NCBI GenBank assembly: GCA_021464245.1
Contig: JADCRB010000016.1
Span: 1,932,348 to 1,996,347, forward strand
DNA: 64,000 bases
DNA from: Carallia brachiata
Taxonomy: Eukaryota > Streptophyta > Magnoliopsida > Malpighiales > Rhizophoraceae
Direction: 5' to 3'
The position numbers and the translations under genes were made by a program. The number at the start of each line of letters is the position of its first letter. Positions within the stretch are counted from its first letter, which is position 1. Shown piece after piece: positions 1 through 64,000 of this stretch. The notes below the pieces were generated by a model. It ran no database searches. It was not told the origin of the DNA and worked only from the letters and a program-made list of their open reading frames with translations.

Positions 1-2665
1 AGAGAATATACTTCTAAACAGTCAATACCTTCTTACTATGTAAAACCCATTGCAACTAGACGTGCCTTGAATCGAGCATTATCAATTCTTGGGATTTCTT
101 TTTTCTGTTTGTAAACCTATTTGTATCCAATGATATTTTGATCTTTTGGTGACTGCACTAGCTCTTAAATTTGATTCTTAAGAAAACACTCAATTTTCTT
201 TGTCGTGACAACGAGTCATTTAGAGAATTTATGACTAAAAACATTTTTTTTATGAGAATTGAATTCTGAATCATCAATCTCCTCAGTTATAGATAAGGTT
301 AATACAAATGATTTTGCACTATATTATGGCCAATCCAATTTCCCATTTTCTTTTGCATTTTGTAATACTATAAGAGTCCTCATATGGTTTTTTAACTTTC
401 GACTTCTACTGCTCAGATTCTGTAGGTTTTTAGCAAACATCTTACTCTTCAATCCCATCCACTGATTGATTTTGCTGTCTTTTCGCACTGAATCTAAAAT
501 CTTCACCTTTGGCTCTATTTATTACTGATTCCATCGTCATCATCAACCATGATAGATCCCTTATTCTTCAAAACCATTGCAGATCATTAGATGTCATCTC
601 TCTACTGATAAAAAAATTTAGCTGAATTTAGGTAAACATAATGCAACCTGTATCCTCTAACCTCTTGTCTATAGTTGACAAATATACACCTCTTTTCCCT
701 TGATTCAAGCTTGTCTTCTTTTTTATAAGCGTAAGTAGGACAACAAAATACTTTAAGAATTGAGTCATCAGTAAGATAATTGAAAAATACCTCCTTCATA
801 GTTTTCATCTCATTAGTCATTAACAGTGATTGGTTGACTAAGTAGCAAGTCATATTGACAGTGTCAACTCAAAATGTCATTGGTAGTTTTGCCTGCAAGA
901 GCATGCAACAAGCTCTCTCTAAGAGTGTTTTGTTCATTCATTATGTAACTCCATTCTATTGTTGTGTATCTCTGACTGTGTCATGTCGAATGATACCTTC
1001 ATTTTTGCAAAACTCTTTGAATTCACCAAAATAGTACTCAAGACCATTATGGGTCCTTAAGCACATGATTTTGTACCACGCTGTTTCTCAATCAAGATTT
1101 TCTACCGTTTAAATTTGTTGAACACTTACACTTTTTTGTTTAAGGAAATACACCTACACTTTTTCTGAAAATTCATCAGCAAAAGGTAACATATAGCGTT
1201 TAACATCTTTCAATGGGACTAAGGTAGGTCTCTACAAGTCAAAGTAAATAAAGTCCATCATTTGTTTACTTTTATGGATAATGGTACTAAAATTGACTCT
1301 GTTTTGTTTTTCAAAAACGCAATACTCACAGCACTCCAGCTTGCTTATTTTCTGACCTCCAATCAAAACTTGTTTACTTAACTCAGTTGCACTTCGCTTA
1401 CCCATGTGGTCCAATCAAATGTGTCGTAACTGAGTAGTTTTAGAACTTGAATCTATTGTTGATATACTAGCATCACCAACAATTGTACTTTTTGAAAGAT
1501 AATAGAAGTTGTTCACCTTCTTTTTATCAATATTAGCACTCTTAGAAACCTTAAGTATTCTACTTTCGGCTGAGTATCGTTAGCCATGATAATTAACTAT
1601 ACTCAATAATAAGAGATTTTTTGAGCTCTAGAAGATGATGGACGCCTATTGTTTTGATAATGCCCTTGTGTATCTTGACTTAAATACTACCTATACCAAC
1701 AATAGATAATTTTTTGTTGTTCCTTAGTAAAACTGTTTAACTATTAATGGAAGTGTAAGTGTAGATCCCGTATTTATTTGGACAAATGTAGAACGTACAA
1801 ACTATATCAAGTGTCAACTCATCATTCGAGTTGTTTGCTGACATCATTTGAAAATTATTGTCATTAGAGCTTTGAACTTCACTTGCTACTTTTGTTGTAT
1901 TTGTAGAATCATGAGCTTTCTACTTTTTATCTTTCCATTTGGGAAAATTTTACCTAACATATCCCTTTTCATGACAGTGATAATATGTTGCTTTACTATG
2001 CCTCGATTTGGATCTAGACTTGTCTCTACCATTGGAACTCTTTTGAGTTAATCGACTCCTAACAACCATGCCATTTGTTTAATTCTCTAAGACTTCTTCT
2101 GTTATCTGCTTCTTAAACTTCCTTAAATTTAGTGATGCTTTTACATCATTTAGGAAAAGACTTTTCCTTTTGTACAACGTTGTATCGACAAAATTGTCGT
2201 AAGATGTAACTTGCACCGCAATATTAACTTGGTCCTCGTGTTCAATTTTAACATCAATGTTCTTCACATCAAAGATAATTTTGTTGAACTCAACTAGGTA
2301 ATCTTGAATCAGAGTGCCTTCTAGCATTTAGAGTCAGGGACTTAGTCATATACCGAGAATCCAATTGAACCACAAACGAACAGGTGTGGTTTGATCTGCA
2401 ACTTTGCGTAGTACCTCATTTGATATGCACAATAATATTTTATATTGTGCCTTATCCATGAGCTCTTCTTTCTTCTCCTTCAACATAGTCTAAGGTAATT
2501 CTTTCTTGCCTTTAAGTGCCTTAACATTCCCTTGTTAGACTAATTAAAAAGACTCATATCTAGTCATTTTAATCATTGAATTTCTCTACCACGTATTTCA
2601 TTGCTGACTGTTTTGGCCATCACAAAATATATACAACAATCGATTGAGCTTTGATACTAAATTTT
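1..2665 (-). mobile_element. Decayed Ty1/Copia retrotransposon, 5' part
   Basis: Minus-strand remnants appear in the Copia order. Reading from high to low coordinates there is a gag (UBN2-like) segment at 2079-2327, a zinc-knuckle-like segment near 1905-1990 (YHCHEKGYV, first Cys lost), a GAG-pre-integrase segment at 1232-1414 (GGQKISKLECCEYCVFEKQ), and integrase C-terminal sequence at 602-853 (CPTYAYKKEDKLESREKRCI). The start of the reverse transcriptase lies at 1-130 (KARLVAMGFT-like), and the rest of the element lies outside the window. Frameshifts and stops interrupt every domain, so this copy cannot encode a working polyprotein. A Met-tRNA-like primer site lies at its 5' end. The domain order is seen directly; the Copia assignment rests on family knowledge. 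Confidence 0.85.
2646..2659 (-). other. Copia primer-binding site (initiator-Met tRNA type)
   Basis: On the minus strand the sequence reads TAGTATCAAAGCTC, close to the TGGTATCAGAGC primer site of many plant Copia elements. It lies between the gag remnant and a TG dinucleotide at 2666 that could be the LTR edge. Confidence 0.6.
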
Positions 2666-2880
2666 TGTGATGGACTCACTAAACCATTCAAACTAATTAT
2701 TTTAGGCAAGTAATGTCTAAAATACAATTTTGTGAGCAAAAAAGTCAAAGAACACAGAGAATACGCAACTTGGCTTTAAGCTTGCATCAAAGTTACAAAG
2801 ACACAGATATGACGACATTGATACGGCGGATATCAATACCGCAACACGTTAAAGATACATACACATAAATATAATTAAAT
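2666..2880 (-). repeat. Possible 5' LTR of the Copia remnant
   Basis: The stretch begins with TGTGATGG directly beyond the primer site, as an LTR edge would. The outer edge was not found and no partner LTR is in the window. At 2800-2860 there is a short 'acagatatgacgacattgatacgg' type sequence resembling the ends of the inverted-repeat elements at 7440 and 57560. Confidence 0.35.
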
Positions 2881-5496
2881 ATTATTGTTCAAAATATAAT
2901 ATAGATTATATAATAAATTTTAGATTAAATAAATTTTTATTCTTAAAATAAATCTCATAATATATTTTTATATATTATATCTGAGATCTCAAAATATATA
3001 CTAAAAACTAACACAAAGGAACATACAACTTTGAAAAAAACCTCTCTCATTCTCCTCCCATAATTCCGTTCGGAAATCTAAAAAAGGGAAGGATGGCTGA
3101 CATGCCATCATTACTTTCATTTGGTTTAATTTTTCTTCAAAATGTGTCCATGATGTGCTCAAAATGTGTCTTTATCGTGTTCAAGGTGTATCCGAATGGT
3201 ATCTATTTTTTTTTTTAAATTGAAAGAAAGTTTGTGTTATGGCAGTTTGTATCTTAAATTTTGTCTCAGTTGAAATTTAGATTGTTATTTTTAAAAAAAA
3301 TAATTGATATTTTTGAAACATTTATTATTTTTACATTTTAAAAATATCAATTTTCGTTTTAAAAATAACAATTGTAATTTTTCTCAGAACAAAACCCATG
3401 ACAATTCACCTGAAATATATAACTCAACTCTTTTAAATTTTAGCAGATATATTTTTTGTGTGTCTAAGACATGTCTGAACCATATCTTATTTCAAATTGA
3501 TTGCGTTCATGTAATAAAACTCAAATCAAGAGAAATGAGTGGGGTTTATGATGCTGATGTTTTTAATTTCGAATCACATCTCTGTATAAAAGAAGTCACT
3601 TTTAGTTTTCAGACAGTCCAAAAACAATGCGATCTAGGTCAATTAATCAAGACTAGATTTTTCACCGTTTTACTTACGGATCTACATTAAATTTGATTTT
3701 ATAAAAAATAAAATAAATATTGTGTAAATATTCAAAAAATTGAGGACAAAAATATAAACAAATAAGACGTATCTTGATGAAATGACATAACATACTATGT
3801 TTATACTTGTGTTTCATAGTCTTGCCTGCATTAAATTGATAATAATTACTTTCTTACTTTTGTAAAAAAAATTGGGTTCGATTTATATGAAATTGAATAT
3901 GTAGTAAGTGAAAAAGAATATAAGTTATAGCAACTAAACAATTTATTTTATAAATTAACTCAATTATCAATATTTCAAAATTAATAACCCAAATCAATTA
4001 TATACAAAATGGACCAAAAGAAATTACCTTCTCGAATGCCATTTGCTTCTTTTTTTTTTTTTTATCCATGAGAAGGCCCATTGGACCGTAAACTACACAA
4101 TAAAGGTAGTTATCCCCTCTCCTAAATCTCACTCTTCCCTTCTCATGATTTGAACTCAAGACCTCTAAGAATACCATTTGCTTCTCTTCTCTCTTTGTTG
4201 GTTATATGTAAAAACAATAATAAAGACGCAACACGTGATAGAAGCTATAAAAAAAAAAAAAAAAGGTAAGCTTATAAAATTTATTAACAATTTTGATTTG
4301 GCATATATAATAAAAATACAAAATAAAAATTAAATATAAAAAGAAGAAAAAAGAAAAAAGAAGGAGATGTATAAAGAGGGAAGTAAGAAAGAAATTAATA
4401 GTGAATACATTTTCATCTTTTTCAAAAAGAGAGAAAAAAAAAAGAAAATCTAACTTCATGTAAGTAGCAGGGTAAAAAGTAAAAGACACTCACAATTTAA
4501 AATTGGAGTCTTACAATCAAGATCTACAAGAACAGCAAGTCAGATTGAACGTGATTGAAGTCACGTGAATTTGTATGAACACAAGGGAAACTTACACATG
4601 TAAAAATGGTGAAAGTAGGAGAGAAATGGTCTTTGAAAACTTAAGAGTTCATAAAATGATTAGATGAATATATATGAAATAAGTTGGCAATCTAAAAGTT
4701 TTGAATGAAAATCATTAATGTCGTAAGCATGTAGATCAAACGGTATTAATAATATGTCAGTAATTGAAAAGTTAAGAATTCGAATTCTCGACTTTACCAA
4801 ATGTTCCCTCCTTTTCGACCGGTTGGTTTAGGTCTAAGAAGTCTAAATAAAAATAAAAATAAAAATATTAATAACATTATTCACCCGAACATTCATTTTA
4901 TTTTTTGTTATTTTAATGAGATAAAGTGACTATTTGTATTTTTATTACGTTAAACATTTATTTAAAAAGACTCTTCCTATCCTATATGACACGTCATTCA
5001 TTTAGTTCAAATTCAATAATTGCAAAAGGAAATCAATATTTACAAGCATTTATTGCCCTGAATAGGGAAATCCTCAAAAAATTGCCAAATAGAAAGTGAA
5101 TATTGAATATCACAAACATTTGTTGCCCAAAATGGTAAAACTCTCAAAAATTGCTAAAATGGATGATTAACGCATCCCTGTGTTATATAGAAGTCAGGGC
5201 TTTAGTTATTATATATAGATCAAACACGCACAGATTATTGGCTTGACAAATGGAATCCCATCCAGTGCTATTACTATTCCTTTGGCGGTTCTATACTTGA
5301 CCATGATCATTTCTCGCTATGAAAGCAAAACGCACAATATTCTTTTTTTTTTTTTGTCTAAAAGAGTTAAAATTTATATTACAACTTAAAAATAAAAGAT
5401 TTGAAAGAGTTGGGGTTTAAACTTTTAATCTTTTTGTTGACACAATGTTAGTGTACTAGTTATTCTACGTAACTAGTTCAAAATACACAACATATG

Positions 5497-5500
<4 letters not shown>

Positions 5501-5540
<40 letters not shown>
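5501..5540. repeat. (AT)20 microsatellite
   Basis: Uninterrupted AT dinucleotides. The matching position in duplication copy 2 (about 15800) has instead non-repetitive AT-rich sequence, so the tract expanded, or was replaced, after the duplication. Confidence 0.9.
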
Positions 5541-5544
<4 letters not shown>

Positions 5545-6489
5545 CTGAATTTACGTGCATGTTCTTGTTACTTTCTAAAATTTCTAAGTTTAATTATATT
5601 TTCACGTTAAATTAATACTTCTATCGATGATAAGTGATCTCTTTCACGCAAATTCCGAATTGTTACCATGACAATGCTTACGGAATCACACAATTATCAC
5701 CAGGAGTCATATCCCTTCCCACCTTTCAACTCCCACTTACCAACCCAAAAGATAAATAATAATAATAATAATAATAATGATAAACTCTAAAAAAATACAT
5801 CCCACGTCGTAAATTGTATTTTGTTCAAAAAAAGATTTGCTCCTACTTAGAGGGGGGAAAAAGATATTTCTTTTTTTTTTTTTGGTGAAAAATATGGGAA
5901 GGCAGGATAAATTTTCTCTTTTTACCATATATCTTATATAAGCTAAATAGAATAATGTATTATTTTTTTAGGGCTCAATCTTGCAATTTTCATCTAATTG
6001 TGTTTTATGATACCATAAAGATAAAAACAACCAAAGCTTGCTCCGTTCCATAGAAAATTGGGGTCAAATCCAAGGCCTACTTGCTGTTGTATCTAAGTAC
6101 ATGTTTTGGGATATATTAAGGCATTGGCCATAAGACCGATCACATATACAAAAACTATTCTAGTCGACAGCCAAGCACTCAGGACGCACAATTTTGTAGA
6201 CAAATCAAATTTTCTTACTATAAGTAAATTTCTCAATACACTAGGCCAAAATGAGCAAGCGACATTTCAGATCACGCGAGCCTAAATTTTGTCTTGGAGG
6301 ACGCGAAAATTTTATTTCTGCTTAATTAATAATACAAAAGAAAAGAAAAAATATATATATATTTTGTGCCTATTTAAGAAATTCCCATTGAAAATTACGT
6401 ATACACTAGAAGATTGATGTCGAATTCCAAAAATTAGTACGTTCTCATGGAATCAATGTTCTCGGTACAAAAAGTCACAAACACACATA

Positions 6490-7060
6490 GATGCTCATTA
6501 GTAAAGATAAACCGCATCCAAACCCCTATAATTTGAATGGTGAAAAGGATAAATTGGAAGGAGAATTGTACTTCATTCTACTGAGAATTAATCAACCTGA
6601 ATTTTCATATAATCATATAGCTACACGGATAAAAACATTGAAAAATCTCATATTAAATAGATATAGCAGAAGTTGAGATTGACATTGGATCATGGATTGG
6701 ATAAGCAAAAGTCGAGATTGATATTAATTAGGGGAGAAAGATATCCTCAGAAGGATGTGGTATCACTGTTAACAAAAAACTTGAAAGGCAAAAGTTTTGG
6801 TAGTACTTCTCATGCCAAATTCAACCAAATTAGTCGTCTCGAGGATAATCCCACCCATGTCCTTGTGTCTCATGACAATCATGGCATCATATGGAGGGCT
6901 ATAGTCACGAAAAATGAGGAAGACATCAGGGGAGGGCATGTCTGCTTCAGCAAATCTTATCCCTGAAACCGACAAACACACCGACGAGAAGACCTACAAC
7001 CTCACCCATGTGAATCTTGTTGTCTAAAAGGCCGGCTTGTTTGAGGAAGTTCTCAGATAT
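6490..7060. other. Conserved block of unknown nature inside the duplication
   Basis: This is the best conserved part of the duplicated block (copy 2 at 19020-19596). It has a higher GC content than its surroundings and contains short open frames on both strands (for example 6491-6676 + and 6673-6966 +). I recognise no protein family. Indels differ between the two copies and break the frames, which argues against present coding. It may be a decayed gene fragment. Confidence 0.35.
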
Positions 7061-7439
7061 GTGGAGACATGAGCGGAGCAGGGCTATGTGAGTTGCAGGC
7101 ATTCGTTGGAGTGGAAGAAAACCAGCGAAGAGAAGAAGAAGAAAAAAAAAAAAAAAAACTTTATATAGTGGCACAACAGGAAATCTATTGAAACACTAGA
7201 AATATTTTTGTCCATCACGTTAGTTTGAAATACAGTGCCGTCTTTTGATTTTTTTTTTGCCCCGCAGGAAAAAAACATCAATTTGTAGTTTTTTCCAAAT
7301 CTTGGTTTTGAGGCACTATGTTTTTAAAATTCAGTTACAAGAAATACTACTAAATAATATCTTAATTGTGTTTAACTTAAACTAGCTTTTTCTCCATTCA
7401 AGCATGTTGAAACATATTATCAAACATAACTTTAATCTT

Positions 7440-7996
7440 AAAATGCACAGATACGGACATAATACAATACGAATACGAAGATATGAAAACTTTAAAAAAA
7501 TTAAGACACAGATATAGAGTAAACACAATTATAAAATATATTAAACATTATATATATATATATATATATATAATTTAAATATTTTTAATAAATTTAAAAT
7601 TTTTTCTACATATAATTCATAATAATAATTATTATAGTATTTTATGATGTAATTTATATTTTGTACATAAATTTGAAAAAATATATTATATATATGTGTA
7701 TATATATCTGTGTGTGTGTTTTTAAGTGTATAAAACAAAATATTTAAACAAATAATATATATGTATGTGTATAACATGCTAATTAAAATATCAAATAAAT
7801 ATAAAAGTGTCTAATATGTGTATTAAAGGTATTTAATACGTGAATTAGAAGTGTATACTGTGTCCGAATTTTTTTATTTTTTTATTAAACTATTTTGGAG
7901 TGTTCGACATATATCCAAGAATTATTGTGTGAGTGTCGTATTTAATACGTATATTCAACACGAACATCTATTATTTTAAAAGTGTCCGTGCATAAT
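7440..7996. mobile_element. MITE-like inverted-repeat element
   Basis: The left end (TGCACAGATACGGACAT) and the reverse complement of the right end (TTATGCACGGACACT) are similar, with AT-rich non-coding sequence between and internal 'gtgtccga', 'gtgttcgac' motifs. The element at 57560-58434 has ends of the same kind. No target duplication could be fixed with confidence. Confidence 0.5.
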
Positions 7997-8617
7997 AACT
8001 TTAGTCATATTACAAGTCTCCTTTTTGGCCGGCCTTGGCGAAGACCTGCCATGACATAGGTTAACAATTTTATCGCAGTCCACAAAATCATCTTATGGAA
8101 AGCTTCTCATATCCCATGACATAGGTTAGAATGGAGAATTTCTCGAATCTTTGAATAAAAACTCACATAATATTAAGAAGGAGACTCCACCGTGCCGGAG
8201 ATCACTTAGACCTTATTTCAAAAGAGTTTCATTAGAAAAATACAGAATATAATCATAAACTAGTCATAAGAATGTATTTAGTTTTTAAAATAATAAAAAA
8301 TTATTTTTGAAATTAAATCATAAACGTACTTATTATTATCTTAAATTTACTTAATATTATTTTAAATTTTGAATTTTAAAATAATTCAAAAAAATTTTGT
8401 TTCTGCTAAAAAATAACTTTTTACTACTTATGGTTACTTTACAACTTTTTTTTTGTATCATATTAGTTTTTCCCTTTTTAAAAATGGGAAAAAAACAAAG
8501 AAATTGAAATGTGGAAATAATTAACATCATTGGTCGAATCATTCCAACAAAATTAGAAGATTTCTTTTAGCATGGCCTTAAAAATGACGCCTTTCCCTGC
8601 CCTGATTACCAATGAAT
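7997..8617. other. AT-rich spacer
   Basis: Spacer between two inverted-repeat elements. No coding frame or RNA gene was recognised. Confidence 0.6.
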
Positions 8618-9156
8618 TAGGAGTGTTAATGATTTGGTTAACTGAATTAAATATTATAATTATTTACGAATTAAAATTTTCGATTATATAAAATTAAAAA
8701 TTATTCTTGAACAGAAAATTTAGTTAACTGAAAATTTTAATTCAGTTTCAGTTAACTGTTCAGTTAATTAAATTTAATAACAAAAAATTTAAAATTATTG
8801 TATATATATATATATTAAAAAATTACAATTATTATTGTATATAAAATTAAATAAATAAAAAAAATTTGAAACATAAGAATATTTTATTATATTTATTTGT
8901 TAATAATTATTATATTATCAATATATTTTCATATTATCAGAAATATATACATAAATATATAATATTTTAATTCGGTTCGATTCGGTTCAGATAATTACAA
9001 TTTTTTAATATAAAAATTGAAATTAATTAAAAATTTCAAATTTTATTCGATTTAGTTAACTTATTACAAAATTGCTTTGGTTAACACAAAATTTGATCTA
9101 ATTTAGTTCAATTTTTTTTAATTAATTTAAATTTTTGATTTTTTTTAACACCCCTA
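8618..9156. mobile_element. MITE-like element with TAGGRGTGTTAA ends
   Basis: It starts TAGGAGTGTTAAT and ends TTAACACCCCTA, an imperfect terminal inverted repeat enclosing about 540 bp of AT-rich sequence with 'ttcggttcgattcggttc' runs. No coding capacity. Lies about 0.9 kb upstream of the polyketide synthase start. Confidence 0.6.
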
Positions 9157-10051
9157 CCATCAATTATAAAAGAACGGACATGGACAGTACGGTGGGTATT
9201 TAAGAATTAGTCTAATAATCAAGTTCTTGCAGTTGCACTTTGCACGCAACTGCAATCCGCTAGCAACAAAAATACAACGCTGACATGGACTCCAACAACC
9301 CCCAACAACCTTCTTTTTGACTTACTAAGTTAGTTTATGAATTCATCACGAAATTTACCTACACAAAGTCCACCTAGAAGAAGTGGGTTTCTTTCTTTAA
9401 TTTCGAAATCAAAAGGTGATGACTTTTTTGGAAAATCATGATGTAAAATAATATTAAATATGTTTAAAATAATATTAAATATTATTTAAAATTTATTTTT
9501 TATTATAAAAATTATATTTAGAATAATACTAAATATTACTTAAAATAATATTAGATGCCACTAATTTTTTTAAAAATTAGTTTTCATAAAAAAAATAAGA
9601 CCCTAATCAAATCATAAATAATTTTGTAATTTTTCGTGACTGCAGTTGTGATGTTACATTGCATTACTCTTAGTTTATTTGCTTCCTTCTCAATTTTCCA
9701 CTTACAAAGTCGACGGTGACTCTCTCTAATGGGAAACATAAATGTGAAAAGATTATTTTGACGAAATTATGCCTTGTCCACTACGGGGCCAACGCGGCGG
9801 CGTTAAGCCCAAAAACTGGAATGATTATTGTCCAAGTAGAATGTTGCACATCCAAGCCGTACACCTACTACAATTTGCATCATCGTGTGCAGTATCTATG
9901 TATATATATACCCATAGCCATATCCCATTAGCATCCCCAACCGCAAGGAAACACAAACTTGGGCAATTTGCATACCATAACTCTGCAACTCTCCCAGTTC
10001 CCTATCCTTAGTGCTAAGAAGTCAGGTTCAAGTATAAATTAAGCACAAACA
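9157..10051 (+). promoter_or_regulatory. Upstream region and 5' UTR of the polyketide synthase
   Basis: A TATA run (TATATATATA) lies at 9901-9910, about 140 bp before the ATG at 10052, leaving room for a 5' UTR of roughly 110 nt. A CACCTACTAC motif at 9862-9871 resembles the H-box/AC elements (MYB sites) of phenylpropanoid promoters. The TATA run is seen directly; its use is inferred. Confidence 0.5.
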
Positions 10052-12300
10052 ATGAGTCCAGTGGTGGACGACATAATCAAACACACTAAGAAAGCTACGG
10101 GTCTGGCAACCGTTCTAGCCATCGGTACAGCCAACCCACCATACAGTGTATATCAAGACGACTACCCTGATTATTACTTCAAGATCACTAACAGTGAGCA
10201 CAAGACAGAACTTAAAAAGACATTCAAGCGCATCTGTATGTTTTCAATTATTTTATTATGATTATTTTTAATTTGTTCATCGCCTATTCCCTTTTTTTTT
10301 TTTTTTTTTTCTACTCAAATAAACCTAACAGAAGCGATTTTTGAATGAGCTCCGAGTCTACTCTTGTTCAAACAAACAAACTTTTATTGATAGAGTCACT
10401 GAAATTTTAACAAATATACACCCTTCAACGGCTAAAGCATTTCAATTTCAATTTTGTTTTATTCTTCGGGGTGCTGCAAGCACAACTTAGTTTATACTAA
10501 TTAATTGACAAAAGCTTCTTTTGCTTAAAAGAGAAAGGTTATATATTCTGTGCTGTCAGTTGGTTTTTGATTGCGTTATCTTTTTGGGATCGATCCATAT
10601 TTGTTTCTGTGTTTATGTGATTTGGAGATTTAGATGTGTTGCTTCGCTTGGATGCAATGAAAAACAACGACAGTCGCTGGTATGGGATTTTCATCTTCTC
10701 GGATTTAGACCAAGAATTTCTTTGTGTTCTTCTTCTTCACACTAAATTAATTACATATATATCATATATCCTTTATTTCCTTTATTTTGATGTTCCATTT
10801 CTAAGATGGAAAGAGTTTGGGAGCCCCTTAAAATGTTCCAATTTTTTTTCTGATATATTTAAAAAAAAAAATTGATTGGCAATTTTTTATAAGTGTCGTA
10901 ATAAAAAAGATAAAAAAAAATAATAGTTTATATTTTAATTTTTTTTTTATTAATAGAGTTATAGTAAGTTAACTGTTCTTTTTAAATATATCACGACAAA
11001 TCTTGACGACAAATTGCTTGGGCATTAAAACCACACCTTTGACTCCAATCGAACGGTGCAGTTTGCTTTTTTTTCTTTCCGTCCTTCTCATGATACGCTG
11101 TAACATTTTTATTTCTGTTTTGAGTCTAATAATCTCTGGTCTTTAATGGAAATCTATTTCGCCCAGCAACATGACGGCTACTTTAATGTCCATGAATTAT
11201 TTTTGTTAAAAAAAAAAAAGAAAGCAACAGAATACTAGTGATGGGGGAAGCCGATCGTTGGTCAAAAGGCGACTCAATGACATTTGTTTTAACTAACATG
11301 TGCAGGTGAAAAATCAAAGATCAGGAAACGTCATATGCACATGACAGAAGAATTGCTGAAAGAGAATCCCAACATGTGCGAATACATGGCACCATCCCTG
11401 GATGCACGCCAAGACATAGTGGTGGTGGAGGTCCCAAAGCTAGGAATGAAAGCAGCCGCCAAGGCCATCGAGGAATGGGGTCAACCCAAGTCCAATATCA
11501 CCCACCTTGTCTTCTGCACAAGCTCAGGGATCGACATGCCTGGTGCGGACTACCAGCTTACGAAGCTTCTTGGCCTGAGTCCCTCTGTCAAGCGATTCAT
11601 GTTGTACCAGCAGGGCTGCTTCGGCGGTGGGACTGTTCTCCGTCTCGCCAAAGACTTGGCAGAGAATAACAAGGGCGCGCGTGTTCTTGCTGTTTGTTCC
11701 GACATTACAGCCATTTCTTTCCGTGGCCCGTCTGAGACTCAATTGGATTCTACGTTGGGTCAAGCGCTATTTGGTGACGGTGCAGCAGCTGTTATTGTTG
11801 GTGCAGACCCTGATGCTTCCGTCCACGAGCGTCCGTTGTATCAGTTGGTGTCCGCGGCACAAACAATTGTTCCTGGTTCTGATGGCGCCATAGCAGGGCA
11901 CCTCCGCGAAGTGGGTCTCACTTTTCACGTAATAAAAGGTGCCCCTCAATTGATTGCAAAGAACGTAGAAAAATGCCTTACTGAAGCATTCAAGCCGATG
12001 GGCATTAGCGATTGGAACTCACTCTTTTGGATTGTACACCCTGGCGGCGAGGGGCTTTGGACGCCATTGAGACTGAACTTGGACTAAAGGAAGAAAAAAT
12101 GAGCAACAAGGCATGTGCAGAGTGAGTATGGCAACCTGCAGAGTGCTTCTGTGCTCTTTATATTGGACCATATGCGAAAGCTCTCTGCAGAAGAGGGGAA
12201 GGCCACAACGGGTGAAGGTTTGGAATGGGGTGTTTTGTTTGGGTTCGGCCCAGGCCTAACAGTCGAGACTGTTGTTTTGCGTAGCCTCTCTGTGCTGTGA
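10052..12300 (+). CDS. Type III polyketide synthase (chalcone synthase family), frameshifted near the 3' end
   Basis: Two exons, 10052-10235 and 11306-12300. The phase-1 intron splits the Cys62 codon (T/GT), which is the conserved intron position of the family. Homodimeric cytosolic enzymes of this family condense a CoA starter with malonyl-CoA. The triad is present: Cys166 (11617-11619, in QQGCF), His306 (12037-12039, in HPGG) and Asn (12133-12135, in SEYGN), as are ALFGDG (Phe gatekeeper) and GFGPG. One nucleotide is missing just after 12048 and two near 12105. The genomic frame therefore returns, but a TAA at 12085-12087 would truncate the protein before Asn. Allowing for the gaps, the length of about 393 residues is normal. 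Against alfalfa CHS2 numbering, T132, T197, A166 and S338 are replaced by Ser, Ser, Gly and Gln, so the product may not be naringenin chalcone. Either a recent pseudogene or a working gene with sequencing errors. Confidence 0.9.
10236..11305 (+). other. Intron of the type III polyketide synthase
   Basis: The donor is CT/GTATGT and the acceptor ATGTGCAG/GTGAAAAA. Joining them reads Arg-Ile-Cys-Glu-Lys-Ser, matching the family across the junction. AT-rich, about 1.07 kb, nothing coding recognised inside. Confidence 0.92.
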
Positions 12301-12339
12301 CAACTGCAACCTTTATAGTCCAACGCATATATGTCTGTC

Positions 12340-12345
12340 AATAAA
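12340..12345 (+). terminator. Likely polyadenylation signal of the polyketide synthase
   Basis: AATAAA lies 40 nt past the stop codon at 12298-12300, within a T-rich 3' flank. Confidence 0.5.
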
Positions 12346-13611
12346 TGCTTATGACTATATCAAAAGTTATTCAGACAATATATTGCCTGAATAATTTTTT
12401 TGTTTGGCTATATAATTAAGTTTTATGATCTATATGTGTGCGTGTTTGTACATGGGCATAAACTCTCATAGCGTTTGCTGCTAAAATATTATAGTTTGAA
12501 CTAATGCTTATAAAGTGATAAAAAATAAATTAGAGAGAAGTGATCTCTCACAGTGTTATGATATAAATTTTTTTTAGTTGTTTTTATTTTTGTTTTAGAA
12601 TTTAAATTAATTAAATGTTTTGCTCACGTACTTAAATTACTATCTTACTAAAAAAAAAAAAACCTTTACATAGATTATTAAATAGCTTTTTTTTTTTTTG
12701 TTAAATAACTTTGATGACAAATATAAACACTTATTATAACGAAGCGATAAAACATAATCTCTTTGATAATCAGTAAGAATTTGTATGCTTCAACTTGCCT
12801 TCAAGAAAAAATTGCAGCTTTGGCATTAACAAAATGTGCACTACGGGTCATTTCAACTTTGTCAATCGTAGTGACATGGTCAAAATGGCCATCACTTATG
12901 GAAGACAATGGAAAAAGAACGATGTTTGGGAAAAGAAATTAATGACACATTAGAATGGATTAATTAACAAACTATTCACTACTTTTTTTTTAAATAATAA
13001 ATTTTTTTATCATAAATATATCGTTTATTAAATCTGTTAATCGAAACTAAAATAATTTTTATTTGTTAAAATCTTATTCAATTACTTTAAAAGAACATAT
13101 CCATTATTCAAGTACTAGAGGAACTGATCATAATTTCACTATTAGAGATCACGAAAATTACTAAGCGATGCACCCATCACAACATATCACTTTTTACTCT
13201 TGAGGGCCACCCAACCTATGATAGAGGGGAGTATAGGTATAGAAACTCACGTAAACTTACTGTTGAGTTACCACCTTAAATAGTACTATTATCATTTTGT
13301 ACCATATCTACCATGCCTTATAATTTTATTAATTTGATTATTGTACCTAACAATTTTTTTCCATAAAGTCTATTGCATTGTTGTAAAAAATTTCATTATA
13401 TTTGAATTTATTAATTTGTTAACTATGATACAATAGTGGCGTCAAGTCCAAAATTTTGCTAAAAGAAGAGATATCTCTCAAAATTTTTATTCTAATAAAT
13501 GAGAAAATAGAATTTATATCTTATAATTCTGATAAAAAAATTGCGTTAATTGCACTATATCATGAGTTATACCCCACACTAAATCCTTATGGTTAAATTT
13601 CAACCCACAAA
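12346..13611. other. AT-rich spacer after the polyketide synthase
   Basis: No coding region recognised. It ends where similarity to duplication copy 1 begins. Confidence 0.6.
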
Positions 13612-16600
13612 ATATAATATAGATTATATAGTAAATTTTAGATTATAAAATTTTTTCTTGAAATAAATCTCATAATATATATTTGTATGTTATATCTAAA
13701 ATCTCATAATATCTACTAAAAATTAACACAAAGGAGCATACAACTTAAAAAAAAAAAAAAAAAAAAACCTATCTCATTCTCCTCCCATAATTCCGGTCGG
13801 AAACCCAAAAAAGGGAAGGATGGCCGACATGCCATCATTACTTTCATTTGGTTTAATTTTTCTTCAAAATGTGTCCATGCCGTGTTGGAAATGTGTTTTT
13901 GGCATGTCCAAGGCGTATGCAAATTGTATCTAATTTATTTTTTTAATTTTAAGCGTACACATTTTTTGTATATCTAAAATATGTTTGAACAATATCCTAT
14001 CTCAAATGGATTGCGTTTATATAATAAAACTCAAATGAAAAGGAATGAGTAGGGTTTATAACGTTGATGTTTTAATATCGAATCACATCTCTGTACAAAA
14101 GAAGTCACTTTTAGTTTTCAGAGAGTCCAAAAACAATGCGATCTAGGTCAATTAATTAAGACAAGATTTTTTCACCGTGTAACGTGCGGATCTACGTTAA
14201 ATTTGATTTTATAAAAAATAAAATACATATCGTGTAAACATTCAAATAATTGAGGACAAAAATATAAAAAAATAAGACGTATCTTGATAAAATGATATAA
14301 CATACTATATTTATACTTGTGTTACATAGTCTTTCCTGCATTAAATTGATAATAATATTTTTCTTATTTTTCTTAAAAAAAATTGGTTCGAGTTAGACAA
14401 ATCGAATATGCGGGAAGTGAAAAAGAATATAAGTTATAGCAACTAAACAATTTATTTTATAAATTAACTCAATTATCAATATTTCAAAATTAGTAACCCA
14501 AATCAATTATATAAAAAGTAGACCAACAGAAATTACCTTCTCGAATACCATTTGCTTCTCCTCTCTCTTTGTTGGTTATATGTAAAAACAATAATAAAGA
14601 CGCATTACTTGAGAGAAGCTATTAAAAAAAAAAGGTAACCTTATAAAATTTATTAACAATTGTGATTTGGTATATATAACAAAAATACAAACTAAAAATT
14701 AAATATTAAAAGAAGAAAAAAGAAAAAAGAAGGGGGTGTAAAAAGAGGGAAGTAAAGAACGAAATTAATATTGTGAATACATTTTCGTCTTTTTCTAAAG
14801 AATAGAGAAAAAAAAAATCTAGATTCATATAAGTGTCAGGGTAAAAAGAAATAAGATACTCACGTGAATTTCTATGAACGCAAGAAAAACTGACGCATGT
14901 AAATATGGTGAAAGTAGGAGAGCAATGGTCTTAAAAAACTTATGAGCTCATAAAATGATTAGATGAATACAGATGAAATAAGTTGGGCAATCTAAAAGTT
15001 TTGAATGAAAATCATTAATGTCGTGTGGATGCAGATCAAACGGTATTAATAGTATATCAGTAAGTGAAAGGTTAAGAGTTCGAACCTTTGATTTTCTTAA
15101 CTGTTCTCTTCTCTTGGTTTACGTATAGGAAAACTAAACAAAATGAAAATCATTAATAATTTTATTCACCCAAACATTCATTTTATTTTTGTTATTTTAA
15201 CGAGACAAAGTGACTATTTATATTTTTATTACGTTAAACATTTATTTCTAAAAACTCTTCCTATCCTATATTACACGTTATTCATTTAAGTTCAAATTCA
15301 ATAATTGCAAAAGGAAATCAATATTTACAAGCATTTATTGCCCTGAATAGGGAAATTCTCAAAAAATTGCCAAATAGGGAGTGAATATTGAAAATCACAA
15401 ACATTTATTGCCCAAAATGGTAAAACTCTCAAAAATTGCGAAAATGGATGATTAAAGCATCCCCGTGTTATGTAGAAGTCACGGCTTTAGTTATTATATA
15501 TAGATTCGCATTCAAACACACACAGATTATTAGCTTGACAAGTGGAATCCCATCCAGTGCTATGACTATTCCTTTGGCGGTGCTAAACTTGACCATGATC
15601 ATCTGTCGCTATGAAAGCAAAACGCACAACTTCTTTTTTTTTTTTTTTTAATTAAAAAAAAATCAAAATTTATATTACAACTTAAAAAAAACAAAGATTT
15701 GGAAGTGATGCTGTTTAAACTCTCAATCTCTTCACTGACACAATGCTAGTGAACCAATTATTCTACGTAACCAATTCAAAACACGTAACATATACAACAT
15801 ATTTATAAGCTATTTTGACAGTTTTTAAATTAATTTTGTAAGCTATATTTTTAAACTAAATTTATATATATGTATACAGGTTATAACTCTCTTCAAAAAC
15901 AAAAAAAAGAAAAAATATTTTAAAACTGAATTTGCGTGCATGTTCTTGTTACTTTCTAAAATTTCCAATTTTAATTATATTTTCACGTTAAATTAATACT
16001 TCTATCGATGATGAGTGATCTTTTTCACGTAAATTCCGAATTGTTACCATGACAATGCTTACGGCATCACACAATTATCACGAGGAGTCATATGCCCTCC
16101 CACCTTTCAACTCCCACCCACCAACCCAAAAAATAAATAATAATAATAATAATAATAATAATAAACTCTAAAAAAATACATCCCACGTCGCAAATTGTAT
16201 TGTGTTCAAAAAAAGATTTGCTCCTACTTAGGGGGGGGGGGGGGAAGATATCTCTTTTTTTTTTTTTTCGTGAAAAATATGGGAAGGCAGGATAAATTTT
16301 CTCTTTTTACCATATATCTTATATAAGCTAAATAGAATAATGTATTTTTTTTAGGGCTCAATCTTGTAATTTTCATCAATTGTGTTTGATGATACCATAA
16401 AGATAAAAACAACCAAAGCTTGTTCGGTTCCATAGAAAATTGGGGTCAAATCCAAGGCCTACGTGCTGTTGTATCTAAGTACATGTTTTGGGATATATTA
16501 AGGCCATTGGCCATAAGACCGAGCACATATACTAAAACTATTCTAGTCGATAGCCAAGCACTCAGGACGCACAATTTTGTAGAACAAATCAATTTTTCTT

Positions 16601-16641
16601 ATTTTAAAATAGTCAGGGACATACTATAAGTAAATTTCTCA

Positions 16642-17388
16642 GTGAGGGTTTGAGTTAACTTTTAAAGAGGTGTATTTGCACTTCATTTTCAAAAAGTAGG
16701 AAGATAGGTATTTGATAAACTTTTTAGTATTATTATTTGATTCTACTTATTTTTTTATTTGATTTCCTAAAAACAGTTAATTAAAAAGCAGATTTAGACT
16801 ACTTTTTACTGCTTTTTTGATTACTTTTCACTTTTTAATATTAATAATAATTTATATGGGCTAAATTACCCTTAAAGAATATCTATATAATTTTACTATT
16901 ATTTTTTTAACTTCACACATGAATTTGATATGTTAATTTATTTTATTAATATTTATATAATTTCAATAATTTCTTTTTTTAACTGTTCTTAAATAATATT
17001 TTTTTCACTTCAATTTTTTTTAATACTGACATCTATAAAAAAAATTTCAAATATAATAATTTTTATCATTTAGTAAAAATTAATATATTTTAAAAAGTTG
17101 AAATTAAGTAAAACAATTCTCAATATTATTTATAAAATATTATTCAAAAAATATAAAATTATGAAATATTAAAATTTTTGATATGATATATCTACATAAA
17201 TTAAATGTCTAAATTAGACATTTTATTATCTAACAGTAACAGTAAGTATAAAATTAACTAAACACTGCATTAATTTTATCAGTAATCAGTAACAGTAAGT
17301 AGGAATCAGCAATTAGTAATCAGTAACAGTAATCAACAACAGCAATCAGTAACAGTAATATTTAACAGTTAACTCAAATAGGCCCTTA
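16642..17388. mobile_element. MITE-like insertion with GAGTTAAC ends
   Basis: Copy 1 of the duplication reads straight through this site (TTTCTCAATACACTAGG at 6229-6245). Copy 2 is interrupted after TTTCTCA. The insert begins AGGGTTTGAGTTAACT and ends AGTTAACTCAAATAGGCCCTT, an imperfect inverted repeat. Near the right end there are many 'cagtaacagtaatcag' units. Non-coding, about 750 bp, similar in style to 54475-55227. Confidence 0.7.
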
Positions 17389-17513
17389 ATACACTAAGCC
17401 AAAATGAGCTAGTGACATTTCAGATCACGCGAGCAGAAATTTTGTATTGGAGGACGCGAAAATTTTATTTATGCTTAATTGATAATACCAAAGAAAAGAA
17501 ATATATATATATT

Positions 17514-17700
17514 TTGGAGTAATGTTAAACATCTCTAAAATCGTATTATAAAATATTCCGAAATGTATAATTATGAAAAAAATCGTTAATTTTTCTAACA
17601 CCATCAAATAAAAAAAAAACAAATTAATGATTTTTTTCCATAATTATACATTTTAATATATTTCATGACACCATTTTCAAAATTTTTAATATTATTATAT
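17514..17700. mobile_element. Fold-back MITE-like insertion
   Basis: Absent from copy 1, where ATATATATTTTGTGCC is continuous at 6355. The insert carries AAATGTATAATTATG plus an A-run near its left side and the inverted counterpart CATAATTATACATTT near its right side, so most of it can fold on itself. Length about 190 bp, no coding capacity. Confidence 0.7.
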
Positions 17701-17776
17701 GTTTTGTGCCTATTTAAGAAATTCCCATTGAAAATTACGTATACACAAGAAGATTGATGTCGAATCTCCAAAAATA

Positions 17777-18975
17777 ATGTCGTACTCTGAGGAAGGGTCT
17801 AGTCCAATGAAATTAAAAAAAAAAAAAGAATCCTTAAGATTGTTGCAAAGATCATATATGCATGATTTTACTCTTATTTTTACAAAAAAAAAAAGAAAAA
17901 GAAAACGTAATGTTGTAACTGATTATGTCACGTGAAAATAATAATTGAGTAACTTTATCGATATAAAAATGTTTAGGCTCCGATTAGTAATACTGTGACA
18001 TAAAATGCTATAAAATAAAATGCTGTAACCAAAAGTTCTTGGATAAAAGTGCTGTTACTCAAAATTATATGATTTTTTTGTTTGTTAGGTAAAATTGTAG
18101 TTAGAGCAGCTCCTTAGTTTAAATATCAAACTATATATATATAACCCAATATTTATTCACATATTTTGCATTTTAATTTGAATGTTAACCCTAAATCTGT
18201 AATGTAACTTTGTTTGCTCGGGAATTAGAGAAAAATATTTCATTTTAGGTTTTTGAGACATAAATATTGAATGCAATATAAAGAAGAATATTGTCAATTG
18301 AAAAAAAATAATTTAAAAAGAGAATCCAAACTATATATAAGGGAGATTAATCTAATTCATCAAAGTAACTGCAATATCAAGTTAATAGATAATAGTTACT
18401 GGCAAATCAGAGCCATTTGCATTTGGTAACCATAACAAGTTATATACTTTAAACAAAATAACAGAACTAACGCTGTAATCATGTGATAAATAGCCTTTGC
18501 ACATGAATCCAAGTTCTTTTTCTTTCGAACACCCAAATTTAAACGATCAAGCTTCTTCAACACATTCTCGGTAATCTATGTCCCACCACACTAGTTTTTA
18601 CAATGGCCACGTTGTACAGGAATATGAAACTTTGACCTTTCCGTGATCATCACACCACTAGAAGAGAGCCTGAGGAGTGGTGGAAGCTACGCTGAAATCT
18701 CTGTGAACTAACAGCTACATGGCATTGACTGGCTGAGAAACCGGCTGCGAGACTGCATTTCTCGGCGTCTTACACCTACAGGTAATTCGGACATTCAGCA
18801 AAGCATAATGAAGCTGTTATGTAAGAGCACTTGGAGCAACAAAATATCTTTTTCGAGTAGAATGTAACAGATCTGGTTAGACGTTGAATAGAGCATAGGA
18901 TTCGAGCGTATCTTTAGGTAGCCAAATTCTATGAGATCAATCCATCGTTCACAAATTAGTTGGCATTTTTCCTAG
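17777..18975. mobile_element. About 1.2 kb insertion of unknown type in duplication copy 2
   Basis: Copy 1 has only a few bases between GATGTCGAATTCCAAAAATTA and 'cgttctcatggaatcaatg' (6417-6457). Copy 2 has about 1.2 kb between the matching points. The insert's right part (18640-18940) is unusually GC-balanced for this region, but I recognise no protein, tRNA or snoRNA in it. Confidence 0.5.
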
Positions 18976-19596
18976 TACGGTCTCATGGAATCAATGGTCA
19001 CGGAACACAAACACACATAGATGCTCATTAGTAGAGATAAACCACTTCCAAACCCCTATACTTTGAATGGCGAAAAGGATAAATTGGAAGGAAAATTGTA
19101 CTTAATTCTACAGAGAATGAATCAACCTGAATTTTCATATAATCATATGGCTACAAAGATAAAAAATCAATTGAAAAATCTCATATTAAATAGATGTAGC
19201 AGAAGTTGAGATTGACATTGGGTCATGTATTGGACAACCAAAGTTGACATTTTTGATATCAAATAGGGGAGAAAGATTTCCTCGGGAGGATATGGGAAGA
19301 CTGTTAACAAAAAAACTTGAAAGGCAAAAGTTTCGGTAGTACCTCTTATACCAAATTCAACTAAATTAGTCGTCCCAAGGACAATCCCACCATGTCATTG
19401 TGTCACATGACAATCATGGCATCATATGGAGGGCTATAGTCACGAAAAATGAGGAAGACATCAGGGGAGGGCATGTTTGCTTCAGCAAATCTTATCCTTG
19501 AAACTGACAAACACACTGACGAGAAGACCTACAACTTCACCCAAGTGAATCTTGTCGTCTAAAAGGGGATTGTTTGAGAAAGTTATCAGATATGTG

Positions 19597-20434
19597 TGTA
19601 ATGGGTAAATTTCGAGTCTGTAACAATTAGATTAAAAAATATAAAAATAAATTACAAATAAAAATTTAAAATAAAAGAAAATTTACGTGGGGTCGCTCTT
19701 CGTGATTCCTCCTATTAGTGTTCCTTTTTTGACTCCGTCAAGGGCTGCACGAACTTGATCTTGACAGAAATAATTTTCACAGCTTTATCTTGAACTGGGT
19801 AGACTAAAACTAGATCTGGTTTGGATGTTTAGACTACGGTCAAGAACCGCAGAGACCTGATCTGAGCCGATCTGGTTTAATTTCACCGAGGGTCGAAGGG
19901 ACTTGTTCTTGGATGAGTTGTTTAGACTTTACTGAGGGCCGTATGAGACTTGATCTCAGCCGATTTTGTAATAATTTGATATTTTCAGATCTATAATTCT
20001 CACAAATTCAGATCTAGAGCGATCAGAGAATATAAACTCAAAAATAACTTTAGAAATAAAAACAACAAATCTTTTGGGGTTTACCCCTGAAATATCTCTT
20101 AAAAAGGAGTTAGGAGAGTGTACTGCAGAGTAAAAATACGTAGGAAAATGAGAAATTTTCTTGAGAGATTTTTAAAATTTTTTTTTTCTCTCAAATTCTC
20201 TGTATTTTTCTGTTTACAGATTTGCTAAATATATTTTGAATTGAAGGTCAGGGGCCTATTTATAGGTCTTCCTTTCCCGTGTGAAAACTCACATGGAAAA
20301 GGAATAATTTGAATTTCCTTGGCCGGCGTTGCTGTTGCTGACCATTGATTTTTTTTGCCTTTTTGTTTTTTTTGAACATTGACTTTCTAGAAGAAGCTGA
20401 CTCTTTTTTTTTTTTTCTTTTGAACATGTTTACA
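19597..20434 (-). repeat. LTR of Tat-type Gypsy element 1a (3' LTR)
   Basis: The 838-bp LTR starts TGTAAT and ends TTTACA, and is homologous to the LTRs at 31115, 40224 and 49854. On the minus strand a TATAAATAG box lies at 20255-20266, with a decayed inverted repeat just upstream of it (20269-20304). It is the most diverged of the four LTRs. The flanking five bases (ATGTG) do not match those after the LTR at 31115-31926 (ATACT). Confidence 0.9.
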
Positions 20435-20455
20435 AATGCCTCATTTCAAGGGTCG
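20435..20455 (-). other. Polypurine tract of element 1a
   Basis: On the minus strand CCTTGAAATGAGGCATT abuts the LTR. It is a slightly decayed version of the GAAGTGGGGGCATT tract of element 2. Confidence 0.6.
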
Positions 20456-20571
20456 GTAAGGAATAACTTTACAGACGTGATCTGCACCGAGTCTTGAAGT
20501 CCAGTTTGAAACTTGAGATGTCCTGATGAACATTGAATGTTGAAGTCTTCTAACTCTGACTATGCTTGCTG

Positions 20572-20880
20572 TTATTGGATCGCAATAGGAATCCGATACG
20601 ATCTTGAGAATGTTAGCACCCCAGCCAATATAAAAATTGACATTCTAACTCCAAGTGCGGTCGAGCTTCCATAACTCGCAAAGGATTTTTTATATGTCTT
20701 AAAGTTCCATAGCTCTAGTGAGGATGATCCGGTAGGCAAAGAACTTGAACCTTCCCATGAGGAAGGCCCAACACTACGGAACTTCAAGACCGGCACACAG
20801 AGATACTGACTGTAGTGATGATTTCCAAGTCTGCTCCGACGTAAAGAGAGTAGTTGGAACTTCCCTGTACACCGTCGCAT
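20572..20880 (-). other. ORF of unknown function downstream of the homeobox gene, element 1a
   Basis: A 102-residue open frame with a clear counterpart in element 2 (41042-41494, 150 residues). Both share segments such as GKFQLLSLRRSR and SSSLPTGSSS. No domain recognised. It is Ser-rich and could be conserved simply because both elements are related, so coding is unproven. Confidence 0.3.
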
Positions 20881-21283
20881 CTAAAGGAAGATTAGGGTGA
20901 TTGCAGCTTCTCATCCCTCTGTGGTAGATGTGAATTAAGGAGAGTAGTTGGAACTCCATGACACCAATGGCGTTGGAGACTGAGTTTCGAGGGCTTTTAA
21001 GAATCCCTCGAGGATGACTACTTCTTCTTTTCTTAGCTCGTGCGCCTCCAACTTCTTGATCAAAGAACTTTTTGAGACAAGTGTAGAGACTAGCAATTTT
21101 CTTTTTGAGAAAAAGAAGAGCTGAGGGGTGAGTACTACAACTCGGGCATGCAGGATATATATACAAACAATAAAGATTTTTTTTTTTAAAGTAAAAAAGA
21201 AGGTACGCACAATCGAGTAGGGTCATCCACGTCCCTTTCCGCATAAGAGACAAAAGAGGCAACGGCTGACGCGGGTCACGAAA

Positions 21284-21359
21284 GTCGTTACCGTGTGTTG
21301 CAGAAGTTGTTGCAGTGTGCTGCAGAGGTCGTTGCCGTGTGCTGCAAAAGTCGTTGCAC
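21284..21359. repeat. 22-bp tandem repeat, 3.5 copies (element 1a)
   Basis: Units resemble GTCGTTGCCGTGTGCTGCARAA and lie just past the homeobox gene's stop codon. The same array occurs in element 2 at 41910-41986. Confidence 0.85.
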
Positions 21360-21368
21360 CTTATCTTG

Positions 21369-21995
21369 TCAGCCGCCCTGGCGGGGGCCGAGGCGCAGCT
21401 CCAAGTCAAGCTCGGCCTCGTCTGGTGGGCCGATAATGTTGACGTCGCTGGAGCCTTCCGGCTGGTTGATGCTATTGGAATATTCTGGGAAGAAAGGAAA
21501 AGTTTCGCCGGAACGACTTCTTTCTGCTAGAAAAGTCTCTCCTGAACTTAAGTACTTAGGAGGGATGAACCCTTGACTAACTCCGTAAGACCACTAGGAC
21601 CAGTACGCATGCTCTCATAGGCTACGGCTTTGATCGTTATAGCCTGAAGAGACTATTGCAGTGGTAGAACTCGGACTTACTTCATTTGAGGGCGAAGCTG
21701 TACCAGTGGAATCTACTATCGAAACGACAGACTGTGCTTTGGAAAAAGTAGTTCTCAGTGCTGGTTTCTTCCTGCTTCTCCGATTCTGGAACCAATAAAA
21801 CGCATTTTTTCCTTCGATCGCCCCGAGCAGGAGCAATCGTAAGACAAGTTGGTAAATCTGAAATGTATTAGGAATAATACCTCCATTGTTGTGGAAGACT
21901 TCCTCTAAAATTTGCAATTGTGCCTTGGTTGGTTGCCACCTTGTGCGGGGTGACATTTCTTCTCCCTTTTCATGAGGTTCTGCAACTAGTTTCAT
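21369..21995 (-). pseudogene. Retrotransposon-borne WUSCHEL-related homeobox gene, element 1a copy
   Basis: A frame of 126 residues from ATG 21995 contains a WOX-type homeodomain at residues 15-77 (21765-21953). It starts PRTRWQPTKAQLQILEE, and helix 3 reads FYWFQNRRSRKK. The frame meets a TGA at 21615-21617 and a TAG at 21594-21596, each where element 2 has Trp. It then continues unshifted through a WUS-box-like segment (TFPFFP, 21486-21503; canonical TLxLFP) and an EAR-like LDLELRLG (21390-21410) before a TGA at 21369-21371. WOX proteins are plant nuclear transcription factors; the WUS-box and EAR motif are known repression motifs. It sits on the same strand as pol, between integrase and 3' LTR. 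Two single-base stops imply this copy makes at most a homeodomain fragment. Confidence 0.85.
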
Positions 21996-22159
21996 CTTTC
22001 TTGTGGCAGTGGAGCAAAGGTCTAGTATGTGGCGAAGATCGGTTGAGACTGAGGCTGGGTTTTAGACTCAAACCCTCCGTTGCTTTTATATTTTTGGGCC
22101 ATTCACAGTTTATACTCATGCAGCCCAGGAGTTGGATTGGATTTTGAACCTGGGTTCTG

Positions 22160-22437
22160 GACTTGTGTCTGGAACTTGGGATTTTTGGGTTTCAGGTTTT
22201 TGGATTGGATTTGGGTCGAGTGTTTGGACTTCTAGACTTGAATTTTTGTATTTGGGTAGAGTGTTTGGGTTTTGGACTTGGACTTTTGGATTTGGGTCGA
22301 GTGTTTGGGTTTTGGATCTGGACTTAGTTTTCAGGCTTTTGGGTTGGGCTTGAGTTTTCTGATTTGGACTCAAGTGTTTGAGTTTGGATTTTCAGGTTTG
22401 GATTTTTGCTTAGACTTTCAGATCGGGACTTTCGAAC
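22160..22437. repeat. Degenerate TTTGGGTTTGGA low-complexity tract (element 1a)
   Basis: Imperfect repeats of TTTGGGTTTTGGACTTGGA-like units between the homeobox gene and the poly(T) run. The counterpart in element 2 is at 42770-43010. On the minus strand it reads as Asn/Pro/Lys-rich frames, which I treat as non-coding. Confidence 0.7.
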
Positions 22438-22461
22438 TTTTTTTTTTTTTTTTTTTTTTTT

Positions 22462-22514
<53 letters not shown>
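22438..22514 (-). repeat. Long poly(A) tract on element strand (poly(T) on +)
   Basis: Nearly pure T on the plus strand, 77 bp, directly downstream (minus strand) of the integrase end. Shared with element 2 (43014-43141). Confidence 0.9.
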
Positions 22515-22518
<4 letters not shown>

Positions 22519-22529
22519 ATATTTACACA

Positions 22530-25500
22530 TAATACTGTTTCAGAAATTTACCATTGATCGGGCCAATTCGGACGCCTTCTTGGTCTGACAGCATGTAAGC
22601 GTTGTGAGTATAGGCCTCCTGCACTAAGTATGGCCCGTCCCATTTGGAAGTAAGCTTGTCACCAGGCCGATGCTTCATGTTGATGGGCCGTCGCACTGCA
22701 AGAACAAGGTCTCCAACTTGAAAAGATCGAGGGCGGACCCTGCGGTTGAACGTGTTGGTGAGCCGGGCTTGGTAGCACTCAAGTTGCTGTTGTGCTTCGA
22801 GCCTCCTTTCATCGAGGCTTCTAACTCATCCAGACGTAGGCGAGCATTCTCCTCCTGTGTGAGTCCTTCCAGAACAGCCATGCGCAGGATGGAATCTGTG
22901 TTTCCAACGGCAGTATTGCTTCGACACCGTAGACAAGTGAGTATGGCGTCGCCTGTGTTGGAGTCCGGTAAGTTGTACGATACGCCCATAATGCCTCCGG
23001 AATTCTGTCATGCCAATCTCTTTTGGATTTAGAGACTACCTTCCGCAACAGGTTGCATAAGGTCTTGTTGAATGCTTCAGCCAAGCCATTTGCTGGGGCA
23101 TTGTACATGGATGACTTGTACTGCTTGAACTTGAACTTCTCGCAGAGCTTGTCGATAAGCTGTTGTAGAACTGCTTGCCATTATCAGTGATGATGAATCG
23201 AGGGACTCCATAGCGATAGATCAGCTGAGTCCGGATGAAATTGGCAACATGCTCCTTCTTTACCTCTCTAAGTGGAATGGCTTCAGCCCATTTTGAGAAG
23301 TGTTGCTGCGAGGATGTACAGGTGACCCAGGGATGACTTTGGCAAGGGCCCCACTAAGTCGAGACCCCAAGCTTCAAAGGGCCAGGAGAGATGAGACAGT
23401 TGGATGCAGTGGCTGGTGGTTGATGTATGTAATTCGCATGAAATTGACAAGCTTGACAGGTTTTAGCAAACTCAATTGAATCACGTACCATGGTTGGCCA
23501 GTAGTATCCCATCCTTCTGAGTTGGAAGTGCAACTTAGGCCCTGATTGATGTCCGCCACAAACACCAGAATGTGCTTCAGCGAGAGCCTGTTTTGCCTCT
23601 TCATTGCCTAGGCAGCGAAGTAAAACTCCATCAAAAGACCTTCGATACAGAGCATCCTTGAGATATATGAAGCGGGGAGCTCGTCGTTGAATTTCTGTCT
23701 TATGACGACGATCTTCGGGCAGCTTCCCGTGCTGTAGGTAGTCAATGATTGGTTGGCGCCAATCCTCGTCCTCCGCGAGACGTACAGATACAGCGTTGGC
23801 TGCTGTAGTTTTTCTTCATCATCTGTGGCACTATCCATTTCTGGCATACGGCAACAACTGTAGCCTGGATTTCTGACTTTGCAAGAGAGTGGCCAGGTTA
23901 GCCAACGCGTCTGCCTGAGTGTTTTCTCGTCGAGGCACATGCTCCAAGGTGATGCTTTCAAATTCATCCATTAGCTGTCGAGCACGTTGATGGTAAGGCG
24001 CAAGTCCTCTTTCTTCATCATACAATCCTGTAAGTTGGTTGATGACGAGCTGGGAATCTCCATGGACTTCTATAGTTGGAATCTTCATATCGACAGCCAT
24101 TTGAAGACCAATGATCAAAGCCTGGTATTCAGCAACATTATTTGAACATAACTCACCGAGAATGATAGCATATGGTAGTATTTGTCGTTGAGGAGTGACA
24201 AACACTATGCCGGCACCAGCACCATCACGCCTTGCTGCACCATCAAAGAACATCGTCCATGGTGGCAGTGTCTCAATGTAAAAGACCTCTTCATCTGGAA
24301 GATCATCTGTGAACTCCCAATCTGACGGACAGGGTGATCTGCAAGGAAGTCTGCTAGAGCTTGTCCTTTGACTGCTTTTTGAGGCACGTAGACAATGTCG
24401 TAGCTTTGTAGGATTACTGCCCACTTGGCAAGTCGTCCTGACAAGATTGGTCTAGATAAGATATATTTGACAGGATCAGCTCTGGCAATGAGACGTACCG
24501 TGTGAGCTTGCATGTAGTGCCTCAGCTTGTCAATGGCAAAGAACAGTGCTAGACATGTCTTTTCAATGGGCGAATAACTCAGCTCCGGACCGTTTAGTGT
24601 TCTGCTCAAGTATACAGGGCAACTTCCTTTCCCTGCTCATTTTCCTGTGCAAGCAAGGCTCCCAAAGATCTTTCCTGCGCTGCAATGTAGAGAATCAACG
24701 ACTTTCCTTGAATTGGAGCACCTAGGACGGTGGATTGGAAAGGTACTTCTTTATGCTCTCAAAGGCTTTGCTGCAAGCTTCGTCCCACTCGAAGTTGACA
24801 TCCTTCTTCATCAACCGATGGAAAGGTTGACATCTCCCAGCTAAATTGGAGATGAAACGGCGAATGTAGGCCAGCTTTCCTTGTAGACTTCGCAGCTCGT
24901 GCAGGTTTTTAGGTTCAGGCATCTTTTGAATTGCCTCAACCTTTGACTGATCAACTTCGATTCCACGATGGCGCACCACGAACCCAAGAAACTTTCCTGA
25001 TGTGACACCGAATGCGCACTTGAGAGGGTTCATTTTGAGCTGATGCCTCCGAAGTCTTTCGAACACTCTTGAGATCCTCGAGGTGGTCTTTGCGCTTCTT
25101 AGTCTTTACAACTAAGTCATCAACATAACATTCTACAATCTTGTGCAGCATGTCATCAAAAATTTTTTGCATAGCACGTTGATAAGTGGCGCCAGCATTT
25201 TTTAATCCAAACGGCATAACTTTGTAGCAGTATATACCTTTTGGGGTGCGGAATGCTGTCAACTCCTCGTCTTCTGGTGCCATTCTGATTTGGTTATAGC
25301 CTGAAGAACCATCCATGAAGGACAATGCTTCGTGACCCGTTGTTGCATCGACTGTGATCTCCGTTATGGGCAACGGAAAGTCATCTTTCGGGCAGGTCCT
25401 GTTAAGATCTCGAAAATCAACACATACCCTCAACTGTCCATTCTTCTTTCTTACCGGGACAATGTTGGCAATCCACGTTGGGTAGGTGACCTCTCGGATG

Positions 25501-28047
25501 AAGCCAGCATTGATCAGCTTGTTAACCTCCTCCTCGATTTGTGGAATGAGTTCCGGGCGGAACCGTCGTTGTGGCTGCTTGACAGAACGAACACCCTTCT
25601 TTACTGCTAGACGATGCACCGCAATTTTGGGTCAAGTCCAGGCATTTCTTTGTAACTCCATGCGAACACGTCCCTGTATTGACTTAATACCTGAACATAT
25701 TCTTGCTCTTCTTCTGCAGTAAGTAAAGCACTTACAAATGTAGGTCGAGGATCTTCCGGAGAGCCAAGATTGACCTCCTTGAGTTCATCAACAGTTGCTT
25801 GGCCACCATCTTCAAGTTCCGGGGGAGCCTCCTTACTTCACCATCTGATGAGTCGGACTCAGCCTCCTCGCTAATTGTGACATGAAATGAGAACCTCTGA
25901 CTTCACCTTCTTTGTTTGACTGGATAAGCCTGTCTTGTTTGGTGGTGGTGGTGATGGCACGTGCATCAGCTGCTCGGCTTCGGCTCTTTAGCGTGATCCG
26001 CACAGGTGACTTCTCCTGATAGCCTAAGCCAGGTCGGGACTGTGATGTTTGAGAAGCGGCGCCATGTGTGGACGGCAGCGTACCCATTGTGCTCGGGTTT
26101 GAGAAGTCATAGCCCGCCTTTGCCAAAAGCTTGTATGCATTAGGATCAAATCCTTCATGTGTTCTTCTTTCTGGAAGTGAGCCGCCTTCGACTGCCCCGT
26201 GTGTGGTTTGACGAAGCCTTTTAATGGTTTTGAAGATAAAACCGGCTCAATCTTTGGTATCGGCAGAGTGTAAGTCTCCTTCAGGTTGTGCAGCTTTTGT
26301 TGGGTTGGCTGTGCCTTGCTCCTGTTTAAGATCAATACAATAAGAGAAAGGGGGTTGACCTTCTGAGCGTCGTGACTTCGGCACATAGCGTAGGACTGGA
26401 GTGGAGCTTGAAGATGCAACATCCTTCGGACAAAGTTCAGCAGGCTGTGGCAGCTTTTCATTTGTGGAGCCTGGGGTTGGCATTGGCAGGTTCTTCGACA
26501 GCTTTTCCCTTTTTGTGGATGCCCCCAGTCCAAGTAGCTTTTGATGGAATGATCTCCGGATTGTCTGTGTCGGTGTAGAAGACTGCATCCGCCAAATGTG
26601 ATTCAGCATCATCGAACGGCTTTAAGTCAGCATTGACCTTTTGAACGCCACCATTGTAGTACTTGAAGCACTGATGCAGGCTTGAGAGCACAACTCCATT
26701 TCCATGAATCCACGGTCGTCCTAGCAACATCTTATATGTGGTACGTGCATCAATCACATGAAATAGAGTGCTAGAAGTGAGATTACCGATAGTTAGCTCC
26801 AAGCGAATCATCCCAATTGCTTTCTGTCCTCCTTGATTAAAGCCATGAATCATCAAGCGGCTGTCTGATAATTCATCAATGCCGATGCCGAGCTCCTTTA
26901 TGGTGGATTTTGGGATAATATTGACTGCTGAGCCATCGTCGATCAGAATACGTCGGACCTTCTGTTCTCTCACATAGCCCGATACATACAGGCCGATTGT
27001 GGGGTTTGGACCCCAGCAGGAGATCCTCATCTGAAAATGAGATAGCAGAGTAACATCCGACGTGATTTTGGTCCGCCTGTGCTCCTCCGAGCTGGAATCT
27101 TGATGGTGATTCAGCTGAGGTCTGGAGTATTGCGACTTGATTTTGCCACACTTCTGTTGATTGCAAAGCTGTAAACAGCTGAGGGTTAGCGATAAGGGTT
27201 TGGAAAGCTTCATATACCTTCTCCGTTGTCGACTTTTTATTGTCGAGCGGCTCTTCCTTACGGTGTGTCAGCTCTTCTGATGGTTTTAAAGTGATGGTGG
27301 TCTGGTTTACCGAGGTTACGCCTTCCTGGTCCAGAATGATTTTATTCTGGCTCTTGAGCTTCATGATTAGCTCCTTCATGACGAAACACTTCTCGGTTGG
27401 ATGACTTACTATGCGGTGATATTGGAACAATCTTGGATCGCTGACTCGATCCTTATCATTAGGCCGCTTGCACTTTGGGAGTTCGATCAGCTTCGCCTCT
27501 ACGAGTTGGTCAAGGATGTCACCTTCTTCCTTTCATGTTGTTTTGGCTGAGTTATTTGAGTCGGAGGATTTACTTTAACTTTGGCTCCCACTTTTACTGG
27601 TGCGGCTTCAACAATCATCACTTCTTTTTCTTTTCCGTAACTGTTAGGTTTCTTAATCTCCCTTCTGCCTCCTTGCTGGTCCAACTGGATGGGAACCGTA
27701 CTCCCGGAAGTCTAGATGTTTATCTCCATATCATGTGCGTGGGTCGCCAGTTCTTCGAAAGTTTGGGGTTTGATGCCCTGCAAGATGTATAACAGCTCCC
27801 AATGCATTCCCTGGATGCACATCTCTACGGCAGAAGTCTCCGTCAGGCGATCTTTGCAGTCCAAGCTGATAGCACGCCATCTGTTGATGTATTCGACAGC
27901 GGGCTCTCCTTTCTTTTGTTTGGTGCTGGTAAGCTCCATCATACTTACCGTCCTTCGAGTGCTGAAAGATCTGTTAAGAAACTCTCATTGTAGCTGTTCC
28001 CAACTGTCGATTGATTCAGGTTCAAGATTTATGAACCAGGTGAAAGC
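22530..28047 (-). pseudogene. Tat-type gag-pol remnant of element 1a
   Basis: Domains on the minus strand, read from gag to integrase: gag fragment (27712-28047); CCHC-like segment (HPTEKC, near 27400); retropepsin with LIDDGSAVNIIP (about 26940); reverse transcriptase with CYVDD (about 25120); RNase H (24300-24800); a second archaeal-type RNase H with MFFDGAARRDGAGAG (about 24240); and integrase (22670-23600). Numerous frameshifts split these into separate frames, so no full polyprotein can be made. Aligning it with element 2 shows that most differences are 1-2 nt indels. Confidence 0.85.
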
Positions 28048-28048
28048 N
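28048..28048. other. Ambiguous base N at a probable assembly junction
   Basis: Left of the N the sequence is gag (matches element 2 near 48750). Right of it the sequence jumps to the region after the protease (matches element 2 at 46741). The gag-protease stretch is therefore present twice, at 26070-28047 and 28049-30050. Confidence 0.85.
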
Positions 28049-28262
28049 TTGAAAGTCATAGCCCGCCTTTGCCAAAAGCTTGTATGCATTAGGATCAAAT
28101 CCTTCATGTGTTCTTCTTTCTGGAAGTGAGCCGCCTTCGACTGCCCCCGTGTGTGGTTTGACGAAGCCTTTTAATGGTTTTGAAGACAAAACCGGCTCAA
28201 TCTTTGGTATCGGCAGAGTGTAAGTCTCCTTCAGGTTGTGCAGCTCCTTTGTTTTGGGTTGG

Positions 28263-30921
28263 CTATCCTTGCTCCTGTTTAAGATCAATACAATAAGAGA
28301 AAGGGGGTTGACCTTCTGAGCGTCGTGACTTCGGCACATAGCGTAGGACTGGAGTGGAGCTTGAAGATGCAACATCCTTCGGACGAAGTTCAGCAGGCTG
28401 TGGCAGCTTTTCATTTGTTGGAGCCTGGGTTGGCATTGGCAGGTTCTTCGACAGCTTTTCCCTTTTTGTGGATGCCCCCAGTCCAAGTAGCTTTTGATGG
28501 AATGATCTCCGGATGTGTCTGTGTGTGTAGAAGACTGCATCCGCCAAATGTGATTCAGCATCATCGAACGGCTTTAAGTCAGCATTGACCTTTTGAACGC
28601 CACCATTGTAGTACTTGAAGCACTGATGCAGGCTTGAGAGCACAACTCCATTTCCATGAATCCACGGTCGTCCTAGCAACATCTTATATGTGGTACGTGC
28701 ATCAATCATGAAATAGAGTGCTAGAAGTGAGATTACCGATAGTTAGCTCCAAGCGAATCATCCCAATTGCTTTCTGTCCTCCTTGATTAAAGCCATGAAT
28801 CATCAAGCGGCTGTCTGATAATTCATCAATGCCGATGCCGAGCTCCTTTATGGTGGATTTTGGGATAATATTGACTGCTGAGCCATCGTCGATCAGAATA
28901 CGTCGGACCTTCTGTTCTCTCACATAGCCTGATACATACAGCGGCCGATTGTGGGGTTTGGACCCCAGCAGGAGATCCTCATCTGAAAATGAGATAGCAG
29001 AGTAACATCCGACGTGATTTTGGTGGCCGTCTGTGCTCCGCGAGTTAGAATTTGATGGCTGAGATTCAGCTGAGGTCTGGAGAGTATTGCTGACTTGATT
29101 TTGCCACACTTCTGTTGATTGCAAAGCTATAAACAGCTGAGGGTTAGCGAGAAGGGTTTGGAGAGCTTCATATACCTTCTCCGTTGTCGACTTTTTGTTG
29201 TCGAGCGGCTCCTCCTTACGGTGTGTCACTCTTCTGATGGTTTTGAAGTGATGGTGGTCTGGTTTGCGAGGTTATGCCTTCCTGGTCCAGAATGATTTTA
29301 TTCTGGCTTTGAGCTTCATGATTAGCTCCTTCAGGACGAAACATTTCTCGGTTGGATGACTTACTATCCGGTGATATTTGCAGAATCTGGATCGCTGACT
29401 CGATCCTTTTCATTCGGCCGCTTGCACTCTGGGAGTTCGATCAGCTTCGCCTCCAAGAGTTGTTCAAGATGTCGGGACGTCTGAGTCGGGGAATGGATAC
29501 TGCTTCTGCTCCAACTCTCGCAATGTCACCTTCCGCCTTTCCTGTTGTTTTGGCTGAGTTATTTGGGTCGGAGGATTTACCTTAGCTTTGGCGCCCACTT
29601 TTACTGGTGCGGCTTCAACAGTCATCACTTCTTTCCTTTTCCGGAGCTGTTGGGTTTCTTAATCTCCCTTCTGCCCCCTTGCTGGTCCAACTGGATGGGA
29701 ACCGTGCCTCCGGAAGTCTGGATGCTTATCTCCATATCATGTGCGCGGGTCGCCAGTTCTTCGAAAGTTCGGGGTTTGACACCCTGCAGGATGTATAACA
29801 GCTCCCAATGCATTCCCTGGATGCACATCTCACGGCAGAAGTCTCCGTCAGGCGATCTTTGCAGTCCAAGCTGAGGGCACGCCATCTGTTGATGTATTCG
29901 ACAACGGGCTCTCCTTTCCTTTGTTTGGTGCTGGTAAGCTCCATCATACTTACCGTCCTTCGAGTGCTGAAAAATCTGTTGAGGAACTCTCGTTGTAGCT
30001 GTTCCCAACTGTCGATCGATTCTGGTTCAAGATTTATGAACCAGGTGAAAGCGGTCTCCCTGAGTGAACGAACAAACTGCTTCACCAAGAGATCTCCATA
30101 AGTCCCTGCGTTGTTGCAGGTTTCAACGAAGTGGGCGATGTGCTGTTTGGGATCGCCTCGTCCGTCGAATTGTTGAAATTTGGGCGGCTGGTAGCCCAAG
30201 GGCATGTTGAGACTTTCGATCCGTCTGGTGTACGGTTTGACGTACATCTGTGATCCTTGGAAGGATGTAGCTTGTTGCAGTCGGATCGTATTGGCTATCA
30301 TTTCCTGCAATTGTTGAACAGATAGCGAAGCTACAGAATTTGAGGGTGGCAGCTGTGTAGAACTACCTGGTCGCTTTTCTGCAGGAAGACGTCGGCTGGT
30401 GTGGCTTCTGGAGTGAAACCGGGTGGATATGGTTGCTCCTCGCGGATCTCGGGATCAACTTGGATCGGGGCCTTTCCTTTGAGAGCGGCGATCTGTTGAT
30501 CTTTTTCCTCCACGACTCTGATCAGCTGCAAAATTTTGTTCTCCAATTCTGAAATTCTTTCCTCTGTGCTGGTTGTGTTGGTCATCATGACGGCAACAGA
30601 TGAGGCTCCGGGAAAGACTGGGGGAGAAAACTCTTCTGATTCTGTGGATCTCTGTGAGTTGGATTTGTTGAGCAGGCTTCGTCGTGTTGCCCCCGACTTC
30701 GATCGGGGTGGGTGATCGACTCCTCCATGCGGCAAGAGAGTCAGGGGAGAGATCCTGTTGTGCGAGCTGTGGACTCTCCATTTCGATATTTTGTCGGGTT
30801 TGGACGGCAAGAAATTGTGTCCGTCCCCGGGTTTCTGGACCTGCGTACCCAGGTAGGGTAGTTGATGCAGGCAATGGAGCCGTTGCCTTCTTGTGTGGCA
30901 GCTGTACTCTTTTGGTGCCAT
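28263..30921 (-). pseudogene. Tat-type gag and protease of element 1b
   Basis: The start ATG at 30921 (MAPKEYSC) opens the gag N-terminal region. A coiled-coil-like segment (ISELENKILQLIRVVEEKDQ) follows near 30500. The retrotransposon gag domain lies at 29726-30310 (FVRSLRETAFTWF, REFLNRFFSTRR), the CCHC-like region near 29350, and the protease LIDDGSAVNIIP near 28880. Gag would form the particle and the protease would process it. Frameshifts separate these segments. Confidence 0.8.
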
Positions 30922-30939
30922 TTGATGTGCTGAACACCT

Positions 30940-31062
30940 GTAAATTTTTTTTTTTTTTTTACTTTTTACTTTTTTTTTTTACTTTTTACTTTTACTTTTT
31001 TTTTACTTTTTTTTTTTTTTTTTTTTTTTTCTCGGCTCCCCTTTTACCTTTTTTTTTTTTTT
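30940..31062 (-). repeat. A-rich leader tract of element 1b
   Basis: Runs of T interrupted by 'actttttac' on the plus strand, between primer site and gag start. Same layout in element 2 at 49646-49802. Confidence 0.8.
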
Positions 31063-31091
31063 TAAGGAACAAGAGATGGGAGGTGAAGTTG

Positions 31092-31108
31092 TCCCACCGA
31101 GCGTGCCA
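31092..31108 (-). other. Primer-binding site, element 1b
   Basis: The minus strand reads TGGCACGCTCGGTGGGA, starting with TGG as expected for pairing with a tRNA CCA end, 6 nt from the LTR. I did not assign the tRNA. Identical in element 2. Confidence 0.75.
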
Positions 31109-31114
31109 AAAATT

Positions 31115-31926
31115 TGTAAAGCGTAAATTTCGAGTCTAAAACAATTAAACTCGAAAATACAAAAATAAATTACAAATAAAAATTGTAAATAAAAGAAAAT
31201 TTACGGGTCGATCTCCGTAGATCCTCCGATTAGTGTTCCTTTTTTGACTCCGTCAAGGGCTGCACGAGCTTGATCTTGACAGAAATAATTTCCACAACTT
31301 TTTCTTGAACTGGGTAGACTGAAACGGATCTGATTTGGACGTTTTGACTACGTTAAGACCGCAGAGACCTGATCTGAGCCGATCTGACTTAATTTCACCG
31401 AGGGTCGAAGGGACTTGTTCTCGGATGAGCTGCCTGGATTTTGCTGAGGGCCGTATGAGCTTAATCCCAGCCGGATTTGTAGTAATTTGATATTTTTAGA
31501 TCTATATTCTCATAAATTTAGATCTACAGCGATCAGAGAATATAAATCTAAAAATAACTTTGGAAATGGAAACAGCAAATTTTTTGGGCCTTACCCCTGA
31601 AATATCTCTCAAAAAGGAGTTAGGAGAGTATACTGCAGAGTAAAAGCACGTAAGAAAAGGAGAAATTTTCTTGAGAGATTTTTAAAATTTTCTTTTTCTC
31701 TCAAATTCTCTGAATTTTTCTGTTTACAGATTTGCTGAATGTCCCTTTGAACTGAGGCTGGAGGGCCTTTTTATAGGCCCTCCAGAGAGGACCTTACGCC
31801 ACCAATCTTGAAATTCAAGATTGGCGGCCAATCTTGAATTTCAAGATTGGTGGCTGCCAATCTTCTTCTTCTTCTTGTTGTTTTTTTTTTTTTTTTTTTT
31901 TTTTTAATTTGAAAAGGATGTTTACA
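31115..31926 (-). repeat. LTR of element 1b (5' LTR)
   Basis: 812 bp, TGTAAA...TTTACA. A TATAAAAA box (minus strand) lies near 31768-31779. Its U3 contains two tandem 23-bp palindromes absent from the other LTRs. Confidence 0.9.
31802..31850. repeat. Two tandem perfect palindromes in U3 of element 1b
   Basis: CCAATCTTGAA-A-TTCAAGATTGG (31802-31824) is followed after 3 nt by the same palindrome with central T (31828-31850). They lie just upstream of the TATA box on the element strand. Confidence 0.9.
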
Positions 31927-32715
31927 ATACTATATAAGATTTATACTTTAAATTTTTTGGTAAAATCTTTCTAATTTTAAATTTCAATTTTATTAATTCA
32001 TATTTTGTTAATGTAATTACATTTTGTTAGTAAATAGTTGCATTTTATTGCTTTGTTCAGATAAATTTTTCAACTACACAGTTGGAGTCTAAAACTGCAG
32101 ATACAATTTTAAACATGTATACCCAAAAAAAAAAAACAATAAGTGTGCCCCACGAGGCCCCTTACCCCCAATTACATTAGAGTCAATTAAAGAAAAAACT
32201 CAAGAAAAATCACAGGAATAATACGGGTACATTTTCATGCATGCACAAGCCTTTAATCTCAAGAAAAATCTTTTGGATCCGTGACTAGGGGATTTTTTTT
32301 AAGGAAAATGAAAAAAAAAAAAAAAAAAGCAATTCATCATCTACTGCCTGTCTGCATCCAGGACGGACCATGGAAGTTGACAATTAATATTGGGAAATCT
32401 GCACAAGTTTGTAGGGAATCTAGAACTCTTCTCTACCAAAAAAAAAAAAAAAAAAAAAGAATTTGTGCCCCATTTTTTGTTTGTAGGGAATCTGCACAAT
32501 TTTTTTTTCTCTATATTCACCATTCCATACAAAAATATTTAAGGGGAATGCAATTTTTTTTAAAACATATATACAAAAGGTAAAAAAAAAATAATAATAA
32601 GCATCCCCCACTAACCCCCACCCCCCCTATGATCTCCTGGCTATTTTAAAGCGAGCAAAGTATTCCTCCGGAACCTGCAAGCAAGCAAGCAAGCAATAAA
32701 CTAATAGTCATAGCC
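31927..32715 (+). promoter_or_regulatory. Upstream region of the P450
   Basis: AT-rich. A TATTTTAA TATA-like motif lies at 32642-32649, about 70 nt before the ATG. A (GCAA)n run is present in the 5' leader (32678-32696). A 15-bp direct repeat GTTTGTAGGGAATCT occurs at about 32407 and 32478. Confidence 0.4.
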
Positions 32716-34492
32716 ATGGATTTACCATCCTTTTTCTCCTTCTTCTTCTTCTGCCTACTACTTCCCCCAATCCTCATCTTGATTACCTCCTTTACCTCCA
32801 AAGCATTGATGGGACTATGGAGGACATCAGGAGGAGGTAGAAAAAAGCCTTTAAATTTACCCCCAGGACCACGGAAGCTACCTCTCATAGGAAACATTCA
32901 CAACCTGTTTGGATATACAACACCACACCATGCACTTGCAAACTTGGCAAAGAAGTATGGACCCATCATGCACCTTCAGCTCGGAGAGCTCTTCACAGTT
33001 GTTATTTCGTCAGCAGAAACTGCCAAAGAGGTCTTCAAGACACATGACATTAACTTCGTTGATAGGCCCTTCCTTCTCGCTTCAACCATTATTGCTTACA
33101 ACAATTCAAGCATTGTATTTGCTCCTTACGGAGACTATTGGAGACAGATGAGAAAAATCTGCGTGTTGGAGCTTCTTAGCACGAAACGCGTGCAATCATT
33201 CCAATCAATCCGGGAAGAAGAGACGTCAAATCTCATTAAATCCATTTCCACTAGTGCTGGATTTCCTGTCAACCTCAGCAAAATGGTATTATCCCTCACA
33301 AACACAGTCATTTCAAGAGCTGCATTTGGTAAGAAGTGTAAAGATGCAGAAATTTTCGTAGCCGATCTTGAGGAATTAGTTAAGTTGATAGCAGGGTTCA
33401 GTGTTGCTGACCTTTTCCCTTCCTTAAAGTTTCTTAATGCGATCACCTCATTAAAATCAAGAGTTGAGGGAATCTTTAGGAGAAATGACGCGATACTTGA
33501 AAACATAATCAGGGAGCATAGAGCAGGGAAGGTGGTGGCTTCAGAAGCAACGGGTGGTGAAAGTGGAGAAGTTCTGGATCTTGTTCATGTTCTTTTGAAT
33601 CTACAGGATCATGGAAATCTTGAATTTCCATTGACAAATGACAACATCAAAGCAGTTATCACTGTGGGTATCCATGTTGCCATATTTATTTATTTATTTA
33701 TTTTTTTTTTCTTAGGAGGTCCGTTCCCATAAATTAGGTTCTTTTTGGAGTTTTTTTCCATTAGGAAATGTTGGCTGATCCAATTTTCTCGTGTTGATGC
33801 TCCCCAAATTAGATCTCCCTCATTTCCAACACTTTCCTTATCATCTATCTGTCTAATTTAAGTTCACAATCTTGTTTCAGGACATGTTTGTCGGTGGCAG
33901 TGAGACATAAGCTACGGTTGTTGATTGGACCATGGCGGAATTGTTGAAAAATCCAAGAGCTATGGAAAAGGCACAAGCAGAGATAAGAGAAGTCTTTGGT
34001 GGGAAAAGAGAAGTTGGCACTGGAGGAGGTCCTGATGCCTTGAAGTACATGAAGTTGGTTGTTAAAGAAACATTGAGATTGCACCCTCCTGGTCCGTTAC
34101 TAGTTCGGAGACTGTGTAGAGAGGAATGTAAGATCAACGGCTATGATGTACCCATCAAAACCAAGGTCATTGTGAATGCATGGGCAATTGGAAGAGATCC
34201 CAATTATTGGGTTGAACCAGAGAAATTCTGACCAGAGAGATTCTCAGATGGCTTGGTTGATTATAAAGGGACCAATTTTGAGTTTATACCATTTGGTGCT
34301 GGAAGAAGGATATGTTCCGGCATATTGTTTGGTATGGCAACTGTTGAGACAACACTTGCTCAGTTGCTGTATCATTTTGATTGGGGACTTCCCAATGGAA
34401 TACAAGCAGAGGATTTGGACATGACTGAGGATATTGGTGCTTCAGCTAGAAGAAAGATAAATCTGCAAGTTATTCCTATTCCATACCATTAG
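32716..34492 (+). pseudogene. Cytochrome P450, CYP71D-like, with two in-frame stops
   Basis: Exon 1 is 32716-33663 (316 codons), the intron 33664-33880 (phase 0, acceptor TTGTTTCAG), and exon 2 33881-34492 (203 codons plus stop), giving the normal length of about 519 codons. Residues 5-35 form the membrane anchor, followed by the proline hinge LPPGPRKLPLIGN. Helix C (WRQMRK), helix I (GGSET), helix K (ETLRLHPP) and the heme loop [11 protein letters not shown] with its Cys (34313-34315) are present. TAA at 33908-33910 falls inside helix I and TGA at 34229-34231 just before PERF. There are no frameshifts. CYP71D enzymes are ER mono-oxygenases, several acting on terpenes. As read, the product lacks the heme-binding half, so it is called a pseudogene, probably young. 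The subfamily call is from recalled motifs. Confidence 0.88.
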
Positions 34493-34542
34493 TCCTTTAT
34501 GCAAGGATCCAGCTACAGTGTTATAAGAAATGGACTGGGTTA

Positions 34543-34827
34543 GGGGACACGCTGATGCGGCAGACGTGGGTCTCGTGCGGGATCCACACTTGTTTCTTTT
34601 CTTTTGTTTTGAATAGCTTTATCATGTATACGCACGTATGCTACATGTGTATGCAAACTTTTTAATTACTGTGTAAATAAATAATTACTTTTTAATAACC
34701 GTAAGCATATCTTATTATTCTTTGGCACATTTATTTTAGTTATGTAAATTATACATTTTTTCAAAAAAAAAAAAAAAAGCCCCACACAAGACCTACACAA
34801 GACCCACGGTGCCACGTGAACGGGTCC
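34543..34827. mobile_element. MITE-like element in the P450 3' flank
   Basis: About 38-bp imperfect terminal inverted repeats: left GGGACACGCTGATG...CGTGGGTCTCGTG, right (reverse complement) GGGACCCGTTCACG...CGTGGGTCTTGTG. AT-rich core, no coding. It starts 50 nt after the P450 stop. Confidence 0.6.
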
Positions 34828-37800
34828 CTCCCCATCTTTCAACCCCCGGCTCGCTACTTATTTCCTTGTTTCATGCAATAACAACAATTACCGGTTCTGC
34901 CATTTGGCCTCCGACTTTTTAGAAAACAATCGTTGTTCCCAAAATCTACATTTTTTTGTTCCGGTTCTCAAGTCGTATATATTAGGAAACACATTGTCGG
35001 CGCATTTATATTAAGGTATTTAATAATTTTATTCTTTTCTTTGTTAATTAAATTTATTTATGATTTAACAGTACTTGATCAATTATTTTATTTTTTTTAT
35101 TTTAAGTAGATTATACTTATTATATGATATAAAATTATTAGTAAATTATATTCATTAAAAAATAAGAGTCAAATTAAAAATTCTCTAATATTAATGTGTT
35201 AATGCTTCCAAATAAAAAAAATATAACAAAAACAAGAAAAAAAAAAAGTCATCTCTAGCGACAGATGTTTTTATGCCTACTAGTTGATTTTTGAGCTGTT
35301 TGTCTATCTTCCCTATATATTTGAAGGACATTATGTAAAGCACCTTAGTTTATGAATAATTACACTTCCTATACATCATTTCTAAAAATTATAAAAAAAT
35401 GCTAAAATTTGAATACCGTAATCGAGAACATCTTCTGTTATTTAAATATTAATGAAGTTAATTTTAGAATAAATTTAAACTTAAAATACTCTCTTTGGAC
35501 TCTGAAGCAATTTACACCTTGCATTTTAAAAATGTGGAATTATATTACAATATTGTCATTTAAAATTATATTACAATATTTTTTTTGTATTCTATTATTT
35601 GTAATTTGAAATTCAAAATAATTTTAATAAAATTTTTCTTATTTTTATCATATTAATATTATCATATATTTGACATTAATTCTGTTTTCAAAATGAAACA
35701 AACAATTTATAATTTCGATTACTGAGTAAATCAGATGTATTATAAAATAAGTCTTATTTTTTTTCTGATTTCGCTTGATTATGATGCCGATGCTAATTTT
35801 AATTCTCTATTGTAAACTAAACGGTCCTAACAGAAATACATACCAATTTATTAGAAGGGCTTCCAGACAGAACACCATCTTATTTTCTCTCTCATTTCAA
35901 TTTCTTCTCAACGGCTATACTCTGAACCCTCCCGCTCCACCACGTGTGCGATACCCGCCCGGTGCCTTGTAAGGCGGCACACGCTGGTAGAACTCCTCCT
36001 GCAGCCTTCCCCCACCACCAGAGGCAGCTGTGCTGCAGACGGAGGAGATTGTGGTTAAAAAAAAAAGGAGTTTTGGCCTGTTTATTAGGGCTTTTTCTGG
36101 TCGATTGATCGTGCGACTGGAAGAGTTGTTAGTGGAGAAGATGTGATTGAAAGCGCTTATTGGGGAGCTCCACAAGCCGTACGCCAAGAGCCTCTACAAG
36201 TTTGTTGAAATTGAGAGTTCAAGCCGTACCCATGATATTTGTGTTATCGCTTCACGCCTATTTCGGAGATGGTCAAAGATTATTTTCCTGAGACTCAGGT
36301 TTACTACGAAAGTGACAATCAGCAATTATTATTATCTTTTAATGGGCTAATCTTGTTAGAATAATGAGGAGCATTATCCTATATTAGAAGTGAGAGCAAT
36401 GTTAAATTAATTTTTAAGATTACTTTTGTCTTATACGTCTTATAAAAGAAAAGATCAAAGGAAGTCTCGTGAGTAATAAGCCTGATATGAGATAGAGGCA
36501 CAATGGGACCCATCATTTGCAGAGCAAGAGTCTCATAAACAGGGATAAAACTGACGGATATTTATCCGAGTATATATATTATATAATTTCTAATAAATTG
36601 ACATATATTTTATAAATAAGATATAAATTTCTTATTATCAGTTTTAAGTTTGTTGAAAATTTCATTTAGAGTATCTTTTTTTTAGAATTTACTTTTTATG
36701 TTTTTACTGTCATTTTTTTTTCACCATTTTTTATTAATTAATTATTAAGTCTACCATGTGATGATTCACTTAGTATCACATTATTTAAATTAAAAGTCAG
36801 CGTAAATTAATAATATACCATACAATTTTTTTTTCATATTTTTTTTCAAAAATTTTTTTTCTTTAAAAAAGTTAAAAGAAAAATATTAAAATTATTTTTT
36901 AAAAGTTATAAAAACAGAAAAGAAAAATCGGAAACCCAAAGACAAACCCCATGCTTCTTTCTCAAAATCATCTCAATCACCAGAACCAAAAGGCACCGTC
37001 AAGTTTAAAATATTGGACTTGAAATGAAATTGAATATCAGTATTCAAACTGATATAGGCCTTGGATCTCCAACCGAATTAGAAGCCATGATTCGTCGGCT
37101 TTCCATACTGCCGCCGTGTCGGCTCGTTGAAGTAGGGGCTCTCGTTCAAAACCAGGAGTACGGTGGAGTCTTTAGGGGTTCCACATCTCGCAAATACTGC
37201 CGGCGACCCACGTGTCCAACAGGCTCAAATAGATTATCTTTTTTTGAGAACAACAAATAGATCATCCCGTTGGAATAAAGGTTCGGGTTGATTTTCATCC
37301 CCAAGGACCAATAATAAAACCGGGGTGGGCGGGCCGGGTAATTGGGCGGAAAAGCGGTAAAGCCCATCGTGGTAAGGCGGTGCTTGTAGGAGGCCTATGT
37401 CATCCTTGTTGCCATATATATATATATATATATATTTTTTTTTTTCATGTTTTAAAAATTAATTTTATATTTTTCTTTTAACTCTTTAAAAATTATAATT
37501 TATGAAAAAAATATATGTAGAAAAAAAAAAGTTATGTCTTACGTCATCAATTTATGCTGATATAATATTTGACTTGAATAATATGATACTGACTGAACTG
37601 TCACAGTATCAAATTTAACGATTGACTAATAAAAAAATATAAAAAAGGTTACTGCAAAAACTTAAAAGGTAAATTCTAAAAAAAACATTGTAAGTAAAAG
37701 TTTTAAAAAAACATAAAAATAATAAGTAAAATCTGTATTTATGTTTATTTTATAATAAAACTGCAGTTTAATATGTGAGTTGTAAATTTTCCAAACTCTT

Positions 37801-38791
37801 TACCCCTGTCTGCAGTAAATTAGCCGACGAATACATTATTCTTTTTTTTTTTTTGAACAGTACGAATATATTATTCTGTTCTCTTGTTTTTGTCATTTGA
37901 ATTTTGGATTTTATCTGAGCCGCCCGTAAATCGAATCTCCGTGCACGTACGGACCTTTCAAAATCTTAGACCTTCACCACGTTTCATGCGGCAAAACACA
38001 GCGAAAAGTCGACTCAAATAATGTTAGAAGGAATCGACAACCATATAAAGAATATAAATTAATGTTGATCAGGTGCGCTTGTCTCTAAATGTTGTCCATA
38101 TTATCTATAAATGTCCTGAAGAAATTGCAGATGTCGTTGTGGTATTCCAAATGCAGCAGCCAACTAGACTTTATGCATGCGTGTCTAATTTTAACCCTTT
38201 GCTGCTTTCAATATTTTATTCAATCTCATGAATCAATTGTTTTTGATTCGCAAGCAAGCATATGCATTTTATAGACATTCCTTGGGCTATAAAGACAACT
38301 AGCCCAGATCCTTTCTGTCTTATCTGGTCCACAAAAAATTTTCCCCTCATTTTGAAGAGGGGAGGAGAGAGATAGGAGTCTCTGGTTAGGGACCCAAGTC
38401 TCTCCCTTCATAAATTTATTTTGAATTTTACAAGTGAAAGTGGGAAAGTACAAAAGAGCTATACCGTAGAAGAGTAACAAAGTCCATTAATACAAACAAA
38501 CAAAGTCCATTCTTTGTAGAAAATACATGTCAACCATAACTTCCTCAATCATGAGCTTACAAAATATCATAAACCAAACTAAAACACATAACCCAAATTG
38601 GAACAAGTGACCAAGACATATAACCCAAATGGAACAAGTCGGTAGAGATTGAACTAGAAAATCTCCTTATGCTGGAAAGGACCTCTTCTGCAGAAAAGGA
38701 AGGTTGCCAACAACTTAACTGATTTTTTAACTTTGAATTCCGTCCAAAAGAGTGTTGCAATGTTCATGGATAATCTCCTTCAAATCAAAGA
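34828..38791. other. Spacer between the P450 and the diterpene synthase
   Basis: Mostly AT-rich. Two less AT-rich islands at 35920-36310 and 37030-37390 contain short open frames (for example 35915-36187 - and 36147-36350 +) without a family I recognise. An (AT)n run lies near 37416-37434. Nothing else supported. Confidence 0.5.
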
Positions 38792-39021
38792 TCACATTAT
38801 TTTTTCAAAGAGCACTTTATTGATGTGATTATTGATTGTCTCAGGATTGCAATAGGCTGCGTAGTAAAAACTCCTGGCCACTACTAGATCTTTGATCTTG
38901 GCGTGGATGCCATCTTCGGGATTTCTAGTACTAATTGCACAAGCCTTTGCATGTCAGCCTCTATTTCAGGAGTTGTGATTTTGCAACAGCTACTATTGTT
39001 GTAGGTGCCACAATCCTTTAC
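38792..39021 (-). pseudogene. Diterpene synthase last exon
   Basis: Acceptor TTTTTCAG. Encodes EIEADMQRLVQLVLE, then after a missing base SFYYAAYCNPETINNHINKV and a TGA at 38792-38794, the usual C-terminus of the family. Confidence 0.88.
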
Positions 39022-39308
39022 CTGAAAAAAAAAAAAAAAATTGGTGGCGTGATATTGAATTAGTCCAAAAGGAAAAAAATGTTGGAAGTGAAAGAACACC
39101 ACATCGGTGGGATAAGTAGAGAACGAAGTAAATACAAAGTTAGCATAAGTTAATTAAGTCAATTTAAATTATTTTAATAAGACAACGAACTAAATTTAAA
39201 TGAATTTTAAAAATAAATTTTGTCTAACACTCTCCTACTTGTTAAGATCCACACCATAAAAACAAAAAATAAAAAATAAAAATTATGGTCTGTGAGTCAC
39301 CAATTAAC

Positions 39309-39508
39309 CTTTTGCTTCTGGTAGTGACCAAGTTGCCAGCATACTCTGTTTGTGATGTGGGATAATTTCTCATATTGAGGATGATGGGTCCTGAGTAGCT
39401 CCTGATCAGAGACCCAATGGCCGCCGGTGAGATTTATTATTTGTACAAATAATTGTGCTTCTCCTTCGTGCCTATCTCCTCTTCCCTCGTCTGTAGCCAT
39501 TGCTCCCA
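39309..39508 (-). pseudogene. Diterpene synthase exon: GDRHEGEAQLFVQIINL
   Basis: Starts WEQWLQT. After a 1-nt frame change it continues GDRHEGEAQLFVQIINLTGG, HPQYEKLSHITNRVCWQLG and QKQK, donor AAG/GTTAAT. Confidence 0.85.
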
Positions 39509-39647
39509 CTTTATAATTTAGTTAAATATAAATAGACAAGAAAGAACATTTTCAAGCTTGTCAATAAACATAGAATATTTAAGCAATTTCATGTTTCAAA
39601 CACATGTTTGTGAGCTATAATTAATAGACAGTTGTCTAGTAACTCAC

Positions 39648-39755
39648 TGCCCGATGTAAACTGAAGCCAACATCTCGACCGCGTCTCATCAATTCTTCGG
39701 AGAGATGGTTTACCGTTCCAAATTTCCAATAAGGATTTTAACAAGTTTCCATCTC
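39648..39755 (-). pseudogene. Diterpene synthase exon: LSEELMRRGRDVGFSLHRA
   Basis: Acceptor TTGCAG. The beginning (DGNLLKSLLEI) and end (HLSEELMRRGRDVGFSLHRA) are in different frames because a single base near 39716 appears missing. The donor GCA/GTGAGT is phase 0. Confidence 0.8.
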
Positions 39756-40108
39756 CTGCAACACAAAAATTACATATTAAATTTCAGGCTTACCCACTGA
39801 ACCATAAGTAGAGATGAAGAGTTCAAAACCCAAGGAGCTGCTCTATGGCACATCCAAAGCAAAGGAAGGAAGCATTGGGGAGTCCCAAAGCACGAGGCTT
39901 TCATTTAATGGGATATAAGAGAATGATTGAATATATAAAAACTTTACTCTTACTTTTACATAGAGAATATTTTTTCTGGTCAAAATTGTGGCTTCCAAGT
40001 CACAATGGAGTAAGTTTACTGTTACACCAAAACTTAGTTATCCGATTATCTGAGCATTATACGATAAATTAATGTCCATCAAAGTGATTGATCAATAAAT
40101 GCAATTAC

Positions 40109-40223
40109 CTGCCATTATTCCAGCTGGTTCTTTCGCACTAATATTTTTCTCAAATTCACGGACAAACGCATTCATATGCTCACTTGAATTGTTATCATCG
40201 TAAAAACAAGCCTGTATAGTCTC
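40109..40223 (-). pseudogene. Diterpene synthase exon, part downstream of the retrotransposon
   Basis: Continues the same codon frame from the duplicated GAGAC: QACFYDDNNSSEHMNAFVRE and onward to GIMA, donor G/GTAATT (phase 1). Confidence 0.9.
40219..40223. repeat. Target-site duplication of element 2, left
   Basis: GTCTC directly before TGTAAA. The identical GTCTC follows TTTACA at 50679-50683. Confidence 0.95.
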
Positions 40224-41046
40224 TGTAAAGCGTAAATTTCGAGTCTAAAACAATTAAACTCGAAAATACAAAAATAAATTACAAATAAATATTTAAAAAT
40301 AAAAGAAAATTTACGTGGGGTCGATCTCCGTAGATCCTCCGATTAGTGTTCCTTTTTTGACTCGGTCAAGGGCTGCACGAGCTTGATCTTGACAGAAATA
40401 AATTCCACAGATTTTTCTTGAACTGGGTAGACTGAAACCGGATCTGATTTGGACGTTTTGACTACGGTTAAGAACCGCAGAGACCTGATCTGAGCCGATC
40501 TGACTTAATTTCACCGAGGGTCGAAGAGACTTGTTCTCGGATGAGCTGCCTGGATTTTGCTGAGGGCCGTATGAGGCTTAATCCCAGCCGGATTTGTAGT
40601 AATTTGATATTTTTAACTCTATATTCTCAGAAATTCAGATCTAGAACGATCCAAGAATATAAATTTAAAAATAACTTTAGAAATGGAAACAGCAAATTTT
40701 TTGGGCTTTACCCCTGAAATATCTCTCAAAACGGAGTTAGGAGAGTATACTGCTAAGTAAAAGCACGTAAGAAAGGAGAAATTTTCTTGAGAGATTTTCA
40801 AAATTTTCTTTTTCTCTCAACTCTGAATTTTTTCTGTTTACAGATTTGCTGAATGTCTTTTGAACTGGGGGGCAGGGGCCTATTTATAGGGTTCCTTTCC
40901 CATGTGAACATCACATGGGAAAGGAATCTTTTTAATTGAAAATATTTTTCAAAGTTGGCGTTGCCGACTTTGAAATCGGCAACGCCAATTTTGACTTTTC
41001 TTTTTTTTTTTTTTTTTTTTTTTTTCCTTTGAAAATGATGTTTACA
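40224..41046 (-). repeat. Element 2, 3' LTR
   Basis: TGTAAA...TTTACA, 823 bp. The TATA box (TATAAATAG on minus) lies at 40879-40890. Two perfect hairpins lie upstream of it in U3. Confidence 0.95.
40892..40988. repeat. Two perfect hairpins in the U3 of element 2
   Basis: Hairpin one is TTCCTTTCCCATGTGA-ACA-TCACATGGGAAAGGAA (40892-40926), a 16-bp stem with a 3-nt loop. Hairpin two is TTGGCGTTGCCGA-8 nt-TCGGCAACGCCAA (40955-40988), a 13-bp stem. The 5' LTR copy (50519-50616) has one mismatch in the first stem. Confidence 0.92.
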
Positions 41047-41494
41047 AATGCCCCCACTTCAAGGGTCGGTAAGGAAAAACTTTACAGACGTGATCCGCAC
41101 CGAGTCTTGAAGTCCAGTTTGAAACTTGGAAACGTCCTGATGAACATTGAATCTTGGAGTCTTCTATCTTTGACCATGCCTGCTGTTGTTGGATCGCAAT
41201 AGGAACCCGATACGATCTTGAGAAAGTTAGCAGCCCAGCCAATATAGAAATTGAAGCCTTGGCTCCAGGTGCATTCGAGCTTCCATAGCCCGCAAAGGAT
41301 TTTTTATATCTCTTAAAGTTCCAGAGCTCTGGTGAGGATGATCCGGTAGGCAAAGAACTTGAACCTCCCCAAGAGGAAGGCCCAGCACTTTGGAACTTTA
41401 AGACCTGCGCACAGAGAGACGGGTTATGGTGATGATTCCCGAATCTGCTTCGACGTAAGGAGAGTAGTTGGAACTTCCCTGCACGTCGCTGCAT
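41042..41494 (-). other. ORF of unknown function downstream of the homeobox gene, element 2
   Basis: Open frame of 150 residues with its N-terminal 100 residues matching 20572-20880 of element 1a. It runs into the polypurine tract and LTR end, which argues that at least its tail is not selected as protein. Ser- and basic-rich, no domain recognised. Confidence 0.3.
41047..41064 (-). other. Polypurine tract of element 2
   Basis: The minus strand reads GAAGTGGGGGCATT immediately before the 3' LTR. Confidence 0.8.
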
Positions 41495-41909
41495 TTGTAG
41501 ATCCAGGAGGACGATCAGAACTTCTCGGCTCGCTGCGATAGATGTGAACTAAGGAGAGTAGTTGGAACTCCATGACACCGATGGCGTTGGAGATTGAGTT
41601 TCGAGGGCTTTTAGGGATCCCTCGAAGAAGACTACTCCTTCTTTTCTTAGCTCGTGCGCCTCCAACTTCTTGATCGAAGAACTTCCTGAGACAAGTGCAG
41701 AGACTAAGCCATTTTTCTTTTGAGAAAGAAGAGCTGAGGGGTGAATATTACAACTCGGGCATGCAGGATATATATACAAATAATAAAGAGTTTTTTTTTT
41801 TTTTTTTTTTTTTAAAAGTCAAAAAAGGTATGCAGAATCGGATAGGGCCATCCACGTCCCTTTCCTGCATAAGAGACAAAAGAGGCAGCGGCTGACGCGT
41901 GTCACGAAA

Positions 41910-41986
41910 GTCGTTACCGTGTGTGGCAGAAGTCGTTGCCGTGTGCTGCGGAAGTCGTTGCCGCGTGCTGCAGAAGTCGTTGCACC
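41910..41986. repeat. 22-bp tandem repeat, 3.5 copies (element 2)
   Basis: GTCGTTGCCGTGTGCTGCRGAA units, same array and same place as in element 1a. Confidence 0.88.
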
Positions 41987-42003
41987 TTATCTTGTCGGCC
42001 GTC

Positions 42004-42748
42004 CTAGCGGGGCCCGAGGTGCAACTCCAAGTCAAGCTCGACCTCGTCTGGGGGCCGATGATGTTGATGTCAACGTCGACGTCGCTTTCCGGCTGGTTGA
42101 TGCTGCCGGAATATTCTGGAAAGAGAGGCAAAGTTTCGCCGGAATGACTCCTTTCTGCTAGAAAATGTCCTCCTAGACTTAAGTACCTAGAGGGATGAAC
42201 CCTTGGCTGACTCCGTAAGACCACCAGGACCAGCGTGCATGCTCCCATGGGCTACGGCTTTGATGAACATACCGTGGAGAGACTATTGCGGTGGAAGAAC
42301 TCGGACCTGCTTCATTTGACGGCGAAGTTGTACTGGTGGGATCTACCATCGGAACAGCAGACTGTTCTTTGGAAAAATCAGCTCTCAGTGCTGGTTTCTT
42401 CCTGCTTCTCCGATTCTGGAACCAATAAAACACATTTTTTCCTTCGATTGCCCCGAGTGGGCGCAATCGTGAGACAAGTTGGTAAATCTGAGATGCATTA
42501 GGCATAATACCTCCATTGTTGTGGAAGACTTCCTCTAGAATTTGCAGTTGCGCCATGGTTGGTTGCCACCTTGTGCGGGGTGACCTTTCTTCTCCCTTGT
42601 CTTGAGGTTCTGCAACTGGTTCCATCTTTCTTGTGGCAGAGGAGCAAAGGTTGGTGTGTGGTGAAGATCGATTGAGACTGATGCTGAGTTTCAGACTCAA
42701 ACCCTCCGTTGCTTTTATATTTTTGGGCCGTTCACAGTTTATACTCAT
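42004..42748 (-). pseudogene. Retrotransposon-borne WUSCHEL-related homeobox gene, element 2 copy
   Basis: The frame from ATG 42748 (or the ATG at 42623-42625, where similarity to 1a begins) has a homeodomain at residues 56-118 (42395-42583). It opens PRTRWQPTMAQLQILEE, has IEGKNVFYWFQN as in the WUS clade, and ends NRRSRKK. It stays open for 189 residues to a stop at 42179-42181 caused by a missing base near 42190. In the next frame lie the WUS-box-like TLPLFP (42117-42134) and, after a second missing base near 42050, the EAR-like LDLELHL (42016-42036) and the stop at 42004-42006. The order homeodomain, WUS-box, EAR is that of WUS-type repressors. Same strand as pol, about 0.4 kb past its end. 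The homeodomain alone remains translatable. Expression unknown. Confidence 0.88.
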
Positions 42749-42769
42749 GCGGGCCAGGAGTTGGATTGG

Positions 42770-43010
42770 ATTTTGAACCTGGTTCTGGACTGTGTTTAGA
42801 ACTTGGAATTTTTTGGGTTTTGGGCTTTGAATTGAATTTGGGTTGATTTGGATTTGGGTTTTTGGATCGAGTGTTTGGGTTTGGACTTTTGGATTTGGGT
42901 TGAGTGTTTGGGTTTGGACTTAGTTTTGTGTTTTCTGAATTGGGCTCAAGTGTTTGGGTTTGGATTTTTGGGTTTGGATTTTCGCTTGGACTTTCAGATC
43001 GGGACTTCCG

Positions 43011-43013
<3 letters not shown>
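42770..43013. repeat. Degenerate TTTGGGTTTGGA low-complexity tract (element 2)
   Basis: Same tract as 22160-22437 with different unit numbers. No TTTAGGG, so not telomeric. Confidence 0.7.
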
Positions 43014-43042
<29 letters not shown>

Positions 43043-43055
43043 GATTTTTATTTTT

Positions 43056-43124
<69 letters not shown>

Positions 43125-43141
43125 ATTTTTTTTTTTTTTTT
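43014..43141 (-). repeat. Long poly(A)-like tract on element strand
   Basis: About 128 bp of T on plus with three GA interruptions. It lies just after the integrase end, as in element 1a. Predicted poly-Lys or poly-Phe frames here are artefacts. Confidence 0.9.
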
Positions 43142-43150
43142 CAAACATAT

Positions 43151-46100
43151 TTACACATAATATTGTTTCAGAAATTTACCATTGATTGGGCCGATTCGGA
43201 CGCCTTCTTGGTCTGACAGCATGTAAGCGTTGTGAGTGTAGGCCTCCTGCACTAAGTATGGCCCGTCCCATTTGGAAGTAAGCTTGTCACCAGGCCGATG
43301 CTTCATGTTGATGGGCCGTCGCACTGCAAGAACAAGATCTCCAACTTGAAAAGATCGAGGGCGGACCCTGCGGTTGAATGTTGGTGAGCCGGGCTTGGTA
43401 GCACTCAAGTTGCTGTTGTGCTTCGAGCCTCCTTTCATCGAGAGCTTCTAACTCATCCAGACGTAGGCGAGCATTCTCCTCCTGTGTGAGTCCTTCCAGA
43501 ACAGCCATGCGCAGGGATGGAATCTGTGTTTCCAACGGCAGTATTGCTTCGACACCGTAGACAAGTGAGTATGGCGTCGCCTGTGTTGGAGTCCGGTAAG
43601 TTGTACGATACGCCCATAATGCCTCCGGAATTCTGTCATGCCAATCTCTTTTGGATTTAGAGACTACCTTCGCAACAGGTTGCATAAGGTCTTGTTGAAT
43701 GCTTCAGCCAAGCCATTTGCTGGGGCATTGTACATGGATGACTTGTACTGCTTGAACTTGAATTCTCGCAGAGCTTGTCATTAAGCTGTTATAGAACTGC
43801 TTACCATTATCAGTGATGATGAATCGAGGGACTCCATAGCGATAGATCAGCTGAGTCCGGATGAAATTGGCAACATGCTCCTTCTTTACCTCTCTAAGTG
43901 GAATGGCTTCAGCCCATTTTGAGAAGTAGTCGGTTGCTGCGAGGATGTACAGGTGACCTAGGGATGACTTTGGCAAGGGCCCCACTAAGTCGAGACCCCA
44001 AGCTTCAAAGGGCCAGGATGAGACAGTTGGATGCAGTGGCTCCGGTGGTTGATGTATGTAATTCGCATGAAATTGACAAGCTTGACAGGTTTTAGCAAAC
44101 TCAATTGAATCACGTACCATGGTTGGCCAGTAGTATCCCATCCTTCTGAGTTGGAAGTGCAACTTAGGCCCTGATTGATGTCCGCCACAAACACCAGAAT
44201 GTGCTTCAGTGAGAGCCTGTTTTGCCTCTTCATTGGCTAGGCAGCGAAGTAGAACTCCATCAAAAGACCTTCGATACAGAGCATCCTTGAGATATATGAA
44301 GCGGGGAGCTCGTCGTTGAATTTCTGTCTTATGACGACGATCTTCGGGCAGCTTCCCGTGCTGTAGGTAGTCAATGATTGGTTGACGCCAATCCTCGTCC
44401 TCCGCGAGACGTACAGATACAGCGTTGGCTGCTGTAGTTTCTTCATCATCCTTCTGTGGCACTATCCATTTCTGGCATACGGCAACAACTGTAGCCTGGA
44501 TTTCTGACTTTGCAAGAGAAGTGGCCAGGTTAGCCAACGCGTCTGCCTGAGTGTTTTCTCGTCGAGGCACATGCTCCAAGGTGATGCTTTCAAATTCATC
44601 CATTAGCTGTCGAGCAAGTTGATGGTAAGGTGCAAGGTCCTCTTTCTTCACATCATACAATCCTGTAAGTTGGTTGATGACGAGCTGGGAATCTCCATGG
44701 ACTTCTATAGTTGGAATCTTCATATCGACAGCCATTTGAAGACCAATGATTAAAGCCTGGTATTCAGCAACATTATTTGAACATAACTCACCGAGAATGA
44801 TAGCATATGGTAGTATTTGTCGTTGAGGAGTGACAAACACTATGCCAGCACCAGCACCATCACGCCTTGCTGCACCATCAAAGAACATCGTCCATGGTGG
44901 CAGTGTCTCAATGTAAAAGACCTCTTCATCTGGAAGATCATCTGTGAACTCCCAATCTGACGGAATAGGGTGATCTGCAAGGAAGTCTGCTAGAGCTTGT
45001 CCTTTGACTGCTTTTTGAGGCACGTAGACAATGTCGTAGCTTTGTAGGATTACTGCCCACTTGGCAAGTCGTCCTGACAAGATTGGTCTGGATAAGATAT
45101 ATTTGACAGGATCAGCTCTGGCAATGAGACGTACCGTGTGAGCTTGCATGTAGTGCCTCAGCTTGTCAATGGCAAAGAACAGTGCTAGACATGTCTTTTC
45201 AATGGGCGAATAACTCAGCTCCGGACCGTTTAGTGTTCTGCTCAAGTAGTACAGGGCAACTTCCTTTCCCTGCTCGTTTTCCTGTGCAAGCAAGGCTCCC
45301 AAAGATCTTTCCTGCGCTGCAATGTAGAGAATCAACGACTTTCCTTGAATTGGAGCACCTAGGACCGGTGGATTGGAAAGGTACTTCTTTATGCTCTCAA
45401 AGGCTTTGCTGCAAGCTTCGTCCCACTCGAAGTTGACATCCTTCTTCATCAACCGATGGAAAGGTTGACATCTCCCAGCTAAATTGGAGATGAAACGGCG
45501 AATGTAGGCCAGCTTTCCTTGTAGACTTCGCAGCTCGTGCAGGTTTTTAGGTTCAGGCATCTTTTGAATTGCCTCAACCTTTGACTGATCAACTTCGATT
45601 CCACGATGGCGCACCACGAACCCAAGAAACTTTCCTGATGTGACACCGAATGCGCACTTGAGAGGGTTCATTTTGAGCTGATGCCTCCGAAGTCTTTCGA
45701 ACACTGTCTTGAGATCCTCGAGGTGGTCTTTGCGCTTCTTAGTCTTTACAACTAAGTCATCAACATAACATTCTACAATCTTGTGCAGCATGTCATCAAA
45801 AATTTTTTGCATAGCACGTTGATAAGTGGCGCCAGCATTTTTTAATCCAAACGGCATAACTTTGTAGCAGTATATACCTTTTGGGGTGCGGAATGCTGTC
45901 AACTCCTCGTCTTCTGGTGCCATTCTGATTTGGTTATAGCCTGAAGAACCATCCATGAAGACAATGCTTCGTGACCCGTTGTTGCATCGACTGTGATCTC
46001 CGTTATGGGCAACGGAAAGTCATCTTTCGGGCAGGCCTTGTTAAGATCTCGAAAATCAACACATACCCTCAACTGTCCATTCTTCTTTCTTACCGGGACA

Positions 46101-49100
46101 ATGTTGGCAATCCACGTTGGGTAGGTGACCTCTCGGATGAAGCCGGCATTGATCAGCTTGTTCACCTCCTCCTCGATTTGTGGAATGAGTTCCGGGCGGA
46201 ACCGTCGTTGTGGCTGCTTGACAGAACGGACACCCTTCTTTACTGCTAGACGATGCACCGCAATTTTTGGGTCAAGTCCAGGCATTTCTTTGTAACTCCA
46301 TGCGAACACGTCCCTGTATTGACTTAATACCTGAACATATTCTTGCTCTTCTTCTGCAGTAAGTAAAGCACTTACAAATGTAGGTCGAGGATCTTCCGGA
46401 GAGCCAAGATTGACCTCCTTGAGTTCATCAACAGTTGCTTGGCCACCATCTTCAAGTTCCGGGGGAGCCTCCTTCACTTCACCATCTGATGAGTCGGAAT
46501 CAGCCTCCTCGCTAATTGTGACATGAAATGCAGAACCTCTGACTTCACCTTCTTTGTTTGACTGGATAAGCCTGTCTTGTTTGGTGGTGGTGGTGATGGC
46601 ACGTGCATCAGCTGCTCGGCTTCGGCTCTTTAGCGTGATCCGCACAGGTGACTTCTCCTGATAGCCTAAGCCAGGTCGGGACTGTGATGTTTGAGAAGCG
46701 GCGCCATGTGTGGACGGCAGCGTACCCATTGTGCTCGGGTTTGAAAGTCATAGCCCGCCTTTGCCAAAAGCTTGTATGCATTAGGATCAAATCCTTCATG
46801 TGTTCTTCTTTCTGGAAGTGAGCCGCCTTCGACTGCCCCCGTGTGTGGTTTGACGAAGCCTTTTAATGGTTTTGAAGATAAAACCGGCTCAATCTTTGGT
46901 ATCGGCAGAGTGTAAGTCTCCTTCAGGTTGTGCAGCTCCTTTGTTTTGGGTTGGCTATGACCTTGCTCCTGTTTAAGATCAATACAATAAGAGAAAGGGG
47001 GTTGACCTTCTGAGCGTCGTGACTTCGGCACATAGCGTAGGACTGGAGTGGAGCTTGAAGATGCAACATCCTTCGACGAAGTTCAGCAGGCTGTGGCAGC
47101 TTTTCATTTGTTGGAGCCTGGGGTTGGGCATTGGCAGGTTCTTCGAGCTTTTCCCTTTTTGTGGATGCCCCCAGTCCAAGTAGCTTTTGATGGAATGATC
47201 TCCGGATTGTCTGTGTCGGTGTAGAAGACTGCATCCGCCAAATGTGATTCAGCATCATCGAACGGCTTTAAGTCAGCATTGACCTTTTGAACGCCACCAT
47301 TGTAGTACTTGAAGCACTGATGCAGGCTTGAGAGCACAACTCCATTTCCATGAATCCATGGTCGTCCTAGCAACATCTTATATGTGGTACGTGCATCAAT
47401 CACGTGAAATAGAGTGCTAGAAGTGAGATTACCGATAGTTAGCTCCAAGCGAATCATCCCAATTGCTTTCTGTCCTCCTTGATTAAAGCCATGAATCATC
47501 AAGCGGCTGTCTGATAATTCATCAATGCCGATGCCGAGCTCCTTTATGGTGGATTTTGGGATAATATTGACTGCTGAGCCATCGTCGATCAGAATACGTC
47601 GGACCTTCTGTTCTCTCACATAGCCTGATACATACAGCGGCCGATTGTGGGGTTTGGACCCCAGCAGGAGATCCTCATCTGAAAATGAGATAGCAGAGTA
47701 ACATCCGACGTGATTTTGGTCCGCCTGTTGCTCCGCTGAGTTAGACTCATTTGATGGCTGTGATTCAGCTGAGGTCTGGAGAGTATTGCTGACTTGATTT
47801 TGCCACACTTCTGTTGATTGCAAAGCTATAAACAGCTGAGGGTTAGCGAGAAGGGTTTGAAGAGCTTCATATACCTTCTCCGTTGTCGACTTTTTGTTGT
47901 CGAGTGGCTCCTCCTTACGGTGTGTCACCTCTTCTGATGGTTTGAAGTTGAAGTGATGGTGGTCTGGTTCGCCGAGGTTATGCCTTCCTGGTGATGCAGA
48001 ATGATTTTATTCTGGCTTTTGAGCTTCATGATTAGCTCCTTCAGGACGAAACACTTCTCGGTTGGATGACTTACTATCCGGTGATATTTGCAGAATCTCG
48101 GATCGCTGACTCGATCCTTTTCATTCGGCCGCTTGCACTCTGGGAGTTCGATCAGCTTCGCCTCCAGGTTGTCAAGGATGTCGGGACGTCTGAGTCGGGG
48201 AATGGATACTGCTTCTGCTCCAACTCTCGCAATGTCACCTTCCGCCTTTCCTGTTGTTTTGGCTGAGTTATTTGGGTCGGAGGATTTACCTTGCTTTGCG
48301 CCCACTTTTACTGGTGCGGCTTCAACAGTCATCACTTCTTTCCTTTTCCGGAGCTGTTGGGTTTCTTAATCTCCCTTCTGCCCCCTTGCTGGTCCAACTG
48401 GATGGGAACCGTGCCTCCGGAAGTCTGGATGCTTATCTCCATATCATGTGCGCGGGTCGCCAGTTCTTCGAAGTTCGGGGTTTGACACCCTGGATGTATA
48501 ACAGCTCCCAATGCATTCCTGGATGCACATCTCCACGGCAGAAGTCTCCGTCAGGCGATCTTTGCAGTCCAAGCTGAGGGCACGCCATCTGTTGATGTAT
48601 TCGACAACGGGCTCTCCTTTCTTTGTTTGGTGCTGGTAAGCTCCATCATACTTACCGTCCTTCGAGTGCTGAAAAATCTGTTGAGGAACTCTCGTTGTAG
48701 CTGTTCCCAACTGTCGATCGATTCTGGTTCAAGATTTATGAACCAGGTGAAAGCGGTCTCCCTGAGTGAACGAACAAACTGCTTCACCAAGAGATCTCCG
48801 TAAGTCCCTGCGTTGTTGCAGGTTTCAACGAAGTGGGCGATGTGCTGTTTGGGATCGCCTCGTCCGTCGAATTGTTGAAATTTGGGCGGCTGGTAGCCCA
48901 AGGGCATGTTGAGACTTTCGATCCGTCTGGTGTACGGTTTGACGTACATCTGTGATCCTTGGAAGGATGTAGCTTGTTGCAGTCGGATCGTATTGGCTAT
49001 CATTTCCTGCAATTGTTGAACAGATAGCGAAGCTACAGAATTTGAGGGTGGCAGCTGTGTAGAACTACCTGGTCGCTTTTCTGCAGGGAAGACGTCGGCT

Positions 49101-49622
49101 GGTGTGGCTTCTGGAGTGAAACCGGGTGGATATGGTTGCTCCTCGCGGATTTCGGGATCAATTGGATCGGGGCTTTTCCTTTGAGAGCGCGATCTGTTGA
49201 TCTTTTTCCTCCACGACTCTGATCAGCTGCAAAATTTTGTTCTCCAATTCTGAAATTCTTTCTCTGCTGGTTGTGTTGGTCATCATGACGGCAACAGATG
49301 AGGCTCCGGGAAAGACTGGGGGAGAAAACTCTTCTGATTCTCTGTGTGAATGAGTTGGATTTTGTTGAGCAGGCTTCGTCGTGTTGCCCCCGACTTCGAT
49401 CGGGGTGGGTGATCGACTCCTCCATGCGGCAAGAGAGTCAGGGAGAGATCCTGTTGTGCGAGCTGTGGACTCTCCATTTCGACATTTTTCGGGTTTGGAC
49501 GGCAAGAAATTGTGTCCGTCCCCGGGTTTCTGGACCTGCGTACCCAGGTAGGGTAGTTGATGCAGGCAATGGAGCCGTTGCCTTCTTTTTGTGGCAGCAG
49601 TTGTACTCCTTTTCGGTGCCAT
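43151..49622 (-). pseudogene. Tat-type gag-pol of element 2
   Basis: From the start at 49622 (MAPKRSTT): gag domain at 48444-49012 (FVRSLRETAFTWF); CCHC-like CKYHRIVSHPTEKC near 48080; retropepsin LIDDGSAVNIIP near 47580; reverse transcriptase with YVDD (45756-45767); RNase H; archaeal-type RNase H starting MFFDGAARRDGAGAG (about 44890); integrase with HHCC (44070-44200), Asp motifs (FIITDNG near 43810) and NGLAEAFN; and an integrase C-terminal domain ending near 43151. The product would copy and integrate the element. A 750-codon frame (43704-45956) is intact from mid reverse transcriptase to integrase. Single-base losses near 45959 and 43760, and several in gag, split the rest. Confidence 0.93.
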
Positions 49623-49645
49623 TTGATGTGCTGAACACCTGTAAA

Positions 49646-49704
49646 ATTTTTTTTTTTTTTTTTTTTTTACTTTTTTACTTTTTTTTTTTTTTTTTACTTT
49701 TTTT

Positions 49705-49765
<61 letters not shown>

Positions 49766-49802
49766 CTCTCGGCTCTTTTCCTTTACTTTTTTTTTTTTTT
49801 TT
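49646..49802 (-). repeat. A-rich leader of element 2
   Basis: Poly(T) on plus with 'actttttac' interruptions, between gag start and primer site. Confidence 0.85.
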
Positions 49803-49830
49803 TAAGGAACAAGAGATGGGAGGTGAAGTG

Positions 49831-49847
49831 TCCCACCGAGCGTGCCA
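49831..49847 (-). other. Primer-binding site of element 2
   Basis: Minus strand TGGCACGCTCGGTGGGA, 6 nt from the 5' LTR. tRNA not assigned. Confidence 0.78.
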
Positions 49848-49853
49848 AAAATT

Positions 49854-50618
49854 TGTAAAGCGTAAATTTCGAGTCTAAAACAATTAAACTCGAAAATACA
49901 AAAATAAATTACAAATAAAATTTAAAAAAAAGAAAATTTACGTGGGGTCGATCTCCGTAGATCCTCCGATTAGTGTTCCTTTTTTGACTCCGTCAAGGGC
50001 TGCACGAGCTTGATCTTGACAGAAATAATTCCACAGCTTTTTCTTGAACTGGTAGACTGAAACCGGATCTGATTTGGACGTTTTGACTACGGTTAAGAAC
50101 CGCAGAGACCTGATCTGAGCCGATCTGACTTAATTTCACCGAGGGTCGAAGACTTGTTCTCGGATGAGCTGCCTGGATTTTGCTGAGGGCCGTATGAGGC
50201 TTAATCCCAGCCGGATTTGTAGTAATTTGATATTTTTAACTCTATATTCTCAGAAATTCAGATCTAGAACGATCCAAGAATATAAATTTAAAAATAACTT
50301 TAGAAATGGAAACAGCAAATTTTTTGGGCTTTACCCCTGAAATATCTCTCAAAACGGAGTTAGGAGAGTATACTGCTAAGTAAAAGCACGTAAGAAAAGG
50401 AGAAATTTTCTTGAGAGATTTTCAAAATTTTCTTTTTCTCTCAAATTCTCTGAATTTTTCTGTTTACAGATTTGCTGAATGTCTTTTGAACTGGGGGGCA
50501 GGGGCCTATTTATAGGGTTCCTTTCCCATGTGAACATCACATGAGAAAGGAATCTTTTTAATTGAAAATATTTTTCAAAGTTGGCGTTGCCGACTTTGAA
50601 ATCGGCAACGCCAATTTT

Positions 50619-50657
<39 letters not shown>

Positions 50658-50678
50658 CCTTTGAAAATGATGTTTACA
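49854..50678 (-). repeat. Element 2, 5' LTR
   Basis: 825 bp, TGTAAA...TTTACA, TATA box at 50505-50516 (minus). Nearly identical to 40224-41046. Confidence 0.95.
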
Positions 50679-50683
50679 GTCTC
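50679..50683. repeat. Target-site duplication of element 2, right
   Basis: GTCTC directly after the LTR end at 50678, matching 40219-40223. Confidence 0.95.
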
Positions 50684-50825
50684 AATTAGGATTGAAGTCT
50701 TAGCCCATGCAAGCCGCTCTTTTGACTTCTCTGGCTCAAATATACTTACAGCTGCAAGAAAATAAGCAAACAAGAGGCTTCTGAAGCTTATCCCAAATGT
50801 TCCTACATCACATTCTTCATACCAC
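50679..50825 (-). pseudogene. Diterpene synthase exon, part upstream of the retrotransposon
   Basis: Encodes RWYEECDVGTFG, AYFLAAVSIFEPEKSKERLA and AKTSILIET, then is cut by element 2. The last five bases, GTCTC on plus at 50679-50683, are the target-site duplication. Confidence 0.93.
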
Positions 50826-51389
50826 CTGTTTTATTTGTCACAGATATATCGATATGAGGCATTGATTTATATATAATTTTTAACATATTAGTTAGCATTT
50901 ATATATAATTTTTAACATATTAGTTAGCATAACTATCACAAGAAATGAATAATGTATATTGAATTCAAAAGAAAATGACGAAGGATAAAACAGCTTTGCT
51001 TAATAACGAACTTTTGAAATTTGTTCCACTCGGCAAGATGCAATGCTTGACAACTGTTGTTTCTAGTTTAGCGACTTTCAGATACTCACCGTTGTTCACT
51101 TTGGGCAACCTGCCTCGAACGAGACAGTAGGAAAAATTGTCAATTGAAATCTCTCAGTGCTCTACTCCATTCATTATTTCGAAAAAATACTAATAATAAT
51201 TTTATTTTCCTTTTTTCGAGCACCAAGAGGTATAAGGGACTGTGAGGTATACAATGAAATAGTTTTATTTATTTTCATAAACCAATATAGAAGTCCAAGT
51301 TTTAGCAACTAGAAGTCTTTTGAGAGACACTAAGAATATAACTTGATAAAACATGGGTCGGAAGGAGATGAAATACAAAATTCTCTCAC

Positions 51390-51533
51390 CTGGTGAGGAA
51401 AAGGGAAGTAACCGTAAAACCTGTAAAGAGTTTTGCCAATCCAAACATCATCTTCGCCGTACTGTTCAATGTAGATTCTCGCCTCCACTCGAGGCAAACT
51501 AGCATACCAAGGAACCTCCATTGCGAACTCAAC
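51390..51533 (-). pseudogene. Diterpene synthase exon: EVPWYASLPRVEAR
   Basis: Acceptor GTAACAG/GTTGAG, 48 codons, donor CAG/GTGAGA. Encodes VEFAMEVPWYASLPRVEAR and DDVWIGKTLYR, then FYGYFPFPHQ. The family usually has about 20 more residues (PYVNNN...LAKLDYN region) here, so part of the exon seems deleted. Confidence 0.88.
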
Positions 51534-51815
51534 CTGTTACACTTTCGTTATCATTAAATATATTTAAGATTTCTCTACTGTGACATAGAGTTTATGCCGA
51601 ACCACGGATATACTCTTATCTGTTATTTTTTCTCTTCTCTTCTTTACACATCTTCTCATATAGTTTCTTCTAAATTTTAACACTATTATTAGTGTACACC
51701 TGAAATGCATTTATATAAACATGACATCGTTTAATGCAAGTAACTGGTCATTAAATGTATATGCTAATATAACAGGCAACATTGATTATGCTTATAGAAG
51801 AGAATTCTATTGTAC

Positions 51816-52042
51816 CTCTCCAGGTAAGTCCTTGCTTATGACCCATTTATCCGCAACTTGATTAGAAGCTTGTTTTTCCCTTAGGAACTTGTACGATAAT
51901 TTCTTGGCATCCTCAAGAATAGTCTCACCGGGAAACAGCAACTGAGAGGCCCTATACAAGTTTATGATCGTGGTGACACCCTCGTTTAATTGCCCCGGTA
52001 ACCAGCGAAACTCACCATCTTTCTCAAAATGCTTCAACACTT
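51816..52042 (-). pseudogene. Diterpene synthase exon: VLKHFEKDGEF...DLPGE
   Basis: Acceptor TTGGCAG/AA, 227 bp, donor GAG/GTACAA (phase 0). Encodes VLKHFEKDGEFRWLPGQ, NLYRASQLLFPGE and FLREKQASNQVADKW. Open throughout. Confidence 0.92.
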
Positions 52043-52892
52043 CTGCCAAATACGTGTACAGAAAGAAGTACCATTGGTTTGTAGCAAAGTGAAACAAAAG
52101 TTCGAGACTGAAAAGCGTGCATGTGATTGTTTTTCATAATTATAAAAAAAAAAAAGTCAAATAAAAAAAAACAGTTTTTTTTTAATTGGAGTTTAATAAG
52201 CGATCCATTTTCGAGTATCATTCAATACCTTAAACTTTTAAATGATTGATTTCTGGACATAATCTTAAAAGCCTTTATAACCAAAGTTATGAGTTTCAAT
52301 CACGCTATTTTTATAACCAAGATATGTTTTTAACAATATAATATAGCAAAGCTATTTTTTGACGCCGGGAGTATTTCTTGCAGATTAGTTTTGTTTACAA
52401 GGTAGGGACGGGAGTTTGCTGTCCTTTTTAGTTTTCTACAGAAAAGCAATGTGTATGGTTATTTTGATATGTGGATAGGATTAAGTGTGTGGAATCATAG
52501 ATAGTTTCTGGTTGCAGTTATAATAGCTTGTATTCATTTTGGATATCCTTATCTTTTAAGAATGCTTTAATAAAATATCAATGCTGTTAAAAAAAAAAAA
52601 GCAAAGCTATTTTTTACAATTATAAGTCATCTAAAATTTTACTCCACACAAATATATTTTTTTATTTCAAAATATATTCAATTTATTATCTGGAGTAAGA
52701 TCATAAGTGAGTTAAATTTACAAAAAACTATATCGAAATAGAAATCTCCTTGGAGAGTAAGGGAAAATCAATCCACCTAAAAGCTTATGTTGTTAATGTT
52801 GGGTGAAATCTAACAAAATGGAATTTTTATTTGGGCTTATATTCTTTTTTAAGTATAATTTATTCATAATCTTAGAATTATTTTAAAGTTGG

Positions 52893-53005
52893 CGGAGGAA
52901 ACCTTGTAGCCATGCAATCTTAGTAACATGAATGCCATGCATGTGTCATCCAGATCAACGACGTCACCATCAGCCATCTAACCCATGCCTTCGTCCCTCC
53001 AATGT
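52893..53005 (-). pseudogene. Diterpene synthase exon with the DxDD motif
   Basis: The acceptor TTGTTCAG completes Arg. Encodes HWRDEGMG, a TAG (52978-52980) where CWAR is usual, then VVDLDDTCMAF and LLRLHGYKVSS. The 113-bp length gives phase 1 at the 3' edge, exactly what the next exon needs, but the donor bases are CC instead of GT. Confidence 0.85.
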
Positions 53006-53440
53006 CTGAACAAATTAATTCAAGTGCCCTCCTCCAATTAGCCACAGAAAAAGTGAAAATTGTTGAGCTAAACTGGATTTAAAGAAGAATATTTGCACAG
53101 AAGTTAGCTGGCATTAATTGTCAATTTGTCTTCAGATCTTCTACTCATAGATATAGGTTGCATTTGCAATATGGTATAATATAGAATAATATAAGATAGA
53201 CTAGTTTTATCTCATTATATCTTAGTTTTGGCAAACAATTCGGATAGAATAATATGGAATTGTTATCTCATATTTATGAGATAGTGTTATCTTACATATT
53301 ACTATGGGCTAGATTGTCCATAACATAAGCTAAGCCTATTTTTCAAAATATCCTTTGTGTATTAAACTATAATATTAGTCAAAAATTCTCTCATCTTGTT
53401 ACTACTCTGATCATCACTTTTGCTGCTGTTGCCCCTTTTT

Positions 53441-53634
53441 TGTCCCTCTTCTCTCTCCCCCCATCCCTCTCCCATCTCTTCCTCTCTTCTGCATCTCTCT
53501 CCCATGTCTCTCTCACTCTCTGCATCAATCTCTTTTGCTCACTCTCTCTCCCTCCATTTCTCTCCCTCCCTCTCCCATTTCTCTCCCTCTCTCCCTCATC
53601 TCTCTCGCCTGTCCCTTTCTCCCTCCCAACTTTG
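53441..53634. repeat. Pyrimidine-rich (CTCTCCC) low-complexity tract
   Basis: About 190 bp almost entirely C and T on the plus strand, inside a diterpene synthase intron. Ser/Leu-rich frames through it are not genes. Confidence 0.85.
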
Positions 53635-54004
53635 ATGCTTAGTCTATTTTATTTAGGCATATATAGAAAGGCATTAAAAATTTATTTAACAAATATTTGT
53701 TATAATTGTAAATAAAATGATTTTGACATTTAATTTTAATTATTTTGTTATAAAAATTATTAAAATAAATAATAAAAATAAGTTAATTACTTTATAAAGA
53801 CAATAAAAACATTTTAACACACTATGCTACATAGTTATACTAAGTTGTTAAGTGTTATCTAAATAGAGTATAAGATAGTAGCATAACCTATCCTATATTA
53901 TGATATCCAATATTGTTCTATATTATTTAGTTTGCAGGCTAAAAGCATACATAAAAAACATTGATTGATCGATGACTATTATATGTTATTTATGTGCTGT
54001 ATAC

Positions 54005-54125
54005 CTGTAGATATAACCAATGCAATCATCGATCTCAGGCTGGCAATATCTGGAGATGCCCAGCCGCTGGAGGCGATCCACAGCCCAAATGCGCCCAAAT
54101 AAATCAAGCGGGTAAAGTTGAGGTA
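54005..54125 (-). pseudogene. Diterpene synthase exon: VPQLYPLDLFGRIWAVDRL
   Basis: The acceptor TTGTTCAG joins as Val and the donor AG/GTATAC is phase 2. Encodes IWAVDRLQRLGISRY. Gln replaces the Asn of the ent-CPS VPNVYP motif. Confidence 0.92.
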
Positions 54126-54474
54126 CTGAACAATTAATAGTAAAAAAAAAAAAAAAAACCAATTAAACCCAATGGTATCCAAAGCCTTAAGGAAAATTGA
54201 AATATATGTTCTTTGATAGAAAAAGACTTTTTTTTTTCTTTTTTTACCAAAGACCTAACAGGCAATTGTTCCAAAAAGTCCCAAAATTTTGGAACCTCAC
54301 TTAAGAACATGATATCAAAACAATATGATCAAGGAACTTTATATTCAAATCACTCTGCATTCATATTTAATTGTAAATTTTTATTGTGCATGTTTGTATT
54401 CTCACAAATTTTCTTGTGAGGGAGCATGCTAAAATGTAATATATGATTTATATCATGAACTTCTCTCAATACCT

Positions 54475-55227
54475 TAGGGGGTGTTTGGCTTTATTTTTTG
54501 GAGATGCATTTGCCTTTTAGTTTGAAAAAATAGGGGCATGGGTGTTTAGTAAAATATTTGGAGGGATTGCTGATTGTTAATAAAAATTCCAATTGACTAC
54601 TGTTTCAAAAAATATGTTAGACCAACTTTTTGGAACTCTTAATTGCTGACAAAAATCCTTTAGACCAAAATATTCTTTTTTTTACTTTTATTTGTAAGGT
54701 TAAATTTATCTATATTTTAAATTTTGTAACAAATTAAGGTATTTTAATTTATTTGTAGGAAATAATAATGCTAATAGTTACTAGTAGAAATAAGACAATA
54801 TATATATATTTTTTTGGTCCTAGAAATAAGACAATATATTAGTTTTTATGTGAAATTTTATTAATCATATTTTTCAAAGTTTTTCATGAAATTATTGTTT
54901 TTTTTGTCTTAAAAATAATTGATTGTTTTTTTATTGGAATTCGTTGCAAACTATTTTTTTGGGAATCGTATTATATATTATGCAACCAAAATCCGCTAAC
55001 ATATAGACAATCAAAACAAACAAATTTTTCCTTTACAAGAATGATGTTAGTGAAAAAAAAATAATGTCCAAAAAGGTTATTTTATAATTTAAACACCAAA
55101 CAACAAATATCAATCTAACCAAACATAATAATTTTATTTTAGCAATTAGTAACAATAATTAGCAGCTACCAAAAGCAATCACTAATAAGCAACCACAACA
55201 GCAACATTAATAATTAAACAAACCCTT
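54475..55227. mobile_element. hAT-like MITE in a diterpene synthase intron
   Basis: Begins AGGGGGTGTTTGGCTTTATT and ends AATAATTAAACAAACCCTT, an imperfect terminal inverted repeat. Internal 'agcaattagtaacaataatta' units match the style of 16642-17388. Non-coding. Confidence 0.65.
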
Positions 55228-55299
55228 AATCTTTTGAATGAGACGATTTCATGACAGTCCTGAGAAAAAGTCTAAATTTCTCTTAATTTAGTCACGTAC

Positions 55300-55509
55300 C
55301 TCCCCCTTTGAATTTTTGGACCGTCCTCTCTAAATAAGCCATGCAACTCGGATCTTTAGTTTGCACGGGTACTTAGGCAGTTGATGCTGGAGAAACCAAC
55401 ATGGAACCGCCTTGGGACTTTAATTTTAGGAGCGCTTCCCAGTCAAGGCCATCCATTCCCTCCAAGCTATAGAGCAAAGTTGTAGGCACTTTATTTATAA
55501 TCGTGTTCT
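55300..55509 (-). pseudogene. Diterpene synthase exon: [13 protein letters not shown]
   Basis: Encodes [20 protein letters not shown] and continues to VQKFKGG, donor G/GTACGT (phase 1). TAA at 55373-55375 replaces the Phe of the usual STAFALMQT. The 5' edge is uncertain because no AG fits the upstream phase. Confidence 0.85.
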
Positions 55510-57559
55510 CTAGATCCATATCCCACATGAAAGGTAACAAAATGTGGATAAAAGATTAATTTCCAACATCAGCTTTGTTGGTACTTCATAATACTGGTGT
55601 ATCTTCTCGAAAACAAGATAGACCTTGGTTAACTATAAATAATGTATAATAAGTATTTGATTCATATACCCAACCCTAATTAAACTTGGAACTAAGATTT
55701 TGTTGTTAATGTACATAATGAGTCATTGATTGGATTGTGAACGAAATTCCCATTTTGTTTTCTAAAAAGAAAGAGAAATACTTTTTTTTTTAACAAAAAA
55801 AAATTTCAAATTTAAATCTCTTTTGTTTATCCCTTTTGTATTCTCAAAACGCAAAATGAGTTCTTATAATTCAAGTCCCATATTTTGTTTCCATTTGTGA
55901 AGAAAATGAAAAAGTGAAAAAGAAAAAAAAAAAACGTGAACTGACTTCTAATCAAATAGATGATATAAAAAAATATATCCACAAAATGAATGGAGCGGTG
56001 TCAACATCTATTTCAATATATAGTTACATGATTATAATATAACATTACTAATATATTAGCACTTCTTAACAAATATTATAAACTCGTATAAGACATTAGT
56101 CTAACTTTAATATATGTTGAAAAGTTGAAGAAAACTCAGCATATTTTCCTTTAGTCACTTCCTTGAATTTTATGTGTCCGCTTCTTTTAATTCGCAACTT
56201 AAGGGAAATACAAGGGAAAAAAAGAAAAAAAAAAAACTACTTTCAAATTCTCTTTTTTGTTTCTTCAAAAGAGGAAAAAAAAAAAAACTTCTAAACTTAG
56301 CGAAAGCTCTCCCTAATTTTCTTTTTGGGGAAAAAAACTACTCTCAAATATCTCTTCTTGTTTTCTTTACAAAAAAAGAAATACTTCTCCTAAATTCTCC
56401 TTTTATTTTCTTAAAAAGGAAAGAAAACTGCTCCTAGATTTTTTATTAATTTTAACTTTTTTTCCTGATCTAATTCTTTTATTTTTCCTTCTTTGTTTTC
56501 TTTAAAAAAATGAAAAACAAATATTCATAATTTAACTTCCAAAAAATTTAAAGTAAACAGATAGATAAACATCCTAAATCATTGCAACGTGCGGGACCAA
56601 GTCTAGTTAATTATTATTGTAAATGTTATGTATCAAATATATGAAATTTCAATAAACTAATTGTTAAGTATTGATTTTATTGGTTCAATTTCTGGTTTAA
56701 TTAGTTGAACCTATTAGCTCTTAAATCTATGATTTTTTTTTTCTGATCTATTATATGATCAGTGGTTTGGCTATAATAACATTGGTTAAAAACACCACAT
56801 GATCAAGGCGAGGAGTTATTGGATACTTAATAGACCAACAATAATAGTATATGCTTGCTAGTTATACTCATCATTTTTTTTTGTTGGTCAAAAAATTAGT
56901 GACCAAGTGGGCAACTCACGTTACCTAAATTTTAAAAATTAAATAAAATAGATCAGGTTTGAGTGAAAAAGCATTCAATTCAAGTAAATGCGTAAATGAA
57001 ACTTTAATTTATTAAAATTTAGACTTACATAAGTTTGGTGATTTAAACAATTTATAACATAGAGTTTAAAATTTAAAAAACTAAAGCAAACTTAAACAAA
57101 TATTTCTGATTTGAGTAACTACTTAAATGAAGCTTAATTAGTATTTTATGCTCAAATTTAAAAAATTAACTTAAATATGTCTGATTTGAATTAAAAAAAC
57201 ATTTGATTTGAGTAGCTACTTAAATAAATCATAAGGTTATTCAAATTTAAAGTAATTTACGTAATTTAGAAATTTCAAGAACATATTACTTGAAATTCAA
57301 AAATTAAATAAAAAGGCAACATTTGAACCAAAAAAAAAAAAAGATTGGATTAGCTGCTTAAATGAAATCTAATTAATGTTATTCAAACTTAGAATAGTTA
57401 CTTAATCTAGAAATTGAAGTAATTGAAAACTTCTAACTTAAATAAAATGTGTTAAATTTGAATAAAAAATTTCTGGTTTGTGCAACTAAATTTTTTAAGA
57501 GCAAGGTAAATTGATATTCCGAAAGGAGGGACCAATTTGAAATCTCCAAAAATAGTAAC
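55510..57559. other. Intron of the diterpene synthase, AT-rich
   Basis: No recognisable feature apart from poly(A)/(T) runs and AAAAGGAAAAAA-type simple sequence at 56215-56540. Confidence 0.55.
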
Positions 57560-58434
57560 ATCTAAGGCTATAAAGTACGGACACGGCTGAAATGGAAGGT
57601 ACTGTGTATTCGACACATGTCGGACACGGACACGCACCAAACACGCGTCGGACATGTGTTCGACACGACATGCTGTGTCTGAAAAAAATTCTAGAAAAAA
57701 AAAAGTGGGACACGGTTGCCGTGTCCGACATCACACGGAGAAGAGTTTGTGAGCATGAGACCAAGCATGAGGCTGAAATCGGGTGCATGCATGGGTGGCG
57801 TTTGGTGGATCTATCGATAGTCTGATAGAACGATCAAAAAATCAAACAAAAGCAAAAAAAAAAAAAAATTAGGGACCGAGAAATTGAATTTGTTGCTAGG
57901 ATTCTGGGATGGGTACCATCTGTTGTTAATGTGTATTTGAAAAATAAAGAAATAAATTGAGTTTTGGGATTTTTAACTCAAACTCAAGAAAGGGAAAAAA
58001 AAAACAAACAAACAGATCTCGCCGGCGCCGGCGAATCGGATACCAGAAACAACATAAAAAGAAATTCAAGCGAGAGAAACCAAACGCGTTTCAAAGAGAG
58101 AGAAAAAGATGGCGGAGCTTAGGAGGTGATGGAGGCTTTTGAAGGATGCAGTGCAGGGGGAGTGCCATGGATTCCGGAAGGCTATGTGCTAAAAGGAAAG
58201 TACTTGAGTTTGTTTTAGAGTCATTATTTGGGTTTTCGGGTAACACTTCCGACAGAGAAGGATAAGGGGTAGATAGATTTTTTCATAAAATTTATTTTAT
58301 ATATAATATATATATATTAACCGTATCTAAACCGTATCCGTGTCCTAATTTTTTTTAAGTTGACGTGTTGCAGTGTCCATGTTGTGCCGTATCGGTGTCA
58401 CCATGTCCGTGTCCATGTTTCATAAATGTAAGGA
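57560..58434. mobile_element. MITE-like element with CGGACACGG ends
   Basis: Left GGCTATAAAGTACGGACACGG and right (reverse complement) TTTATGAAACATGGACACGG form imperfect terminal repeats. There are many internal 'gtgtccgacac' motifs. Lies within a diterpene synthase intron. Non-coding; related in its ends to 7440-7996. Confidence 0.6.
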
Positions 58435-58500
58435 TAGATTTTGCGTGAACCTAAAGGAAGAAAAACATGTACCCAGAGATTAAGTCGTGAAATTAATTAC

Positions 58501-58684
58501 TTGGAAAGCTTTAGGTCTCTAAAGGCATATATCTTTTGGAGGATTGGAGAATCAGTGGGAATTTCAATATCTAATCTTCGAGCCATCTGAAGAAGTGAAG
58601 GGAAAACAAGTTCGAATCCACAAAGCATGTGCTCCGCATTCGCCTCTTCCAGTTTCCATATATTCATTTTAAAGAAGCACAATC
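58501..58684 (-). pseudogene. Diterpene synthase exon: EEANAEHM...FPSLLQMA
   Basis: The acceptor TATATCAG joins the previous phase-1 end as Gly. Encodes NAEHMLCGFELVFPSLLQMA and ends DLKLSK at phase 2 (AA/GTAATT). Open throughout. Confidence 0.9.
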
Positions 58685-59210
58685 CTGATATAGCACAGTA
58701 AGTAATTAGAACGGTTACCACAGTCAGATAGTGCTGCGTGCAGTATTCCTTCAAATATCGTCACTTAAAATTTTTTTTCCTTCTTTTTTTTTGATAAATC
58801 AGTTGAACAAATTATATTAATAAGAAAATTATAATACACAGGGAGGGCTAGAGGTAAACTCGACAAGGAAAAATTACAAAGAGAAATTCAAAAACATGCA
58901 AGAAGGTCATATCTCTTATTAACAATCATCTTATCAAGTGAATCCGTAGTATATTTTTTTTCCCTTCGTGAATGTCAAACTTTAATATTATGGTAAGTTT
59001 ACCCTATTATGACAGGAAAGTCACAACTTTAAAACATGCATATAGTAAAAATAGAATACAACTCTTACACAGATCCTACGTCTAAACAACTGGTTGCGAG
59101 TATCTCAATACTAGTACTTATTGGAAAATTTTAGTGTGAAAAGTGTGCTAAAAAGCTAATGTTCACATAAATAAGCTCCTTATTAATTATAAGATAGTAT
59201 CCATATATAC

Positions 59211-59331
59211 CTTTTTCATATTTTTCTGGGTGCATATTCCATGTTTTCAATGGAACAACACAAGCTAAGGTATTGATTAACCGGTCATGTGCTTCAAATA
59301 CACGTTTGTCACCCCATGAACCATCGGGTGA
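59211..59331 (-). pseudogene. Diterpene synthase exon: PDGSWGD...[11 protein letters not shown]
   Basis: Encodes [20 protein letters not shown] and onward to HPEKYEK, then donor G/GTATAT (phase 1). An in-frame TGA at 59332-59334 and no clear AG precede it, so the true upstream edge is lost or mutated. Confidence 0.85.
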
Positions 59332-59334
59332 TCA

Positions 59335-62300
59335 CAAGACATAAATCATATTATTGACCACTTATTTTTTTGTTTTAGTCTGAGTTGAATTGGAGAAAGA
59401 AGAGTTAAATTATAATTAAAGTTTGGAGTTCGAAGTCTCAGATTTTAATCTTGAGTTTCATAATTAGTGGTTACTAAGATGTACTAGTGATTATAATTAA
59501 GGGCCACTTATTTAGTCAGATAATTTCGAGATTAGTAAGCATGTTAAAAAAATAAAGTTTCAGTTCAACTAATCATTCTGACATAGGTAGCATCAATATC
59601 ATTGCCAAGATCACAGGTTCATGAAAAGCACGTTACAAGAACCGAAAAGCTGGGATATTGTTGCCTCTGGGGTTCAGGTAGAGCAAAGTCCAACATGCTT
59701 CTATAATATTGAAGGAAGAAGTAGGCCACGGTTTGGGGCCGTGTATTACGAAGATTCAGGAATAAAGAGTTGCATATATGCAAGGAATAATAGTGGATCC
59801 CCAAATCTGGGTCTCACCCTCCTCTTCTCCTCTTCTCTTATTGCTGAAGTACCTGTTCTGCTGAAGTACCGGTTCTGATGAGCTAAAATAACAAATCATA
59901 TATATGCTAATAACATGTATTCATAAATTATTTGTCTTTTAGGAGAGATAATAGTAATTAAAACTTATGATCACTTCTGTGATTTTTATGAACCTAAAAT
60001 TTATAAAAAAAAAAAAAGTTATATTATTACGTAATTTTGGATAGAAAAAAAAAAAAAATTTTACCTCGAGAACTTCCGCTCCAAAGTCAATCTCTACAGT
60101 TCCTTGCAGGCAAAAGTTCTTTATCCCTGAATTCGTACGCTATAATTGTCAGTTTGTCACTATGGCGTATCTCAACAGACTAACTCCAAGCAATTTTTTT
60201 TTTTTGGTTCATTAATTATCAGACTTTGATTCCTTAAAAACCACCAGATATTATATATATGTAAAGTGTTATGGTGATAGTAAATAAACTTACTATTGGG
60301 GGTACAGTTTGGACAAATGGCGCGGTTAACTCTTATGTCTTTGAACCCATACAACCAAACACCTGTTCAGAATTTGCCGAACATGCCGTCATATCATTAA
60401 GAGCACCATTACTACGTAACAATGCTTATTAAATAACATAATTTAATAACAATAATATAAATGGGTAGTTAAAAGAAGTTCTCTCCTTATTCCACTCTTT
60501 AAGAATAAGAGAGAGAAAAATTCTCCTTTTTTTCACTCCTCAAATAAATGTATCTAATAACAATATTATAAAACTTCACATTAATCGATGCTTCCAAATA
60601 AATTTAATTTAATTAGATTAGTTTAGTAATAAAATTTTGACATATAAATTAAAAAAAATAAAAAATCTCTTTCTTATAATTAGACTTTTAAATGAAAGAT
60701 CTGAGAGATGGTTCTCCAAATAGTTATGTGAAAATTAATTCATCTTTTAAATTTTTTTTTAATTTATTTATCAATAAATAAATGTATAAAAAATCATAAT
60801 CCTTTCTTGAAAAAAAAAAAATCAATGTATGAGAAGCCTACTATATTGAGTAAGAAACTTTTTCCCTTTTCCAAAAAAAAACATTTAACTGATTTTCTAG
60901 TGTCGACTTTTCAATATATTTGAAAGATTTAGTCAAGCAATCAAGCTGAAAAGAATTACACCTCATTTTGTAGATGAAGCATCAAGAAAGGAAACTTTTT
61001 TCCTAATTTATCATGTTAACAAATACACAAATTTTTTATAAACAGAATTAAAAGCTATTTACGTTACCATAAAAAAATTATGTTTTGCAACATAAAACAA
61101 CGGATACATAGTGGTCATTTACTCTTGAGTGCAATAGAGAGAAATTTTTTCCTTGATTTTAGCTAAAGGATATTGAATTAAAAGAAATTTACATTTATTA
61201 AAATTTAATTTCCTATTTATTACTTCATCTCTCTCTCTCTCACTCTCTCTCTTAAAATCTCTCACCAGCAACTCATCCTTATTTGTAGGTGTAATTCGAT
61301 AAAACCCCTCAAATTTAATTTTTATTATTATTTTTATAATCTGTAACTTATCTATTTCTCAAATTTTCAGTCACTATATAGCAAGCTTTCTATATAAAGA
61401 TGGTAAATAAGGATTTTGTGACCTATTTAAGTTTGACGAGAGTGACTTATTAAAATATTAAACGTGAAAATGGTAAGAATATGTTTACATTCAACAAAAT
61501 ATACGAAAATTAGCTAAGGTAAGTTTAAATTTTTGATAAAATAACATATATATATAAATTACACACTCTTTTATTGTCTTTCATAAATCAAAATTATTAC
61601 CAAAGATACGTTTCATTTTGCTTTAGTCTTGCATATTTAATATTAATGGTCATGTATAAAGGAAAGACACATTTATGTGTGAACCAAGAGTCCTTGAACG
61701 GCAATCATTCAGATTTTATACTCGGTACTAATTCTGCTTAGGTACTATTTCTTTGCAGCTCCCTGATTATTAATTTTTTATTTTCCTCTCTTGGTGGTTC
61801 AACTATAAAATTTGTTCGATCTTTGTGTTGTATTTAGCAATCAGGTTTCTTACATGTAATTTGTTGCTGAGATTTATCAGTGTCGTTTTTCTCGATTAAT
61901 TTATTTTTAACCACCCATATTAGAAAGAATTGATTGAGGTTTTTTTAAGTTAGTGTATTGCAAGCTGACGTTAATTGATGGAAATATTTATAAATTATAC
62001 CAGCAAAGTTAAGTGCAATACTAGGTAGTTCTTTTTTACTACCATCCAACAAGTGTGGTGGATAATCCAACAGAAGAGTGAGCTGAATCAAATTCTATAT
62101 GAATCAATATCTAGAACCTAATCTGAGGTAAATTTACGTTTTCTTTCTAGTCCTAACTTGAGGTAAATTTATATTAATTTTTTCTAGATGAATCAGCCCA
62201 TCGAAAATAAAAACAAAAATAAGAAAAAAAAATTGGGGCCGATTATGTTGACTATACCTTGATTGATTATATTGAACAATTTTTGTTAATTCTCATAGGC

Positions 62301-64000
62301 ACAGCGATGCAAAGAACTTGATTGTTGGGGAAAGAAAGTTAAATTTGAGAAAACCACTCTCAAGAACGTATATGGTTATACATACTCTACTTTTAAAAAA
62401 GTTTTCCTTATCAGTGCTATCTATTGCATGTTTTTCCTAAATCCTTTTTTATATCAAATTTTTAATATAATTCACTTTCTTTAATTCTTTACACTATACG
62501 TCTCAAAAGATTGGGTTATACTTATTGGACGAGCTTAAGCTGCGTCTTTGGGTCCTTTTTTTTGTTTTTTTTTTTTCTCCAAGTTTGGTTAAGTTTTGGG
62601 TGATGTGATGATGACTCTATATGTAGATGTGATAAGTCAGTATTAGATTTTCAACCATATTAGGTCTGTACTTCTTAGAATCTAAATGCATTGCATGGCT
62701 TATAGTTATCCCAAAGATTCTATTCTTTCTACCATTTTTGAGTGTGTAATGAGACGAAAATATTTTTATTCTTGCTTTCTTGACAATTTGGAGTGTGATT
62801 AGTGGAATGTGGACAATATTTATCTGCATGGAAGTGTTTGTTTTCATGCTTTTGTGAGCATTTTTGCACTATGGATAATGCAATGTGTATGTTAATGTGG
62901 AAAAATGTATTAACTAATAATGGAGTGAGAAGCTATTGCAATATGAAATCAGCATCAGTCAAGGCATGCTAAGCTAATCATCAAAAGTGACTACAAGATG
63001 ACCATTGATTGCATAGACATTGAACTATATAAACTACCATTACAATTTGCTTTAACAAAAAAACACCAAGATTGAATAAAGAATGATTTAGCCACCGAAC
63101 ATTCTTCAAGTACAACAATATTGCATTCAATGAAAGCAAATTTTCAATATATGAGACATAAACCTTAAAAAATAGTTCACCAAAAAAATTAATACCATTC
63201 AAATTATCAATGCTAAATATAAAAAAAATTATAAAAACCATGTAAGGCGCAGACATTTTCCTAGTATAGATATAAGAGGGTAGTAAAATAATTTTCTTAT
63301 GCACACAATCACTGGTAGTAACCCCTTTTCGTTCTCACCATTCACCAATCATTTTTAGTATGAAGGGGTTGACGGATGATGTAATGCTATATATTCACTT
63401 CATTGCTATGAGTGACACTTAATAACAAATTAAAAGAATTTGAAGCCACAGCAAAGTTTAAAATACCTTTGTACAGTTCGGAATATTAAGAAGAAATTAA
63501 GTTCAAACACACGAAACAAGATATAAATACCTCGTACCTGGTACAAGTAGTTTTTGGTGTTTTTTCTTTCCCTAAGAATGAAATATTTAAGGACGGATTG
63601 ACAAAATTGACAACAAGGAGAGAAAAAAAAAAAAAAAAACTCTTCAGTCTATTTATGGACTATATATAGGGTAATTTACGCTTTACACTGTTAAAATAGG
63701 GTATATTTACGTTTCAAACCAATGATTTTTAAAACTAGCAGAAAACACTATAAGTTATAAATGCAGTATCATAAAACACTGTCCGTTCGAGCTACCGTTA
63801 GTAAAAGTTCGTTTTTATTACAAAAATGCCATGATAATTGGCTTAAAGTGCCCAAAATACCCTTCTAAGTAAAGTGGCTCTTCTTCTCCTCCCGATGGCC
63901 ACCTTGCAGGCTGCAAAGATGGAGGCGGCAAGGTTCCAAACATGCTTGAGCTTGTCAGAGATGGATGGGAAGCCGAGGCAGAGGGCAAATAAGTGATATC
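59335..64000. other. Region with no recognised gene
   Basis: AT-rich. The missing N-terminal exons of the diterpene synthase were looked for here and not recognised. A (TC)n microsatellite lies at about 61227-61254. Less AT-rich pieces at 59620-59880, 60060-60180 and 63850-63990 contain short open frames without a known family. Confidence 0.5.

What the first reader, a model, noticed from the sequence alone, without database searches (positions are those of the whole stretch)
42004..42748. A WUSCHEL-type homeobox gene carried inside an LTR retrotransposon
Seen: a homeodomain with the WOX signature (IEGKNVFYWFQN plus RRSRKK) lies on the element strand between the integrase end and the polypurine tract, inside LTRs with a matching 5-bp target duplication. 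Known: plant Tat elements often have long non-coding or extra-ORF regions there. Inference: an ancestral element captured a host WOX gene and has spread it. A mobile stem-cell-type transcription factor gene would be very unusual, and I know of no such report.
Basis: partly seen in the sequence, partly recalled or inferred. Interest (0 to 1): 0.95.

Follow-up and report, generated by a model that had tools for sequence, protein, structure and literature searches.

The report
Jumping element carrying a WUSCHEL-type gene
In this plant genome a retrovirus-like jumping element carries a WUSCHEL-type stem-cell control gene, found at more than 150 places and still readable from start to stop in some of them; its protein is predicted to act as a mobile WUSCHEL-like repressor, which would likely help the element reach cells that pass it on.

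Summary
Element B (40224-50678, minus strand, 5-bp target duplication) is a Tat-type Ty3/gypsy retrotransposon with a WUSCHEL-type homeodomain between integrase and polypurine tract (Pfam E 1.7e-12). A WUS box and an EAR-like motif follow, out of frame in B but in one frame in 19 of 40 fetched copies; 11 of 40 read cleanly from ATG to stop. The host's two WUS genes are split over exons, the element gene is not. In the window's genome 150 of 150 scored matches carry the homeodomain, 118 of them identical over 68 residues. 39 of 40 copies end at an LTR with mutually unrelated flanks: separate insertions. Four are compact elements without recognisable gag-pol. Three homeodomain subtypes differ with dN/dS 0.07-0.43. 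A TATA-like site precedes the start codon. Function is inferred: a TOPLESS-recruiting WUS-like repressor acting on host genes. Against: 29 of 40 copies are broken, the homeodomain tree does not place the donor, window copies A and B show no constraint, and LTRs show no excess of WUS sites. Six paper searches found no earlier report.

The parts
40224..50678 (-). Element B, Tat-type Ty3/gypsy LTR retrotransposon, several frames interrupted
   Evidence: LTR pair 97.4% identical over 833 columns; TG..CA ends
40219..40223 (.). Target site duplication GTCTC, left
50679..50683 (.). Target site duplication GTCTC, right
49854..50678 (-). 5' LTR of B
48551..49012 (-). gag piece
   Evidence: PF03732 E 5.3e-8
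47104..47928 (-). frame with weak aspartyl protease match
   Evidence: PF13650 E 8e-4, below its cut-off
43704..45956 (-). RT, RNase H, second RNase H (RVT_3), integrase
43151..43438 (-). integrase C-terminal end
   Evidence: PF24626 E 1.3e-4, below its cut-off
42712..42719 (-). TATAAAAG, predicted core promoter of the WUS-type gene
   Evidence: prediction only
42004..42625 (-). WUS-type gene of B, ATG 42625 to the stop after the EAR-like motif; frame changes inside
42395..42571 (-). WUSCHEL-type homeodomain
42117..42137 (-). WUS box ETLPLFP
42016..42036 (-). EAR-like motif LDLELHL
41047..41061 (-). polypurine tract next to the 3' LTR
40224..41046 (-). 3' LTR of B
19597..31927 (-). Element A, chimeric relative, no clean target duplication
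21369..21995 (-). WUS-type gene of A, one frame with two in-frame stops
21765..21941 (-). homeodomain of A (86% of 59 residues identical to B)

Best explanation
A Tat-type Ty3/gypsy retrotransposon family of this plant carries a one-frame WUSCHEL-type gene (homeodomain, WUS box, EAR-like motif), found at 150 of 150 scored genomic matches, and its protein is predicted to work as a mobile WUS-like repressor that would recruit TOPLESS and likely hold host cells in a stem-cell-like state from which new insertions are inherited. Shown: its place between integrase and polypurine tract, separate insertions of 39 of 40 fetched copies, a clean frame in 11 of 40, and fewer amino-acid than silent differences between subtypes. 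Inferred: capture from a spliced WUS-like mRNA; a transcript of its own from the TATA-like site; binding of TGAA/TAAT-type sites in host genes; repression through TOPLESS; benefit to the element in meristems.
For: 150 of 150 scored matches, 118 identical over 68 residues, 148 without a stop; 13 further copies outside that list. 39 unrelated flanks at LTR ends. 11 of 40 clean frames of 203-209 codons with homeodomain, WUS box and EAR. dN/dS between subtypes 0.07-0.43 in the homeodomain and 0.35-0.51 over the frame, Fisher p 1e-4 to 5e-3 in five tests. 17 of 19 residues invariant in 47 plant WOX rows kept at 31/62 identity. WUS base contacts R38, Q89, N90, R94 kept. In Medicago, WUS box plus EAR recruit TOPLESS (PMC6305195, passages). 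TATAAAAG 93-97 bases before the ATG in 45 of 47 copies with the start context and enough upstream sequence. Four compact elements without gag-pol match, three of them with a clean gene.
Against: 29 of 40 fetched copies are not clean. A against B shows no excess of third-position changes. Two type-3 copies differ at dN/dS 0.71 over the frame. LTRs, leader and promoter stretch show no excess of WUS-type sites. The homeodomain tree leaves the element outside WUS plus WOX1-7 in the best tree, with neither placement rejected. No expression or binding data.
Confidence: 0.5

Rival explanations
1. Competitor rather than mimic: the protein occupies WUS sites or TOPLESS and so weakens the WUS-dependent exclusion of invaders from stem cells, letting the element move there.
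For: WUS takes part in RNA virus exclusion from Arabidopsis stem cells (PMC10589665, passages). The homeodomain keeps base contacts but differs at half of its residues from host WUS (31/62) and has R at the S36 place, a change that shifted WUS toward TAAT sites.
Against: Both repression motifs are kept, whereas a mere blocker would not need them; exclusion is shown for RNA viruses, not for retrotransposons.
Confidence: 0.2
2. Self-regulator: the protein controls transcription of the element itself, like retroviral accessory factors.
For: Antisense ORFs in this region of Grande-type elements are suspected of such roles (PMC7264820, parts 1-2).
Against: No excess of TGAA pairs, TAAT, TTAATG[GC] or CACGTG in LTR or leader against 300 shuffles.
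Confidence: 0.12
3. Passenger: a captured gene amplified along with the element, now decaying, without use to it.
For: 29 of 40 copies broken; A against B looks neutral.
Against: Subtype comparisons show constraint; three of four compact elements keep a clean gene.
Confidence: 0.15
4. A host WOX gene duplicated with a nested transposon, or a segmental duplication.
For: A and B lie 20.6 kb apart in one orientation.
Against: A-B similarity stops at the LTR edges; 39 unrelated flanks; exact target duplications on B, L016 and L025.
Confidence: 0.01

Closest known systems
WUSCHEL and WUS-clade WOX repressors
   Same: Homeodomain near the N-terminus, WUS box, EAR-like motif, WUS-length homeodomain
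   Different: 203-209 codons in one frame, 31/62 homeodomain residues shared with host WUS, FQNRRSRKK in place of FQNHKARERQ, carried in a retrotransposon
Ty3/gypsy Tat elements, Ogre/Retand
   Same: Second RNase H between RNase H and integrase; long region between integrase and 3' LTR with an extra ORF (PMC6317226)
   Different: Extra ORF is WUS-type; the domains named there are plant mobile domain and Transposase_28
Phalaenopsis Gypsy elements with an AlkB-type demethylase, and YgdH/LONELY GUY or B3 domains in other Gypsy elements (PMC9289625, parts 1 and 3)
   Same: Host-type domain acquired by Gypsy elements, in the AlkB case also Tat-related
   Different: No homeobox in the main text of that survey (0 occurrences; supplements not seen)
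Grande gene23 and other antisense accessory ORFs (PMC7264820)
   Same: Between pol and 3' LTR; own promoter reported; nuclear protein
   Different: Antisense and without resemblance to host genes; this gene is sense and WUS-type

Membership tests
Ty3/gypsy Tat clade (Ogre/Retand) | LTRs, target duplication, pol order RT-RNase H-integrase | tested here: met
Ty3/gypsy Tat clade (Ogre/Retand) | second RNase H between RNase H and integrase | tested here: met
   RT_RNaseH 206-307, RVT_3 359-478, integrase 576-724 of the 750-aa frame; that RVT_3 equals aRH is my reading
Ty3/gypsy Tat clade (Ogre/Retand) | RT/INT phylogeny and primer type | not tested
   no reference set used; PBS-like TGGCACGCTCGGTGGG seen, its tRNA not identified
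WUS (WUS-clade WOX proteins) | WOX-type homeodomain | tested here: met
   WUS entries and STENOFOLIA are tied in Z
WUS (WUS-clade WOX proteins) | one-residue longer homeodomain than WOX1-5 | tested here: met
   spacing 50 in the element, in both host WUS and in 13 of 45 plant hits; 49 in seven host WOX1-5-type genes. One of the 13 is named WOX2, so the mark is not exclusive
WUS (WUS-clade WOX proteins) | WUS box followed by EAR-like motif | tested here: met
   19 of 40 copies in one frame with the homeodomain; same order in 7 of 45 plant hits, all with the WUS-length homeodomain
WUS (WUS-clade WOX proteins) | groups with WUS in a tree | tested here: inconclusive
   p-AU 0.45 with WUS, 0.31 with WOX1-7; best tree outside both
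WUS (WUS-clade WOX proteins) | DNA binding, TOPLESS recruitment, stem-cell activity | not testable with these tools
   needs experiments

The most novel reading that the evidence does not exclude
A plant counterpart of the oncogene-bearing retrovirus: a retrotransposon family has made a stem-cell master regulator its own gene, keeps it under selection in three subtypes, moves it even in compact elements that carry little else, and uses it to steer host meristem cells into a state that transmits the element.
Probability: 0.35. Interest if true: 0.97.

Novelty: new variant of a known kind. Interest (0 to 1): 0.9.

Why it matters
Extra genes in plant retrotransposons are known, but the reviews read here say that most resemble nothing, and no homeobox or WUS gene among them was found in print. 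A WUS-type repressor with DNA-binding and repression parts, constrained between subtypes of a multicopy element, would make directly testable whether plant transposons manipulate meristem identity to reach the germ line. It also warns that WOX gene counts in such genomes can be inflated by transposon copies.

Tried and rejected
Host gene with nested transposon or segmental duplication: rejected. A spliced form joining homeodomain and WUS box in B (GTATGT at 42272, TAGCAG at 42160): rejected by hand, the joined frame misses the WUS box. Self-regulation through LTR sites: no excess. Naming the donor by homeodomain trees: unresolved. Relatives in IMG/VR: none. Protein searches: B gave 10 hits of 90 candidates, A plus B 35 of 837; as named or read, all are plant WOX-type proteins and I saw no transposon-borne relative, but the window's own genome may be left out there. 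Host species not identified: the P450 beside the elements matches scattered flowering plants at 45-62% in the part of the listing that I read. Genome-wide copy count by DNA or pattern: not completed. Nucleotide identity of compact against other copies (homeodomain 97.5%, rest of frame 93.6%, 3' non-coding 92.7%): not leaned on, since copies were chosen for an identical homeodomain and many gap columns were set aside. tRNA scan of the window: none.

Literature for a prior report: (wuschel, ltr retrotransposon, gene capture) found 0 papers. Searches asked other questions. The library holds open-licence papers only, so a subscription-journal report could be missed.

Full report
What is in the window. 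Element B (40224-50678, minus strand) has LTRs 97.4% identical, TG..CA ends and a GTCTC target duplication, a gag piece and a weak protease match, and RT, RNase H, a second RNase H and integrase in that order. A second RNase H between RNase H and integrase marks the angiosperm Tat clades Ogre and Retand (PMC6317226, section 13). Several of B's frames are interrupted. Element A (19597-31927) is a chimera: its WUS-type region and 3' LTR match B at 84-91%, its gag-pol at 98.8-100% in most 400-base windows, with 96.2 and 91.2% in the last two. It lacks a clean target duplication, and a 2-kb stretch is doubled beside a single N.

Spread. With B's 68-residue piece the own genome gave 1566 first-look candidates; 150 were scored, all 150 matched, 118 were identical over all 68 residues and 148 had no stop inside (my count of its rows). 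The search with Taraxacum WUS listed further places; of 20 short stretches fetched from it, 13 are element copies not in the list and 7 are host WOX genes. That makes at least 163 places. The 40 copies fetched at 6 kb were taken from the 118 identical ones, so their homeodomains are alike by choice. All 40 have an LTR match; 35 of 40 have the integrase end in the stretch. 39 of 40 have an LTR end plus flank, and no two flanks resemble each other. One of the 39, L047, is followed by a PBS-like sequence and is not a plain 3' end.

Compact elements. L016, L018, L025, L029 and L043 lack the integrase match, and their LTRs are only about 75% like B's. L016, L018, L025 and L043 show LTR pieces at both ends within the stretch, about 3.9-4.3 kb apart, and no gag or pol match beyond weak integrase-tail remnants; in L016 and L043 the two LTRs are 96-97% alike. 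L029 still holds a gag-region piece. Target duplications: L025 CTAAG and L016 GTTGT are exact; L043 lies in a CT repeat and is not exact. L018's ends were not checked. L016, L025 and L043 have a clean WUS-type frame; L018 has homeodomain to EAR open but not the start. They would need gag-pol from other elements (inference).

Origin. The host keeps two WUS genes (81% and 66% identity to Taraxacum WUS over the aligned parts; L049, L050) and WOX1-5-type genes (L063-L069; the type names are my reading). In both WUS genes the homeodomain and the WUS box/EAR lie in separate open stretches with the box more than 700 bases downstream; in the element they are one frame. That fits capture through a spliced mRNA (inferred). 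The element has the WUS-length homeodomain, unlike the host's seven WOX1-5-type genes, and ETLPLFP equals the core of the host's WUS box. The tree does not settle it: seven element rows form one group (90/76), the best tree puts them outside WUS plus WOX1-7 (92/79), and neither a clade with WUS (p-AU 0.45) nor with WOX1-7 (0.31) is rejected (the smaller tree agrees). Capture is old, or the protein changed fast.

Selection. Three homeodomain types occur: type 1 (window), type 2 (GGIIPSASQ) and type 3 (FYN[ND]GGIVPNSTQ...VYFWFQNRRHRET). Types 2 and 3 were found with a plant WUS as query, not by likeness to B. In 11 chosen pairs among 11 long-frame copies (broken copies dropped; two type-2 rows cut by the stretch end, one without its start), dN/dS in the homeodomain is 0.07-0.08 (type 1 to 2), 0.24-0.27 (1 to 3) and 0.36-0.43 (2 to 3); outside it 0.36-0.68; over the frame 0.24-0.51, but 0.71 within type 3. 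Five Fisher tests give p 1e-4 to 5e-3; pairs share branches. In the 11 clean type-1 frames pN/pS is 0.33 overall, 0.61 in the middle, 0.31 in the C-terminal part and 1.09 in the first 18 codons; the homeodomain value of 0 follows from how copies were chosen. 17 of 19 residues invariant in 47 plant rows are kept in B (16 in A) at 31/62 identity to host WUS (hypergeometric 3e-5), and 242 of 2000 neutral simulations to that identity stayed free of stops. Window copies A and B show no third-position excess.

How it likely works. WUS reads bases with R38, Q89, N90 and R94, and S36R shifted its binding on a TAAT probe toward the typical monomeric form (PMC7203112, passages). By the alignment the element keeps the four residues and has R at the S36 place. 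[quoted passage not shown] A WUS-like repressor is therefore the plainest prediction. LTRs, leader and promoter stretch of B show no excess of WUS-type sites, so host genes are the likelier targets. [quoted passage not shown]

Novelty. Papers read in part (PMC7264820 parts 1-2; PMC9289625 parts 1 and 3 and a term search with 0 hits for homeobox; PMC6317226 section 13 and passages) describe extra ORFs and acquired domains (AlkB type, YgdH/LONELY GUY, B3, plant mobile domain, Transposase_28) but, in what I saw, no homeobox. Six paper searches showed no title or abstract start reporting a homeobox or WUS gene in an LTR element. The kind (LTR element with an acquired host gene) is known; this cargo, its repressor architecture and the compact carriers are new as far as I could see.

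Noticed in passing
window 26099-28047 and 28049-30052: A 2-kb gag-region stretch of element A is doubled in tandem with a single N at 28048 between the copies: assembly artefact or duplication.
   Followed up: partly
window 19597-22500 against 22500-27000: Element A changes from 84-91% to about 99% identity with B near the poly-A tract after integrase, a sign of recombination or conversion between subfamilies.
   Followed up: partly
window 11293-12084, 32650-34228, 51810-52133: Chalcone/stilbene synthase, cytochrome P450 and a terpene synthase fragment lie near the elements, perhaps a specialised-metabolism neighbourhood.
   Followed up: partly
window 2890-7063 and 13608-19596: Another diverged direct duplication of several kb, 85-94% identical in pieces.
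   Followed up: no
L009, L014, L015, L017, L018, L020-L023, L027: 10 of 40 copies break the reading frame before or inside the homeodomain at short base runs; sequencing error or true decay was not separated.
   Followed up: no
L058-L061: A divergent homeodomain subtype (VYFWFQNRRHRET) with WUS box and EAR in two of the four stretches.
   Followed up: partly
P0018-P0020: Short WUSCHEL-like proteins, two of them named as Ipomoea, with an odd homeodomain (FQNQRNRERH); two of the three have box and EAR. Worth checking for a similar mobile origin.
   Followed up: no
window 42780-43150: A CCAAA-type minisatellite and a long A-tract (element strand) lie between integrase and the WUS-type promoter.
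   Followed up: no
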